Shown in pieces: positions 1 to 50,703 of a stretch of 50,703 bases of DNA. The notes beneath the pieces were generated by a model. It had not been told where the DNA came from and did not search any database. It worked only from the letters and a program-made list of their open reading frames with translations. The stretch is from Acidobacteriota bacterium (GTDB lineage: Bacteria > Acidobacteriota > Terriglobia > Bryobacterales > Bryobacteraceae). Every line of letters starts with the position of its first letter. Within the stretch, counting starts at the first letter, position 1. The stretch spans positions 1 through 50,703 of the forward strand of contig JACQZR010000231.1 in assembly GCA_016213775.1 (NCBI GenBank), in the 5' to 3' direction. The position numbers and the translations under genes are program-made.

Positions 1-2
1 CA

Positions 3-470
3 CCAGCAAACGAAGTGGAGTACCTCTTCGCGCGTGAGATTCACGATCTCAAGTTGCCGGGTGTACGCCTTGCGGTTCTGGCTGCCTGCGATACCGAAGT
101 GGGAAAGACAATCGGCGGTGAAGGGGTTGCCGCGCTCAGCCGGGCGTTTCTCGCCACCGGGGTAGGGGCGACAGTTTCCACCTTGTGGCGGGTGTCTGAT
201 CGGGCATCAGGAGACTTCTTGCGGCACTTCTATGCGGCGCTCGCGCAGGGCCAATCGTCCAGTGCAGCGTTGCGCTTCGCGAAACTACAGCTCCGCCGTT
301 CGCAGTCCGCCGCCGCCCATCCACGCTATTGGGCCGGCTATATCCTCACTGGAAGTGCGGACATGCAGACACCGCGGTCCACTCAATCGGTTGCCGTGAC
401 CGCGTCCGCGCTCGTCTTTGCGCTTCTCGCAGGGTGGCTCTACATACGGCGCGGCGGCAGGACTCAATAA
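3..470 (+). CDS. CHAT-domain protein, C-terminal part, truncated by window edge
   Basis: The frame is open from the first bases, so the gene starts outside the window; the internal GTG at 15 need not be its start. The visible part carries the cysteine motif of CHAT (caspase-HetF-associated with TPRs) domains, LAACDTEVG, followed by GGEGVAALSRAFL, STLW and a terminal YWAGYILTG. In the family this Cys pairs with a His further upstream, which is not visible here. After the CHAT domain comes one hydrophobic segment (SVAVTASALVFALLAGWLY) and a basic tail, so the protein is probably anchored in the membrane by its C-terminus. CHAT proteins are caspase-like proteases or scaffolds, often with TPR repeats upstream. 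The stop overlaps the convergent neighbour by 7 bp. Substrate and role are unknown. Confidence 0.85.
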   Translation, partial: PANEVEYLFAREIHDLKLPGVRLAVLAACDTEVGKTIGGEGVAALSRAFLATGVGATVSTLWRVSDRASGDFLRHFYAALAQGQSSSAALRFAKLQLRRSQSAAAHPRYWAGYILTGSADMQTPRSTQSVAVTASALVFALLAGWLYIRRGGRTQ

Positions 471-1609
471 GGGAATGCCAGGATCGGCGTCAGCGTTCCG
501 TTCGTCTGGTCAGCGGCGAACGGAACAATTTGCACGGGAGCGGAAGCCGCCAAGCGAACCGTGGTGCCTGCCGCCAGCGCCGTCGCAAAAAACTCGCCCA
601 GCTCGCGCGTGATCCTATCGCCGTAATTCAATGTGACTGTTTTCTGAACGATCGGCCCCAGCGCGTTTGAAGCTGTCAGCACCACGATCACCGGCTGCGC
701 GTTGGAATTCTGTATGGACAGCGCTGTATCCACCGCGTTCTGAATGCCGCGCGATTGCTGGGTAATGGTCGCATTCGCCAGAGTGATCAGCGGAAACACT
801 GGCTCGGCTGAAGCAACCAGTACGTTTGAGCTCTTCACCGGTTCCACCCCCCGCAGATACGCGTAGTACGTCATCCGGATGCCATCCGGTGTCCGGATGG
901 TAATCGGCTGGGAGTCCATTTGCGTTGTCCTGTCCAGCACGAGGTCCACTTCGGTGCTGCTGACGAACTTCACTGATCTTGTTTTGAACTTCGTCCGGAG
1001 CTGCATGGCAGGGCTGAATCCGTTACCAATGATCCGCACCATGGTGCCGGCCGGCCACGTCCCGCCCGCGGGAATGACGTTGTGTACGTAAACCGTCCCG
1101 CCGATCGTCAGAATTCCTGCCTTTGGTTCCACGTAAGGAGCCGTGATTCCAAACGCGTCCGTGAAGATTGAGTCTGCTCCTAAGATCACCCGGCTCTGCC
1201 AACCGCGCTGGGCATCCGGCCGCACATGCGAAGTCACAGTCAGCACCGGGTAGTCGACAACGGTTCCAAAGCTGCCCTGGGGAGAAATGTGCTTCACTGC
1301 AAACCTGCCGCCGCTGTAGCGCGCCACACCGTAGGCATCCCCCGCCGGGCTGTATAGCGACACTCCGAACAACTGATCCATCGCGGACGTGTCCCAATCA
1401 AATGCCTGCGTGCCGGTCATGATGGGCCGTGGTTCCGTCAGCGAGAACTTTAGCTGAACCGTTCCGCCCGCCGGGACGGTCTCGTCATCGACATGGATCT
1501 CGGCCGGCAGGACCGTCTGCGCATGCGCCGGCGCTTGAGCCAGCACCGCGGCCAGTATGGGAAGCAACAGTTGAATCTTTCTCATTGAGTACAGTCCCCG
1601 TATCTTCAC
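464..1609 (-). CDS. Secreted protein of unknown function, IPT/TIG-like segment
   Basis: A protein of 381 residues if it starts at the GTG overlapping the anti-sigma stop; a second start, ATG at 1585 (MRKIQLLLPILAAVLAQA), follows a GGGGA box and begins directly with the signal peptide, so it is at least as likely. The mature part is rich in beta-type sequence. A central stretch (IPAGGTWPAGTMVRIIGNGF) resembles IPT/TIG immunoglobulin-like folds. There are no cysteines and no catalytic motif that I recognise. It is the last gene of the sigma/anti-sigma run and is probably co-transcribed and translationally coupled with it, so it may be a surface or periplasmic target of that sigma factor. Function unknown. 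Confidence 0.8.
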   Translation of the reverse strand: MKIRGLYSMRKIQLLLPILAAVLAQAPAHAQTVLPAEIHVDDETVPAGGTVQLKFSLTEPRPIMTGTQAFDWDTSAMDQLFGVSLYSPAGDAYGVARYSGGRFAVKHISPQGSFGTVVDYPVLTVTSHVRPDAQRGWQSRVILGADSIFTDAFGITAPYVEPKAGILTIGGTVYVHNVIPAGGTWPAGTMVRIIGNGFSPAMQLRTKFKTRSVKFVSSTEVDLVLDRTTQMDSQPITIRTPDGIRMTYYAYLRGVEPVKSSNVLVASAEPVFPLITLANATITQQSRGIQNAVDTALSIQNSNAQPVIVVLTASNALGPIVQKTVTLNYGDRITRELGEFFATALAAGTTVRLAASAPVQIVPFAADQTNGTLTPILAFPY

Positions 1610-2298
1610 TGAGCACCGGGACGTGCCACCGTTTTGCGAAAATCTTGAGTGCCCGTGGCGATGGTTTTTCCCGCACTGTTGAGGGCTTCAACACTCCAGA
1701 TCAGACGCTTCCCCGGCAGCGCCTGCTTCCGCACGGAGGACGGAATTGCGGTGCTTGTGCTTTTGATGCTGACTTCCCACAGTTGGTTACGGTCAACTTC
1801 AAAAATCCTGACGCGATAGGACGCCGCTCCGCTCACTTCAGTCCATCGCATCATCAAGGGCGCCTCCGCTACCTCACCTTTCGGTGAGAGCAGTTCGACA
1901 CTCTGCGCACGCTCCACACTCCCGTATTCATTGGGCAATCCGGTGCGCGGACTTCTGGTGTTCACTACGAATAACAACACCGCTACCGTAGCGATCGCGG
2001 GCGTAAGATACGCGGGTCGCAGAATGCGGCGCCACCAGGAGCCTGTAGTAGTCGTTGTAGTGGCGGCAATCTGATTCGCTACACGTTTGTCCAGATTGGC
2101 AAGGTCGCTCTTTGCCACAGTGGGACCTTCCGCCACCTCGCGATACAAAGCCAATTCCGCCGCGCACCGAGGGCATTCCTCTACATGGTTCAGAGCTCCC
2201 TGGTCGCCCCTTTCGACACGATCCAGGAAATCCACCAACTCCGGGCAGGACTTTGTCGTACTGTATGCCGCTCTCAGGATTACCCGCTCGTTCTTCAT
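1606..2298 (-). CDS. Anti-sigma factor with zinc-finger (ZAS-type) motif and one membrane segment
   Basis: 230 residues. The N-terminal cytoplasmic part carries HVEECPRC (His38, Cys42, Cys45), the HX3CX2C core of zinc-binding anti-sigma domains that hold ECF sigma factors inactive. A run of six threonines (about 80-85) precedes a single transmembrane segment near 97-113. The rest should be outside the membrane and contains an FN3-like stretch (RWTEVSGAASYRVRIFEVD). It starts about 20 bp after the sigma gene, with an AGGGAG site upstream, and overlaps the next gene by 4 bp, so the three form one operon. By family, it would release the sigma factor on an envelope signal; the signal cannot be read from sequence. 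Confidence 0.88.
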   Translation of the reverse strand: MKNERVILRAAYSTTKSCPELVDFLDRVERGDQGALNHVEECPRCAAELALYREVAEGPTVAKSDLANLDKRVANQIAATTTTTTGSWWRRILRPAYLTPAIATVAVLLFVVNTRSPRTGLPNEYGSVERAQSVELLSPKGEVAEAPLMMRWTEVSGAASYRVRIFEVDRNQLWEVSIKSTSTAIPSSVRKQALPGKRLIWSVEALNSAGKTIATGTQDFRKTVARPGAQ

Positions 2299-2318
2299 GC
2301 TCTTCCCATCTCCCTCGC

Positions 2319-2897
2319 TTACTCTCTACTCCGGCGCCGGCTGATTGCTGCGCTCAGTTTCCGCTTGGCACTCACTATGAAGGCTTTCGCTCCGCTCTGA
2401 TTCTCGAGTCCGAGCAGTCGAGTAATCGCTTCCAGTGGAACTTCCTCTCCGAAGTGCAGCATCATCACCTTCGACTCCGTCTCATTCAGCGTTTTTGCCA
2501 TCAGCTTACGAAGCTCCTCAATGTCGGATTGGAGTTCCAACTTCTTCAACACATCCGCGTCGTGTGCGTCCTGCGGATCCACTTCCAGCGAGCCCGCCGT
2601 CAAGACAGGCTGCGAGACTCGGCCCCGCACGTAGTTCAAGCAGTGATTCCTCGCGATGAGGTACAGCCAGGTGGAAAACTTCGACTCGGCTCGAAACGCC
2701 GGCAGATTCCGATAGGCCTTGAGTAACACCTCCTGCGCCAGGTCGAGCGCTGCTTCCCGATCGTTGGAGAATCGCCAGCACCATTTGACGACGCGCTCGG
2801 AGTAGCGGCGCAGCAACTCGTTGGCATGCGCGCCCGCTGCCGCACGATCCTCGGTGGATTGATGACGCTCGATCAGTTCCTCGTCCGTGAGGACCAT
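2319..2897 (-). CDS. ECF-type RNA polymerase sigma factor
   Basis: Region 2 is clear: DLAQEVLLKAYRNL, then ESKFSTWLYLIARNHCLNYVR, the core-binding and -10-recognition segment. Region 4 follows as LNETESKVMMLHFGEEVPLEAI with a helix-turn-helix to the C-terminus. I start it at the ATG at 2897 (MVLTDEELIERH, 192 residues), which has GGGGA five bases upstream; an ATG at 2951 would add 18 residues (MSGSERFERR...) but has no visible ribosome site. It heads a sigma - anti-sigma - secreted protein operon. ECF factors of this layout usually control envelope or secretion genes and often their own operon. No convincing autoregulated -35/-10 pair was recognised. Confidence 0.93.
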   Translation of the reverse strand: MVLTDEELIERHQSTEDRAAAGAHANELLRRYSERVVKWCWRFSNDREAALDLAQEVLLKAYRNLPAFRAESKFSTWLYLIARNHCLNYVRGRVSQPVLTAGSLEVDPQDAHDADVLKKLELQSDIEELRKLMAKTLNETESKVMMLHFGEEVPLEAITRLLGLENQSGAKAFIVSAKRKLSAAISRRRSRE

Positions 2898-2994
2898 TGA
2901 CTTCCCCGGGTTCCACAGTGGCCGCCTTTCAAACCTCTCAGACCCGCTCATCCGGGCACGTGGAACAGAAATTCGTGCCTGAATGAGAAGATCC

Positions 2995-5112
2995 TTATAG
3001 GTGGAACAAGTAATTGAACTTAATGAAGAGCTGGCGGCCTGAGGAAAACGAGGGACCGCCGTGACGTGATGGAAAACCCATCATTTCTTCGGCCCAAAGC
3101 CAGTTTTCCCTCTTGTCATTATAGCCAACGTACAGCGCTGTCCCGGGATGAATCAGGTAAGTAAAGAGAATATCCATGCTCAATCGCTTGCTGCGTTCCA
3201 GGCGCATCCACTGGGGATTGGACAGAGTAGCGTTGTAGTCGGCGATCACACGCAGTGAGGCCGCGCGAGTGAACTGTAAACTCACCTTGGAACGCGCGAT
3301 GTGATCATCCAGTACAGTGCGGCTGGAATCGGATAGCCGGCTGTAAAGATAGGTTTCATCCAGGCGGATGCGCGAGGTGGCGTGGAAGGTCATCTCAAAA
3401 CGCGCATCCGTATTGGATGCACCAAACGGCGGCCCTTGCGCCGGATAGTAGTTGATGGCGCGTCCGCTGGCGAGCGCCGCGGTGACGCCTACGCGCTTCC
3501 AGCGATCAGTGGAAAAGACTGCGCGATTCCCGTCGCGCCGGAAAGTGCGTCCGGCGAAAGACTCGGCGCCGGCGATATGCGATGCGGATACCGAACTGGG
3601 CCCTCGGAAGTTAATTGTGAAGGGTACTTCAATCGACCAGTCCTGCAAAGCTCCCGCATGGTCGTAGGTGATCACAGCGTATGCGGATGGGCCGAAACTC
3701 GTGATGAGTCCGCCTTCCGGGCGCCAGCGGTAGGCCGCCTCCGTGTCCGCCTGCCGGATGTCGTGGCGCGGAATGAAGCCCACATCGGCATGAAAAGCCG
3801 GCGACCTGTCGCGATAGCTGCTCGAATAGGTAAAGTGATAGCCCGTATACCGGACTTCTCCATACAGGTCGGAACCGGATGCGCGGCTTCGCCCTTCTGA
3901 CGAAGTGCTCGTGGCGGCCTGACCGGCCAGCACCCAATTCGGCGACAGCTTCCACCTGCCATCCACCGAGGCTACGCTGTTCTGTCCCGACGCAGTCCGC
4001 CTTACCGTGGACAGAAACCCGGCACTCGATTCCTTGCCGATCTCGCGCACCAGACGCAATGCGCTGATTTGTGCCTGCGGTGCACGGTCGTCCATGACAA
4101 GGACGCCGAAAGCCGTGGATCCGAGCTTTCCGGTAACCCGCGCTCCAAGCCGCGGATCGAGGATTCGACGCGAAAAGAACAAACGCTCCGGAGTCTGAAA
4201 GAACGCCGCGTTTTCCAGAAAGAATGGCCGCTTCTCCGGATAGTAGTTCTCATAGCGGCGTGTGGCCGCAATCTGCGGCTCGTCGGATTCCACCTGGCTG
4301 AAATCAGGATTCACGGTGAGGTCGACGCTCACACCATTCCCAAAAGCGATCTTTGAATCGAGACCCCCGCGCAGTTCACCGCTTCGAATCATGGCCGGTA
4401 CGCTTTCATCAAATGCGCGCGCCCGCGCCGCGAATCCGTACGGGTTCACCAGCACCTCACGGCCTGAAGACGAGCGCGCCGGCGCGTTCACTACGGTAAA
4501 CTGCGGGACAAACGCCTCAAGCCGGTCGGTGATCCGCGGCCAGGTGTCGTACTCGCTGAGCCTCGGAATGCGCCTTGTCAGCGAAATGCCCCACTGCTCT
4601 CCTGATCCCGTTTTTGCCCGCATACCCCGGAAGGGGATCACAAAACGGACAACGTAACCGTCCTGCGTCAATTGGCCGGACGATGACCAGACCGCATCGA
4701 AGCGATAGTCATCGGACTGGCCCTCAGTAGTCACGCCGTCGAGTTGCACGCCAAGCGGATTGGCATAGTACAGATACGCGCGCCGTCCGTCGTGAAAGGT
4801 GTCGATCGCGATCCCGACAAGGTCATCTCCGTCGACAGACTCTCGTCTGCTCAGGTGCGCACGTACCTTTGCGGGGTCGTCCTTGCAAACAAAGACGGCG
4901 TGCAGAGCGCTTTCGCTATAGGCGAGGTAGACTGTCGTGCGAAGGCTGGCCGGCGCTCCATCGTTGGGCTGGCGTTGGCGAAAGTCGTCAATGCGCAGCG
5001 CATCTTCATTCAATTCCAGTTGCTGATGAAGCGCCACTGCCGGTATCTGTACAGCAGCGGCCGCAGGAAGAACACCGAGCGCCGAGAGGACGACTATGTG
5101 GAACCACCGCAT
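2995..5112 (-). CDS. DUF5916 outer-membrane protein with N-terminal CBM9-like domain
   Basis: 705 residues from the ATG at 5112, which gives a clean signal peptide (MRWFHIVVLSALGVLPAAAA) and has AGGGAG upstream. The open frame runs further upstream to 5457, but that extension is only the repeat region of the small gene before it read in another frame. Residues about 25-230 look like the CBM9-like domain that precedes DUF5916: TTVYLAYSESALHAVFVCKD, then GIAIDTFHDGRRAYLYYANP. The rest matches the DUF5916 barrel, with the typical NPDFSQVESDEPQ and YYPEKRPFFLENA. The last residues alternate and end FNYLFHL, as in outer-membrane barrels. The family is common in Bacteroidota and Acidobacteriota; its substrate is unknown. 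Confidence 0.88.
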   Translation of the reverse strand: MRWFHIVVLSALGVLPAAAAVQIPAVALHQQLELNEDALRIDDFRQRQPNDGAPASLRTTVYLAYSESALHAVFVCKDDPAKVRAHLSRRESVDGDDLVGIAIDTFHDGRRAYLYYANPLGVQLDGVTTEGQSDDYRFDAVWSSSGQLTQDGYVVRFVIPFRGMRAKTGSGEQWGISLTRRIPRLSEYDTWPRITDRLEAFVPQFTVVNAPARSSSGREVLVNPYGFAARARAFDESVPAMIRSGELRGGLDSKIAFGNGVSVDLTVNPDFSQVESDEPQIAATRRYENYYPEKRPFFLENAAFFQTPERLFFSRRILDPRLGARVTGKLGSTAFGVLVMDDRAPQAQISALRLVREIGKESSAGFLSTVRRTASGQNSVASVDGRWKLSPNWVLAGQAATSTSSEGRSRASGSDLYGEVRYTGYHFTYSSSYRDRSPAFHADVGFIPRHDIRQADTEAAYRWRPEGGLITSFGPSAYAVITYDHAGALQDWSIEVPFTINFRGPSSVSASHIAGAESFAGRTFRRDGNRAVFSTDRWKRVGVTAALASGRAINYYPAQGPPFGASNTDARFEMTFHATSRIRLDETYLYSRLSDSSRTVLDDHIARSKVSLQFTRAASLRVIADYNATLSNPQWMRLERSKRLSMDILFTYLIHPGTALYVGYNDKRENWLWAEEMMGFPSRHGGPSFSSGRQLFIKFNYLFHL

Positions 5113-5150
5113 GGCGCCGTGTTCTCCCTGCTTATCCCCGGGAACCACGC

Positions 5151-5477
5151 TCAGGCGAACATCACTGGGCGGCCCTTGCGTCCACGGTCGTCGCCAGGCT
5201 GATTTCCACGGCCCCTGCCGCGATCGTCGCCAGGCTCGGCTTCGCGTGCGAACATGGCTGGACGGCCCTTGCGTCCGCGGTCGTCGCCAGGCTCGGCTTC
5301 GCGTGCGAACATGGCTGGACGGCCCTTGCGTCCGCGGTCGTCGCCGGGCTCGGCTTCGCGTGCAACCGCGGAGTCCGCCTTCTCCCTCAACTGGATGTTC
5401 CTGTTTTGCGCGATTCCGCTCTGCGCCAAAAGCGCGGTGGCAATCGACACGATACATGCGTGCTTCGAGAAATTCAT
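5151..5477 (-). CDS. Small secreted protein built from a 19-residue tandem repeat
   Basis: 108 residues. It begins with a good signal peptide (MNFSKHACIVSIATALL, cleavage likely after SGIAQ), then a charged, Gly/Arg/Asp-rich low-complexity region: two full copies and one partial copy of a 19-residue unit containing EAEPGDDRGRKGRPAMF, then GRGNQPGDDRGRKGRPVMFA at the C-terminus. PGDDRGR occurs four times. It lies between the SPFH gene and the DUF5916 gene on the same strand, 38 bp before the latter, so co-transcription with the barrel protein is likely. No family is recognised. The copies differ by only one base at DNA level, so the number of repeats may vary between strains. Confidence 0.65.
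   Translation of the reverse strand: MNFSKHACIVSIATALLAQSGIAQNRNIQLREKADSAVAREAEPGDDRGRKGRPAMFAREAEPGDDRGRKGRPAMFAREAEPGDDRGRGRGNQPGDDRGRKGRPVMFA
5250..5363 (-). repeat. 57-bp tandem repeat inside the small secreted protein gene
   Basis: Two adjacent 57-bp units, 5250-5306 and 5307-5363, differ at one base (gccaggc against gccgggc). Shorter diverged pieces of the unit lie at about 5166-5200 and 5219-5249. The unit length is a multiple of three, so changes in copy number keep the reading frame. Confidence 0.9.
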
Positions 5478-5586
5478 GTTGTTCCCCTCATTACGGTATC
5501 TTCAGATCCGCTCGTTTCTGAGCGCATTCTGTTCGAATATTGAGACAATCGGGAATACCGGAGCGGAACAACTTTTTTCAGAAATC

Positions 5587-5625
5587 GTTGGGGGCGCGGG
5601 ACCCACAAACGAGCCCCGCGCCCAA
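5587..5625 (-). terminator. GC-rich stem-loop downstream of the SPFH gene
   Basis: Arms GTTGGGGGCGCGGG (5587-5600) and CCCCGCGCCCAAC (5613/5614-5625) pair with a small bulge around a 12-13-base loop. It lies just past the stop of the minus-strand SPFH gene. The sequence after it on that strand is GATTTCT, only a weak U-tract, so it is a probable but not classical terminator. Confidence 0.5.
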
Positions 5626-5631
5626 CCCCCT

Positions 5632-7551
5632 TTACTGCTTCTGCACGCTACTCTGCTGGACGTTCTTCAGGAACGCCGCCGCCAGAGCCTCAAACGTGCC
5701 GCCGCCGGTGACGAGGATGTTCGGCATGATCGGCGTCTGGCTCTTGGAGAGCGCTTCGATGGCGTTCACAACCATCGTGGCCATCGGGCCGCCGAAGGCT
5801 CTCACCTGGGCCTCATAGGCTTCGGCGCGTGCCAAACCCACCGCGCGAACCTCGGCGCCCTTCGCCGTACCGGTGCGTTCGATGTAGAACGACTCGCCGT
5901 CCGCCTCGGCCTTGCGGGCATTGGCGTTGTTGGTATGGATATCCACACCAACCTTCGATTTCGCCAGTTCAGCCTGCATGTCGGCCGTACCGCGCGCCTT
6001 CTCGGTTTCAATGCGCTCGTCCTGCGAGAGCCGCTGCTGTTTGAACGTCGCGATCTCCTGGTTGGCAATCTCGCGCCGTGTCAGCACCTCCACCAGATCG
6101 GCCGGGAACACGACGTCCTGGATGTAGACGCCGGGAGTTTCGACGTGGTACTTGCCCAGTTCGTAACGGATATGTTCGAGCGCCTGCACCTGCACCGCCT
6201 GGCGCGTCTCAATGAACCTCACCGCGGGCATGCTCTGCAACGTATCGCGGAAGTGGTTGCCCACGGCCGCCTGCAACACTTCATTCACCAGGTTCGGCAT
6301 TGTGCCCACGGTGGAAATCACGCGCGGAGCATTGGTGTCCGGCACGTGGATCTGCACCTGCAAATCGATGCGGAAGACGAAACCCTCACTCGACTTGGCG
6401 ACAATCTGTTCGAGTTTCGCATCGAGATTATGCGCGGTGGAGATACGATCGGCCCAGTTGAGGGTCAGGATCGCCGTGGGTACAATCTCCGCCTTATAGC
6501 AATAAGGGTTGATCGGGTACTTACCGGTGCGCAGAGGCTCCTGCCAGATACCGCGGTGGCCCGGATGGACCAGACTGCCGAACTTGAACTCCGGCCCGGA
6601 AGTGTCGCGTGGGGTGAGGCCCACATAGGCTTTGATCACGGCCACCTGGCCCTGTTCGACGACTAACATGGGAACCTTCTCCACCTTTACCAGGAAGGGA
6701 TTCAAGATATAGGCGCCGTAGGGCAGCGGATCATGCTGGAGGCCGATGCGGCCGCCGTTGTCGAGAAACGCCTGGAAGTTCTGATAGTTGTTGTGAGTCT
6801 GGTTCTTGTTGCCGAGCAACCGTTCAATGACCTCGGAGTCGGTGGAGCCGTCGCGCTCCATCTGTTCGACGTCGGCATAGCCGTTGAGGCGGCTGGCGAT
6901 GTCGCCGCTGGCGAGCGGGTCGCCTTCCAGGGCGGTGACGATGCCGATCATGTCGCGCTGGTCGCCGGCGTTGCGGTCAATGCGCAGAACATCGAGGTCG
7001 GCGTCCTGCAAACCGAAGGTTTCCGGCGTCAGATGGACGCCGCGGCGATGCAGATCGGGCGATACCGGCACGCCGTATACACGGTTCTTGGTGATGACGA
7101 GAAAACCGATCGGGTGAATCGGAAGCGTGGTGCCGGGAGCGAGGACGGGGCGCTGGACACCTTTCTGCCCTCCCTTGGCGACAAAGCCGCGCAGGTCAGA
7201 GAACTGGTCGAATTCGGCTTTGTAAGCCGCGGACTTGGCGCCCGTGGGCAGTGCAGCGCCAACCTGTGCGATCACCACCCCAATCTGGCCGGCCGGGATC
7301 TGTACCCAGGGGTGCTTCTCCACGGCGTAGAGCAGCCAGAAGCGCCAGCGCAGTCCGGGCATCAGAAGATCGGCCTGATAACCGGCTTCATTCTGAAAGG
7401 CGATCGGGTTATCTTCCGACAGCTTTTTGCGGGAAAACCGCCGCGTCACTAAACCGACCTCGGTCGGGGCCACGGAAACAAACGAGGGAAGGACGAGAAT
7501 CGCCGCGACAATGAGCGCGAAGATACTCACCCCAAACATTGTGAGCAACAT
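5632..7551 (-). CDS. SPFH/Band 7 (flotillin-like) membrane protein
   Basis: 639 residues from the ATG at 7551, preceded by GGAGGAGG; a TTG 24 bases earlier is also open but less likely. One N-terminal membrane segment (MLLTMFGVSIFALIVAAILVLP) is followed by a long SPFH region and then an Ala/Glu/Lys-rich coiled-coil stretch near residues 510-590 (REIANQEIATFKQQRLSQDE, MQAELAKSK). The C-terminus ends with a hydrophobic GGGTFEALAAAFL segment. This is the order seen in flotillins and larger bacterial SPFH scaffolds, which form oligomeric membrane microdomains. No NfeD-like partner is adjacent. It is divergent from the fluoride channel gene. Specific function unknown. Confidence 0.85.
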   Translation of the reverse strand: MLLTMFGVSIFALIVAAILVLPSFVSVAPTEVGLVTRRFSRKKLSEDNPIAFQNEAGYQADLLMPGLRWRFWLLYAVEKHPWVQIPAGQIGVVIAQVGAALPTGAKSAAYKAEFDQFSDLRGFVAKGGQKGVQRPVLAPGTTLPIHPIGFLVITKNRVYGVPVSPDLHRRGVHLTPETFGLQDADLDVLRIDRNAGDQRDMIGIVTALEGDPLASGDIASRLNGYADVEQMERDGSTDSEVIERLLGNKNQTHNNYQNFQAFLDNGGRIGLQHDPLPYGAYILNPFLVKVEKVPMLVVEQGQVAVIKAYVGLTPRDTSGPEFKFGSLVHPGHRGIWQEPLRTGKYPINPYCYKAEIVPTAILTLNWADRISTAHNLDAKLEQIVAKSSEGFVFRIDLQVQIHVPDTNAPRVISTVGTMPNLVNEVLQAAVGNHFRDTLQSMPAVRFIETRQAVQVQALEHIRYELGKYHVETPGVYIQDVVFPADLVEVLTRREIANQEIATFKQQRLSQDERIETEKARGTADMQAELAKSKVGVDIHTNNANARKAEADGESFYIERTGTAKGAEVRAVGLARAEAYEAQVRAFGGPMATMVVNAIEALSKSQTPIMPNILVTGGGTFEALAAAFLKNVQQSSVQKQ

Positions 7552-7829
7552 AAAGGAGCCTCCTCCAACCTGCAACGCGCGGGTACCGTGTCAGGCGGAC
7601 AAAACGACCGCGACGCGACCGCGCCATCAGCGTCAAGCTTGCACCCGGAGACGGCAACGACATCTTCTAAGGAACACGCGCACAACGGAGTGCGGCGCGA
7701 GCAATGTTCCTGCGCTTCTGGGGTGCGCGCCGCACCCTGTGCGCTTCGTCAGATTGCCTTCTTTTCAACGGGAGCGTTTTAATACGCTTACATCAGGCCA
7801 CCATGTACTGCTACGCAAACGGGGCCGGA

Positions 7830-8228
7830 ATGTTCGACAATTCGGAAATGGCTTCGTTACTTCCTCCTTATGGCTGGATTGCGGTGGGCAGTGCCCTTGG
7901 CGGGATGCTGCGGTTCTGGCTGGGGAGCGAAATCACGGCCAGAGCCGGTACGGGCCTTCCGTGGGGAACTTTTGCCATCAATGTTGTGGGGGCTGCGGTA
8001 ATTGGAGCGGCGTCGGAGTGGACGCATCAGCAGACGGTACGTTTCTTTGTCATGGTAGGGTTGTGCGGCGGATTTACCACCTTTTCTTCCTATAGCTTAG
8101 AGACACTCCACCTACTCCGTCAGGGTCAAAACGCCCGAGCCTTTCTGTACGCCGTGGGGTCAATGGCCGTTTGCTTGTGGAGCGTATGGGTGGGGAATAT
8201 GTTGGCCAGGGCCTTAAGAAATGGCTAA
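7830..8228 (+). CDS. crcB: Fluoride ion channel FluC (CrcB)
   Basis: 132 residues from the ATG at 7830; ATGs at 7803 and 7848 are alternatives, and about 125-130 residues is usual for the family. FluC proteins are dual-topology dimers that let fluoride leave the cell. The family signatures are present: GGMLRFWLG near the N-terminus, GTFAINVVGA with the conserved Asn51, and GLCGGFTTFSSYS (Phe-box and TTFS motif near 81-88). Four hydrophobic helices can be seen. The gene stands alone and divergent from the SPFH gene. The fluoride riboswitch core that often precedes crcB was looked for in 7552-7830 and not found, so control here is unclear. Confidence 0.9.
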   Translation: MFDNSEMASLLPPYGWIAVGSALGGMLRFWLGSEITARAGTGLPWGTFAINVVGAAVIGAASEWTHQQTVRFFVMVGLCGGFTTFSSYSLETLHLLRQGQNARAFLYAVGSMAVCLWSVWVGNMLARALRNG

Positions 8229-8258
8229 GGTGGAGCGAAAAAGACATTTGCTTACAAA

Positions 8259-8270
8259 CCTTAGCTAAGG
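8259..8270. promoter_or_regulatory. Perfect 12-bp palindrome between crcB and the sigma-54 activator gene
   Basis: CCTTAGCTAAGG is a perfect palindrome. A further half-site GCTAAGG lies at 8224-8230 over the crcB stop codon. A dimeric regulator site or part of a weak crcB 3' hairpin are both possible. A TTGACA box at 8307-8312 lies downstream, without a clear -10. Confidence 0.35.
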
Positions 8271-8426
8271 CGTGTGGTTGTAGGGAGATTGGGCGCGGAC
8301 AAATGCTTGACAGCTCAGCGCTTACACCACTTCTTTGCCCGGCTGCTCGATTCCGGCCAGGCAATCTCGGGCTATTGCTCCATCTACCCGGCGCGATACC
8401 TCCCCGATAGTAGGTGAGGAGTTCGC

Positions 8427-9470
8427 ATGGCCTTCTCGCAAACAGTTCCTACCTCTGAAGAACAATGGCGGCGTTATCTGGTTGGACGGAGCCCCGCGAT
8501 GGAAAAGCTGGTTGAAAAGGTCCGGCTCATTGGGCCAAAAAAAGCCACCGTGCTACTGGTGGGCGAAACCGGCACTGGAAAAGAAATGACAGCCCGGGCA
8601 ATTCACGGCGCCAGCACCCGCGTTCAGTTCCCGATGGTGACGGTGAACTGCACGGCGCTTCCGGAGGCGCTGCTCGAAGCCGAACTGTTCGGCCACGTGC
8701 GTGGGGCGTTCACAGGAGCGGTACAGTCGCGCATGGGGCGCTTTGAGCAGGCCAACAACGGGACGATCTTTTTGGACGAGATCGGGGATATGCCGCTCGA
8801 TACCCAAGCCAAGCTGCTGCGGGTTCTGCAGGAGCGCGAGTTTCAACGCATTGGCAGTTCCGAGACGATTCACGTGGACGTGCGGGTGATCGCGGCGACC
8901 AACGCCAATCTGCCGGAGAAGATCGCCGCGGGGCGCTTTCGCGAGGACCTGTACTACCGGTTGAACGTGGTGCCGATTGCGATTCCGGCACTGCGGGACC
9001 ACGCCGCGGACATTCCATTGCTGACGCACCACTTCATCGAGAAGGTCTGCCGGCAGGAGCGATTGCAGGTGCGTGAGATTTCAGCGGAAGCGTTGGACCT
9101 GTTGGCGCTGTATCCATGGCCGGGGAATGTGCGGCAGTTGGAGAACGCCGTCGAGCACGCAATTGCGATGTCGGGAGAGCGGCCATTCCTGCTGCCGCAG
9201 GATTTCACACTGCCGATGCTCTTTCCGCGGGACGAGCAGAACGAGATGGACCACTTTCTGGAGTTTCCTGAGAATGGGCTCGACTTCGAACAGACGGTGG
9301 GCCGGATCGAACTGCGGATTCTCGAGGAAGCGTTGCGGCGGACGGGCGGCAACAAGACGCAGGCCGCTGACATGTTGCGGTTAAAGCGGACCACGTTGAC
9401 GGCGAAGCTGCGGGTGCTGTCTCGATTGGGCTCGCCGCCACTGCAGAGCCGGATGGCGAGTACCCGCTAG
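8427..9470 (+). CDS. Sigma-54-dependent transcription activator lacking a sensor domain (PspF-like layout)
   Basis: 347 residues; the ATG is preceded by AGGTGAGGAG at good spacing. Almost the whole protein is the AAA+ domain of bacterial enhancer-binding proteins: Walker A GETGTGKE, the sigma-54-contacting loop GAFTGA, Walker B IFLDEIGD, and the arginine region [12 protein letters not shown], with [15 protein letters not shown] after it. A Fis-type helix-turn-helix closes the protein ([20 protein letters not shown]). Only about 18 residues precede the AAA+ core, so there is no receiver, GAF or PAS domain; activity must be set by expression, as with HrpR/S, or by a partner protein, as PspA does for PspF. 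The target promoters are unknown. Confidence 0.93.
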
Positions 9471-9575
9471 CTGGGGGCGCGACACTAAAGGGCGAGAGTC
9501 CACGGTATCATGGAAACAAGGGCGGTCCTTCTTGGCGACCACTAGCACTGTAGGTGTGCCTGCCCGTGTTCATCC

Positions 9576-12500
9576 ATGTCTCAAGATAAGTCACCGGAAT
9601 CGATTTCCATCAATAGCTGGCTCGAGGACGAACTCTACCAGCAGTACCTCCACGACCGCCGGGCCGTTGATGAGAGCTGGAGCGGAGTGTTCCAGCACCG
9701 CCGGCCCAACGAACCCGGACCTGCCAATGCCAATGGGACCATTACTGTTTCCCGCATCCCGGCTCCGCCAGCGGGAGCAGTCCATGGTGACCCGTCTCCC
9801 TTGAGGGGCGCTGCGGCGCGCCTCGCCGAAAACATGACGGCGTCATTGTCGGTGCCGGTGGCTTCCTCGCAGCGCATCATTGCGGTGAAGGTGATTGAGG
9901 AGAACCGCCGGATCCTCAACCAGCACCGGACGCTCACCGGCAAGAGCAAGATCAGTTTTACTCACCTGGTGGCGTGGGCGATCGTCAAGGCGCTGGGTAA
10001 GTATCCGAACATCAATTGCGCGTATGCCGAGATTGACGGCCAGCCGCACCGCCTGCTCCGGCCCGCGATCAATCTTGGTATCGCGGTGGACGTGGCGGGC
10101 AAGGATGGCAATCGCGCTCTGGTCGTGCCGTCCATCAAGAACACCGGCGCGCTGAATTTCCAGGAGTACATGCAGGCCTTTGACGATCTGGTGGTGCGGG
10201 CCCGCAAGAGCAAATTGACGCCTGACGATTTCGCCGGCACGACGATCTCGCTTACCAACCCAGGAACAGTTGGCACCTTCGGGTCGATGCCGCGGCTGAT
10301 GGCGGGACAAGGCGCTATCATCGCCACCGGCGTTATCGACTACCCGGCGGAATACCAGGGTGTCTCGCCGAGCGTCCGTTCCATGATCGGTCTGTCGAAG
10401 GTGATGGCTGTGAGCTGCACGTACGATCACCGGATCATTCAAGGTGCGGAAAGCGGCGTGTTTCTGGCCCATCTGCAGGAACTGCTGCAAGGGGAGCATG
10501 GGTTCTACGAGTCGATCTTCGCCGATCTGAAGCTGCCGTATCATCCAGTGAAATGGCAGCCGGACAAGATCCATCTTGCGGGTTTCGGCGGCCACACCGG
10601 CCCGAGTGAAGAGGTTGCCAAACACGCCGCGGTGCTGCAACTGATCAACGCCTACCGCGTGCGCGGACATCTGATTGCCGATCTCGATCCGCTAGGTTCT
10701 GAACCCCAGTATCATCCCGAACTCGACCCGGCGACTTACGGGCTGACGATTTGGGATCTGGACCGCGAATTCCTCACCGGCACGCTGGGGCGATGCGGGG
10801 TGGAGAGCGGCGAAATGGACGTCGCCACACTGCGCGAGATTCTGGAAACGCTGCGCGGAACGTATTGTGGAAAGATCGGCTGCGAGTACATGAATATCCA
10901 GGTGCCGGAGCAGAAACGCTGGCTCCAGCAGCACATGGAACCGCAGGCCAACGGTTGGCCGCTGGACCACGCCAGCCGCCTTCGCGCCCTGCAGGTATTG
11001 ATCGAGGCTGAGGAGTTTGAACACTTCCTGCATTCGCGTTTTGTCGGTCAGAAGCGGTTTGCGTTGGAAGGCTCCGAAGCGGCGATGGCGATTCTGGACG
11101 GCATTCTCTCCAAGGCCGCCGATCAGGGCGTTCACGAGGTGGTGATGGGCATGGCGCACCGCGGCCGGCTCACAGTGCTTGCCAACCTCATCGGCAAGCC
11201 GATGGAACAGATCTTCTCGGCCTTTGAAGGCGAGCTCGACCCGGAGGCGACGCAGGGATCGGGCGATGTAAAGTATCATCTCGGCGCGGCGGGCATTCAT
11301 CTATCGCCGTCGGGCGCGGAAATCAAGGTCGTGGTGTCGCCGAACCCCAGCCATCTGGAAGCGGTGAATCCCGTGGTGGTGGGGATTGTCAGGCCCAAGC
11401 AGGATCGCATTGGCGATACCAAACGAGACCTCATTATTCCTGTTCTGGTGCATGGCGATGCCGCCTTTGCCGGCCAGGGCGTGGTGGCCGAAACCCTCAA
11501 CCTTTCACAACTGGAAGGCTATCGCACAGGCGGCACCATCCATCTCATCATCAATAACCAGATCGGGTTCACCACCAACCCGTATGCGTCGCGTTCGACA
11601 CAGTATTGCACCGATGTGGCGCGTACGGTGCAGGCGCCGATTTTCCACATCAATGGCGATGATCCGGAAGCTTGTTTACGGGTGGCCGGGATGGCCCTCG
11701 AATACCGGCAGACCTTCGATCGCGATGTTGTCATCGACATGTTCTGTTACCGGCGCCACGGTCACAATGAGGGTGACGATCCGAGCTACACGCAACCGGT
11801 GATGTACCGCAAGATCCGGCAGCAGCCGTCGGTGGCCAAGCTCTACGGCGAGAAACTGGTGCGCGAGAAGGCCGTCACGCAGGAGGAGATCGAGAAGATC
11901 CGGCAAACCTATATCGCCAGGCTCAGCGCCGCGTTTGAGGTGTCCAAAAAGGCCGAGTACGAAATTCAGGAAGTGACGCCGCTGCCGTGGCAGCCGGCGC
12001 AGGATGCCAACACCGCCATCAGTCAGGAGGTGCTGGAGAAGGTTGTCCGCGGAATCACGACGCTGCCGGAAGGCTTCCATCTGCATCCGAAGCTGCGAGG
12101 CTTCCAGGACAAGCGCCGCGACATCCTGAAGGGTGCTCCAATTGACTGGGCAGGGGCGGAAGCCATCGCGTTTGGCAGTCTGGCGATCGAAGGTACGCCG
12201 GTGCGGCTGTCAGGGCAGGATTCCGGACGCGGGACGTTTTCCCAACGCCATCTTACGCTCTACGATGCCGAGACGGGCGAGAAACACATCCCACTCCAAC
12301 ACCTGGATCCGCATCAGGCGCGGTTCGATGTGATCGACTCGTCCTTGAGCGAGTTTGCGGTGATGGGCTTCGAGTTTGGGTATAGCATTGGCGATCCGCA
12401 GTCGCTCGTCATGTGGGAAGGGCAGTTCGGCGACTTCGCCAATGGTGCCCAAGTGATCATCGACCAGTTCATTTGCGTGGCCGAATCGAAATGGGGCCAG

Positions 12501-13259
12501 CCCAGCGGACTGGTGCTGCTGCTGCCGCATGGATACGAAGGCCAGGGGCCGGAACATTCCAGCGCGCGCCTGGAACGATTCCTGCAGCTATGCGCCGAGA
12601 ACAACATGCAAGTGGCCAACTGTACGCTGCCGGCCCAGTATTTCCACCTGCTGCGGCGGCAGATGCGCGGCGGGCCGGAGGGGCATTCGCTGCGAAAGCC
12701 ACTGGCTATCTTCACTCCGAAGAGCATGCTGCGGCATCCGAAGGCGGTCTCATATGGCGCCGATTTGATGACCGGGAGTTTCCGGGAACTGCTGCCGGAC
12801 ACCTCAGGCTCGCCGGACGGCATCGTCACGCGGGTGGTGTTTTGTAGCGGCAAACTCTACTGGGAACTGGCCGCGCTGCGGGAGGAACGCAAGCTGCTGA
12901 ACGTAGCGATTCTACGGATCGAGCAGTTGTATCCATTCCCCACGGATCAGATGGAAGCGGAGCTACGGCGCTATGCCGCCAGCGCTTCAGTGGTATGGGC
13001 GCAGGAAGAACCGCGGAATATGGGCGCCTGGAAATTCGTTCAGGAACACCTGGACAACGCGCTCGAGCCGACGCGCCGCCGCGTCCGCTACGTCGGGCGT
13101 CCGGAGAGTTCCAGCCCGGCCACCGGATCGAGCAAGCGCCATGCGCAGGAGCAGAGTGAGCTCCTGGAAGACGCCTTTGCCGCGCAGCCGGTCACGCGTA
13201 AACGCACGCGCATGGTGCGCAAGAAAGCCAAGCCGGAACCGCTCACAGTTACTGTCTGA
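9576..13259 (+). CDS. kgd: Multifunctional 2-oxoglutarate decarboxylase/dehydrogenase, fused E2-E1 (KGD type)
   Basis: 1227 residues. The architecture is that of the actinobacterial KGD enzyme. A short N-terminal segment (SWLEDELYQQYLHDRRAVD) is followed by an acyltransferase (E2) catalytic domain at about 80-320, with its active-site CTYDHRIIQGAESG near 283, and then the thiamine-diphosphate E1 part of 2-oxoglutarate dehydrogenase: MAHRGRLTVL near 526, GDAAFAGQGVVAETL near 627 and RRHGHNEGDDPS near 726. No lipoyl domain is visible, so reductive succinylation needs a lipoyl domain from another protein, as in Actinobacteria. It would convert 2-oxoglutarate to succinyl-CoA or succinic semialdehyde in the TCA cycle. 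The C-terminus has a Lys/Arg-rich tail. The ribosome site before the ATG is poor. Confidence 0.95.
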   Translation: MSQDKSPESISINSWLEDELYQQYLHDRRAVDESWSGVFQHRRPNEPGPANANGTITVSRIPAPPAGAVHGDPSPLRGAAARLAENMTASLSVPVASSQRIIAVKVIEENRRILNQHRTLTGKSKISFTHLVAWAIVKALGKYPNINCAYAEIDGQPHRLLRPAINLGIAVDVAGKDGNRALVVPSIKNTGALNFQEYMQAFDDLVVRARKSKLTPDDFAGTTISLTNPGTVGTFGSMPRLMAGQGAIIATGVIDYPAEYQGVSPSVRSMIGLSKVMAVSCTYDHRIIQGAESGVFLAHLQELLQGEHGFYESIFADLKLPYHPVKWQPDKIHLAGFGGHTGPSEEVAKHAAVLQLINAYRVRGHLIADLDPLGSEPQYHPELDPATYGLTIWDLDREFLTGTLGRCGVESGEMDVATLREILETLRGTYCGKIGCEYMNIQVPEQKRWLQQHMEPQANGWPLDHASRLRALQVLIEAEEFEHFLHSRFVGQKRFALEGSEAAMAILDGILSKAADQGVHEVVMGMAHRGRLTVLANLIGKPMEQIFSAFEGELDPEATQGSGDVKYHLGAAGIHLSPSGAEIKVVVSPNPSHLEAVNPVVVGIVRPKQDRIGDTKRDLIIPVLVHGDAAFAGQGVVAETLNLSQLEGYRTGGTIHLIINNQIGFTTNPYASRSTQYCTDVARTVQAPIFHINGDDPEACLRVAGMALEYRQTFDRDVVIDMFCYRRHGHNEGDDPSYTQPVMYRKIRQQPSVAKLYGEKLVREKAVTQEEIEKIRQTYIARLSAAFEVSKKAEYEIQEVTPLPWQPAQDANTAISQEVLEKVVRGITTLPEGFHLHPKLRGFQDKRRDILKGAPIDWAGAEAIAFGSLAIEGTPVRLSGQDSGRGTFSQRHLTLYDAETGEKHIPLQHLDPHQARFDVIDSSLSEFAVMGFEFGYSIGDPQSLVMWEGQFGDFANGAQVIIDQFICVAESKWGQPSGLVLLLPHGYEGQGPEHSSARLERFLQLCAENNMQVANCTLPAQYFHLLRRQMRGGPEGHSLRKPLAIFTPKSMLRHPKAVSYGADLMTGSFRELLPDTSGSPDGIVTRVVFCSGKLYWELAALREERKLLNVAILRIEQLYPFPTDQMEAELRRYAASASVVWAQEEPRNMGAWKFVQEHLDNALEPTRRRVRYVGRPESSSPATGSSKRHAQEQSELLEDAFAAQPVTRKRTRMVRKKAKPEPLTVTV

Positions 13260-13289
13260 CATCGTCACTATTGGAAAGGAACACTGCAA

Positions 13290-13544
13290 ATGCACGTATT
13301 CGCAACCGCCATCGTCGGCGCCGCCGTGGGCGCGGCCGGCAATGCCCTCATGCCCGCCCGTCATTCCGGCGGCCTCATCACCACTGTCGCGCTCGGTATC
13401 ACCGGCGCCAACATGGTGGCCGCACTCGGATGGCTCATGGACTTTTGGGCCGAAGGCAGCTTGATGGGCTATGCCGCGGGTGTCGGCGGCTCGCTCGTGA
13501 TGCTCATCGGCTACCGCATGTTCGCCGGCCCCTCAACCGAATAA
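13290..13544 (+). CDS. GlsB/YeaQ/YmgE-family small membrane protein
   Basis: 84 residues, with AAAGGA before the ATG. It consists of Gly/Ala-rich hydrophobic helices (AIVGAAVGAAGNALMP, ALGITGANMVAALGWLMDF, AAGVGGSLVMLIGYRMF), as in the transglycosylase-associated/YeaQ family of small stress-related membrane proteins, whose biochemical role is not known. It sits 30 bp after kgd and 10 bp before valS on the same strand, so it may be carried in that transcript. Confidence 0.7.
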   Translation: MHVFATAIVGAAVGAAGNALMPARHSGGLITTVALGITGANMVAALGWLMDFWAEGSLMGYAAGVGGSLVMLIGYRMFAGPSTE

Positions 13545-13554
13545 CCTTCCGACA

Positions 13555-16143
13555 ATGGACATTTCACAACTTCCCAAGCACTTTGACTCGAAACAGGCGG
13601 AAGATGCCTGGGACGCCAAATGGGAGCAGTGGGGTGTACACGCCTACGACCCCTCGCGCGGTCGCGACGAAACCTTCGTCGTCGATACGCCGCCGCCCAC
13701 CGTTTCCGGTTCGTTGCACGTGGGGCACGTGTTCAGCTACACGCATACCGACATCATGGCGCGCTATAAGCGCATGTCCGGTCTGAACATCTTCTATCCC
13801 ATGGGCTGGGACGACAACGGCCTGCCCACCGAACGGCGCGTCCAGAATTACTTCAACGTGCGCTGCGATCCGACGCTGCACCACGTGGAGAACTTCGATA
13901 CCGCGGCGGCGGCGAAGGAGAAACACCCGGTCAGCATCTCGCGGCCGAACTTCATTGAGCTTTGTCTGAAGCTGACAGTCGAAGACGAAGTCATTTTCAA
14001 GGCGTTGTGGCGGCGCATCGGGCTGTCGGTGGATTGGAAACAGGAGTACTCCACTATCGACGAGCGTTGCCGGCGGGCGGCGCAGTTGAGTTTTCTCGAC
14101 CTCTATCAGAAGGGACACATCTACGCGGTGGATTCGCCGGCGATGTGGGATGTCGATTTCCAGACGGCGGTTGCGCAAGCCGAAGTGGAAGATCGCAACA
14201 CAGCCGGTCATTTCCACAACATCCGGTTTGGGGTGGAGGATTCGGAAACGGTGTTCACGATTGCGACGACGCGTCCGGAGTTGCTGGCTGCTTGCGTGGC
14301 GGTGACGGCGCACCCGGACGATGAACGCTACAAACCGTACTTTGGAAAGCGCGCGGTGACGCCGGTGTTCCACGCGCCGGTGCCGATTTTTCCCAGTGCG
14401 CTCGCCGATCCGGAGAAAGGGACCGGCATCCTGATGGTGTGTACGTTTGGCGATGCAACCGACGTCCGCTGGTGGCGCGAGCAGGGCCTGCCCAACCGCC
14501 AGATCATTGGTCGCAACGGGCGGCTGATGCCGGTCACGTTTGGCGAACCGAACTGGGACAGCAAAAACCCGGACGCCGCAAACGCCGCCTACGCGCAGAT
14601 CGCCGGCCGCAATACGAAACAGGCCCGCAAGATCCTGGTGGAACAACTGCTCGGCGACGCGCTCGTGGATGCGCCCAAACCGATCGAGCACTCGGTGAAG
14701 TATTACGAAAAAGGGGAACAGCCGCTGGAGTTCATTTCCACCCGGCAGTGGTTTGTGCGGCTGTTGGATAAGAAGGAAGAGCTGATTGCCTGTGGCGATC
14801 GCATCGCCTGGCATCCCGATTTCATGCGGCTGCGCTTCAAGACCTGGACCGAGGGTCTGCAGTTTGACTGGTGCATCTCGCGGCAGCGCTACTTCGGCGT
14901 TTCGTTCCCCGTCTGGTACAAGCTCGACGGCGAGGGCAACCCGGTCTACGAGGAGCCGATTCTGGCCGCGCCCGAAGCTCTGCCCATGGATCCGATGGAT
15001 GCGGCGCCTCCCGGATACACGGAGTCGCAGCGTAACCAGCCTGGCGGCTTCACAGCCGAAGCCGATGTGTTCGATACCTGGTTCACCAGTTCGCTCACGC
15101 CGCAGATTTCGGCGGGCTGGCTGACGGATGAGAAGCTGTTCCATAACCTGTTCCCGAACGATGTCCGGCCGCAGAGTCACGAGATCATCCGCACCTGGGC
15201 GTTCTACACGATCGTAAAGGCATGGCTGCATTCGGGCACCATCCCCTGGCATCACGTGACGATCTCGGGATGGGTGCTCGATCCCGACCGCAAGAAGATG
15301 TCCAAGAGTAAGGGCAACGTGGTAACGCCGATGCACCTGCTGGAGGAGTACGGCGCCGACGCGGTGCGGTACTGGTCAGCCAACGCCCGCCTCGGCACCG
15401 ATACGGCCTTCGATACCAACGTGCTCAAAGTGGGCCGGCGGCTGGTGACCAAACTGTTCAACGCCGGCAAGTTCGTTCTGATGCAGACCTCCGAATCGGG
15501 GCCCGTGCAGCATCCGTTGGATCTGGCGTTTCTGGCGCAGTTGCGCAAGTTGGTGGAAAGCGCTACCGCCAACTTCGACAGGTACGAGCACGCCCTGGCG
15601 TTGGGCGAGATTGAACGCTTCTTCTGGCGCGGCCTCACCGATAACTATCTGGAACTGGTGAAGGCCCGCTCGCGCTCCGAAACCGACACCGCCGGGCGCG
15701 CATCCGCCGTCGCCACGCTTCGTATCGCGCTCAAAACCTTGTTACGCCTGTTTGCAGTGTTCGTGCCGTACATCACCGAAGAGGTCTGGTCCTGGGCTTT
15801 CGCCGGGGAGACCGGCCATCAGAGCATCCACCGCGCGCCATGGCCCAAGGCGGACGAACTGCCCCCTGGGGCCGGCGACGATTCGCTTTTTGAAACCGCC
15901 ATCGCGGCCCTGTTCACCGTGAACAAGAGCAAGAGCGAGGGTGGCGTTTCAGTGGGCCGCGGCATTACGACATTGCAGATCGCCGCCAACGCCGCTACCG
16001 CCGCTGCCTTTGAAGCGGTGAAGGCCGATGTCTGCGGCGCCACCCGCTGCCAGGTCTGCGAAGTGGCGGTGGACGATTCGCTCGACGCCAATCAATTCAA
16101 AGTGGTCACCGTAGCCTTCGAATCGAACGAACCGGCGCAGTAG
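13555..16143 (+). CDS. valS: Valyl-tRNA synthetase
   Basis: 862 residues. A class I synthetase that charges tRNA-Val. HIGH-type motif in GSLHVGHVFSYTHTDIMARY (near 54), MGWDDNGLPTERRVQ nearby, and KKMSKSKGN near 580. The editing domain lies between (TIATTRPELLAACVAVTAHP). The C-terminal anticodon-binding part ends at the FVPYITEEVWSWAF region plus about 90 residues; the long C-terminal coiled-coil arm of E. coli-type ValRS is not seen. Length and layout fit the shorter archaeal/Rickettsia-like type. The start is the ATG 10 bp after the small membrane protein gene. An ORF on the opposite strand across the gene is a shadow. Confidence 0.95.
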   Translation: MDISQLPKHFDSKQAEDAWDAKWEQWGVHAYDPSRGRDETFVVDTPPPTVSGSLHVGHVFSYTHTDIMARYKRMSGLNIFYPMGWDDNGLPTERRVQNYFNVRCDPTLHHVENFDTAAAAKEKHPVSISRPNFIELCLKLTVEDEVIFKALWRRIGLSVDWKQEYSTIDERCRRAAQLSFLDLYQKGHIYAVDSPAMWDVDFQTAVAQAEVEDRNTAGHFHNIRFGVEDSETVFTIATTRPELLAACVAVTAHPDDERYKPYFGKRAVTPVFHAPVPIFPSALADPEKGTGILMVCTFGDATDVRWWREQGLPNRQIIGRNGRLMPVTFGEPNWDSKNPDAANAAYAQIAGRNTKQARKILVEQLLGDALVDAPKPIEHSVKYYEKGEQPLEFISTRQWFVRLLDKKEELIACGDRIAWHPDFMRLRFKTWTEGLQFDWCISRQRYFGVSFPVWYKLDGEGNPVYEEPILAAPEALPMDPMDAAPPGYTESQRNQPGGFTAEADVFDTWFTSSLTPQISAGWLTDEKLFHNLFPNDVRPQSHEIIRTWAFYTIVKAWLHSGTIPWHHVTISGWVLDPDRKKMSKSKGNVVTPMHLLEEYGADAVRYWSANARLGTDTAFDTNVLKVGRRLVTKLFNAGKFVLMQTSESGPVQHPLDLAFLAQLRKLVESATANFDRYEHALALGEIERFFWRGLTDNYLELVKARSRSETDTAGRASAVATLRIALKTLLRLFAVFVPYITEEVWSWAFAGETGHQSIHRAPWPKADELPPGAGDDSLFETAIAALFTVNKSKSEGGVSVGRGITTLQIAANAATAAAFEAVKADVCGATRCQVCEVAVDDSLDANQFKVVTVAFESNEPAQ

Positions 16144-16169
16144 GCTGACGCCGCTACAATGGAAGGGCA

Positions 16170-17747
16170 GTGAAACACTTTAACACCGCGGGTCCAATGA
16201 GACCAGAGATGCACTACATCATTCCGCCATTGAGCCGAATGGACAGGGATGCGATTGTGCGGCTGATGGACGCCGGAAAGTACTTCATCCTGCACGCGCC
16301 GCGGCAAACGGGAAAAACGTCTTGCCTGCGTGCTCTGATGGACGATCTGAATGCCAGCGGCCGCTACAAGGCGTTGTACTGCAACATTGAACCTGCGCAG
16401 GCGCTTCGGGACGACGTAACCGGTGGAATGGGAGCGATCCTTTCCTCGCTTGCCAGAAGCGCTGACATCTACCTCAATGATCCGTTCTTTGAGGATCATC
16501 ATGAGCAGTTTCTGGCCACTCCGGGAACAGCTCTCCTAAAGGCCCTCACGGCGTGGAGCCGGAACAGCCCGCTCCCGGTCGTGCTCATGCTGGACGAGGT
16601 GGATGCGCTGGTAAGCGACACGCTGATCTCCCTGCTTCGCCAGTTGCGCACCGGCTATGCGGAGCGGCCCGCCAGCTTTCCCCAGAGCCTCATCCTCTGT
16701 GGCGTGCGCGATATCCGCGACTATCGCATTCACGGCACCAAAGAAATCATCACCGGTGGCAGCGCCTTCAACATCAGAGCCGAGTCACTGCGCATCGGCG
16801 ATTTCTCAATTCAGGAAGTGCGCGACCTCTACGGCCAACACACCACCGAAACCGGTCAGATTTTTGAAGACGACGTGTTCCCCCTGATATGGGAGTTAAC
16901 CCAGGGCCAGCCTTGGCTGGTGAACGCCCTTGCCTACGAATCCTGCTTCAAACTCCAGCAGGACCGCACCAAGCCCATCACTCGCGAACTCATCCTGCAA
17001 GCCAAGGAAAACCTGATCCTCAACCGCGTCACCCACCTCGATCAACTGGCGGACAAACTGCGCGAACCTCGCGTGCAGCGCGTCGTTCAGCCGATCCTCA
17101 ACAGCGACGAGAGCTTCAGTAACGATTCCTGGGACGACGACGACATGCAGTACTGCATCGACCTCGGCTTGATCCGCCGCGGGCCGGAAGGCCCGGAAGT
17201 CTCCAACGCCATTTACCGCGAAGTCATCCCCCGTCAACTCAATTTCATCACGCAGATCCAACTGGAAGCCCGCGAGCGCACCGCCTGGTATGTCGCCCCC
17301 GACGGCCGCCTCGACATGCCCAAGCTGCTGTCCTCCTTCCAGCAGTTCTTCCGCGAGAACTCCGAGATCTGGCTGGAGCGCTACAGCTACCGCGAAGCCG
17401 GCCCCCAACTGCTGCTGCAGGCCTTCCTGCAACGCATCATCAACGGCGGCGGGCGCATCGATCGCGAGTACGCGCTTGGCCGCAAGCGCACCGACCTACT
17501 TGTGATTTGGAACCATGCCGGCGGCGTGCAACGGGCGGTGATCGAAGTGAAACTGGTGCGAGGCACGTTGGACAAGACCATCGCCGAAGGGCTACAGCAA
17601 ACCGCGGGCTACGTCGATCGGACGGGGGCGGAGGAAGCCCACCTGGTGCTCTTCAACCGCGACCCGGCGTTGTCGTGGGACGAGAAGATCTTCCAGCGTG
17701 ACGAACCGCTCCCCAACGGCCGCAGCGTGACCATCTGGGCGATGTAG
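16170..17747 (+). CDS. AAA ATPase fused to a PD-(D/E)XK nuclease-like domain
   Basis: 525 residues starting at GTG, which is preceded by GGAAGG and gives the family's usual first residues (KHFNTAGPMRPEMHYIIPP). P-loop HAPRQTGKTS near 44-53 and Walker B VVLMLDEVDAL near 135-145, then a winged-helix-like middle (IDLGLIRRGPEGPEVSNAIY). The C-terminus holds GRKRTDLLVIW followed by AVIEVKLVRG, that is Asp...Glu-X-Lys, the catalytic core of PD-(D/E)XK nucleases. Such proteins resemble the AAA-ATPase-like plus PDDEXK-type families, which are often multicopy and found in accessory regions; their physiological role is not established. It starts 27 bp after valS, but a functional link is doubtful. Confidence 0.82.
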   Translation: MKHFNTAGPMRPEMHYIIPPLSRMDRDAIVRLMDAGKYFILHAPRQTGKTSCLRALMDDLNASGRYKALYCNIEPAQALRDDVTGGMGAILSSLARSADIYLNDPFFEDHHEQFLATPGTALLKALTAWSRNSPLPVVLMLDEVDALVSDTLISLLRQLRTGYAERPASFPQSLILCGVRDIRDYRIHGTKEIITGGSAFNIRAESLRIGDFSIQEVRDLYGQHTTETGQIFEDDVFPLIWELTQGQPWLVNALAYESCFKLQQDRTKPITRELILQAKENLILNRVTHLDQLADKLREPRVQRVVQPILNSDESFSNDSWDDDDMQYCIDLGLIRRGPEGPEVSNAIYREVIPRQLNFITQIQLEARERTAWYVAPDGRLDMPKLLSSFQQFFRENSEIWLERYSYREAGPQLLLQAFLQRIINGGGRIDREYALGRKRTDLLVIWNHAGGVQRAVIEVKLVRGTLDKTIAEGLQQTAGYVDRTGAEEAHLVLFNRDPALSWDEKIFQRDEPLPNGRSVTIWAM

Positions 17748-17766
17748 GCGGACGCCCTCGATCGCG

Positions 17767-17783
17767 GCCGGCCCCATGCCGGC
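17767..17783 (+). terminator. Short hairpin between two convergent genes
   Basis: GCCGGC (17767-17772), a five-base loop, GCCGGC (17778-17783), then TTCTTCA on the plus strand. It lies between the stop of the AAA-nuclease gene and that of the convergent secreted protein, so a terminator for the former is likely. Confidence 0.45.
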
Positions 17784-17787
17784 TTCT

Positions 17788-18468
17788 TCACTGATACCTG
17801 ACGTCCGACTTCACTTCGGTTGCCTCCACGCTCAGCGTGACCATCACGGTGACATCGCGCGTCGCCCCCCAGGCGGTGCAGCGCAGCGGCGCCCGGTAAA
17901 CACCTGAGACGAGCTTATCGGGAATGATGTAAACGTCCACGGGATCTCCCTGAAGCGGGCTGCCTTCGGGCGGTGTGCGGCCGCGCATGGGGCGCCAGTC
18001 GAGCCAGTTGGCGCCGCCGGCGTCGCACTGATAGGGCATGTCATGCCAGTTCGCGGCGATGTGGAACGTCTTAGGGGCAGGCATGACGGCGCCGGTGGTG
18101 TGGAAGAACTCGAACGAGGATTCGGAGGCAACCAGAATGGGCGCTCCACCCACCCGCAAGGTGTACCCCCGCCTGGTCCGCTGGCACGAATTGGCTGCCT
18201 GGACAATGAAGAAGTAGCTCCCTTCCTTCTTTGGGATGCCCTGGAAATAGCCGGCAGGCGTCAGGCGTACCCCTTCCGGCAGGGCGCCGAAGGCCAGCCG
18301 AAACGTGACGCCGTTGTCGGCGCAGACGCCACATCCTTGCACCACAAGGGGTTCCGGTGCGTAGGGACGGTGGATGACGGCTGGGGGAAGCTCCTTGGTG
18401 ATCAGGTCGAGTCCGCGCATGGGCGTGGGCCAGGACAGCATAAACAGTGCCGTGAAAAAAATCTTCAT
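17788..18468 (-). CDS. Secreted protein with putative Ig-like domain, function unknown
   Basis: 226 residues. N-terminal signal peptide (MKIFFTALFMLSWPTPMRG). Residues about 25-105 fit a putative Ig (He_PIG-like) domain: LPPAVIHRPYAPEPLVVQG, then FGALPEGVRLTPAGYFQGIP and GSYFFIVQA. Four to five cysteines (including CGVC) suggest disulfides in the periplasm or outside. The C-terminal half has no recognised domain. It is divergent from the next gene across an 81-bp intergenic region containing an 8-bp inverted repeat. Function unknown. Confidence 0.75.
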   Translation of the reverse strand: MKIFFTALFMLSWPTPMRGLDLITKELPPAVIHRPYAPEPLVVQGCGVCADNGVTFRLAFGALPEGVRLTPAGYFQGIPKKEGSYFFIVQAANSCQRTRRGYTLRVGGAPILVASESSFEFFHTTGAVMPAPKTFHIAANWHDMPYQCDAGGANWLDWRPMRGRTPPEGSPLQGDPVDVYIIPDKLVSGVYRAPLRCTAWGATRDVTVMVTLSVEATEVKSDVRYQ

Positions 18469-18477
18469 CCGCTGATG

Positions 18478-18528
18478 CTTATCGGCAACGGAATTCGCTA
18501 TCTACTAGTGAGAGCCCTCACCGATAAG
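18478..18528. promoter_or_regulatory. Inverted repeat in a divergent promoter region
   Basis: CTTATCGG (18478-18485) and CCGATAAG (18521-18528) are perfect 8-bp inverted arms 35 bp apart, between the divergent starts at 18468 and 18550. Paired operator half-sites or a leader hairpin are both possible; the right arm lies about 20 bp before the ATG at 18550. Confidence 0.35.
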
Positions 18529-18549
18529 AACAGATGAGGAGAACAAACA

Positions 18550-19152
18550 ATGGGCGGGCTCTTAGCAGTGACACGGAAGAACTTTGGAAGGTCTTTGACA
18601 ACCGGATTGGCCATCCTGATCGCATTGGAGATGGCGGCGGCGAATCTGTTCGGAGCGGATTGGCCATCGCCAAACGGCGCAACCACAAAAAACATACTCA
18701 CAAATCAAGGAGTGGTGGCGCTGGCGCGAGCGGGCTACAGCGAAGGATTCATCATCGACATTATCTATCAAAAACAAACACAGTTTGATGTTTCCGTCGA
18801 CGGGCTGGCGTGGCTGGCCAAACAGGGGTTGAGCGAACGCGTGATCCGCACAATGGTCACAAATGAAAGAAAAGAAGAACAAACAGCCATTGTGCCCGCG
18901 ACGGTTCAGATCGTGACGCAAGAGCAGGCTCCGGTCCAGCCTGCCAGGCTCAGAAGAGGCAACTATGTGGAGCAGACCGTGGCTCCGCCCGTTACACGGC
19001 GCACGGAAGTGCAGGTTCCGTTGCCCGTTATTTTTCCCGCTCCCGGGCCAACGTCCGGACCCTCCCAATCGTCCTGGTATGTGAAGGGCTACGATCGCGA
19101 CAAGTGGTACATTGTCCCGAACGTGCCGGTGCTTCCCGCCTCTACGCGGTAG
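18550..19152 (+). CDS. Exported or membrane-tethered protein with acidobacterial helical repeat-like domain
   Basis: 200 residues, with GAGGAG seven bases before the ATG. One hydrophobic N-terminal segment (TTGLAILIALEMAAANLFGA) acts as signal peptide or anchor. Residues about 47-100 (ILTNQGVVALARAGYSEGFI ... FDVSVDGLAWLAKQGLSE RVIRTM) match a short two-helix pattern that I recognise from many uncharacterised acidobacterial proteins: an Asn-Gln-Val-Leu helix, Ile-Ile-x-x-Ile, then Phe-Asp-Val-Ser and a second helix. The C-terminal half is Pro/Gln/Arg-rich and probably disordered. Function unknown; what is certain is a coding gene with a good ribosome site. Confidence 0.7.
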   Translation: MGGLLAVTRKNFGRSLTTGLAILIALEMAAANLFGADWPSPNGATTKNILTNQGVVALARAGYSEGFIIDIIYQKQTQFDVSVDGLAWLAKQGLSERVIRTMVTNERKEEQTAIVPATVQIVTQEQAPVQPARLRRGNYVEQTVAPPVTRRTEVQVPLPVIFPAPGPTSGPSQSSWYVKGYDRDKWYIVPNVPVLPASTR

Positions 19153-19256
19153 GCGGCCCTAATACCATTTTTGGAATAAATCCGCTCCCGGCATGGATTA
19201 CGTACACAAGCCAGTTACGTAAATAAGAGTAAACAACAGTAAAGAAGCGGAAACTT

Positions 19257-19272
19257 TGGCACGGAGCGTGCA
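19257..19272 (+). promoter_or_regulatory. Possible sigma-54 (-24/-12) promoter
   Basis: TGGCACG-N4-GTGCA matches the sigma-54 consensus TGGCACG-N4-TTGCW at all but one position, and the GG and GC doublets are 10 bp apart as required. Its start point would fall near 19283, just past the first ATG of the small ORF at 19278, so the two readings partly conflict. It could serve the amidohydrolase gene further downstream. Confidence 0.35.
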
Positions 19273-19277
19273 TCAAC

Positions 19278-19388
19278 ATGAGTATGGAACTTTCGGGGAC
19301 AATGTGGATCATCAACCTGATCCCTTTATTTTTCATCGTGGGGTTGTTTCTTGCGATGCTTTCCAACTCGCCCAAGATCGACCGCTAG
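19278..19388 (+). CDS. Putative single-span small membrane protein (36 residues)
   Basis: ATG to TAG, 36 residues: MSMELSGTMWIINLIPLFFI, then VGLFLAMLSNSPKIDR. One strong transmembrane segment ends in a basic tail, the usual form of small membrane proteins. GGAG lies 11 bases before the ATG; a second ATG at 19284 is also possible. A hairpin follows at 19399-19418. No homologue is recognised. Codon choice and hydrophobic pattern suggest a real gene, but the evidence is limited because it is short. Confidence 0.45.
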   Translation: MSMELSGTMWIINLIPLFFIVGLFLAMLSNSPKIDR

Positions 19389-19398
19389 TGAGGTCAAC

Positions 19399-19418
19399 CG
19401 GACACACTACAGTGTCCG
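19399..19418 (+). terminator. Perfect 7-bp hairpin after the small membrane ORF
   Basis: CGGACAC (19399-19405), a six-base loop and GTGTCCG (19412-19418), 10 bases past the TAG. No run of T follows, so it could also be an operator for the downstream amidohydrolase gene. Confidence 0.35.
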
Positions 19419-19540
19419 ATTAGCACACTGAAGGTGGCCGCGGCGGCGAACTGGGAATTTCGCGGCCAGGTTCTGTAGCTCACCTCCCACATTCCCCTCC
19501 GGTTGTACCGCTGGACAGCCTCCGTACTACACTACGGGGA

Positions 19541-21121
19541 ATGCGACCCGCGATCTTTCTTCTTTTCCTCAACTGTCTGACGGCGGTGGCGTCCGCACAA
19601 CTCGCGCAGCCATTCGACCTTCTCATCACCAACGCCCGAGTCGTGGACGGGGCGGGCAATCCGTACTTCTATGCCGATATCGGAGTGCGCGGTGATACCA
19701 TCGCTGCCGTCGGCTGGCTCAAAGGTGCGCCGGCGAAGTTGCGCGTTGACGCGGGGAATCTCACCCTGACCCCAGGGTTCATTGACGTGCACAATCACTC
19801 CTACCCGGACATCTTCAACACGCCCACCGCCCCGGGCTATTTGCTACAGGGCGTGACGACGCTGATCGGCGGACCCGACGGCTCCTCGCCGCTGCCTATC
19901 AAACCAGCTCTGGACCGTCTCAGCGCTCATCGCATGTCGGTCAACATGGCGCTCACCGTGGGGCACGGATCCATCCGCCGGTCCGTGCTCAACATGGACA
20001 ACCGCCCGCCCACCGCCGCGGAACTGCAGAAGATGCGCGATCTCACTCGCCAGGCGATGCTCGATGGTGCGATTGGGATGTCCACGGGGCTCATGTACAC
20101 GCCTGCCAACTTCGCCGCCACTGAAGAGGTGATCGAACTGGGGAAGGTGGTAGCCGAATACGGTGGATTCCACGTGTCCCACATCCGCAATGAAGGCGAC
20201 AAGCTGATCGAATCGGTGAAGGAAACCATCCGCATCGGCGAGGAGGGTGGACTCCCGACACAGATCACCCACGCCAAAGTCGGCGGCAAGGTCAACCTCG
20301 GCAAGAGCGTGGAGATGCTGCGCCTAGTGGGCGAAGCTCGCGCCCGCGGTGTTGACGCCACCGTTGACCAGTATCCTTACACCGCATCGCACACCAGCAT
20401 CGGGGCGGCTCTCTTTCCAGCCGATGCGTTTGGCGGCGGCACCAGTGCGCTGCTGGAGCGTTTGAACGCCCCGGCGCAGCGGGAGCGCATCAAGACCGAG
20501 ATCATCCGCCGAATAGAAGGCGAGCGCGGGGGCGGCGATCCAAAGAATATTGTCCTGACGAATTGTTCCTTCGACCGGTCGCTGGAACGCAAGTCACTCT
20601 CCGACATTCTGCGGGCGCGCGGCCAGCAGCCGACCATCGAGAACGCCTCTGAGCTGGCGATGGAAATTCAGAAGCGCGGCGGATGCAGCGCGACGTTCCA
20701 CTGGATTTTTGAGGAGGACATCCAACGGATCATGCGCTACCCGTTCACGATGGTGGCCTCCGACGGGTCAATCACCATGGCGCATCCGCGCAGTACCGGG
20801 ACGTTCGCCCGCGTGCTCGGCCGCTACGTGCGGGAGCGCAAGGTGATCGGGTTTGAGGATGCGATTCGCAAGATGTCCGGCCTGCCGGCGCAGCGGCTGC
20901 GGCTGTACGACCGCGGTATCATCCGGCCGGGCATGAAGGCCGACCTGGTGATTCTCGATCCGGCAACTGTCGCTGACAAGTCCACTTTCGAGGATCCCGG
21001 CGCCCTGGCCGTGGGCGTTCGCGATGTTCTTGTCAACGGGGTGTTTGTAGTGCGCGATGGCAAGATCACACCGGACCGGCCGGGTCGCGCCTTGTACGGG
21101 CCGGGATACAAAGCCCGCTGA
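19541..21121 (+). CDS. Exported N-acyl-D-amino-acid deacylase-like amidohydrolase
   Basis: 526 residues with a signal peptide (MRPAIFLLFLNCLTAVASAQ). The metal-dependent hydrolase fold is clear: DLLITNARVVDGAGNPYFYA, then TLTPGFIDVHNHS with the His-x-His metal pair near 85, GFHVSHIRNEG, QITHAKVGG, DQYPYTASHTS, and a late MVASDGSI carrying the catalytic Asp. The C-terminus has the usual GMKADLVILDPATVADKSTF. This is the pattern of D-aminoacylases, which remove acyl groups from N-acyl-D-amino acids; most have HTHDD where this one has HNHSY. Export suggests use of D-amino acid derivatives from peptidoglycan or soil in the periplasm. Exact substrate unknown. Confidence 0.88.
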   Translation: MRPAIFLLFLNCLTAVASAQLAQPFDLLITNARVVDGAGNPYFYADIGVRGDTIAAVGWLKGAPAKLRVDAGNLTLTPGFIDVHNHSYPDIFNTPTAPGYLLQGVTTLIGGPDGSSPLPIKPALDRLSAHRMSVNMALTVGHGSIRRSVLNMDNRPPTAAELQKMRDLTRQAMLDGAIGMSTGLMYTPANFAATEEVIELGKVVAEYGGFHVSHIRNEGDKLIESVKETIRIGEEGGLPTQITHAKVGGKVNLGKSVEMLRLVGEARARGVDATVDQYPYTASHTSIGAALFPADAFGGGTSALLERLNAPAQRERIKTEIIRRIEGERGGGDPKNIVLTNCSFDRSLERKSLSDILRARGQQPTIENASELAMEIQKRGGCSATFHWIFEEDIQRIMRYPFTMVASDGSITMAHPRSTGTFARVLGRYVRERKVIGFEDAIRKMSGLPAQRLRLYDRGIIRPGMKADLVILDPATVADKSTFEDPGALAVGVRDVLVNGVFVVRDGKITPDRPGRALYGPGYKAR

Positions 21122-21247
21122 AGCGCACATAGTCGGATGCCTGGAAATCGAGTGACTTCCGGTCCAGTACCAGCGGTTAGCCATGCTAAGGGATGAACCG
21201 GATTGTGACAGCGCACACCGTATCGAGATAATCGAAGCGTCTTACAG

Positions 21248-21406
21248 ATGCATCCGCAAGCTCTCGCCAGTGTGGCAATCGCCACCCTTGCATGCCCGTT
21301 GTTGGCGTACTGGCTTGGCTGGGCTGCCTTTCAGGAGTTCCGCCTTCGTAAACAAGATCCCCGAAAGGGGGCGCCAAAAGCGAAAGGACAGGCCGCGGGC
21401 GGATAG
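21248..21406 (+). CDS. Putative small single-span membrane protein (52 residues)
   Basis: ATG to TAG gives MHPQALASVAIATLACPLLA, then YWLGWAAFQEFRLRKQDPRK and a Lys/Gly-rich tail. One hydrophobic helix with a strongly basic C-terminus fits an inner-membrane micro-protein. It lies in an otherwise empty 287-bp gap, 2 bp from the convergent end of the RidA-like gene. The ribosome site is weak (CGAAG). No family recognised. Confidence 0.4.
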   Translation: MHPQALASVAIATLACPLLAYWLGWAAFQEFRLRKQDPRKGAPKAKGQAAGG

Positions 21407-21408
21407 GT

Positions 21409-22536
21409 TCAAGGCAGCGTCACTACTTCCAGGGCGAAGCTGGCGTCCATGGATGGCAGCCCTTCGAATTGGAGCATCGTGCTGGCCGGAGGGCGAGCCT
21501 TGTCCAAAAACTCAAACCGGATGGAGCGAATTTTCTCGATGGTGCTCTGCGCGAGTGGATAGTAGTTGGTGAGCGCGGTGTTCTTCATCGATCCACCCGC
21601 TCCTTCCACTGCTTTCTTCAGCCGGTCAAAGGCGAGCCGTATGTCGGCGTCCTGCGCATGGAAGGCCAACTGGCTTCCCGTGAGGATCACCTTGGGCGCG
21701 TTCACCAGCATCACCTGCGAGTAGTTGGGGGAACTCGGGAGCGCCTCCGGATTGATCGCGGTCATGGGAAGCGACGGCGCCGAGGAGAGCCTGCCAACGG
21801 CTTCGCATTCCACCAGTCCGCTGCTGAGACCACGCAGCGCTTGAACGATCACCAGCGAAGCCTTGGGAAACTGCGCTGCTGTGTGTTGACGGAGTTGCAT
21901 GTAGTCGCCGAGCGCGCTGGCGAAACAGGTGACTCGCAGGATGTTCGGTGCGTCGACTTTCGCTGCTTTGGCTGCCTTTGCCAGATTCGCAATGGACTCG
22001 CGGAAGAGCGGCTCCACTTTTTCCACCGGCTCCTTGCTGGTCACCTGCTGGCCGGAGAAGAACGCGAGCCCGTTGGGATTGACCGGACGTTTTTCCATCG
22101 TCCAGCCTTCCAGCACAACTTGCGCTCCTTCGAGCGGGAGGGCGCCAACGCGAATCGCGGTCACCACCGGCAAGGGCTGCCTCCACCCCGTGAATTCTTC
22201 ACTCACCAGAGCCGGGACGCGGCGCAGATCGCCAGTGCCGGAGACGAACGCGCGTACCTTGATAATGGACGCCCCCCTGGCTTGCGAACGGAGGTTTTTC
22301 AGGCCGTCGCGAACCTGCTGCGAAAGCAGCCCCTTGGAAGAAAGTGGCGCTGCCAGAAAGCCGAGCCGCTGCGGCTGGGCGCTGAGAGCCGCGGGAGGGT
22401 CCTTCGGTATTTCGTGGGTTTGGGTGATCTCCTCCTCGTCGGCCTTTTTCCGTTTCTTTTTCTTCTGCGCCGGCAATAGCGCGGCGGTGATGGCGGCTAG
22501 TAGGAGTAGAGCAAGGAATGTGCGAAACGTCCGCAT
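21409..22536 (-). CDS. Exported protein with two RidA/YjgF-like domains
   Basis: 375 residues from the ATG at 22536, which begins a signal peptide (MRTFRTFLALLLLAAITAAL); the longer open frame upstream lacks a sensible start. A Lys-rich linker (QKKKKRKKADEEE) follows. Two Rid-like segments can be made out, about 60-170 (RLGFLAAPLSSKGLLSQQVR ... IIKVRAFVSGTGD) and about 255-375 (VILTGSQLAFHAQDADIRLA, RIRFEFLDKARPPASTMLQF). RidA proteins deaminate reactive imines, normally in the cytosol and as trimers of one domain; an exported tandem version is unusual. Conservation is loose, so catalysis is uncertain. It is divergent from the PdxR-type regulator. Confidence 0.65.
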   Translation of the reverse strand: MRTFRTFLALLLLAAITAALLPAQKKKKRKKADEEEITQTHEIPKDPPAALSAQPQRLGFLAAPLSSKGLLSQQVRDGLKNLRSQARGASIIKVRAFVSGTGDLRRVPALVSEEFTGWRQPLPVVTAIRVGALPLEGAQVVLEGWTMEKRPVNPNGLAFFSGQQVTSKEPVEKVEPLFRESIANLAKAAKAAKVDAPNILRVTCFASALGDYMQLRQHTAAQFPKASLVIVQALRGLSSGLVECEAVGRLSSAPSLPMTAINPEALPSSPNYSQVMLVNAPKVILTGSQLAFHAQDADIRLAFDRLKKAVEGAGGSMKNTALTNYYPLAQSTIEKIRSIRFEFLDKARPPASTMLQFEGLPSMDASFALEVVTLP

Positions 22537-22600
22537 AGGGCAAGAAGTAGCGAGAAGGGAAATTGTATCAAGATTGGGGTGTCCAGCGGCCCATACGAAA

Positions 22601-22639
22601 TGGACTGTTGTGGACCGGTCCAATTTGGTATATTGGTCC
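22601..22639 (+). promoter_or_regulatory. Promoter and half-site cluster of the PdxR/MocR-type regulator gene
   Basis: Half-sites TGGACt (22601), TGGACC (22611) and GGTCCA (22617) and a fourth, TTGGTCC (22633-22639). The first two are direct repeats exactly 10 bp apart; the second and third form the palindrome GGACCGGTCC (22612-22621). TATATT at 22629-22634 can serve as -10 with TTGTGG as a poor -35, so the sites cover the promoter. MocR-family regulators are known to bind direct plus inverted repeats near their own promoters. Confidence 0.5.
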
Positions 22640-22650
22640 TGCTGGCCATC

Positions 22651-24120
22651 ATGCTACCGCCCATCCATCTCGACTCCGCCTCGGAGACGCCGCTCTACCG
22701 CCAGCTTTTCGACCAGTTGAAGGGCCTGATCCAAACGGGCCGCATTCCACCGGGCGAGCGCCTGCCGGCCACTCGCGAACTGGCAACGCTCCTCAATCTG
22801 AACCGTGCCACTGTGTCATCGGCTTATGAACTGTTGGAACAGGACGGACTGTTGAAAGGTCATGTCGGGCGCGGGAGTTTTGTGGCAGGAGCCGCTGCTC
22901 CGGTGACACGCATTCCCTGGGAGCAATGGAGTGCACCGCCATCCTCGCTTCCATCGTTGTCGCTCCCGCCGGATGGAATCAGCTTCGCCAGTTCGCGGCC
23001 GGCGGAAGAACTGTTCCCCATAGATCAGTTCCGCATTACGGTGGATGAGGTGATTCGCGGACCCGGAGCGGGACGCATCCTGCAACTTGGATCACCCGCA
23101 GGATATGCTCCACTGCGCAGTTACCTGATCGAGGAGGCGGCGCGGCATGGAGCGGCTCGCGGCGGCGACGATATCGTGATTACCAACGGCTGCCAGCAGG
23201 CGCTCGATCTGTTGCAACGGGTGCTCGTGCGGCCCGGCGATGCGGTTGCGGTGGAGGATCCAGTCTATCCGGGACTGCGCGGCGTGTTTGCCTCCGCCGG
23301 AGCCCGGCTGGTAGGGATACCGGTGGGTCCGGATGGCATCGATACCGATGCCCTTGCCGCGGCGCTGGAACGCGAACAGCCGCGGCTGCTTCTGCTCACT
23401 CCGAATTTCCAGAATCCGACCGGCGCCACCATGACGATGGAGACTCGCCAGCGCGTGCTGCGACTGGCGCGCGAGGCTGGAGTCATCGTGGTGGAGAACG
23501 ACATTTACGGTTTGCTGCGGTATGAAGGCGAATCGCTGCCGTCGTTGAAGCAACTCGATCCGACGGGTGACGTCGTGCAATTGGGCAGTTTTTCGAAGAT
23601 CGCCTTTCCAGGCCTTCGCGTCGGATGGGTGATCGGGCCGCGCGTCCTGATGGACCGCATCAAGGATGCCAAGCAGTGGTGCGATTTGCACAGTGATCAA
23701 CTGGCGCAGGCCGTGTTGTGCCGCTTTGCCGAGTCGGGGCGGCTGCAAGCGCATTGCGAGCACGTGATTGCCGAAGGCGCCCGCCGGCTTGTTGCTGTGC
23801 TGCAGGCGTGTGAGGAGTTTCTGCCCGCCGGTACGCGGTTCACCCGTCCTCAGGGTGGGATGAATTTGTGGGTCCGGTTGCCGCAAGGCCTCGACGCGGG
23901 AGAGCTCCTGCCGCGTGCCGAGCGGGCGCTGGTGAATTATCTGCCGGGCAAGTACTTCGCCGTATCGCAAGTGGAGCCCGGCGCATTGCGTTTGTGTTTT
24001 GCCGGATTGGAGCCTGAGCGGATTCGCAAGGGTGTCCGGATCCTCGGCGAGTTGTTTACCAATGAAGCGGAGCGTGTGCGAGTGTCGCGCCAAATGGAGC
24101 CCGCACCCGCGCTTGTCTAA
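22651..24120 (+). CDS. pdxR: MocR/PdxR-type GntR-family regulator with aminotransferase fold
   Basis: 489 residues from the ATG at 22651. The N-terminal GntR winged helix is [20 protein letters not shown], then [20 protein letters not shown]. After a linker comes a fold-type I aminotransferase-like domain that binds pyridoxal phosphate: [50 protein letters not shown] and the PLP lysine in [16 protein letters not shown]. These proteins sense PLP or an amino compound and control a neighbouring operon. Lying directly before pdxS-pdxT (14 bp gap) strongly suggests PdxR, a B6 synthesis regulator. Unlike the usual divergent layout, it is codirectional and perhaps in the same transcript. The symbol is assigned by context. 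Confidence 0.85.
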
Positions 24121-24134
24121 CTGGGAGGTTAGTG

Positions 24135-25022
24135 ATGAATTACTTGGATGAACAGTTTCGATTGAAAGTCGGCCTCGCCGAGATGCTCAAGGGAGGCGTC
24201 ATCATGGACGTCACCAATGCCGAGCAGGCCGTCATTGCTGAGAAGGCGGGCGCATCCGCGGTGATGGCGCTTGAGCGCGTCCCCGCCGATATCCGTAAGG
24301 AGGGCGGCGTTGCCCGCATGGCTCCGATCAGCAAGATCCGCGAGATCATGGCTGCCGTCAGCATTCCCGTGATGGCAAAGGCGCGCATCGGCCACTTCCT
24401 GGAAGCTCAAGTGCTCGAGGCGTTGAAGGTGGATTACGTCGATGAGAGCGAAGTGCTCACGCCGGCCGATGAAGAGCATCACATCGACAAGCGCGCGTTC
24501 AAGACGCCGTTTGTCTGCGGCGCGCGCAATCTCGGTGAAGCGCTGCGCCGGATTGCGGAAGGCGCCGCTATGATCCGCACCAAGGGGGAAGCCGGGTCGG
24601 GCAACATCGTCGAGGCGGTCCGCCACATCCGCACCATCGTCAAGGAGATGAAGCAACTGACAGTGCTTGGCCGCGAGGAGTTGGTGGCCGAATCGAAGAA
24701 GCACCAGGCGCCGCTCGAGCTCGTTCAATACGTCGCCGAACACGGAAAGCTGCCGGTGCCGAACTTTTCAGCCGGCGGGATCGCCACACCAGCCGATGCA
24801 GCGTTGGTGATGCAGTTGGGTGCCGAAGCGGTGTTCGTCGGATCGGGCATTTTCAAGTCCAACGATCCAGAGGCGCGCGCCAAAGCGATCGTCAAAGCTG
24901 CCACCTATTTCCGTGATCCGGAAAAACTCCTGGAAGCCAGCGAGGAACTCGGCATCGGCATGTTTGGCCTCGATATCGCCAAACTGCCGGAGAGCGAATT
25001 GCTCCAGACGCGAGGCTGGTAA
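24135..25022 (+). CDS. pdxS: Pyridoxal 5'-phosphate synthase subunit PdxS
   Basis: 295 residues from the ATG at 24135 (GGGAGG upstream; a GTG three bases earlier also fits). The ribose-5-phosphate-using PLP synthase of the DXP-independent route: [20 protein letters not shown], then [30 protein letters not shown] with the first catalytic Lys, [12 protein letters not shown] with the second, and [20 protein letters not shown]. It forms dodecamers with PdxT. The gene ends at TAA directly before the pdxT start, so the two are translated together. Full length. Confidence 0.98.
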
Positions 25023-25613
25023 ATGCGTATCGGCGTTCTCGCCCTGCAGGGCGATTTTGAAGCGCATCAGAAGGCAGTCGAGAGGGCTGGAGCGGAAGCC
25101 ATCGAGGTGCGCACCGCGGCGCAGATGGATTCGTGCGACGGCCTCATCCTGCCAGGCGGAGAGAGCACTACCATGTTGAAGCTGCTCCGCCTGGAGGGCC
25201 TGTTTGACGAGTTGCGACGCTTTGGCCAATCCAAGCCCATCTTTGGCACCTGCGCGGGCGCGATTCTACTTGCCGGCAAGGTGCTGTCGCCGCACCAGGA
25301 ATCCCTCGGGCTGGTCGATCTTACCGTCGAGCGCAATGCCTATGGGCGGCAGATCGACAGCCGCATCGTGCGGATAGAGCCGGAAAGCGGCGCCTCGATT
25401 GAAGGCCCGGTGGAGGCCGTGTTCATCCGCGCCCCCATCATTCGCGACGCTGGGCCGGAAGTGAATGTCCTGATGCGCTATCAGGAGCAACCGGTGCTGG
25501 TGGAACAAGGCCGCCACATGGTGGCCACGTTTCATCCCGAACTGACCAGCGATCCGCGCATCCACCAGCGCTTTCTCGCTACAGTGAAGAAAGCACTTCT
25601 CAACGGAAAGTAA
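25023..25613 (+). CDS. pdxT: Pyridoxal 5'-phosphate synthase glutaminase subunit PdxT
   Basis: 196 residues, starting on the base after the pdxS stop. It supplies ammonia from glutamine to PdxS. Class I glutaminase triad: nucleophile Cys77 in FGTCAGAILLA, and His171 and Glu173 in TFHPELTSD. The oxyanion strand LPGGESTTM near 44 is typical. Length matches the family. Confidence 0.98.
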   Translation: MRIGVLALQGDFEAHQKAVERAGAEAIEVRTAAQMDSCDGLILPGGESTTMLKLLRLEGLFDELRRFGQSKPIFGTCAGAILLAGKVLSPHQESLGLVDLTVERNAYGRQIDSRIVRIEPESGASIEGPVEAVFIRAPIIRDAGPEVNVLMRYQEQPVLVEQGRHMVATFHPELTSDPRIHQRFLATVKKALLNGK

Positions 25614-25627
25614 GCTCGGCTCTCACT

Positions 25628-26086
25628 ATGGATCGTCCGTTTCGTGTACTCTTTGTCTGCCTCGGAAACGCCATTCGCAGCCAGATGGCGGAAGGCTTCG
25701 CGCGCTGTTACGGCGCCGACGTGATGGTGGCCCGCAGCGCCGGTCTCGCCCCCGCCACCCACATCATGCCGCTTACGCGAAAAGTGCTGATCGAGAAGAA
25801 TATCGACCTTGGCGATGTGTTCCCCAAGTCGATTTCCGATCATGGCCCCGAACCCTTTGATCTTGTCGTCAACCTCTCCGGCTACCCGCTACCGAAAGAG
25901 GTGAAGGCGCCCGTGCGCGAGTGGAAGGTCAAGGATCCCATGGGCAGCAAGGAGCAGGCTTACCGCGATGCCGCCGGCATCATCGAACGTATGGTGATGG
26001 ATCTGATCCTGGAGCTGCGTCAATTGCGGAAGAAGTGGCAGGAAGAGTTCCGCCCAGGCACCGGACCGGCATTACCGGGAAGGTAA
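25628..26086 (+). CDS. Low-molecular-weight protein tyrosine phosphatase-like protein
   Basis: 152 residues. The P-loop VCLGNAIRSQ (Cys11, Arg17, a CX5R motif) and VKDPMGS (Asp103, general acid) are those of low-molecular-weight phosphatases and ArsC arsenate reductases. The two extra cysteines that thioredoxin-coupled ArsC needs are absent: the region reads VVNLSGYPLP. Phosphatase-like activity is therefore more likely than arsenate reduction. It begins 14 bp after pdxT and may share its transcript; whether its substrate relates to B6 is unknown. Confidence 0.85.
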   Translation: MDRPFRVLFVCLGNAIRSQMAEGFARCYGADVMVARSAGLAPATHIMPLTRKVLIEKNIDLGDVFPKSISDHGPEPFDLVVNLSGYPLPKEVKAPVREWKVKDPMGSKEQAYRDAAGIIERMVMDLILELRQLRKKWQEEFRPGTGPALPGR

Positions 26087-26145
26087 TCCGGGTCGCGCAC
26101 TTGTGAAACCAGACAACGATCCACGCTCCGCGCCTCCGGCTTCTT

Positions 26146-26175
26146 ATCACTGTTAATCGGCGTTCATCAGTGGCC
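26146..26175 (+). repeat. Three diverged 10-bp tandem units
   Basis: ATCACTGTTA, ATCGGCGTTC and ATCAGTGGCC follow each other exactly, all starting ATC with G or T rich middles, in the gap before the small Tudor-like gene. The period of 10 matches one helical turn. It may be a degenerate intergenic repeat; its role is unknown. Confidence 0.35.
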
Positions 26176-26242
26176 ATTGAGTCCGTCAGTCCGCTAGCCC
26201 TTGATTTTTGCTACACTTACAATGAGGATCACAAATAAATCA

Positions 26243-26473
26243 ATGGCCGCAAAACTTCCTTTCGCCAAAGGCGCGCAGGTAGAACACCCCAAATTTGGAC
26301 TTGGTCAGGTGAGCGACTGCACCGAAGAACACATCGTTATCAAGTTCGACGACCATGGCGAAAAGAAGTTTGTCCTCCAGATCGTGCTTCCGAATCTGAA
26401 GAAGAGCGATCGCCAGCCGCCTCCGGAAAAGCGGCGCGCCACGAAGAAAAAAGCCGCGGCGCCCGCCAGTTAA
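26243..26473 (+). CDS. Small protein resembling the UvrD/PcrA C-terminal Tudor-like domain
   Basis: 76 residues from the ATG at 26243 (the ATG at 26222 would add seven). FAKGAQVEHPKFGLGQVSDC, then HIVIKFDDHGEKKFVLQIVL and PNL: the Lys-Gly-x-x-Val-x-His-Pro-x-Phe-Gly-x-Gly pattern of the C-terminal domain of UvrD/PcrA helicases (also DUF3553), a Tudor-like fold that contacts RNA polymerase. Here it stands alone, followed by a basic Lys/Ala tail (KRRATKKKAAAPAS) that could bind nucleic acid. It may interact with RNA polymerase or DNA, which is inferred from the fold only. Confidence 0.65.
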   Translation: MAAKLPFAKGAQVEHPKFGLGQVSDCTEEHIVIKFDDHGEKKFVLQIVLPNLKKSDRQPPPEKRRATKKKAAAPAS

Positions 26474-26485
26474 GCCGTCCCCTAA

Positions 26486-27442
26486 CTAAGCCCGGATATT
26501 GACCCACGTGTGCACATGCGGCGCACCACGGAAGTACCACAGCATCGTTGGGCTCTCCAACTGCCACACGTCCCACATGCCGTCCTTGCCGATGTCTTCA
26601 TCCTTGTAGAACGACATCGCGAGCGACGACACTCCGCCGTTCGCCTTGATGTAACGCATCGCCTCATCGACATCCTTCTTGCGATAGGGCAGCAGTAGAT
26701 CAGCGAGAACCTTTTCCACGAGCCCACGCTGATCCCGTGTCATGTCCGACACCGGTATCCCCGCCAGTTCCGTCTTCTTCTTGAGCGCGACCGTTGCAGT
26801 AGCTTTCTCATCACGCGGCTTGCCGGACACCAGTGCCATCTCGCGCTGCTTACCGTTGAGCGCCTGGAATACTTCGTTGGCGCGTACGGCCTGGTACCAG
26901 TAAACATTGCCTCGATGGTCGGGCTGTTCGGTGGCCGTCGGGCCCGCCTGGTGACCGTAGAAGATCGGACCGCCAAAGGCAACGCCGTCCACCGAATCGC
27001 CATCGCAGCGCACGGTGCAGTGCCGGCCCGCGAGCACGAACTCGAACTTGCCCGAGCCCGGTTCGCCGAACAACGCCACCGAATAGTTGCCGAGACCCTT
27101 TGCATCCTCTTCCAACTGCTGCATCACTTTCGGCACGAACTCGGGTGCGTAGAGGCCCTGAAAAATCTCCTTCACCATCTGCTGTTGATCGGGTGTGAAA
27201 AACTTCCCGACGCGCGCGCCGGTGATGAACCAGTTGTTGTCCACCTTCGATCGCAAATCATGATCGAACGGCATGCATACGGTTTTCCTCTGCTCCTCGG
27301 TCAGGCTCTTGTGCAGAGTGGCGACTAGCGTTTCCGAGGACGCAGCGGTCTTAGGCGCTGCATCAGCGGTAATGGCGAACGTTGCGGCGGCGGCGGTCTT
27401 GAGAAAATCGCGGCGGCCGGGTCTGCAATCGGGGCAGTCCAT
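26486..27442 (-). CDS. Tat-exported DUF3500 protein
   Basis: 318 residues from the ATG at 27442, with GGGAGG upstream. Twin-arginine signal GRRDFLKTAAAATFAITADA, so it is exported folded. The body matches DUF3500: MPFDHDLRSKVDNNWFITGA, then FEFVLAGRHCTVRCDGDSVD and the end WQLESPTMLWYFRGAPHVHT with its conserved His residues. The family has no established activity. It lies 91 bp downstream of the first TonB-dependent receptor gene's... opposite end: the receptor's stop is at 27534 and this gene is upstream-oriented the same way, so they may share a transcript with the receptor first. Confidence 0.83.
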   Translation of the reverse strand: MDCPDCRPGRRDFLKTAAAATFAITADAAPKTAASSETLVATLHKSLTEEQRKTVCMPFDHDLRSKVDNNWFITGARVGKFFTPDQQQMVKEIFQGLYAPEFVPKVMQQLEEDAKGLGNYSVALFGEPGSGKFEFVLAGRHCTVRCDGDSVDGVAFGGPIFYGHQAGPTATEQPDHRGNVYWYQAVRANEVFQALNGKQREMALVSGKPRDEKATATVALKKKTELAGIPVSDMTRDQRGLVEKVLADLLLPYRKKDVDEAMRYIKANGGVSSLAMSFYKDEDIGKDGMWDVWQLESPTMLWYFRGAPHVHTWVNIRA

Positions 27443-27533
27443 AATATGGAAACCTCCCAGCGGGTGGAATTTCAAGTAGTCCGATTTTATCTCACAAATC
27501 CCCCGCTGGTTGTTAACGGCCGCCGTGCGTCAA

Positions 27534-30500
27534 CTAGAACGTCACCCGCAGCTTCAGTCGAATGGTGCGCCGGCTGTCTACACCTTCCTGCGTGTAGCTG
27601 GTCAGCAGCCGCCCGAAGTCGGGATTGCGATTCACCGTGTCGACGTAGGGTTTCAGCGTCTTGGGATCCACTTGCATCGTGAAGCTGCCCAGATTGCCGA
27701 TATCGAAACCGTCCGGTGATTTCAGCGGATGATTGAACAGGTTGTTGAAGTCGGCGCCAAGGTCCGCGCGGAAGCGCTCGCTGAGCCGGAAGATCTTATG
27801 TACGCCCAGATTCGCTCCCCACGTTCCAGGTCCCCACAGCAGGTTGCGCTTGGCGATGTTGGGATTGTCAAACAGATCGGCGCCCGCGGGCGGCGGCGCA
27901 AACGCGTCGGGATTGAAGATTCGGTCCCCTTGCTTCATGTTCACCTGTCCGGTGACGATCGGGCGGAAGGTGGTTCCATAGAAACCGCCCGTGGCATCAA
28001 TGGATCCGCTCCCCAAATTGCCGGGCATTACGGGTCCGCAGTTGTCGCAGAACCAGAACGGTGTGAAGCCCGTCCCCGATTTGACGAAAGCCTGCCAGCT
28101 CGCCTGCCAGCCGCCCACAATCGTATCAGCCCATTTGGGTGCTTTGGAGCCGAATTTCTGACGGTGTCCAAAGGGCACGTTCCAAGTGCCATAGGTGATA
28201 AACCGGTGCCGCGGTACAAACGCGTCCTGGCTGTAGTCCACATCCGGGCGGAATTGATTGTACGAAGTGCCTCCGAGGCTCGATGCGCCGACGTCCGGCG
28301 CCGACGTCAGTTGCCGCAACAGCGTGTATGCAGCCGTGAATGTGAACCCGCCTCCGAACCGTCTGTTCAGTTCCAATTGCATCGCGTGCGAGCGGCCGTG
28401 TCCCAAATTCCCGAAACTGGTCATGTAGTCGCTGAGAGCTGGGAACGGCAGCCGCGCCCGGTCCGCCGCGGAAAGGTCGCAATTGAAGTCATTCATACTG
28501 CACGCCGTGACGCCATCTCCTGTTGTGGTCCCGAATGGCGTATCGCTCGGCGGCAGCATGTTGGCGTCGACGCCCGAAACCAACCCTTTCATCCGCGTCC
28601 CGAGATACGACACCCGAAGGCCCGTCCGCTCTCCCAGTTGGCGCTCCACCGTCAGGTTGTACTGATCAATGCGCGGCGATTGCAGATCGAAAGGAACCCA
28701 GTTGGCCGAAATCTGATTGCTCAGCGATGCCAGCAATCCGCCCACATTGGGGCTAATGCCGTGTGTGAATCCTGGCCAGCCTTGTAGCGGCGCCGCCGCG
28801 TTGTCGCGCTTGGTCAACCGCACCTGGAACGAATTGGTCGCGAGTGGATCGCGAATCCCTTGTGCCGCCGAGGTTGGATAGAAGAGACCGTAGCCGCCGC
28901 GAAACACCATCTTGTCGTCTATCCTATAGGCGACACCAAACCGCGGAGCGATGTTGTTGCGGTCCGTCTTCACCAGCGCCCGGCCTACTCCGACATCCGA
29001 GGCGAGTGCGTACCCGTATGCCAGGAATCGCGGATCAGCGAACTCCGCCGTCTTCTGCGACGGCAGAATGAACCGCCCCTTCTTGCCGCCTGTACCAACG
29101 AAAGTCGGGTCGAAATTCAGCAGCAGATCGTTTGCCTCGATGAACGGTGTGATCACTTCATAGCGCAATCCAAGATACAACGTGAGCCGCGAATTCACTT
29201 TGAAATCGTCCTGCACAAAAAAGCCCGTCTCCCAATTGTGGACATCCATCGGGGGACGGAACTTGTTCACAAAGGTGGTGGAGTTTGCGGGCAGTCCCAT
29301 CAGGAAGCGCGCGAACGCGTCCGGTCCCGCGCCGCTGTACGCGATGGTTCCGCGCGGGTCGCTGCGGCCTGAAGTGAATCCGTCCACGGCCGCGTTGCGC
29401 ACGAAGTCGGCGCCCGCCCTGATCGTGTGCTTCCGCAGATTCCAGGCGATGGTGTCCCCAAACGTGATCAGGCTCTGGTCGAGCGGCCGGTACGTGTTGC
29501 GCCCTCCCGTGCCGATGTTGGCGAAACCAGTGCCGAACGTGATGCCGGGGTGTCCGTAGGATTCCATCGTCTGTTGACCAACCACGCTGGCATAGGCATT
29601 GAGATCGCTCTGATCAAAGCCGATACTAGAGAGAAACTGCCCAAGCGTTTGATTACTCCGGCGGAACGTTGGCTGCCGGTTGAAGCCTCCGCGCACTTCG
29701 TTGATCAGCCTTCCCGAGAACAGATGTGTCTCGGAAAGTGAGAGCGTTTGGTTAGTGCGCTCGTTCAGCGTCAGTCCCAGGCCCACGTACGGGCTTAGCA
29801 CCGCAGACGTGCGGCCGTCCTGCGACTGGCTGTTGAATACGCCATAGAATTTGTCATTGCTCGAAAAATCGTGATCCACTCGCACGGTGCCAAGATTGCG
29901 AACCGTTCTGCCCGGCAGTGAATTGAAGTAGTCCACCAAACGGCCGTTGGCGGCGTTGATCGGTGATGCCGGATTCACCTTGGGGAAATAGACGTCGATC
30001 AGTTTCGCTGTCACCGGATTCATCAGCCGCGAGGGCAGCCGGGTGAAGCGTTGCCCCAATCCGCCCACAGTGTTGTTGGCTATCTCCGCCGCGGTCAGGG
30101 TCACCGCTGCCGGGACCAGAGGTTTGTTGGTATCGCGCAACAGTGTGAAATCGCCTGTCCAAAGGGTCGGGTGAGGCAGCGTTGTGGACCGCAGGTTCAC
30201 CGGCGCGTTGGAATACCGCCGCTCGTAAGCCATGAAGAAAAACGTGCGTTTCATCTTCGGCACTGGACCGCCAAACGAAGCGCCAAATTCATTCAAATTG
30301 AAGAATGGATACGGGTACTGGTTTTGCGCCGGAGTCGGCAGAAACGCAGCCTGCCCGATCTTGTCGCGAAGGTTCCACGCCGCCAGCGCCGCATTCTTGT
30401 TGTTGTAGAACAACGACCCGTGATGTTGCACACCGCCGCGCTTCGTCGTCACACGGACATTGGCAATCCCTGCATACTCCGCGGTGAAGTTGTTCGAAAG

Positions 30501-31136
30501 CACAGTCAGTTCGCCCACCGTCTCCAGCGAAGGCTGGCTAGCGGTCGGCTGCCCGAAAACGCCTCCGTTTGACCGCTGCCCGTCCAGTGAAAAACTCGCT
30601 CCATAACTTTGCGCGCCGATAAACTTGAATGCTCCGTCGGTATCGGCTTGCGTGATATTCGGATTCAAATACAGGAACGAATATATGTCTCGTGAGTCGC
30701 GTGGCAACTCGCGGATCGCCTCGCCCTCGAGAGTCCTCGCAATGGTCGGCGATTCTGTTTCAATCGTCGGAGCATCAGTGCTGACAATCACGGTTTGCGT
30801 GGCGCCTTTCGGTTTCAGCGAAACGTCAGCGCGTACTGCGCCGCCCGATCGTATTTCGATGTTCAGAACTTCGGCCGTGGTGAAGCCTTCCACCGCCACC
30901 GTCACCTTGTATGTTCCGGAGCGAAGACCGCCGGCCTCATAATTCCCTTCGGCGTTGGAGGTGACTTTGCGTGTGATGTTGGTGGCAACGTCCAACACCT
31001 CCACGGCAGCGTTGGGAATGACGGCTCCCGATGCGTCGGTGACAGTGCCTCGTACGGTGCCGAGGTCCGTGCCTTGACCGATAAGTGCGCACGCTCCGAG
31101 GAGTGCTAGAAGACAAGATAATGCGAGAGTTCTCAT
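27534..31136 (-). CDS. Oar-like TonB-dependent receptor with carboxypeptidase-regulatory N-terminal domain
   Basis: 1200 residues, AGGGG before the ATG. Signal peptide MRTLALSCLLALLGACALIG; a carboxypeptidase-regulatory/CnaB-like domain at about 25-105 (GTVRGTVTDASGAVIPNAAV, NYEAGGLRSGTYKVTVAVEG); a plug-like region (TIARTLEGEAIRELPRDSRD, then FSLDGQRSNGG and VRVTTKRGG); then a long outer-membrane barrel ending RLKLRVTF with a terminal Phe. Such proteins are abundant in Acidobacteriota and are thought to import large or complex substrates using TonB; the ligand is not known. It is divergent from the cytochrome c/PQQ dehydrogenase pair. Confidence 0.9.
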   Translation of the reverse strand: MRTLALSCLLALLGACALIGQGTDLGTVRGTVTDASGAVIPNAAVEVLDVATNITRKVTSNAEGNYEAGGLRSGTYKVTVAVEGFTTAEVLNIEIRSGGAVRADVSLKPKGATQTVIVSTDAPTIETESPTIARTLEGEAIRELPRDSRDIYSFLYLNPNITQADTDGAFKFIGAQSYGASFSLDGQRSNGGVFGQPTASQPSLETVGELTVLSNNFTAEYAGIANVRVTTKRGGVQHHGSLFYNNKNAALAAWNLRDKIGQAAFLPTPAQNQYPYPFFNLNEFGASFGGPVPKMKRTFFFMAYERRYSNAPVNLRSTTLPHPTLWTGDFTLLRDTNKPLVPAAVTLTAAEIANNTVGGLGQRFTRLPSRLMNPVTAKLIDVYFPKVNPASPINAANGRLVDYFNSLPGRTVRNLGTVRVDHDFSSNDKFYGVFNSQSQDGRTSAVLSPYVGLGLTLNERTNQTLSLSETHLFSGRLINEVRGGFNRQPTFRRSNQTLGQFLSSIGFDQSDLNAYASVVGQQTMESYGHPGITFGTGFANIGTGGRNTYRPLDQSLITFGDTIAWNLRKHTIRAGADFVRNAAVDGFTSGRSDPRGTIAYSGAGPDAFARFLMGLPANSTTFVNKFRPPMDVHNWETGFFVQDDFKVNSRLTLYLGLRYEVITPFIEANDLLLNFDPTFVGTGGKKGRFILPSQKTAEFADPRFLAYGYALASDVGVGRALVKTDRNNIAPRFGVAYRIDDKMVFRGGYGLFYPTSAAQGIRDPLATNSFQVRLTKRDNAAAPLQGWPGFTHGISPNVGGLLASLSNQISANWVPFDLQSPRIDQYNLTVERQLGERTGLRVSYLGTRMKGLVSGVDANMLPPSDTPFGTTTGDGVTACSMNDFNCDLSAADRARLPFPALSDYMTSFGNLGHGRSHAMQLELNRRFGGGFTFTAAYTLLRQLTSAPDVGASSLGGTSYNQFRPDVDYSQDAFVPRHRFITYGTWNVPFGHRQKFGSKAPKWADTIVGGWQASWQAFVKSGTGFTPFWFCDNCGPVMPGNLGSGSIDATGGFYGTTFRPIVTGQVNMKQGDRIFNPDAFAPPPAGADLFDNPNIAKRNLLWGPGTWGANLGVHKIFRLSERFRADLGADFNNLFNHPLKSPDGFDIGNLGSFTMQVDPKTLKPYVDTVNRNPDFGRLLTSYTQEGVDSRRTIRLKLRVTF

Positions 31137-31243
31137 TTTATGTACCCCTTCCCCGAGAGTATAGCCGCTTTGTTTCCTGGCGAGAAGCCGCTGCTACGTT
31201 ACAGAGTGCTTTCCGCGGAACGCGGGAGATATATGATATCCGG

Positions 31244-31981
31244 ATGCGATCCCTGTTCGTCCTCGCCGCTCTGCCGGTGTTCTCATTCGCGCAAGCACCC
31301 GCTGCCGTAGAGGCCGGGCGGCAACTCTACCTCGGTTCCTGTTCTGCCTGCCACGGCGCCAATGGCGAAGGCAGCCAGGGACCGGGTTTGATGACCGGCC
31401 GGATAACCCGGCTCGCAGACAGTGTTCTCCATCGAACCATCAAGAACGGCCTCCCTGGAACCATGATGCCGGGCTCCGATCTGCCGGATTCGCGCATCAC
31501 GGAAATCGCCGCCTTTCTGCGCTCGCTCACGGCGCCGGCCATTTCCGCCAACGTGGCCGGCGACGCTCCGCGAGGGCGGTCGTTGTTCTTCGGATCCGCA
31601 CGCTGCTCCTCATGCCATATGATCCTCGGTGAAGGCGGATACCCTGGTCCGGACCTTTCCAACATTGGCGCGGAACGTACCGTCGGTCAACTGCGCGATT
31701 CGCTACTGAAACCGTCCGCCCGCGTCGCGCCGGGGTATCGGGCGGCATCGGTAACGCTGCCCTCCGGCGAGACCATCTCCGGTGTCGCTAAGAATCACAA
31801 TAACTACACAGTGCATATCCTCGATTCCAAGGGCAGGCTCCATCTGCTGGATCGCGCCAGGCTATCCACGCTCCAATTGCCCGATGCCTCGTTAATGCCC
31901 GCGGCCGAGCCGGCCGATGTCCCCGATCTGATTGCGTTCCTCGCCCGCCAATCGACGCGTTCCACCGGAGGTGCGCAATGA
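31244..31981 (+). CDS. Diheme cytochrome c, periplasmic
   Basis: 245 residues from the ATG at 31244, which opens with a signal peptide (MRSLFVLAALPVFSFAQA); the frame is open further upstream but without a sensible start. Two c-type haem sites: CSACH near 31 and CSSCH near 124. Distal Met candidates include TMMPGSDL and later Met residues. The C-terminal part (SVTLPSGETISGVAKNHNNY) resembles the segment found in cytochromes attached to sugar or alcohol dehydrogenases. The stop overlaps the PQQ dehydrogenase start (ATGA), so it very likely takes electrons from that enzyme. Confidence 0.92.
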   Translation: MRSLFVLAALPVFSFAQAPAAVEAGRQLYLGSCSACHGANGEGSQGPGLMTGRITRLADSVLHRTIKNGLPGTMMPGSDLPDSRITEIAAFLRSLTAPAISANVAGDAPRGRSLFFGSARCSSCHMILGEGGYPGPDLSNIGAERTVGQLRDSLLKPSARVAPGYRAASVTLPSGETISGVAKNHNNYTVHILDSKGRLHLLDRARLSTLQLPDASLMPAAEPADVPDLIAFLARQSTRSTGGAQ

Positions 31982-33537
31982 GAGTCCTTCTGTTCTTCGC
32001 GGCTATGAGCGCGTTCACTCAGGTCCATCAGCAGGACATCGAAAAATCCCCCGGCCCGTCATGGCTCACTTACAACGGCGACTACCGTGCCACGCGTCAT
32101 TCCTCGCTCACACAGATCACTCCCGCTAACGTGAAGTCGCTTGTCGCCAAGTGGGTCTTTCATGTCGACGGAGCGAAGAAGCTGGAAGCCTCACCCATCG
32201 TTTACGACGGCCTGATGTACGTTTCCAACACGAATGAGCTGATCGCCATCGAGGCTCGCACCGGCCGTAAGGTTTGGCATTTCCGCGCCGCCAAGGCCCG
32301 CGGCACTCGCGTCAACCGTGGCGTGGCGATTCTTGGTGACCGCGTCTTCCTGGCCACTGCGGATTGCCACCTCATCGCACTCCACCGGCTGTCTGGCAAT
32401 GTGCTCTTCGACAAGGTGTTCGCGTCGTATGAAGGTGGCTACACCACATCCATCGCGCCTCTCGCCATCAAGGACGCCGTTCTCGTTGGCGTCGCCGGCG
32501 GTGGCTCCGGACAACGTGGTTTCGTCGCCGCCATCCATCCCGAATCCGGCAACGAGAGGTGGCGCTTCTGGACCGTTCCACAAAAAGGGGAGGCCGGTTG
32601 GGAAACATGGGGCGGCTTCCCTGCCGAAATGGGCGGCGCACCAACCTGGACCACCGGATCGTATGATCCGGAATTGAACCTGATCTACTGGCCTACCGGA
32701 AATCCCTGGCCTGACTTCTACGGTGGGCGCCGCCCCGGTGATAATCTCTACTCCGATTCCGTAGTCGCGCTCGACGCTGCCACCGGCAAGATGAAATGGT
32801 ATTTTCAGTTCACGCCGCACGACGTGTGGGATTGGGACGCGAACGAGAACCTCGTGCTCATCGACGCGACCTTCCGCGGACGCCCGCGCAAGCTGATGGT
32901 CCAGGCCAATCGCAACGGCTTCTACTACATCCTCGATCGCGTCACGGGCGAGTTCCTGCATGCCAGGCCATTCGTGAAAAAGCTCGATTGGACAACCGGC
33001 CTGGACGACCGCGGGCGGCCCAAAGTGGCCCCCGAAAAGATCCCCACACCGGCCGGCACCAAGGTCTGCCCGTCCGTGCGCGGTGCTTCCAACTGGATGT
33101 CGCCATCGTACAATCCGTCCACAGGATTGTTCTACGTGGTCACCCTGGAGCAGTGCGACATCATCACCGCCTCCGCCAAGGGCGCCCCTCCCAACTCGGG
33201 TTTCCGCGGCACAGGCAGCGAAGGCGTCCCCGCCGAGCGTGGCATGTTCTACCTGCGCGCCCTCGATGTGCTCACCGGCAATCTGAAGTGGGAATACCCC
33301 ATGCCCGGACCCGCTGTCATGTGGGCCGGCACCGTCTCAACCGCGGGCGGCATCATCTTCAGCGGCGACGACGATGGCAACCTCGTCGCCCTCGACGCCC
33401 GCACCGGCCGCGACCTTTGGCACTTCCCCACCGGCCACAGCCTCTACGCCAGCCCGGTCACGTATATGGTGGATGGGAAGCAGTACGTCACCATCGCCAC
33501 CGAGAGCGACGTGTTCACGTTCGGCTTGTTCGAATGA
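31978..33537 (+). CDS. PQQ-dependent (quinoprotein) alcohol dehydrogenase-like enzyme
   Basis: 519 residues, overlapping the cytochrome gene by 4 bp. Signal peptide MRVLLFFAAMSAFTQVHQ, then an eight-bladed propeller with Trp-docking motifs (SPIVYDGLMYVSNTNELIAI, VVALDAATGKMKWYFQFTPH, YLRALDVLTGNLKWEYP, GNLVALDARTGRDLWHFPTG). Calcium and catalytic motifs: TGNPWPDFYG and HDVWDWDANE (Asp-Trp-Asp). The vicinal Cys-Cys of methanol dehydrogenases is not present; EGGYTTSIAP lies where it would be expected. It should oxidise an alcohol or sugar in the periplasm and pass electrons to the adjacent cytochrome. Substrate unknown; no pqq synthesis genes in the window. Confidence 0.9.
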   Translation: MRVLLFFAAMSAFTQVHQQDIEKSPGPSWLTYNGDYRATRHSSLTQITPANVKSLVAKWVFHVDGAKKLEASPIVYDGLMYVSNTNELIAIEARTGRKVWHFRAAKARGTRVNRGVAILGDRVFLATADCHLIALHRLSGNVLFDKVFASYEGGYTTSIAPLAIKDAVLVGVAGGGSGQRGFVAAIHPESGNERWRFWTVPQKGEAGWETWGGFPAEMGGAPTWTTGSYDPELNLIYWPTGNPWPDFYGGRRPGDNLYSDSVVALDAATGKMKWYFQFTPHDVWDWDANENLVLIDATFRGRPRKLMVQANRNGFYYILDRVTGEFLHARPFVKKLDWTTGLDDRGRPKVAPEKIPTPAGTKVCPSVRGASNWMSPSYNPSTGLFYVVTLEQCDIITASAKGAPPNSGFRGTGSEGVPAERGMFYLRALDVLTGNLKWEYPMPGPAVMWAGTVSTAGGIIFSGDDDGNLVALDARTGRDLWHFPTGHSLYASPVTYMVDGKQYVTIATESDVFTFGLFE

Positions 33538-33785
33538 CTGCTACTATCAAACCAATGGAACTGGCCATTTGCGTTCAAGTCGAGGAGTTGCCGGAAGGCG
33601 TGTTCCTCGCCACTTCTGACGAACTCCCTGGCCTCGTTGCGCAGGGCCGCACTGTCGCCGAGGCACTCGAGATCGCTCGCGACGTCGCCCGCAAATTGAT
33701 AGACGCCCGGCGCGAACACAACGAAGCTCCAGACTTGCCCACCGCCACCGCTCAACGCAACTACACCATCGTTGTGGCGGCGTGA
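33534..33785 (+). CDS. hicB: HicB-family antitoxin-like protein
   Basis: 83 residues from the ATG that overlaps the PQQ dehydrogenase stop (ATGA); the ATG at 33555 (MELAICVQVEELPEG) is the alternative and more typical length. The HicB core is clear: VQVEELPEGVFLATSDELPG, then LVAQGRTVAEALEIARDVAR. HicB neutralises the mRNA-cleaving toxin HicA. No separate DNA-binding domain is visible after the core. The partner toxin immediately downstream is broken, so the antitoxin seems orphaned. Confidence 0.75.
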   Translation: MTATIKPMELAICVQVEELPEGVFLATSDELPGLVAQGRTVAEALEIARDVARKLIDARREHNEAPDLPTATAQRNYTIVVAA

Positions 33786-33789
33786 CCCG

Positions 33790-33875
33790 ATGTGGCGCCT
33801 GTCCGGTTTTCGTTATCGTGAAATCGTACGTAGGCTTGTTTGAGTAGGCGCGTCGCTTTTCAGCGACAATGGAAC
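33790..33875 (+). pseudogene. Decayed hicA toxin gene
   Basis: From ATG 33790 the reading is MWRLSGFRYREIVRRLV and then TGA at 33841. That beginning fits HicA toxins of the GF-x-YREI-x-RL type. After a one-base shift, 33843 onward reads SRRVAFQRQWNHV, like the Phe-x-x-x-Arg-Gln-x-x-x-Ser-His core but with the Ser lost. The remaining half of HicA is missing. It sits 4 bp after hicB, where the toxin is expected. The call rests on a short match. Confidence 0.45.
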
Positions 33876-33876
33876 C

Positions 33877-34128
33877 ATGTCCAATGGAGGTGACGATTTT
33901 CCCGGAATCGACTTCTCCTCGGAGGTCTGCGGAGGGGCCGCCTGTATCGCGCGAACACGCATTCCGGTGTGGCTTCTGGAAAGATACCGCCGCCTCGGTG
34001 TAACTGAGCGTGACCTCCTTGACTCCTACCCAACCCTCCGGGCCGAGGATCTGGCAAACGCGTGGGCTTACGCGCGGATCCATGCTGCCGAAATCGACAC
34101 TCAGATACAGGCCAACGAAGAAGCCTGA
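33877..34128 (+). CDS. DUF433 (VapB-like) antitoxin-type protein
   Basis: 83 residues. FPGIDFSSEVCGGAACIART, then RIPVWLLERYRRLGVTERDL and SYPTLRAEDLANAWAYARIH: the complete DUF433 pattern, a small helix-turn-helix protein usually paired with a PIN-like DUF5615 toxin immediately downstream. No such toxin follows; the next 297 bp hold only repeats. It overlaps the last bases of the hicA remnant. An orphan antitoxin or a stand-alone regulator is possible. Confidence 0.8.
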   Translation: MSNGGDDFPGIDFSSEVCGGAACIARTRIPVWLLERYRRLGVTERDLLDSYPTLRAEDLANAWAYARIHAAEIDTQIQANEEA

Positions 34129-34230
34129 CGAATAGCGAGTTTTATTCAAACGAAGCCGGGCAGGCAAATCGCCGCGTCTCTGACCAACCTCGTCATCCGC
34201 GTGGGTGCTCAACGATTTCGGGGAATGCGT

Positions 34231-34254
34231 CCGACTCGCTTACGCTCGCGGCTC
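34231..34254 (-). repeat. REP-like palindromic element, copy 1
   Basis: 24 bases containing TCGCTTACGCTCGCGG; read on the minus strand it agrees with copy 2 (34288-34311) at 20 of 24 positions. The inverse orientation of the pair allows a long hairpin. The 297-bp gap 34129-34425 otherwise holds no gene. Confidence 0.55.
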
Positions 34255-34287
34255 AGAAGCTCCTGCAAAATCAACACTACCGGTTCC

Positions 34288-34311
34288 GAGCCGCGACCGT
34301 TAGGGAGACGG
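34288..34311 (+). repeat. REP-like palindromic element, copy 2
   Basis: GAGCCGCGACCGTTAGGGAG and four more bases; a 20/24 match to the reverse complement of copy 1. Related but weaker copies lie at 45674-45695 and 45716-45741. Confidence 0.55.
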
Positions 34312-34425
34312 TTTCCGCGAGAATCCCCAAACCGGTTACGCACCCCATCCGCGTCAACCAACCGCCCCGCTAGCCCCCCAATGCTATCCTGAAAGGAATC
34401 CCAACAGGAAAGTGAAGTACCCTCT

Positions 34426-35841
34426 TTGAAGGTCGGTTTTGTAAGCCTCGGCTGCCCCAAGAATCTCGTCGACTCGGAAGTCATGATGGGCCAACTGTCC
34501 GTCCACGGCCACTCCATCACACCCAATCCTGACGATGCCGACATCATCGTCGTCAACACCTGTTCCTTCATCGACCCCGCCAAGCAGGAATCCGTCGACA
34601 CCATCCTCGAGATGGCCGAATACAAACGCACCGGCAGGGCCCAAAAGCTGATCGTCGCGGGTTGCCTCGTCGAGCGTTACCGGAACGATATTCAGGCCCA
34701 GATCCCCGAGGTGGACCACGTCATCGGCACCAACGAAATTGAGAAGATCGCGTCGCTGTGCGGCCCCTCCGATGCCACCGCGCCCAACCCGCTGGAGCCC
34801 TACCTCTACCACGACCTCACCCCGCGCCTCCGCGCCACACCTCGCCATTACGCCTACATCAAAATCGCCGAAGGCTGCGACCATCCCTGCACCTTCTGCA
34901 TCATTCCGCAGTTCCGCGGCAACTTCCGCAGCCGCCGCTTCGAATCCGTCATCTCTGAAGCCACGCGCCTGTTCTCTGAAGGAGTGCGCGAACTCAATCT
35001 GATCGGCCAGGACACAACCTTTTACGGCGAAGACCTCGACCTTAAGGACGGCCTCTCCGTTCTCCTCGATCGCCTCGCCCGGATCCCGCAAGCACAGAAC
35101 AACTGGATCCGCTTCCTCTACGCCTATCCGAATCGCGTGACGCAGAAGCTGCTCGATACCATCGCCGCCCATCCCAACCTCGCCAGCTACATCGACATGC
35201 CGTTACAACATGCCAGCGCCAACGTGCTCAAGCGCATGAAGCGCGGTGCAAATGGGGACATCTTCCTCAAGCTGTTGGACCGCATCCGCCGCACCATCCC
35301 CGGCGTCACCATCCGCACCAGCTTCATCGTCGGCTTCCCCGGCGAGACCGAACAGGATTTCGACGAGCTCTGCCAGTTCGTCCAGGCCGCCAGATTCGAT
35401 CGCCTCGGCGTCTTCACTTACTCAGACGAAGAAACCAGCAAGAGCTTCCACCTCGATGGCAAAGTGGACAAACGCACCATCACCAACCGCAAGCGCCGCC
35501 TGATGGCCATCCAGCGCAAGATCTCGAAAGCAGCCAACCGCCGTCTGATCGGCCAGGAAATCCCGGTGCTGCTGGAAGGACCTTCCGAAGAAACCGAGCT
35601 GTTATGGCAAGCCCGCATGCAAGGCCAGGCCCCGGAAATCGACGGCGTCTGCTACATCAACGACGATAACGAAACGGAAATGGCGCCGGGCCAGATGCGG
35701 CTCATGCGCGTCACTGAAGCGCACGATTACGACGTGGTCGGCGGACTGATCGACGAAGCCCCCGCTCCCCAGACGCCCGCCGTGCCGTTGTTCCCCATCA
35801 TCCGGTCCTCCAGTCCGGAGGCCACACGCCAGCGCGCCTGA
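34426..35841 (+). CDS. rimO: Ribosomal protein S12 methylthiotransferase RimO
   Basis: 471 residues starting at TTG (MKVGFVSLGCPKNLVDSEVM is the standard beginning of the family). The N-terminal domain holds three Cys for a cluster (SLGCPKN, NTCSFID, AGCLVERY). The radical-SAM domain has CDHPCTFCIIP with the CX3CX2C cluster site near 149. A C-terminal TRAM domain follows (GQEIPVLLEGPSEETELLWQ), then a tail of about 35 residues. The GTNEIEKI and GVRELNLIGQDTT motifs favour RimO over MiaB. It methylthiolates Asp88 of S12. AGGAAAG lies upstream. The next gene, yacG, begins 10 bp later. Confidence 0.96.
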   Translation: MKVGFVSLGCPKNLVDSEVMMGQLSVHGHSITPNPDDADIIVVNTCSFIDPAKQESVDTILEMAEYKRTGRAQKLIVAGCLVERYRNDIQAQIPEVDHVIGTNEIEKIASLCGPSDATAPNPLEPYLYHDLTPRLRATPRHYAYIKIAEGCDHPCTFCIIPQFRGNFRSRRFESVISEATRLFSEGVRELNLIGQDTTFYGEDLDLKDGLSVLLDRLARIPQAQNNWIRFLYAYPNRVTQKLLDTIAAHPNLASYIDMPLQHASANVLKRMKRGANGDIFLKLLDRIRRTIPGVTIRTSFIVGFPGETEQDFDELCQFVQAARFDRLGVFTYSDEETSKSFHLDGKVDKRTITNRKRRLMAIQRKISKAANRRLIGQEIPVLLEGPSEETELLWQARMQGQAPEIDGVCYINDDNETEMAPGQMRLMRVTEAHDYDVVGGLIDEAPAPQTPAVPLFPIIRSSSPEATRQRA

Positions 35842-35851
35842 CCCAGCTTTT

Positions 35852-36049
35852 ATGAAGTGCCCCAACTGCAAAAAGGAAGTTCCCTTCGGAGCCCCCCACA
35901 TGCCCTTCTGCAGCGAACGCTGCCAACTCCTGGACCTCGGTGCCTGGGCTTCGGAAGAATACGTCATCTCCACTCCCGCATCCACCCAGGCCACTCACCG
36001 CCAGGGCGGCGCCAGCGCCGAAGACGCGCCAATGGATGAGTTGGAATAG
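35852..36049 (+). CDS. yacG: YacG-type zinc-binding protein (DNA gyrase inhibitor family)
   Basis: 65 residues. Four Cys in CPNCKKEVPFGAPHMPFCSERC bind zinc, followed by the family's RCQLLDLGAWASEEY. E. coli YacG binds GyrB and inhibits gyrase. The acidic C-terminus ends APMDELE. It is likely co-transcribed with rimO. Its last third is duplicated 5 kb downstream (see the pseudogene at 40994-41101). Confidence 0.88.
   Translation: MKCPNCKKEVPFGAPHMPFCSERCQLLDLGAWASEEYVISTPASTQATHRQGGASAEDAPMDELE
35961..36010 (+). repeat. Direct repeat A (3' part of intact yacG)
   Basis: 50 bases identical at 48 positions to 41013-41062, same orientation. Similarity continues upstream at a lower level (about 12 of 15 bases), which keeps the yacG frame. 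Confidence 0.9.
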
Positions 36050-36093
36050 CGAGCGCCGAGGAGCCCATCGCCCTGGAAACGGCTGACCGATTT

Positions 36094-36109
36094 CTGACAC
36101 AAGACTGAT
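36094..36109. promoter_or_regulatory. Candidate response-regulator site before the histidine kinase gene
   Basis: CTGACACAAGACTGAT shares 11 of 16 bases with CAGACACGAATCTGAC at 38805-38820, before the PD40 gene; both are preceded by GGCTGA and CCG at similar distance. Common form CWGACACRARWCTGAY. Confidence 0.45.
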
Positions 36110-36151
36110 CCCACTCAGGCGATCGATCCGCCATAATGTGGATGACCACCA

Positions 36152-38119
36152 GTGAACCCTATGAGGTCGCGGCATCTCTCCTTGGATTCCGGGCGTCGCC
36201 TCCAGGCGATGTTCATGGCCATCGCTGCGCTGTTGACGGGAACCCTCTTGTGGCTTGGCTGGCAACTGTCCCAACAGGACCGCGAGTTGGCCTCGCAGCG
36301 AGCCCAGGAGCGGGGGGATAATGCCGCGGACCTGTCTGTTGCCGCCTTGCAGAAATCTCTTTCCCAGGCTGAAGAGCAGCTCACCCACATGGCGACGCTT
36401 CCATTGTCCGAGTTGCGGGGGGAAGCCTCGCGGGCCGCGGCATCGCTTGGAGGCGACAGCGTTTTCGTCGTGGCCCACAAGGCTGGGCTGGAGGTGTTTC
36501 CGGAAAAGCGGTTGCCGTTTCAACCGGACGGGGCGGCCGCATCCGCCGCGCCGCCGGCGCTGTTCGCCGAGGCCGATGCGTTCGAGTTCAGAAAACAGGA
36601 TTACCGGTCCGCCATTCTTACCGTTGAGCATCTGCTTAGCTCCAGCAACCCTACGGTTCGGGCCTCAGCGCTGATGCGGTTGGGCCGGCTGAATAGGAAG
36701 CAGGAAAAGTGGAATGAGGCACTGGCGGCATATGAGGAAATGCTGGCGCTCGCCGGTGCAATGGTGGAAGACCTGCCCGCTGAACTGGTCGCAAGGCAGG
36801 CGCGGCTGCGCGTCTTCGAAGAACGGGGAATGAATGAGTCCGCACGCCACGAGGCTGCCGCCCTGGCCAGTTTGATGGAAGCGCGGAAGTGGCGGTTGAA
36901 TCGCGGAGCCTACGAGTTCTTCCGGAGCGAGACCAGTCGAATCCTCGGCCCCGCATCCGGACCGGCCGGCACCGATGCCACGTTCGCCATGGCCGCGGCT
37001 GTCGCAAGCCTGCACGAATTCTGGCAGGAGAACAAGGAACCAATCGGCCGGCGGCTTTTTAGAGACAGTGGCGGTTGGAGTCTGGCGTTGTGGCGGGAAT
37101 CAGGCGATGCGAAAGTTGCGTTTCTCGTAGGACCTGTATGGTTGGACTCGGCTCTGCAAAAGGTGCTCTCGAGGCGGGAAATGTCGCTCAGTCTGACGGA
37201 CGCCGAGGGGCACACGGTGCTTGGTGAACTACCGGCCGGCACGCCACGGCAATCCGTGCGTCTGGCTTCCGTCACACAATTACCGTGGAATGTGCACGTT
37301 GTGGCCGGCAATGTAACGGCGGAGAAGTGGATGAATCTCCGCCGCCGATTGCTCGCCACGGCACTAGGGATCATTACCTTGTTCATTCTCGCAGGCGGCT
37401 ACCTCATCACACGCGCGGTGACTCGCGAACTTACGGTCAGCCGCCTGCAGTCGGATTTTGTTTCGGCTGTATCCCACGAATTCCGCACGCCGTTGACGAC
37501 CCTTTGCCTGCTCAGCGGCCAACTGGCGAAGGGAAAGATCGACAAGGCTGGAGATCAAAGCGAGTATTTCAATGTCCTGTCGAACGAGAGCCAGCGCCTG
37601 CGGCGCCTGGTGGAAGGGTTGCTCAACTTTGGCCGAATGGAAGCCGGCGCCGCGCAGTACCGTTTTGAGACCATCGACCCCGCGGAACTTGTTCAGCAAG
37701 TGACGGACGATTTCAGCCGCGAAGGGGAACGGCATCCGATTGAGGTGCACGCCCAAGCGGACGCGCCGCTGGTCCGCGCCGACCGCGCGGCTCTCGCTTG
37801 CGCGCTCTGGAACCTTTTGGACAATGCCGCAAAGTACTCCGCCGGATCCGCTCTCATCGAAGTGGACGTGGAGCGGGTGGACAACCGCGCGGCGATTCGT
37901 GTACGGGACCGGGGACAGGGCATCCCCGCCCCGGAGCAAGAGAGAATCTTTCACAAATTCGTGCGTGGCGAGGCAGCCATACAGGCGGGGATCCGCGGAA
38001 CTGGTTTGGGTTTGGCGATGGTCCGCCATATCGTCGCCGCGCACCACGGCGAGATCGAACTGCGCAGTGATCCGGGCAAAGGCACCGTCTTTACGCTGCT
38101 GCTGCCGGCGGTGGGTTGA
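36152..38119 (+). CDS. Membrane sensor histidine kinase
   Basis: 655 residues from GTG 36152; ATG 36161 (MRSRHLSLDSG) is equally possible. First membrane segment near 20-38 (MFMAIAALLTGTLLWLGW), a large periplasmic sensor of about 350 residues with a TPR-like helical part (ALMRLGRLNRKQEKWNEALA), second membrane segment LLATALGIITLFILAGGYLI near 400-420. HisKA H-box SHEFRTPLT near 441; N-box NLLDNAAKYS; G1 DRGQGIP; F-box FHKFVRG; G2 GTGLGLAMV. The response regulator gene begins 1 bp after its stop, so they form one transcription unit. The signal is unknown. Confidence 0.94.
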   Translation: MNPMRSRHLSLDSGRRLQAMFMAIAALLTGTLLWLGWQLSQQDRELASQRAQERGDNAADLSVAALQKSLSQAEEQLTHMATLPLSELRGEASRAAASLGGDSVFVVAHKAGLEVFPEKRLPFQPDGAAASAAPPALFAEADAFEFRKQDYRSAILTVEHLLSSSNPTVRASALMRLGRLNRKQEKWNEALAAYEEMLALAGAMVEDLPAELVARQARLRVFEERGMNESARHEAAALASLMEARKWRLNRGAYEFFRSETSRILGPASGPAGTDATFAMAAAVASLHEFWQENKEPIGRRLFRDSGGWSLALWRESGDAKVAFLVGPVWLDSALQKVLSRREMSLSLTDAEGHTVLGELPAGTPRQSVRLASVTQLPWNVHVVAGNVTAEKWMNLRRRLLATALGIITLFILAGGYLITRAVTRELTVSRLQSDFVSAVSHEFRTPLTTLCLLSGQLAKGKIDKAGDQSEYFNVLSNESQRLRRLVEGLLNFGRMEAGAAQYRFETIDPAELVQQVTDDFSREGERHPIEVHAQADAPLVRADRAALACALWNLLDNAAKYSAGSALIEVDVERVDNRAAIRVRDRGQGIPAPEQERIFHKFVRGEAAIQAGIRGTGLGLAMVRHIVAAHHGEIELRSDPGKGTVFTLLLPAVG

Positions 38120-38120
38120 T

Positions 38121-38795
38121 ATGGCAAGAATCCTCGTTGTCGAAGATGATGCGGGCATCGTGCTCGGGCTGAAGAATGAGCTGGTGATGGAGGGCTATGA
38201 AGTAGAAGTAGCCTGTGATGGCAAGAGCGGATTGGAACGGGCGCGCGGCGGTGCATTCGACCTCATCCTGCTCGACATCATGCTCCCGAGAAAAGACGGG
38301 TATTCCGTCTGCAGAGAGTTGCGTCAGGCGGGGGTTCGCACTCCGGTCCTGATGCTCACCGCCAAAGCTCTCGAGGCAGAGAAGGTTCTTGGATTGGAAC
38401 TTGGCGCCGACGATTATGTGACCAAGCCGTTCAGTTCTCTCGAACTCCGGGCTCGCGTTCGCGCGATGCTGCGGCGCGCCGTTCCCGATACGCAGGACAT
38501 CTACCGCTTCGGCGATGTGGAACTGGACATGACCCGCGCCGAGTTGCGGCGCGGCGGTAAGCCCGTGGAAACAACAACGCTCGAGTTCAAGCTGCTGGCG
38601 ACATTCGTTCGCAAGCGCGGGCGCATTCTCACCCGCGAACAGCTCCTCGAGGAAGTGTGGAGACCCGATAGCAGCCCCACGGATCGTGTTATCGACAACC
38701 ACATCATGAACCTGCGGCGGAAGGTGGAGCCCGATCCCCAGCAGCCGCGCTTTCTGATCAGTGTTCGTGGCCTTGGATACCGCTTCGATGGCTGA
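38121..38795 (+). CDS. OmpR-family response regulator
   Basis: 224 residues. Receiver domain ILVVEDDAG, phospho-acceptor Asp52 in LLDIMLPRKDG, Thr in MLTAKA and Lys in DDYVTKPFSSLEL. The C-terminal winged helix is of OmpR/PhoB type: TTLEFKLLATFVRKRGRILT, VIDNHIMNLRRKVEPD and SVRGLGYRF. Partner of the adjacent kinase. The matching 16-base motifs upstream of the kinase and of the PD40 gene are its most likely binding sites. Confidence 0.96.
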   Translation: MARILVVEDDAGIVLGLKNELVMEGYEVEVACDGKSGLERARGGAFDLILLDIMLPRKDGYSVCRELRQAGVRTPVLMLTAKALEAEKVLGLELGADDYVTKPFSSLELRARVRAMLRRAVPDTQDIYRFGDVELDMTRAELRRGGKPVETTTLEFKLLATFVRKRGRILTREQLLEEVWRPDSSPTDRVIDNHIMNLRRKVEPDPQQPRFLISVRGLGYRFDG

Positions 38796-38804
38796 ACCGC
38801 AAAT

Positions 38805-38820
38805 CAGACACGAATCTGAC
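38805..38820. promoter_or_regulatory. Candidate response-regulator site before the PD40 gene
   Basis: CAGACACGAATCTGAC lies in the 83-bp gap before the PD40 gene; it contains the palindrome TCAGA-N6-TCTGA (38804-38819) and resembles 36094-36109. Confidence 0.45.
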
Positions 38821-38878
38821 ATAGCCCCGAAATGGGCCAGACCGCCTGGGCCGTACTCTGGGGCCGGAGGTTGATGAA

Positions 38879-40930
38879 ATGCGAACCATTACGATATTCA
38901 CTCTGGCCATTGCGGCGCTGCTGGCGTTGGATGCCGCGCAACAGAAAGACACCAAGGCTGAGGCCCAACTGCAAGCGGCCATCAATAAAGAAACTGTAGA
39001 CGGCGATCTGAAGGCCGCCATCGAGCAATACCGGCGGATTGCGCAATCGAGCAACCGGCAGGTGGCGGGAAAGGCGCTGGTCCGTATGGGCCAATGCTAC
39101 GAGAAGCTCGGCGACAAAGAAGCGCGCAAGGCTTACGAGCGGGCCATCCGTGACTTCGCCGATTTGCCCGAAGTCGTCAATACGGCCAAATCCCGTCTGG
39201 CGGCACTCGAGGGTGGCTCCGAGAGCGGCGTTTCGGCCCGGTTGCTGTATTCGTATCCCGGTTCGGGACCCGAACAGCGCTTTTCCCAGGACGGACGTCT
39301 TTACGCGTTTACAGATTCCGGCGGTGGAATCGGCATTCGAGAGGTGTCCACCGGGCAGACCCGACTTATCGCGAAGTCCGGGAATCCCGAGTTCCTCGCC
39401 CTTTCGCGCGACGGAAAGCAGATTGCTTTCTGCGATTGGAACCGGGATTCAAAAACAAACCGTTGGATCTCCGAACTTCGTGTCATTGGGACAGACGGGG
39501 CCAACTCACGAACGATTCCATTCGGCTCACCCGACATGATGGCTGGCCCCAATGACTGGTCTCCGGACGGAAGACACCTGCTGATCAACCGCTGGCCTGG
39601 CGCGAGCAGCCCCATGGATATGGTCCTCATCGACGCCGCCACTGGAGCCCTGAAAGTGGCCGGTAAGACGCCGTCGCGGAGAGGCGGAAAGTTTTCTCCG
39701 GATGGAAAATTCATCGTCTTCGAAGCCGGGCCTGGCAGTGGACCGGGAGGGCCAACTGAGGACCGGGATATTTACGTGATGGCAGCGGACGGGAGCCAGG
39801 AAACGCCGATTCTCATTGGGCCATCGAGAGAGGAAAACCCGGTCTGGAGCCCCGACGGATCCCACATTCTCTTTGTCAGTAACCGGTCCGGATCTTCCGG
39901 CCTTTGGTCCATCCGCTTCCAGAATGGACGGACGGTTGGGGAACCGCAGCTGGTCCAGCAAGGCTTTCCCGGAAGCGTGATCGACATCACTGGCAATGGG
40001 GTTCTCTACTATCGGGTACAAGCTTCGGTTGGCGATGTGTATACGGCCGGTTTGGATCCGGCAACGGGAAAACTGACCGGGCAGCCGCAGCGCCAAACCC
40101 AGGTGGCGATCAACCGCGGACCCGTCTGGTCTCCGGACGGAACGACCCTGGCCTATTTCGCCAAATGCTCTGCTGTTCACTCGTTCCGCGACCTCCCGGA
40201 CCTTGTTCTTCGCGCGCCGGGAGGTGCTGAAAAGGTGCTCAAGGAGCGCTTCCGGGGTAGCTGCAGCGTGAACCCGCTGGCCTGGTTCCCGGACGGCCGT
40301 TCGTTATTGGTGCGGCAACTCAGGGAAGTGCAGGCCCTCGATATCACTTCCGGCGCCACACGCACTGTCTTCCGCGGTTTTGATGGCCGCGGATACGCCG
40401 CTCTGGCACCCGACGGAAAGTTCCTCTATCACTCCGGTTGGGATATGGCAGGTGGGATCTATCGCCGCGACGAGGCCGGCAATGCAACACTCATTGCCCC
40501 AACCTCGAGTTTCACCAAGAGCGTCAGGGGCGCCTCCCTTTCCGTCTCCCCCGACGGTAACCGGATCGCCATTCTCGATTCCGGGCGTGTCCGCGTCTTC
40601 CCCTCCCGCCGCGGCCCGATCCGCGATCTGTTCCAACCCAGGGCCGGGATCGTTACGCAGGGACCGCCACTGACGCGGACCGTCTGGTCCCCCGATGGGA
40701 AGTACGTCTATTTCAACGTTCCTGTCGACGAGAAGCAGCCCACGATGCGGCTTTGGCGCGCACCCGCCGAGGGAGGCGAGCCGGAGATGATTCTCGACAT
40801 GCCGGGTGTCGCCATACTCGCTCCATCGATCCACCCGGGTGGGAGGCAGATCGCTTTCTCCACTGACCACACTCGGTCCGAAACGTGGGAGCTACGGAAT
40901 GTTCTGTCTCAGTTGAAACTGCAAAGATAA
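38879..40930 (+). CDS. Periplasmic PD40/TolB-like beta-propeller protein with TPR-like N-terminus
   Basis: 683 residues, GGAGG before the ATG. Signal peptide MRTITIFTLAIAALLALDAA; a TPR-like helical part at about 25-110 (LKAAIEQYRRIAQSSNRQVA, GKALVRMGQCYEKLGDKEAR); then repeated PD40 blades: FSQDGRLYAFTDS, LSRDGKQIAFCDW, WSPDGRHLLINRW, FSPDGKFIVFEAG, WSPDGSHILFVSN, WSPDGTTLAYFAK, APDGKFLYHSG, WSPDGKYVYFNVP. Such proteins bind other proteins or ligands; the TolB link is structural. Placement after the two-component genes suggests that it is their target or senses for them. Confidence 0.85.
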   Translation: MRTITIFTLAIAALLALDAAQQKDTKAEAQLQAAINKETVDGDLKAAIEQYRRIAQSSNRQVAGKALVRMGQCYEKLGDKEARKAYERAIRDFADLPEVVNTAKSRLAALEGGSESGVSARLLYSYPGSGPEQRFSQDGRLYAFTDSGGGIGIREVSTGQTRLIAKSGNPEFLALSRDGKQIAFCDWNRDSKTNRWISELRVIGTDGANSRTIPFGSPDMMAGPNDWSPDGRHLLINRWPGASSPMDMVLIDAATGALKVAGKTPSRRGGKFSPDGKFIVFEAGPGSGPGGPTEDRDIYVMAADGSQETPILIGPSREENPVWSPDGSHILFVSNRSGSSGLWSIRFQNGRTVGEPQLVQQGFPGSVIDITGNGVLYYRVQASVGDVYTAGLDPATGKLTGQPQRQTQVAINRGPVWSPDGTTLAYFAKCSAVHSFRDLPDLVLRAPGGAEKVLKERFRGSCSVNPLAWFPDGRSLLVRQLREVQALDITSGATRTVFRGFDGRGYAALAPDGKFLYHSGWDMAGGIYRRDEAGNATLIAPTSSFTKSVRGASLSVSPDGNRIAILDSGRVRVFPSRRGPIRDLFQPRAGIVTQGPPLTRTVWSPDGKYVYFNVPVDEKQPTMRLWRAPAEGGEPEMILDMPGVAILAPSIHPGGRQIAFSTDHTRSETWELRNVLSQLKLQR

Positions 40931-40936
40931 GGACAG

Positions 40937-40962
40937 GGCGGGCGTCGAGGGCGGCGCCCGCC
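40937..40962 (+). terminator. GC-rich hairpin after the PD40 gene
   Basis: GGCGGGCG (40937-40944), a ten-base loop and CGCCCGCC (40955-40962) form a perfect 8-bp stem 7 bases past the stop. AAATACC follows and there is no U-run, so termination may be incomplete. Confidence 0.5.
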
Positions 40963-40993
40963 AAATACCGCCATCGGCGGGTGGATGCGTCGC

Positions 40994-41101
40994 GCATGAG
41001 CGTCGGGAGAAAACGTCACCTCCACTCCCGCATCCACCCAGGCCACTCACCGCCAAGGCGGCCAACAGGAGCCGGCCATCGAAGACTTCGACCTCGAATA
41101 A
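40994..41101 (+). pseudogene. Broken yacG 3' fragment
   Basis: In the yacG frame this reads A, stop, ASGENVTSTPASTQATHRQG, then GQQEPAIEDFDLE and TAA. It aligns with GAWASEEYVISTPASTQATH of intact yacG, with Trp changed to TGA. The zinc-finger part is absent. It ends 16 bp before the pectate lyase gene. Confidence 0.75.
41013..41062 (+). repeat. Direct repeat B (yacG 3' copy)
   Basis: Same orientation and 48/50 identical to 35961-36010. The two copies enclose the kinase, response regulator and PD40 genes. Confidence 0.9.
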
Positions 41102-41117
41102 CGTACCCTAAGAATAG

Positions 41118-42509
41118 ATGTTCCGCGCCGTACCGCTGCTGTTCCTGCTCTGGCAGCTTCTTCCCGCACAATCGCGCATTCACAGCCTCACCGGCTTCGC
41201 GCAAGCGGCAACCGGCGGCGGCATCCTGCCGGAGACCGATCCTGCCTACCGTCAGGCGTATACCCCCAATGATCTCGTGACCGCTTTGGACGACAAGTCT
41301 ACGAAGGTCATCGAAATCATGAACGACCTCCTCCTCGGCTTCAACGAAATCGACCCCACAGCCCGCATCGGCCCCCTGCGCTCTGCCTCGGCTCCATTGC
41401 TGCATCCCACGCTCCTTGCTTCCGGGGTCAGCCGGATCGACATCCAGGACAAAGACGGCCTCACCATTTTCTCCACCGTCGGGGCCACCATCCGCCACGC
41501 CACTTTCAACATTAAGCGGTCGAGCAATGTCATCATTCGCAATCTCAAGTTCGACGAGTTGTGGGAATGGGACGAAGCCTCCAAAGGCGATTACGATAAG
41601 CAGGACTGGGACTTCATCACCATCGACATAAACAGCGACAACATCTGGATCGACCACTGCACCTTCACCAAAGCCTACGACGGTGTCATCGACATCAAGG
41701 GCGGGTCGAAGAACGTGACGATTTCCTGGTGCCTCTTCCTTGGCGGCGATGGCGGTCCCGGCAGTTTCGTGCGCCGCCAAATCGACGCGCTCGAACGCGA
41801 CGGCACAGCGCCCATGTACACCTTTTTGCGAGCCAGCGGCTTCTCGCCGGAAGACATCATCGAGATTGCGCGCCCGCAGAAGAAGGGCCACCTGCTCGGC
41901 GCTAATGAGCTCGATCCCGCAAACGCCGATCTCGCCGTCACTCTCCACCACAACTACTACCGCAATATGCAGGACCGCATGCCCCGCCTCCGCGCCGGCA
42001 ACGCGCACGTTTTCAACATCTACGTGGACAACAGCGAGGCGTTGGCGGCCAAGGATCGCCGCGATGCCGTCGTTTCCGCCATGTCCAAGGCAAACGCATC
42101 CCGGCTGACCAGCACATATTCTTTCAAAATCACGCTCAACGGCGCCATCTCCACCGAAGGAGGCGCCGTGCTGGTGGAAAAATCCGCCTTTGTCAACGTG
42201 ATGCACCCGTTGCGGAACAATCAGAAAGACGCCAGCCTGATGCTCTACACCGGCAAGATACGCTCAATCGACACCTATTTCAAGCTGCGGGACTTCACCT
42301 TTCAGGGCGAGAGCGACACGCCGGACAGCCCTCTTGCCGCCATCCCCGCGCCCACCCTTCCGTTCTCCTGGAACGGGTTTACGGAACTCCCGTATGCCTA
42401 CGTTCCTAACGACGATCCCGCCGGTCTGCTGACCATCCTCACTCACCCCGACGGTGCTGCCGCGGGCGTCGTCTGGCCGCGCGCCGAGTGGCTGAAGACA
42501 TCCTACTGA
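41118..42509 (+). CDS. Secreted pectate lyase, polysaccharide lyase family 1-like
   Basis: 463 residues with signal peptide MFRAVPLLFLLWQLLPAQS. The parallel beta-helix core has the PL1 motifs: SNVIIRNLKFDELWEWDEAS, FITIDINSDNIWIDHCTFTK with the WIDHC signature and calcium-binding Asp residues, AYDGVIDIKGGSKNVTISWC, and VTLHHNYYRNMQDRMPRLRA with the catalytic Arg region. It should cleave polygalacturonan by beta-elimination outside the cytoplasm. The C-terminal 90 residues are outside the core. A strong terminator follows. Confidence 0.9.
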   Translation: MFRAVPLLFLLWQLLPAQSRIHSLTGFAQAATGGGILPETDPAYRQAYTPNDLVTALDDKSTKVIEIMNDLLLGFNEIDPTARIGPLRSASAPLLHPTLLASGVSRIDIQDKDGLTIFSTVGATIRHATFNIKRSSNVIIRNLKFDELWEWDEASKGDYDKQDWDFITIDINSDNIWIDHCTFTKAYDGVIDIKGGSKNVTISWCLFLGGDGGPGSFVRRQIDALERDGTAPMYTFLRASGFSPEDIIEIARPQKKGHLLGANELDPANADLAVTLHHNYYRNMQDRMPRLRAGNAHVFNIYVDNSEALAAKDRRDAVVSAMSKANASRLTSTYSFKITLNGAISTEGGAVLVEKSAFVNVMHPLRNNQKDASLMLYTGKIRSIDTYFKLRDFTFQGESDTPDSPLAAIPAPTLPFSWNGFTELPYAYVPNDDPAGLLTILTHPDGAAAGVVWPRAEWLKTSY

Positions 42510-42543
42510 GCAGCTCTACTGGGCCATAAACACGCGTGGCGCA

Positions 42544-42555
42544 GGCACTCCTGCC
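42544..42555 (-). repeat. 12-base element shared with the right end of the window
   Basis: GGCACTCCTGCC here; its reverse complement GGCAGGAGTGCC recurs at 50585-50596. Both lie between genes. Probably a dispersed intergenic repeat. Confidence 0.35.
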
Positions 42556-42559
42556 TGCC

Positions 42560-42581
42560 GTGTCGAGACTCATCTCGACAC
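42560..42581 (+). terminator. Intrinsic terminator of the pectate lyase gene
   Basis: GTGTCGAGA (42560-42568), loop CTCA, TCTCGACAC (42573-42581): a perfect 9-bp stem followed by GTCTTTC. Confidence 0.7.
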
Positions 42582-42618
42582 GTCTTTCAAATCAGGTTTC
42601 TGCGGTAACCTTAAGCCA

Positions 42619-44274
42619 ATGAGGAAGCCGTATATTCTGGCCATCGATGACGATCTCTCAGTCCTGCGTGCCGTGGAGCGCGATCTGAAAAAGAGATTCA
42701 CTCCCAACTTCCGCGTCCTCTCGGTAGACTCTCCCCACAAGGCGCTGGACACCGTCCGTCAACTTACTGCCCGCGGCGATCGGGTTGCCCTGTTTCTCGT
42801 GGATCAACGCATGCCGCAGATGAGCGGCACGGAATTCCTGCAGCAATCCGCTTCCCTCCAACCTTACGCCCGGAGAGTGCTTCTCACCGCCTACGCCGAT
42901 TCCAACGCGGCCATCGATGCCATCAACAAAGCAAAGCTCCACCACTATTTGATGAAGCCCTGGGAGCCTCCCGAACAGAATCTCTATCCCGTTCTCGCCG
43001 ATCAACTGGAAGACTGGCAGGCAGCCAACGCCGAATCGTTTGAAGGCGCATATATCATCGGCACACGCTGGGCGCCGGAAACGCACCGCCTGAAAGATTT
43101 CCTCGCCAAGACCCAGATCCCCTATCGTTGGATGGAACCGGACGGCGTTGACGACCCCAGGGTGCGCGCAGCTCTGGAGGGACGAACGCAAACTCCGGCG
43201 ATCATCTTTCCCGATGGCACTGTTCTGGAACGTCCCGATCTTGCCCAGGTAGCCGCCAAACTCGGTCTGATCACCACACCGCTCAAGGATTTCTACGATG
43301 TGGTCGTCGTCGGCGCCGGGCCTGCCGGACTTGCCTGTGCTCTCTACTGCAGCACCGAAGGTTTGAAAACCATCATCGTGGAGCGCGAAGCCGCGGGTGG
43401 CCAGGCAGGACTCAGCTCGCGGATTGAGAACTACCTCGGTTTCCCTTCCGGCCTCAGCGGAGCCGATCTTGCCAGACGCGGCGTTGCGCAGGTGCGGCGC
43501 TTCGGAACGGAAGTCCTTGCCCCCGCCGAGGCCGTCGGCTTAACGGCCGAGGGCGAATACCGCGTCGTCAAACTATCCAACGGGCAGGAACTGGCCGCAC
43601 ACAGCGTCGTCATCGCCAGCGGTGTGCAGTGGCGCAGGCTGGACGTTCCCGGCATGGATCACCTCACCGGAGCCGGTGTCTACTACGGCGCAGCCATCAC
43701 GGAGTCCTCCTCGTGCAAGGATGAAGACGTCTACATCGTTGGCGGCGCCAACTCCGCTGGCCAGGCCGCGGTGCATTTCTCCGAGATTGCGCGCAGTGTG
43801 CGAATGATCGTCCGTGGCGATGGGCTGTCGAAATCGATGTCGCACTACCTGGTCGAGCGCATCCAGACCATCCCCAACATCTCCGTCATTCCCAACTCCG
43901 ATGTCGTTGCCGTGGATGGCGCCTCACGCCTGGAGCGAATCACCGTCCATCATCACGACACCGGCGCACGCGAAGAGTTGCGCGCCGCCGCGCTCTTCAT
44001 CTTCATTGGCGCGGAACCCCACAGCGAATGGTTGGAAGGTGTGCTCTGCCGCGATGCCAAGGGGTTCCTCGTCACCGGCGCTAACCTCCTGCAAAACGGC
44101 AAACGTCCACCGGGCTGGCGCATGGATCGTGATCCGTACCTGCTCGAAACCAGTGTCTCCGGAGTGTTTGCCGTCGGAGACATTCGCGACGGTGCGGTGC
44201 GCCGCGTCGCCAACAGCGTCGGCGAAGGCTCCATCGTTCTCTACTTCATCCGCCAATACATGAGGAACCGGTAG
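42619..44274 (+). CDS. Response regulator fused to a thioredoxin-reductase-like flavoprotein
   Basis: 551 residues in three parts. Receiver domain 1-125: acidic pair IDDD near 10, phospho-acceptor Asp62 (FLVDQRMPQMSG), Thr90 (LLTAYAD) and Lys113 (YLMKPWEP). Then a glutaredoxin-like segment at about 140-220 (AYIIGTRWAPETHRLKDFLA, ending TPAIIFPDGTVLERP) in which the usual Cys-Pro-x-Cys is Ala-Pro-Glu-Thr. Then an NAD(P)H/FAD oxidoreductase of thioredoxin-reductase type: FAD site VVGAGPAGLACALY near 231, NAD(P) site VYIVGGANSAGQAA near 371 and VSGVFAVGDIR near the end. The Cys-x-x-Cys of true thioredoxin reductases is absent (GAAITESSSC holds one Cys). Output is therefore probably enzymatic or flavin-based redox signalling. 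The partner kinase starts 4 bp later. Confidence 0.92.
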   Translation: MRKPYILAIDDDLSVLRAVERDLKKRFTPNFRVLSVDSPHKALDTVRQLTARGDRVALFLVDQRMPQMSGTEFLQQSASLQPYARRVLLTAYADSNAAIDAINKAKLHHYLMKPWEPPEQNLYPVLADQLEDWQAANAESFEGAYIIGTRWAPETHRLKDFLAKTQIPYRWMEPDGVDDPRVRAALEGRTQTPAIIFPDGTVLERPDLAQVAAKLGLITTPLKDFYDVVVVGAGPAGLACALYCSTEGLKTIIVEREAAGGQAGLSSRIENYLGFPSGLSGADLARRGVAQVRRFGTEVLAPAEAVGLTAEGEYRVVKLSNGQELAAHSVVIASGVQWRRLDVPGMDHLTGAGVYYGAAITESSSCKDEDVYIVGGANSAGQAAVHFSEIARSVRMIVRGDGLSKSMSHYLVERIQTIPNISVIPNSDVVAVDGASRLERITVHHHDTGAREELRAAALFIFIGAEPHSEWLEGVLCRDAKGFLVTGANLLQNGKRPPGWRMDRDPYLLETSVSGVFAVGDIRDGAVRRVANSVGEGSIVLYFIRQYMRNR

Positions 44275-44278
44275 CGCC

Positions 44279-45673
44279 ATGGAATCTATTACGGCCGAGG
44301 AGTTACTCCGTGTCCCGATCTTCGAGGGCGAAGCGATGGAAGCCATCGAGTGGATCGCCGCAAAGATGGAGGTCCATTCCTTTCAGGCAGGCGACAGCCT
44401 TCTGTCGGAAGGCGAACCGGCCCGCGAGATGATCGTTGTCCTCGCAGGTGAGATTCACTTTCAGCGCATAGGCAACGAGAGGATTCTTGTTGTGCCGGCC
44501 GGACAGGTCACCGGATTGCTTCCCTTCTCCCGCATGAAAACATGGCGGGGCAGTGGATGGGCCGCCCAGCCGGCACGTCTCGCCAAACTCGATTGCGAAC
44601 ATTTCCGTGAGCTCGTCTACCGTGCTCCCGTGCTGGCACAAAGGCTGGTAGGGGAGATGACCGATCGTGCCCGCGAGTTCACACGCATTGAAGAGGGTTC
44701 CAACCGCCTGCTAGCGCTCGGAAAACTCGCCGCCGGACTGGCCCATGAGTTGAACAATCCGGCCGCGGCCGCCGTTCGCTCCTCGGCCCGTCTCCGGGAA
44801 TTGCTGAATGAGCGCAGGCAGTTCGCACTCCTGCTGCGAACCACAGTACTGCCCGCGCAGGCAAGCGAAATCATAGTGGAATTGGGCGAGACCATCCACA
44901 ACTGTTCCGCCTCGCCCGGACTCATTGACCCACTGGAACGCGACGATCGCGAATCCGAGATGAGTGACTGGCTCGACGAGCACGCGCTTCCCTCTGAACT
45001 CGCCTCAGGCCTGGTAGATGCCGGAATCGCCCCGCTCCAACTCGCGCCGCTGGCAGACCAGATGACCGTCGAAAGCCTGACCGCCGGATTGAGGATACTC
45101 ACCGCCGACCATGAGATTCTCTGCCTGAGCCGCGAATTGGAGGAAGCCTCCCGCCGTGTCTCGGAACTCGTGCGCGCGGTCAAATCCTATTCGTACATGG
45201 ATCAAAGCACCATCACGGACGTCAATGTGGAAGAAGGACTGGACGCAACCCTGCGTATGTTCCAGCACCAACTCAAGCATGGCGTGCAGGTCGTGCGCGA
45301 CTTCTGCGGAGCTCTGCCGTCCATCCGCGCCAACGGAAGCGAACTCAATCAGGTCTGGACCAACCTCATCGACAACGCCTTGGACGCAATGGAATCCATG
45401 CCGCCCGAGGCCCTGCGAAAACTCTCCGTCACTACCAGGCTGGAGCGAATTGGAATCCTCGTGGAGATCGGCGACAACGGTCCGGGCATCCCTCCTGAAG
45501 TGGAGCACCGCATGTTCGAACCGTTCTTCACGACAAAGAGTGTGGGCGAAGGGACCGGCTTGGGCCTCGATATCGTCCAGCGCATCGTAAGGAACCACCG
45601 TGGGTCCATCCGGGTTTCGTCCTCACCTGGGAATACCGTATTTCAGGTGCGCCTTCCCGTAAGCCAGTCCTGA
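44279..45673 (+). CDS. Soluble histidine kinase with N-terminal cyclic-nucleotide-binding-like domain
   Basis: 464 residues, GAGGAACC upstream. Residues 1-130 form a cNMP-binding-like beta-roll (LLRVPIFEGEAMEAIEWIAA, FQAGDSLLSEGEPAREMIVV). H-box GKLAAGLAHELNNPAAAAVR with His156, then an unusually long helical insertion to about 330, then N-box NLIDNALDAM, G1 DNGPGIP, F-box FEPFFTTK and G2 GTGLGLDIV. No membrane segments, so it senses inside the cell. It is 4 bp from the receiver-flavoprotein gene and surely its partner. Whether it binds cAMP or cGMP cannot be told; the phosphate-binding Arg-Ala motif is not clear. Confidence 0.92.
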   Translation: MESITAEELLRVPIFEGEAMEAIEWIAAKMEVHSFQAGDSLLSEGEPAREMIVVLAGEIHFQRIGNERILVVPAGQVTGLLPFSRMKTWRGSGWAAQPARLAKLDCEHFRELVYRAPVLAQRLVGEMTDRAREFTRIEEGSNRLLALGKLAAGLAHELNNPAAAAVRSSARLRELLNERRQFALLLRTTVLPAQASEIIVELGETIHNCSASPGLIDPLERDDRESEMSDWLDEHALPSELASGLVDAGIAPLQLAPLADQMTVESLTAGLRILTADHEILCLSRELEEASRRVSELVRAVKSYSYMDQSTITDVNVEEGLDATLRMFQHQLKHGVQVVRDFCGALPSIRANGSELNQVWTNLIDNALDAMESMPPEALRKLSVTTRLERIGILVEIGDNGPGIPPEVEHRMFEPFFTTKSVGEGTGLGLDIVQRIVRNHRGSIRVSSSPGNTVFQVRLPVSQS

Positions 45674-45715
45674 GAGACGGCTCCGTAAGCGACTTGCTGA
45701 CAACGAAATGCGAAA

Positions 45716-45741
45716 CCGAGCCGCGCGCAAGCGGATTCCGG
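45716..45741. repeat. REP-like palindrome between convergent genes
   Basis: CCGCGCGCAAGCGG (45721-45734) has a CCGC/GCGG stem and shares CCGAGCCGCG with the element at 34286-34295. A second, weaker piece (TCCGTAAGCGA) lies at about 45682-45692. It may also act as a bidirectional terminator between the kinase and receptor 2. Confidence 0.4.
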
Positions 45742-45773
45742 TTCTTCAGGAGACCCTGAGTGCGTCTAGCCGA

Positions 45774-48700
45774 TCAGAGCGAGAACCGCACGCCAAGCTG
45801 AATGAGCCGCGGGTAGTTCGCCTGCGACGTGATGATGCCGAACGAAGGGTTAGTGAACGAGGTGTTTGGCCCGTAGAACGTGGGAGTGTTGGTTACGTTC
45901 AGCGATTCCGCCCGAAACTGCGCCTTCAACCTCTCTTTAATCGTCAGTGTCTTGAACAACGATACGTCGAAGTTCACCTGCCCGGGCCCGCGCAGCGAAA
46001 TCACGCGGCTGATGTTGCCGAACGTAAACTGCGGCGCTACCGAAAAAGCCGCCGGGTTGATCCAACCATCCAGCCGCTTGGCGAAGGACTCATCCCGGGC
46101 CGCGCTCGTTCCAGTTGCATTTGGCCGCTGCACGCTGGCGCCGAACACACCGTTGTTGTTCGGCTGTGTCACAGCCAGCGGATAGCCGCTCTGCACAACG
46201 CTCACGAGGTTCATTGACCACCCTCCGGCTACCGCGCTCACCCACTTCCCCTTCCCTTTCCCGAATGGCAACTCAGACGTGAACGCCATGGAGAGACGAT
46301 GAGGAGTATGGGATGACGACAAGCCATATTCAGGCGACAGATCGTAAACGTTCTGCGGCCCGCCGGGCGTGCTGCTGTAGGAATTGGCAACCGTGCCATA
46401 CCCCTGATCCATGTTCCTCGACCATGTATACGTGGCGAGGACCGAGACTCCATTGGCGAACCGGCGCTGGATCTTGGCGTACAGCGAGTTGTACAAGGAG
46501 CGGTTGCTATCCGAGCTGTTCACCGTCACGGAGCCGAACTGCGGGAACGGCAGCAGCGACTGCGATCGCGAGATGGCCGGATTGCCGACGTTCAATACCC
46601 CACCCTTGCCGAACATCGGATTGGCGATGTTCGCGTTGAGCGCCGAACCCAACCCCAGATACGAAGGATGCATCTGGTTGATGTTCCGCCCGTCCTGTAC
46701 GAGGTGAATGCCGCGCGAGCCGATGAAGCCCGTCGAAAGCACCAGGTTCCCCTTGAACTGCCGCTGCACATCGAATGAGAACTGCTGCACGTACCCGCCT
46801 GAGCGGGTGTTATTGTCCAGCACGGAAATCGACTGGCCGATACCCGCGAGCCCACCCGCCGAGTTCCCCGCCGGCTGCAGCAGCCCATTTGGATAAGGGT
46901 TGCTCAACGTCGCGTTGGGCGTGTAGTTGTTGTCGAGCGAAGTGAGAATCGGTGTGCTCTGCGAATACCCGAGCGCGCTCTGGAAGCTGAACGGGAGCGG
47001 CGCCCAGAAGACCCCGTAGCCGCCGCGGATCGACATCTTCGGCGTGGCTGCGTAGGCAAACCCAATACGCGGCCCAAGCTTCACCGCGTTCGGATTGAAT
47101 GCGTGTGTCTTGTTGCCATCCAACCCTGCGTAGAGCATGGTGCCATTCAGCTTCAACTCCGGCACCCTAGCCTGCAGCGGATTGACTGCCGCCGGATCGA
47201 ATCCCGTGATGAACTTGTTGTCCACTTCCTGAGGTCCCGATTCATGCTCCATACGCAGACCAATGTTAATCGTGAGTTTGGGCGAAAAGCGGAAGTCGTC
47301 CTGGACGAACCACCCGTAGTAGCGTACAAAATCGTAGAAGTTAGTACCCACGGTCATGGATCCGGCGGTGGGATAACCGAGCAGCATCGTCGCAAGACCA
47401 GCACCGGTGCCAAGGCTGGTTGTTCTTGGAGTCGCTCGCGTGAATACCTCAGAGAAACTGAAACTCGACGGGCCCACCCCAGGCGCCCCGTCGTGGTTCA
47501 ACAGGCGGTAGTCGAAGCCGCCCTTCACCGTGTGCCTCCCGCGGAAATAGGCCACCGTCGTGTTGAAGCTCTTTGAATGAAAGACGTTCTGCGACGTGGC
47601 GCCGCCACCATAGTTGGCCAGATCGCTCATCGTGATGGAGGGGAATGAAGGATAGCTGGTTGCCGCGGCCAGGCTTGCGGGGAAACCGAGCTTCGTCAGA
47701 TCAAACCCGAGACTGACCGGAGTAGAGAAGTTGGGAAAGCGGTTGAATCCGTAGCGCGCCGTGATCACCACGGCGGCCGCCGGCGTAAACGTTGAGTTCA
47801 CTTGCGTGGCGTCCACCTTGCGGTACAGTACACCTTGGCCAGGTGACGCGATCTGGTTGGGAAACCAACGATTGCTCGGCTCCTGGCTTCCGTAGTGCAA
47901 ATACGAAATCGCAAACCGCCACCACGGGAACAATTCATGGTCGCCCTTGAATGTCATTTGATCCGCGCGATTGAACGCACGCACCGTCGTGTCGAAATTA
48001 GGGGCGCCATAGTAGGACGTGGCGATGTTCGGGTCGGGATAGTAGGTGGCGAGGTTCAGTCCCACGGCGTTGCGGCGTGCACCTGGCAACACGTTTCCGG
48101 CAAACGGCTGACGCACACCGTCGGCAGTTGTGGTCAAGGGATCGTAAATCACTTGCGGCGATCCGTTCCGATAGAGACTCTTCGAAAAATCCCCCGTGCG
48201 TTCCAGCGCCGTGGGCACCGCCAGCCGCGTCCCCGATGCATCGTACTGCCGGTACGCCTCCCCAGTCACAAAGAAGAAACTCTTGTTCCGGCCATCGTAA
48301 ATCTTTGGAATCCAAATCGGCCCACCGATGGATCCGCCGTAATTTCGGAACGGCTGATCTGGCTTGCCCTGCCCTGCCCGATTCGAAAAGAAGTTGTTCG
48401 CCACCCAATCCGTCTGCCGAAGATACCCGAACGCGCTGCCATGCAAACGGTTGGTCCCCGATCGAAGAAACGTGTTGAACGTGCCGCCGCCAGTACGGCC
48501 CATCTCCGCGTCGTACGTATTGGCCTGCATTTTCATTTCCTGCACCGCTTCCTGCGAAGGAATGATCACCGCGCGGTTGGTCGAGTCCGTGATGGAGATG
48601 CCATCGAGCGTATAGTTGTTGCCGCGCACCGGCCCGCCCGCCACAGAAATCTGCGACGATCCCGACTGGTCCTGCATGCGGTTGAACTTCGGATTGCCCA

Positions 48701-49175
48701 CCTGCACCACGGCTTCTGACAGCTTCGACATCATGAAGGGATTGCGCCCGAGGTTCGGCAGATCTTCCAGCTTCTGCCGGTCGATCACCTGTCCCGTGGA
48801 AGCATCGGCGGTGTTGAGCGTCATGGCCTCCGAGGTCACATTTACCTGATCGCTCACCTGTCCAAGCTCCAGCGCCACATCCACCGTAACCGCCGTCTGC
48901 GTGGCCACCACGATCCCCTTGCGCTCAGCGCGGCGGAATCCAGGCGCTTCCGCCAGCATCGTGTACGTCGCCGGTGTTAGCGCCGAAAATGTGAACTCCC
49001 CTTGATCCGTACTGAGAATCGAACGCGTCGCCGCCGTTCCTTCATCAATCAGTGTGATTTTCGCCAGCGGCACGCCGCTTCCTTGCGGATCGGTAATGCG
49101 TCCCCGCAAGGAGCCCTGAAAGCCCTGCCCCCAAAGCGAAGCAGTCAGCAGAAGAATTGGGTACACGTATCGCAT
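45774..49175 (-). CDS. Oar-like TonB-dependent receptor, second copy type
   Basis: 1133 residues, GGAGG before the ATG. Signal peptide MRYVYPILLLTASLWGQGF; a carboxypeptidase-regulatory-like domain to about 105 (GSLRGRITDPQGSGVPLAKI, FSALTPATYTMLAEAPGFRR); plug-like region with DRQKLEDLPNLGRNPFMMSK, YTLDGISITDSTNRA and GGGTFNTFLRSGTNRLHGSA; a barrel to the C-terminal LGVRFSL. It differs throughout from the receptor at 27534 and is no recent duplicate. It follows the aminotransferase gene by 63 bp on the same strand and converges with the kinase gene. Ligand unknown. Confidence 0.9.
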   Translation of the reverse strand: MRYVYPILLLTASLWGQGFQGSLRGRITDPQGSGVPLAKITLIDEGTAATRSILSTDQGEFTFSALTPATYTMLAEAPGFRRAERKGIVVATQTAVTVDVALELGQVSDQVNVTSEAMTLNTADASTGQVIDRQKLEDLPNLGRNPFMMSKLSEAVVQVGNPKFNRMQDQSGSSQISVAGGPVRGNNYTLDGISITDSTNRAVIIPSQEAVQEMKMQANTYDAEMGRTGGGTFNTFLRSGTNRLHGSAFGYLRQTDWVANNFFSNRAGQGKPDQPFRNYGGSIGGPIWIPKIYDGRNKSFFFVTGEAYRQYDASGTRLAVPTALERTGDFSKSLYRNGSPQVIYDPLTTTADGVRQPFAGNVLPGARRNAVGLNLATYYPDPNIATSYYGAPNFDTTVRAFNRADQMTFKGDHELFPWWRFAISYLHYGSQEPSNRWFPNQIASPGQGVLYRKVDATQVNSTFTPAAAVVITARYGFNRFPNFSTPVSLGFDLTKLGFPASLAAATSYPSFPSITMSDLANYGGGATSQNVFHSKSFNTTVAYFRGRHTVKGGFDYRLLNHDGAPGVGPSSFSFSEVFTRATPRTTSLGTGAGLATMLLGYPTAGSMTVGTNFYDFVRYYGWFVQDDFRFSPKLTINIGLRMEHESGPQEVDNKFITGFDPAAVNPLQARVPELKLNGTMLYAGLDGNKTHAFNPNAVKLGPRIGFAYAATPKMSIRGGYGVFWAPLPFSFQSALGYSQSTPILTSLDNNYTPNATLSNPYPNGLLQPAGNSAGGLAGIGQSISVLDNNTRSGGYVQQFSFDVQRQFKGNLVLSTGFIGSRGIHLVQDGRNINQMHPSYLGLGSALNANIANPMFGKGGVLNVGNPAISRSQSLLPFPQFGSVTVNSSDSNRSLYNSLYAKIQRRFANGVSVLATYTWSRNMDQGYGTVANSYSSTPGGPQNVYDLSPEYGLSSSHTPHRLSMAFTSELPFGKGKGKWVSAVAGGWSMNLVSVVQSGYPLAVTQPNNNGVFGASVQRPNATGTSAARDESFAKRLDGWINPAAFSVAPQFTFGNISRVISLRGPGQVNFDVSLFKTLTIKERLKAQFRAESLNVTNTPTFYGPNTSFTNPSFGIITSQANYPRLIQLGVRFSL

Positions 49176-49238
49176 GAGTCCTCCATCGGTTTTGGCAATG
49201 GCGCGACGTGACGCCCGAAATGTGTCGGCGACTTGGGT

Positions 49239-50417
49239 TTAGCTGAGAACTTTGTCCAACGCGGCTTTGAACTTGTTCATCTCGTCCTGCGTGCCCACGG
49301 TAACGCGCACCTTGGTTGGCCATGCAGGCCATACCCGGCCAATGTAGACCTTCTGATCCGCCATCATCTGCGCGATTTCTCCGCCCGGCCGTCCCACTTC
49401 CATCATGAAGAAGTTGGTTTGACTGGGCACGTAAGTTATCTTCCTCTTCTCCAGAAACTCAAACACGTCGTCACGAATGCGTTTGTTGATGGCTCGCCGT
49501 TCGGCAATGAGGCCCTTTGCCTGCAAGCTGGCAGTGGCGCATGCAATCCCTGTGATTGGCAGGAATCCGCTCGATCCGAAGGCCCGCATCTTATCCAGCA
49601 GATCAGGACGCGCCAGAGCAAAACCGGCTCGCAGGCCCGCCATGCCGTAGATCTTGGAGAACGTCCGCAGAACAATCACATCCTTGTCGGCTGCTACCAG
49701 GTCGCTCGCTGGTTTGGCATCTTCCGAGAAATGGATGTAGGCTTCATCCACCACCACGACAGCGTCCTTCTTCTTGTTCGCGAGCAGATACTCGATGTCC
49801 TTGCGCGCGGTGACGGTTCCGCTCGGATTGTTCGGATTGCACACATAGTATGCGCCGGCGTTCGGATCGGCCTTAACCATTGCCTCGACATCGTGGCTGT
49901 AATCGGCGCGCAGCGGAACGCGAATTACCTTCGATCCGATGAAACGCGGTGCACCGCCGCCATACCCCGGATCGCCCATCACCCAACTCCGCGTTGGCGA
50001 CGTGAATGCGCATGTCGAACGATGCAAGGGATCGCTCGATCCCGCGAACGCCGCCACGTATCCTTCCTTCACGCCCTCTGTTTCTGATACAGCTTTGGCG
50101 AATGCCTGCTGCTCACCGAAGGGCGAGTACCGCCCGCCATGCGGCGCCACTCTGGCAATCGCCTCCAGCCCTTCTTTGCACGGTCCCAGCGGGTTTTCGT
50201 TCGAACTGATGCGAACGGCATTCGGATCCATCGGCCTCCGGCCCGATCCGCGGCGCAGCCTCTGTTCGGCCTCCTGCGCCATCGCGTATTCGTTATAGAA
50301 CGGAAGCACGGCGCCGGCCGATAGTAACCTTGCAACCCGGCCGATTTCCCGCCGGGAAAACCCTCTCTGCAGCAAGGAGGACGAAGCAGATTCTTCCCTC
50401 GCCCTGTTTTGTGGCAT
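49239..50417 (-). CDS. Tat-exported PLP-dependent aminotransferase (histidinol-phosphate aminotransferase-like)
   Basis: 392 residues, GGGAG seven bases before the ATG. N-terminal twin-arginine signal FSRREIGRVARLLSAGAVLP. Fold-type I aminotransferase body: ISSNENPLGPCKEGLEAI, YYVCNPNNPSGTVTARKDIE, VVVVDEAYIHFSEDA, and the PLP lysine in RTFSKIYGMAGLRAGFALA; the end KVRVTVGTQDEMNKFKAALD is typical of the HisC-like group. HisC itself is cytosolic, so an exported relative must act on a periplasmic amino or keto compound or be secreted with cofactor bound. It precedes TonB-dependent receptor 2 and may share its transcript. Confidence 0.88.
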   Translation of the reverse strand: MPQNRAREESASSSLLQRGFSRREIGRVARLLSAGAVLPFYNEYAMAQEAEQRLRRGSGRRPMDPNAVRISSNENPLGPCKEGLEAIARVAPHGGRYSPFGEQQAFAKAVSETEGVKEGYVAAFAGSSDPLHRSTCAFTSPTRSWVMGDPGYGGGAPRFIGSKVIRVPLRADYSHDVEAMVKADPNAGAYYVCNPNNPSGTVTARKDIEYLLANKKKDAVVVVDEAYIHFSEDAKPASDLVAADKDVIVLRTFSKIYGMAGLRAGFALARPDLLDKMRAFGSSGFLPITGIACATASLQAKGLIAERRAINKRIRDDVFEFLEKRKITYVPSQTNFFMMEVGRPGGEIAQMMADQKVYIGRVWPAWPTKVRVTVGTQDEMNKFKAALDKVLS

Positions 50418-50703
50418 GGCAAATCTCCCTTAGATGTAGTTGTGTGGAGGCAGACTCTACCGGGAGTTAGTCTATCGACGGGGGTGAGCCAACCGGGACG
50501 GAGGGTTACTGACAAGACTAAGGTGCGGCGCCGCGAATGTCAAGAGAAAACGACGGAATTCACTGCGATTCAGACAGTGGGGAGGGCAGGAGTGCCAGCC
50601 TTCGCCAGAGGCTTCGGCCGACGGGATTAAAAACGGCGATGCGATGGTGAATCGGCTGAGGGGGGAAAGGTGTTTTGCCTCAATTCAAAAATGAGGGGTG
50701 CTC
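50418..50703. other. Intergenic right edge, no gene recognised
   Basis: No credible coding frame on either strand. It contains the GGCAGGAGTGCC element at 50585-50596 and, next to the aminotransferase, its ribosome site on the minus strand. Confidence 0.6.

Follow-up and report, generated by a model that had tools for sequence, protein, structure and literature searches.

The response regulator encoded in the 50,703-nucleotide window (the whole stretch of DNA analyzed here) carries as its output a thioredoxin-reductase-like flavoprotein module that lacks the thiols of that enzyme. It is paired with a soluble histidine kinase, an arrangement that is widespread in bacteria and not peculiar to the source genome. 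This architecture, the missing thiols, and the neighboring cNMP-type kinase together argue that the protein has no classical thioredoxin reductase activity. The function that we favor, tentatively and with slightly less than even confidence, is an NAD(P)H:FAD switch under phosphorylation control that serves in redox or electrophile stress, analogous to KefF.

Domain layout and the lost thiol sites

The original prediction, drawn from the DNA letters, had described a receiver with its key residues, a glutaredoxin-like segment with APET in place of CPxC, an FAD/NAD(P)H domain with both dinucleotide motifs but no CxxC, and a soluble cNMP-domain kinase 4 bp further on. All four features were confirmed (Table 1).

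Table 1. Features of the flavoprotein and kinase genes (positions in the window)
Feature	Position	Strand	Basis or remark
Response regulator with TrxR-like flavoprotein output, 551 aa	42619..44274	+	REC + glutaredoxin-like + thioredoxin-reductase-like
REC domain, aa 6-118	42634..42972	+	PF00072 Response_reg, E 1.2e-12
Glutaredoxin-like domain without thiols, about aa 143-215	43045..43263	+	Secondary-structure order in model; alignment with L048
APET, aa 152-155, in place of CPxC	43072..43083	+	Opposite CPDC of L048
TrxR-like FAD/NAD(P)H module, aa 226-549	43294..44265	+	PF07992 Pyr_redox_2, aa 226-537, E 8.2e-33
FAD motif GxGPAG, aa 232-237	43312..43329	+	Intact
A358-A-I-T361-E362, in place of CxxC-Asp	43690..43704	+	Opposite CATC-D of L048
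NAD(P)-binding glycine motif GGANSAGQ, aa 375-382	43741..43764	+	Intact
Soluble histidine kinase with cNMP-type N-terminal domain, 464 aa	44279..45673	+	Starts 4 bp past the flavoprotein ORF
cNMP_binding domain of kinase, aa 33-113	44375..44617	+	PF00027, E 1.1e-6
Phosphoacceptor His156 (AHELNNP) of kinase	44744..44746	+	Invariant, 109 aligned kinases
HATPase_c domain of kinase, aa 354-462	45338..45664	+	PF02518, E 6.1e-24

The closest match of the flavoprotein in another Acidobacteriota genome shares 54% identity over residues 1-548. Its receiver (REC) domain contains the complete set of residues expected of a response regulator, namely the acidic pair D10/D11, the phosphoacceptor D62, T90 at the Thr/Ser position, and K113; the last three are each found in 115 of the 117 REC-type sequences (130 rows minus 13 without a full N-terminus match). 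No DNA-binding output domain was found in the flavoprotein by the Pfam domain scan. In the AlphaFold2 model, the elements of the middle domain follow one another as beta-alpha-beta-alpha-beta-beta-alpha, and the domain aligns with the PF00462-positive glutaredoxin domain of L048, a classical protein from genome G015 that carries CPDC and CATC. PF00462 itself matched 3 of the 35 members of set A3 and did not match the source protein.

The TrxR-like module comprises both the FAD and the NAD(P)H Rossmann domains of low-Mr thioredoxin reductase. In the FAD motif, G232, G234, and P235 occur in all 117 REC-type sequences and G237 in 116; in the NAD(P) motif, G375, N378, S379, G381, and Q382 occur in all 117 and G376 in 108. 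Residues R399, S408, Y410, Y356, and E362 are also invariant in this set. A cofactor-binding pseudoenzyme, a scaffold that would hold FAD for stability only while phosphorylation gates a partner, would fit the loss of CxxC throughout the family and the degraded CPxC. We consider it very improbable, as the invariance of the core NAD(P) residues and of R399, S408, Y410, and E362 would be needless for a pure scaffold.

Judged by sequence, the loss of the CxxC is family-wide and old, the motif being missing in 117/117 REC-type sequences and 58/58 tree members. Against CATC-D of L048, the place of the inserted residue varies with the alignment, while the match between Asp and E362 is constant; the latter position is Glu in 117/117 REC-type sequences and in 56/58 tree members, including those of the cNMP type (the others have one D and one N). 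At the glutaredoxin site, position 1 is Ser in 105/117 and Cys in none, and position 4 is Ser in 70/117. The first glutaredoxin-site Cys, like the CxxC, is thus lost throughout the REC-type set; the second is retained in 8/117.

The source flavoprotein has four cysteines (240, 244, 366, and 477). Because Cys reaches at least 20% of the 117 sequences only in columns 327 and 366, the REC-type family has no conserved Cys pair, and an alternative cysteine pair, the finding named beforehand as counting against the original prediction, was rejected. A true disulfide reductase working through other cysteines could appeal to C366 (93/117), to Cys at 327 (56/117), to some CxxC elsewhere in 20 of the 117 sequences (16 of them at their own residue 328), and to the few second glutaredoxin-site cysteines. 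No Cys is invariant, however, the source protein has none at 327, and the columns of C240 and C244 hold Cys in <20% of sequences, which leaves this reading scarcely credible. The source genome encodes a separate classical TrxR with CATC, scoring 383 bits against TIGR01292.

Compared with low-Mr thioredoxin reductase (TrxB), the flavoprotein has similar FAD and NAD(P)H domains, fold, and FAD-binding segment (GGQ...EN..GFP), but it is without CxxC, has a 1-residue insertion, replaces the acid past the second Cys with Glu, and adds a segment around W500 as well as the N-terminal REC and glutaredoxin-like domains. Its TIGR01292 score of 210.2 bits is below the equivalog cut-off of 343.45. The HRRxxxR motif, the NADPH 2'-phosphate motif of low-Mr thioredoxin reductase, is not matched: R399 is the sole invariant Arg, and the next residue is Gly in 80/117 and Arg in 9/117. 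Foldseek matches of the TrxR-like module included TrxR and AhpF, with AhpF on top. AhpF likewise joins a thioredoxin-fold N-terminal part to a TrxR-like part, whereas the flavoprotein has no thiol pair, has a REC domain in front, and has a single glutaredoxin-like domain in contrast to the double one of AhpF; its AhpF equivalog score is 152 bits versus a cut-off of 502.9.

There is precedent for flavoproteins of the TrxR fold that lack CxxC: passages of PMC8564101 describe the TrxR-like ferredoxin/flavodoxin-NADP reductases (FNRs) in this way. Given the shared fold, the protein could be a thiol-less reductase like these FNRs, regulated by phosphorylation, that passes electrons to ferredoxin, flavodoxin, or quinones in ordinary electron-transfer metabolism, and such FNRs did turn up as weaker relatives in the searches. 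The flavoprotein is nevertheless nearer TrxR by sequence and differs in its REC and glutaredoxin-like domains; the profile, as a score comparison only, favors TrxR (7jyp, 225.9 bits) over FNR entries (2zbw, 99.6 bits; 5xhu, 94.8 bits). No ferredoxin link was seen, ferredoxin and flavodoxin not being among the 25 commonest of 155 families in 107 neighbor proteins (crude gene calls), and the zf-UBP link presented below would be left without explanation. We therefore regard an FNR-type role as quite unlikely.

The statement that receiver/thioredoxin reductase fusions were known beforehand agrees with passages of PMC5847659, in which REC-thioredoxin reductase response regulators are already in print ('Mycobacterium-like', two Heimdallarchaeota). 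The domain combination is alike, but thiol loss, the cNMP kinase, and zf-UBP are absent from those passages. Among the literature matches listed, no title dealt with the flavoprotein family.

Kinase pairing and the receiver as a probable input

The flavoprotein-kinase pairing is far above chance, since it recurs in 98 of the 118 REC-type loci as a same-strand kinase homologue no more than 300 bp away (the 118 being the 117 plus L037, one of the 13 rows set aside). The expectation that a cNMP-domain kinase always adjoins was not sustained: 20 of the 118 have no homologue at that distance and strand, and for 11 of these there is none anywhere in the available stretch. The cNMP domain is present in 65 of 70 scanned kinases, a hand-thinned subset of the 109 aligned. 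In the source kinase it scores 28.9 bits, above the PF00027 cut-off of 27.5. By eye, its site of the classical cyclic-nucleotide phosphate-binding cassette reads VTGLLPFSR, which does not match the GE...R of that cassette; the ligand may be other than a cyclic nucleotide.

Two loci, L042 and L049, are the sole 2/117 without the phosphoacceptor Asp and Lys, and neither contains a kinase. In sister flavoproteins, a cNMP-type domain replaces REC, and no such kinase adjoins. These two patterns speak for a functional input role of REC; it looks as if one kind of input domain had either been joined directly to the flavoprotein or shifted to the kinase. Gating of a flavin oxidoreductase by phosphorylation, as originally suggested, would be plausible.

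Information could also flow the other way. If the flavoprotein served as a sensor of NAD(P)H/FAD redox state, that state would alter REC dephosphorylation or kinase activity and there would be no enzymatic output, in keeping with the lack of a DNA-binding output domain and with core cofactor motifs that stayed invariant despite the CxxC loss. REC could then serve as a phosphate sink, as receiver domains can. Against this, the cNMP-type sisters without an adjoining kinase retain the flavoprotein module without a phosphorelay to report to, and the presence of zf-UBP beside REC-type and cNMP-type genes better fits an output via zf-UBP. We judge the sensor reading to be unlikely.

The zf-UBP partner and Kef/YbaL-like antiporters

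A gene for a small zf-UBP protein was found as a third partner. In Acidobacteriota, it is present in 41/51 genomes with the flavoprotein versus 19/246 without, and outside the best-represented family in 17/26 versus 18/241. The Acidobacteriota count omits the weak-match genomes G131, G145, G154, and G240 (1e-41 to 1e-44), G015 with its classical protein, and G072 (zf-UBP below cut-off). The corresponding figures for Bacteroidota are 21/32 versus 2/166 (G368 and G476, with zf-UBP below cut-off, omitted), or 20/30 versus 2/166 when the seed genomes G325 and G322 are also left out; of the 21 genomes having both genes, 18 have them within 3 kb of each other. Genomes of named REC-type loci, hand-picked from the best 80 of 591 loci with L062 absent, gave 39/49 versus 2/14 control genomes. 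Fisher tests on co-occurrence disregard the relatedness of the genomes. The gene adjoins REC-type and cNMP-type flavoprotein genes alike. It was not found in 10/51 Acidobacteriota and 11/32 Bacteroidota genomes with the flavoprotein, nor in the source genome. The literature searched gave no described role for bacterial zf-UBP proteins.

A profile made in this analysis placed a Kef/YbaL-like antiporter gene in the cluster of 16/28 REC-type Bacteroidota genomes and did not find it in the cluster of the other 12. The two of the 16 that were classified combine Na_H_Exchanger with TrkA_N, their top NCBIfam models being YbaL/KefB/KefC, below cut-off. At L057, L146, and L171, an antiporter-zf-UBP fusion adjoins the pair; a neighbor cluster first taken as a shared antiporter proved to consist of the zf-UBP tail from such a fusion. 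Beyond the antiporter, 10/16 clusters carry a VOC dioxygenase-like gene, an Abhydrolase_2 esterase-like gene, or both, with weak likeness to named quinone-detoxification proteins (esterase 27.6 bits versus the MhqD cut-off of 325). The antiporter clusters may have arisen independently only a few times.

As a universal neighbor, the Kef-like antiporter was rejected: only L057 has it among the best 80 of 591 loci, a share that applies to that sample, and none was found in L001-L050, where stretches are short. Peroxiredoxin, found at L031 only, was rejected as a conserved neighbor. A Pfam tally of 107 nearest-neighbor proteins from crude gene calling (107 of 128 picked; 21 dropped by hand, mostly apparent antisense calls) showed no family with >4 members. 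Neither the window nor the 10-kb second locus of the source genome showed an antiporter, DsbA-like, or zf-UBP gene, and neither locus has alongside it the KTN-bearing CPA2 antiporter of a Kef/KefF-like system; Na_H_Exchanger-family frames occur on contigs other than those of its two pairs.

A candidate NAD(P)H:FAD switch

The preferred reading, the phosphorylation-controlled switch, draws on the intact REC and kinase motifs, the recurrent pairing, the invariant core FAD/NAD(P) residues, the retained E362, the separate classical TrxR of the source genome, the zf-UBP co-occurrence, and the antiporter clusters. Relatives frequently have a zinc-finger (zf-UBP) gene near the pair, and some have an ion-efflux pump gene as well, a neighborhood that suggests a chemical-stress switch. 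The signal for the cNMP-type domain of the kinase would be a small ligand or a cue of redox or electrophile origin, and the kinase, given the intact residues and co-conservation, would phosphorylate D62 of REC. Phosphorylation would in turn alter hydride uptake from NAD(P)H to FAD in the TrxR-like module. Because the CxxC is missing across the family, electrons would bypass the usual disulfide and might reduce some small molecule instead, for example O2 or a quinone-like electrophile; alternatively, a partner might read the FAD/NAD(P)H state. In many relatives the zf-UBP protein is the probable partner.

In some Bacteroidota and a few Acidobacteriota, the target is probably the Kef/YbaL-like cation:proton antiporter, in which case the flavoprotein would act as KefF does for KefC. 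Kef/KefF is a precedent for an ancillary oxidoreductase on an antiporter in passages of PMC10224563. Like KefF/KefG with Kef, the oxidoreductase of the relatives clusters with a KTN-bearing cation:proton antiporter, but a kinase pair and zf-UBP are added here and no antiporter was found with the source pair. The KefF/KefG fold differs from that of the TrxR-like flavoprotein. As no zf-UBP was found in the source genome and no antiporter gene on the contigs of its two pairs, the source pair would work alone or on another target.

A more far-reaching view, possible if somewhat unlikely, is that of a new class of kinase-controlled redox switch. In it, a TrxR derivative that lacks the cysteine pair would have its NAD(P)H/FAD state set by a cNMP-type sensor, either fused to it or working via a kinase and REC, and would act through zf-UBP on Kef-like efflux and other targets for survival of electrophile or quinone stress. 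The source pair would then be a derivative that has lost zf-UBP.

What is new here is zf-UBP as the third partner and, in some lineages, the link to a Kef-like antiporter. The changed active site within an enzyme fold is a warning on annotation by fold alone. Bacterial zf-UBP proteins become tied to a defined partner, and for some bacteria the results suggest that cation efflux has an added layer of control by a phosphorelay and a flavin. They also offer a testable role for a widespread family whose members match the models for thioredoxin reductase yet are without the residues for that chemistry.

Thiol loss and cofactor-motif conservation in the flavoprotein family

Compared with L048, an Acidobacteriota relative without REC that has kept its thiols (39% identity over 424 aligned positions), the window flavoprotein carries APET in place of CPDC and an AAIT-E region in place of CATC-D. 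The alignments differed by one residue in how they paired the four CxxC positions, but all of them matched E362 to the acid that follows the second Cys.

No cysteine was invariant among 117 REC-type sequences (members with an N-terminal receiver). The first Cys of the Grx site was missing in 117/117, and a Cys was retained at the second position in 8/117. E362 and Y356 were invariant, as were R399, S408, Y410, and the core FAD and NAD(P) motif residues; G357 was present in 116/117, and Thr occupied position 361 in 89 sequences, Ser in another 16. At the reductase site, CxxC was gone in 58/58 members, including unfused relatives and the cNMP-type (sister members with a cNMP domain instead of REC), and at the E362 position 56 members had Glu, one Asp, and one Asn. 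These data show that the family has lost its thiols and conserved its cofactor motifs.

A tree of 60 rows placed the thiol-less proteins on one side of a branch with support 100/99, opposite a thin outgroup of two thiol-bearing rows, one of them very long. The best tree needed two changes for the REC-type and two for the cNMP-type; its well-supported branches force only one for each, and on these sequences each type may have a single origin. The window's genome separately encodes a classical TrxR (CATC, 383 bits), together with a second REC-TrxR-like/kinase pair (L031), which is preceded on the same strand by a 1-Cys-type peroxiredoxin gene. No peroxiredoxin gene was found in the related loci L033-L035, whose stretches extend roughly 1.5 kb beyond the kinase on its upstream side.

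An AlphaFold2 model of the window flavoprotein (35 sequences; mean pLDDT 86.6, pTM 0.72) had AhpF and TrxRs as its top Foldseek matches. Among the 50 matches listed, the two L. lactis TrxR entries differed: the one with FR conformation in its title gave the highest TM by target (0.92), the one with FO conformation 0.64. Several further TrxR entries reached about 0.9. The predicted arrangement would suit a protein that needs NAD(P)H-to-FAD transfer only, and a single model proves little.

Databases label such proteins "fused response regulator/thioredoxin-disulfide reductase"; the phrase "fused response regulator" was not found among the literature matches listed, nor were family-wide thiol loss, cNMP-kinase pairing, or a zf-UBP link. 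PMC5847659 already describes REC-thioredoxin reductase combinations as a "Mycobacterium-like combination," and PMC8564101 describes TrxR-fold enzymes without the thiol pair, the TrxR-like FNRs. An alternative reading, to which the latter enzymes are relevant, is that the flavoprotein is an FNR-like reductase under phosphorylation control.

Conserved pairing with a cNMP-domain kinase

The window pair is flanked upstream by a pectate-lyase-like gene and downstream by a convergent outer-membrane beta-barrel gene, so that flavoprotein and kinase look like a two-gene unit.

Coordinates of the pairs and of further features in the window and in related loci
Feature	Location	Strand or placement	Description
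Window	contig C155, 50,703 bp		source genome 10.96 Mb, 314 contigs, 98.5% complete
Flavoprotein, 551 aa	window 42619-44274	+	receiver domain, glutaredoxin-like middle, thioredoxin-reductase-like C-terminal module
Kinase, 464 aa	window 44279-45673	4 bp after flavoprotein gene	cNMP-type domain + HATPase_c
Second pair, own genome (L031)	C267:52000-62000, 4302-8051	kinase upstream of flavoprotein gene	REC-TrxR-like + kinase
Further histidine kinase	window 36152-38119	4.5 kb upstream of pair	HisKA, HATPase_c, weak TPR; no cNMP match
Tandem repeat	window 5218-5363	within long minus-strand open frame	57 bp x 2.6 copies, 97% matches
Kinase array (L053, Rubrobacteraceae MAG)	9664-13915		single REC-TrxR-like gene, then three consecutive kinases of the sort found in the pair
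zf-UBP frame (L151)	1685-3112		zf-UBP within 475-aa frame; remainder resembles LtrA-type membrane protein, judged by eye
zf-UBP and antiporter (L144)	3374-5724		adjoining or fused
zf-UBP and antiporter (L145)	1471-3600		adjoining or fused
zf-UBP and antiporter (L148)	2601-4991		adjoining or fused

A kinase homologue lay within 300 bp on the same strand in 98/118 REC-type loci and elsewhere in the locus stretch in 9 more; of 99 nearby kinases, 80 were downstream and 19 upstream of the flavoprotein gene. No homologue was found in the remaining 11 stretches, two of which (L066 and L097) are short contigs, and two others (L042 and L049) encode a receiver without the phosphoacceptor Asp and Lys. 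Three cyanobacterial loci (L058, L062, and L081) have two such kinases each by the REC-TrxR-like gene. In an alternative reading, the flavoprotein is a flavin sensor whose state feeds back on REC.

PF00027 was detected in 65/70 kinases scanned and at the N terminus of 6/6 cNMP-type proteins (L038, L040, L043, L045, L046, and L047). No kinase homologue was found in the 6-10 kb around each of these six genes, the one weak match being the cNMP domain of L047 itself, or by the Bacteroidota cNMP-type genes L141 and L142. The same kind of input domain thus either forms part of the flavoprotein itself or belongs to a kinase facing a REC-fused flavoprotein.

Linkage to zf-UBP and to an antiporter cluster

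A zf-UBP gene (small zinc-finger protein, PF02148) adjoins the flavoprotein in 22/130 rows searched with a profile built in this analysis, in Actinomycetota, Bacteroidota, Cyanobacteriota, and Acidobacteriota, and by REC-type and cNMP-type genes alike. The linkage extends to whole genomes: with kinship ignored, PF02148 occurs in 41/51 Acidobacteriota genomes with the flavoprotein family versus 19/246 without (Fisher 3e-26), in 17/26 versus 18/241 after removal of the best-represented family (2.5e-11), and zf-UBP in 21/32 versus 2/166 Bacteroidota genomes (2.6e-18). Where Bacteroidota have both, they lie within 3 kb in 18/21 genomes. Among 49 genomes of REC-type loci, hand-picked from the best 80 of 591 loci, 39 have zf-UBP, versus 2/14 control genomes. 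It was not found in 10/51 Acidobacteriota and 11/32 Bacteroidota genomes that have the flavoprotein, or in the window's genome (Pfam; family member as query).

A recurrent Bacteroidota gene order is antiporter (Kef/YbaL-like), sometimes a DsbA-like gene, zf-UBP, kinase, and flavoprotein. Antiporter, kinase, and flavoprotein occur together in 13 loci (L158-L170); in L160 and L169, zf-UBP was uncalled in the cluster yet detected near by in both genomes. L189 and L190 are antiporter clusters without zf-UBP, and in L146 an antiporter-zf-UBP fusion sits between the kinase and flavoprotein genes, giving 16/28 REC-type Bacteroidota genomes. No antiporter was found in the locus stretches of the other 12 (L089, L147, L176, and L191-L199). 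Two antiporters were scanned and had Na_H_Exchanger and TrkA_N domains; their best-scoring NCBIfam models were YbaL, KefB, and KefC, none of which reached its cut-off. The remainder were identified by a profile built in this analysis.

Two Acidobacteriota loci, L057 and L171, likewise have an antiporter-zf-UBP fusion next to the pair. L057 is the sole antiporter-bearing locus among the best 80 of 591, making the antiporter at most one output among others. The genomes of L144, L145, and L148 gave no flavoprotein-family match, which indicates that zf-UBP and antiporter are linked independently of the flavoprotein.

A possible phosphorylation-controlled flavin switch

Beyond the antiporter, 10/16 clusters have a VOC dioxygenase-like and/or Abhydrolase_2 esterase-like gene, and some other stretches end sooner. 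The L166 esterase matches MhqD so weakly (27.6 bits versus a cut-off of 325) that it offers no more than a lead towards quinones. According to PMC10224563, Kef guards against electrophiles and is fully active only with KefF, an ancillary oxidoreductase whose gene shares its operon.

We tentatively propose, at slightly less than an even chance, that flavoprotein and kinase form a flavin switch that is controlled by phosphorylation and serves in redox or electrophile stress; a rival reading makes the flavoprotein a scaffold. In such a switch, the cue could be an electrophile; the kinase would phosphorylate D62 of the flavoprotein REC, and the flavoprotein would oxidize NAD(P)H, pass electrons to an acceptor, and may act through zf-UBP.
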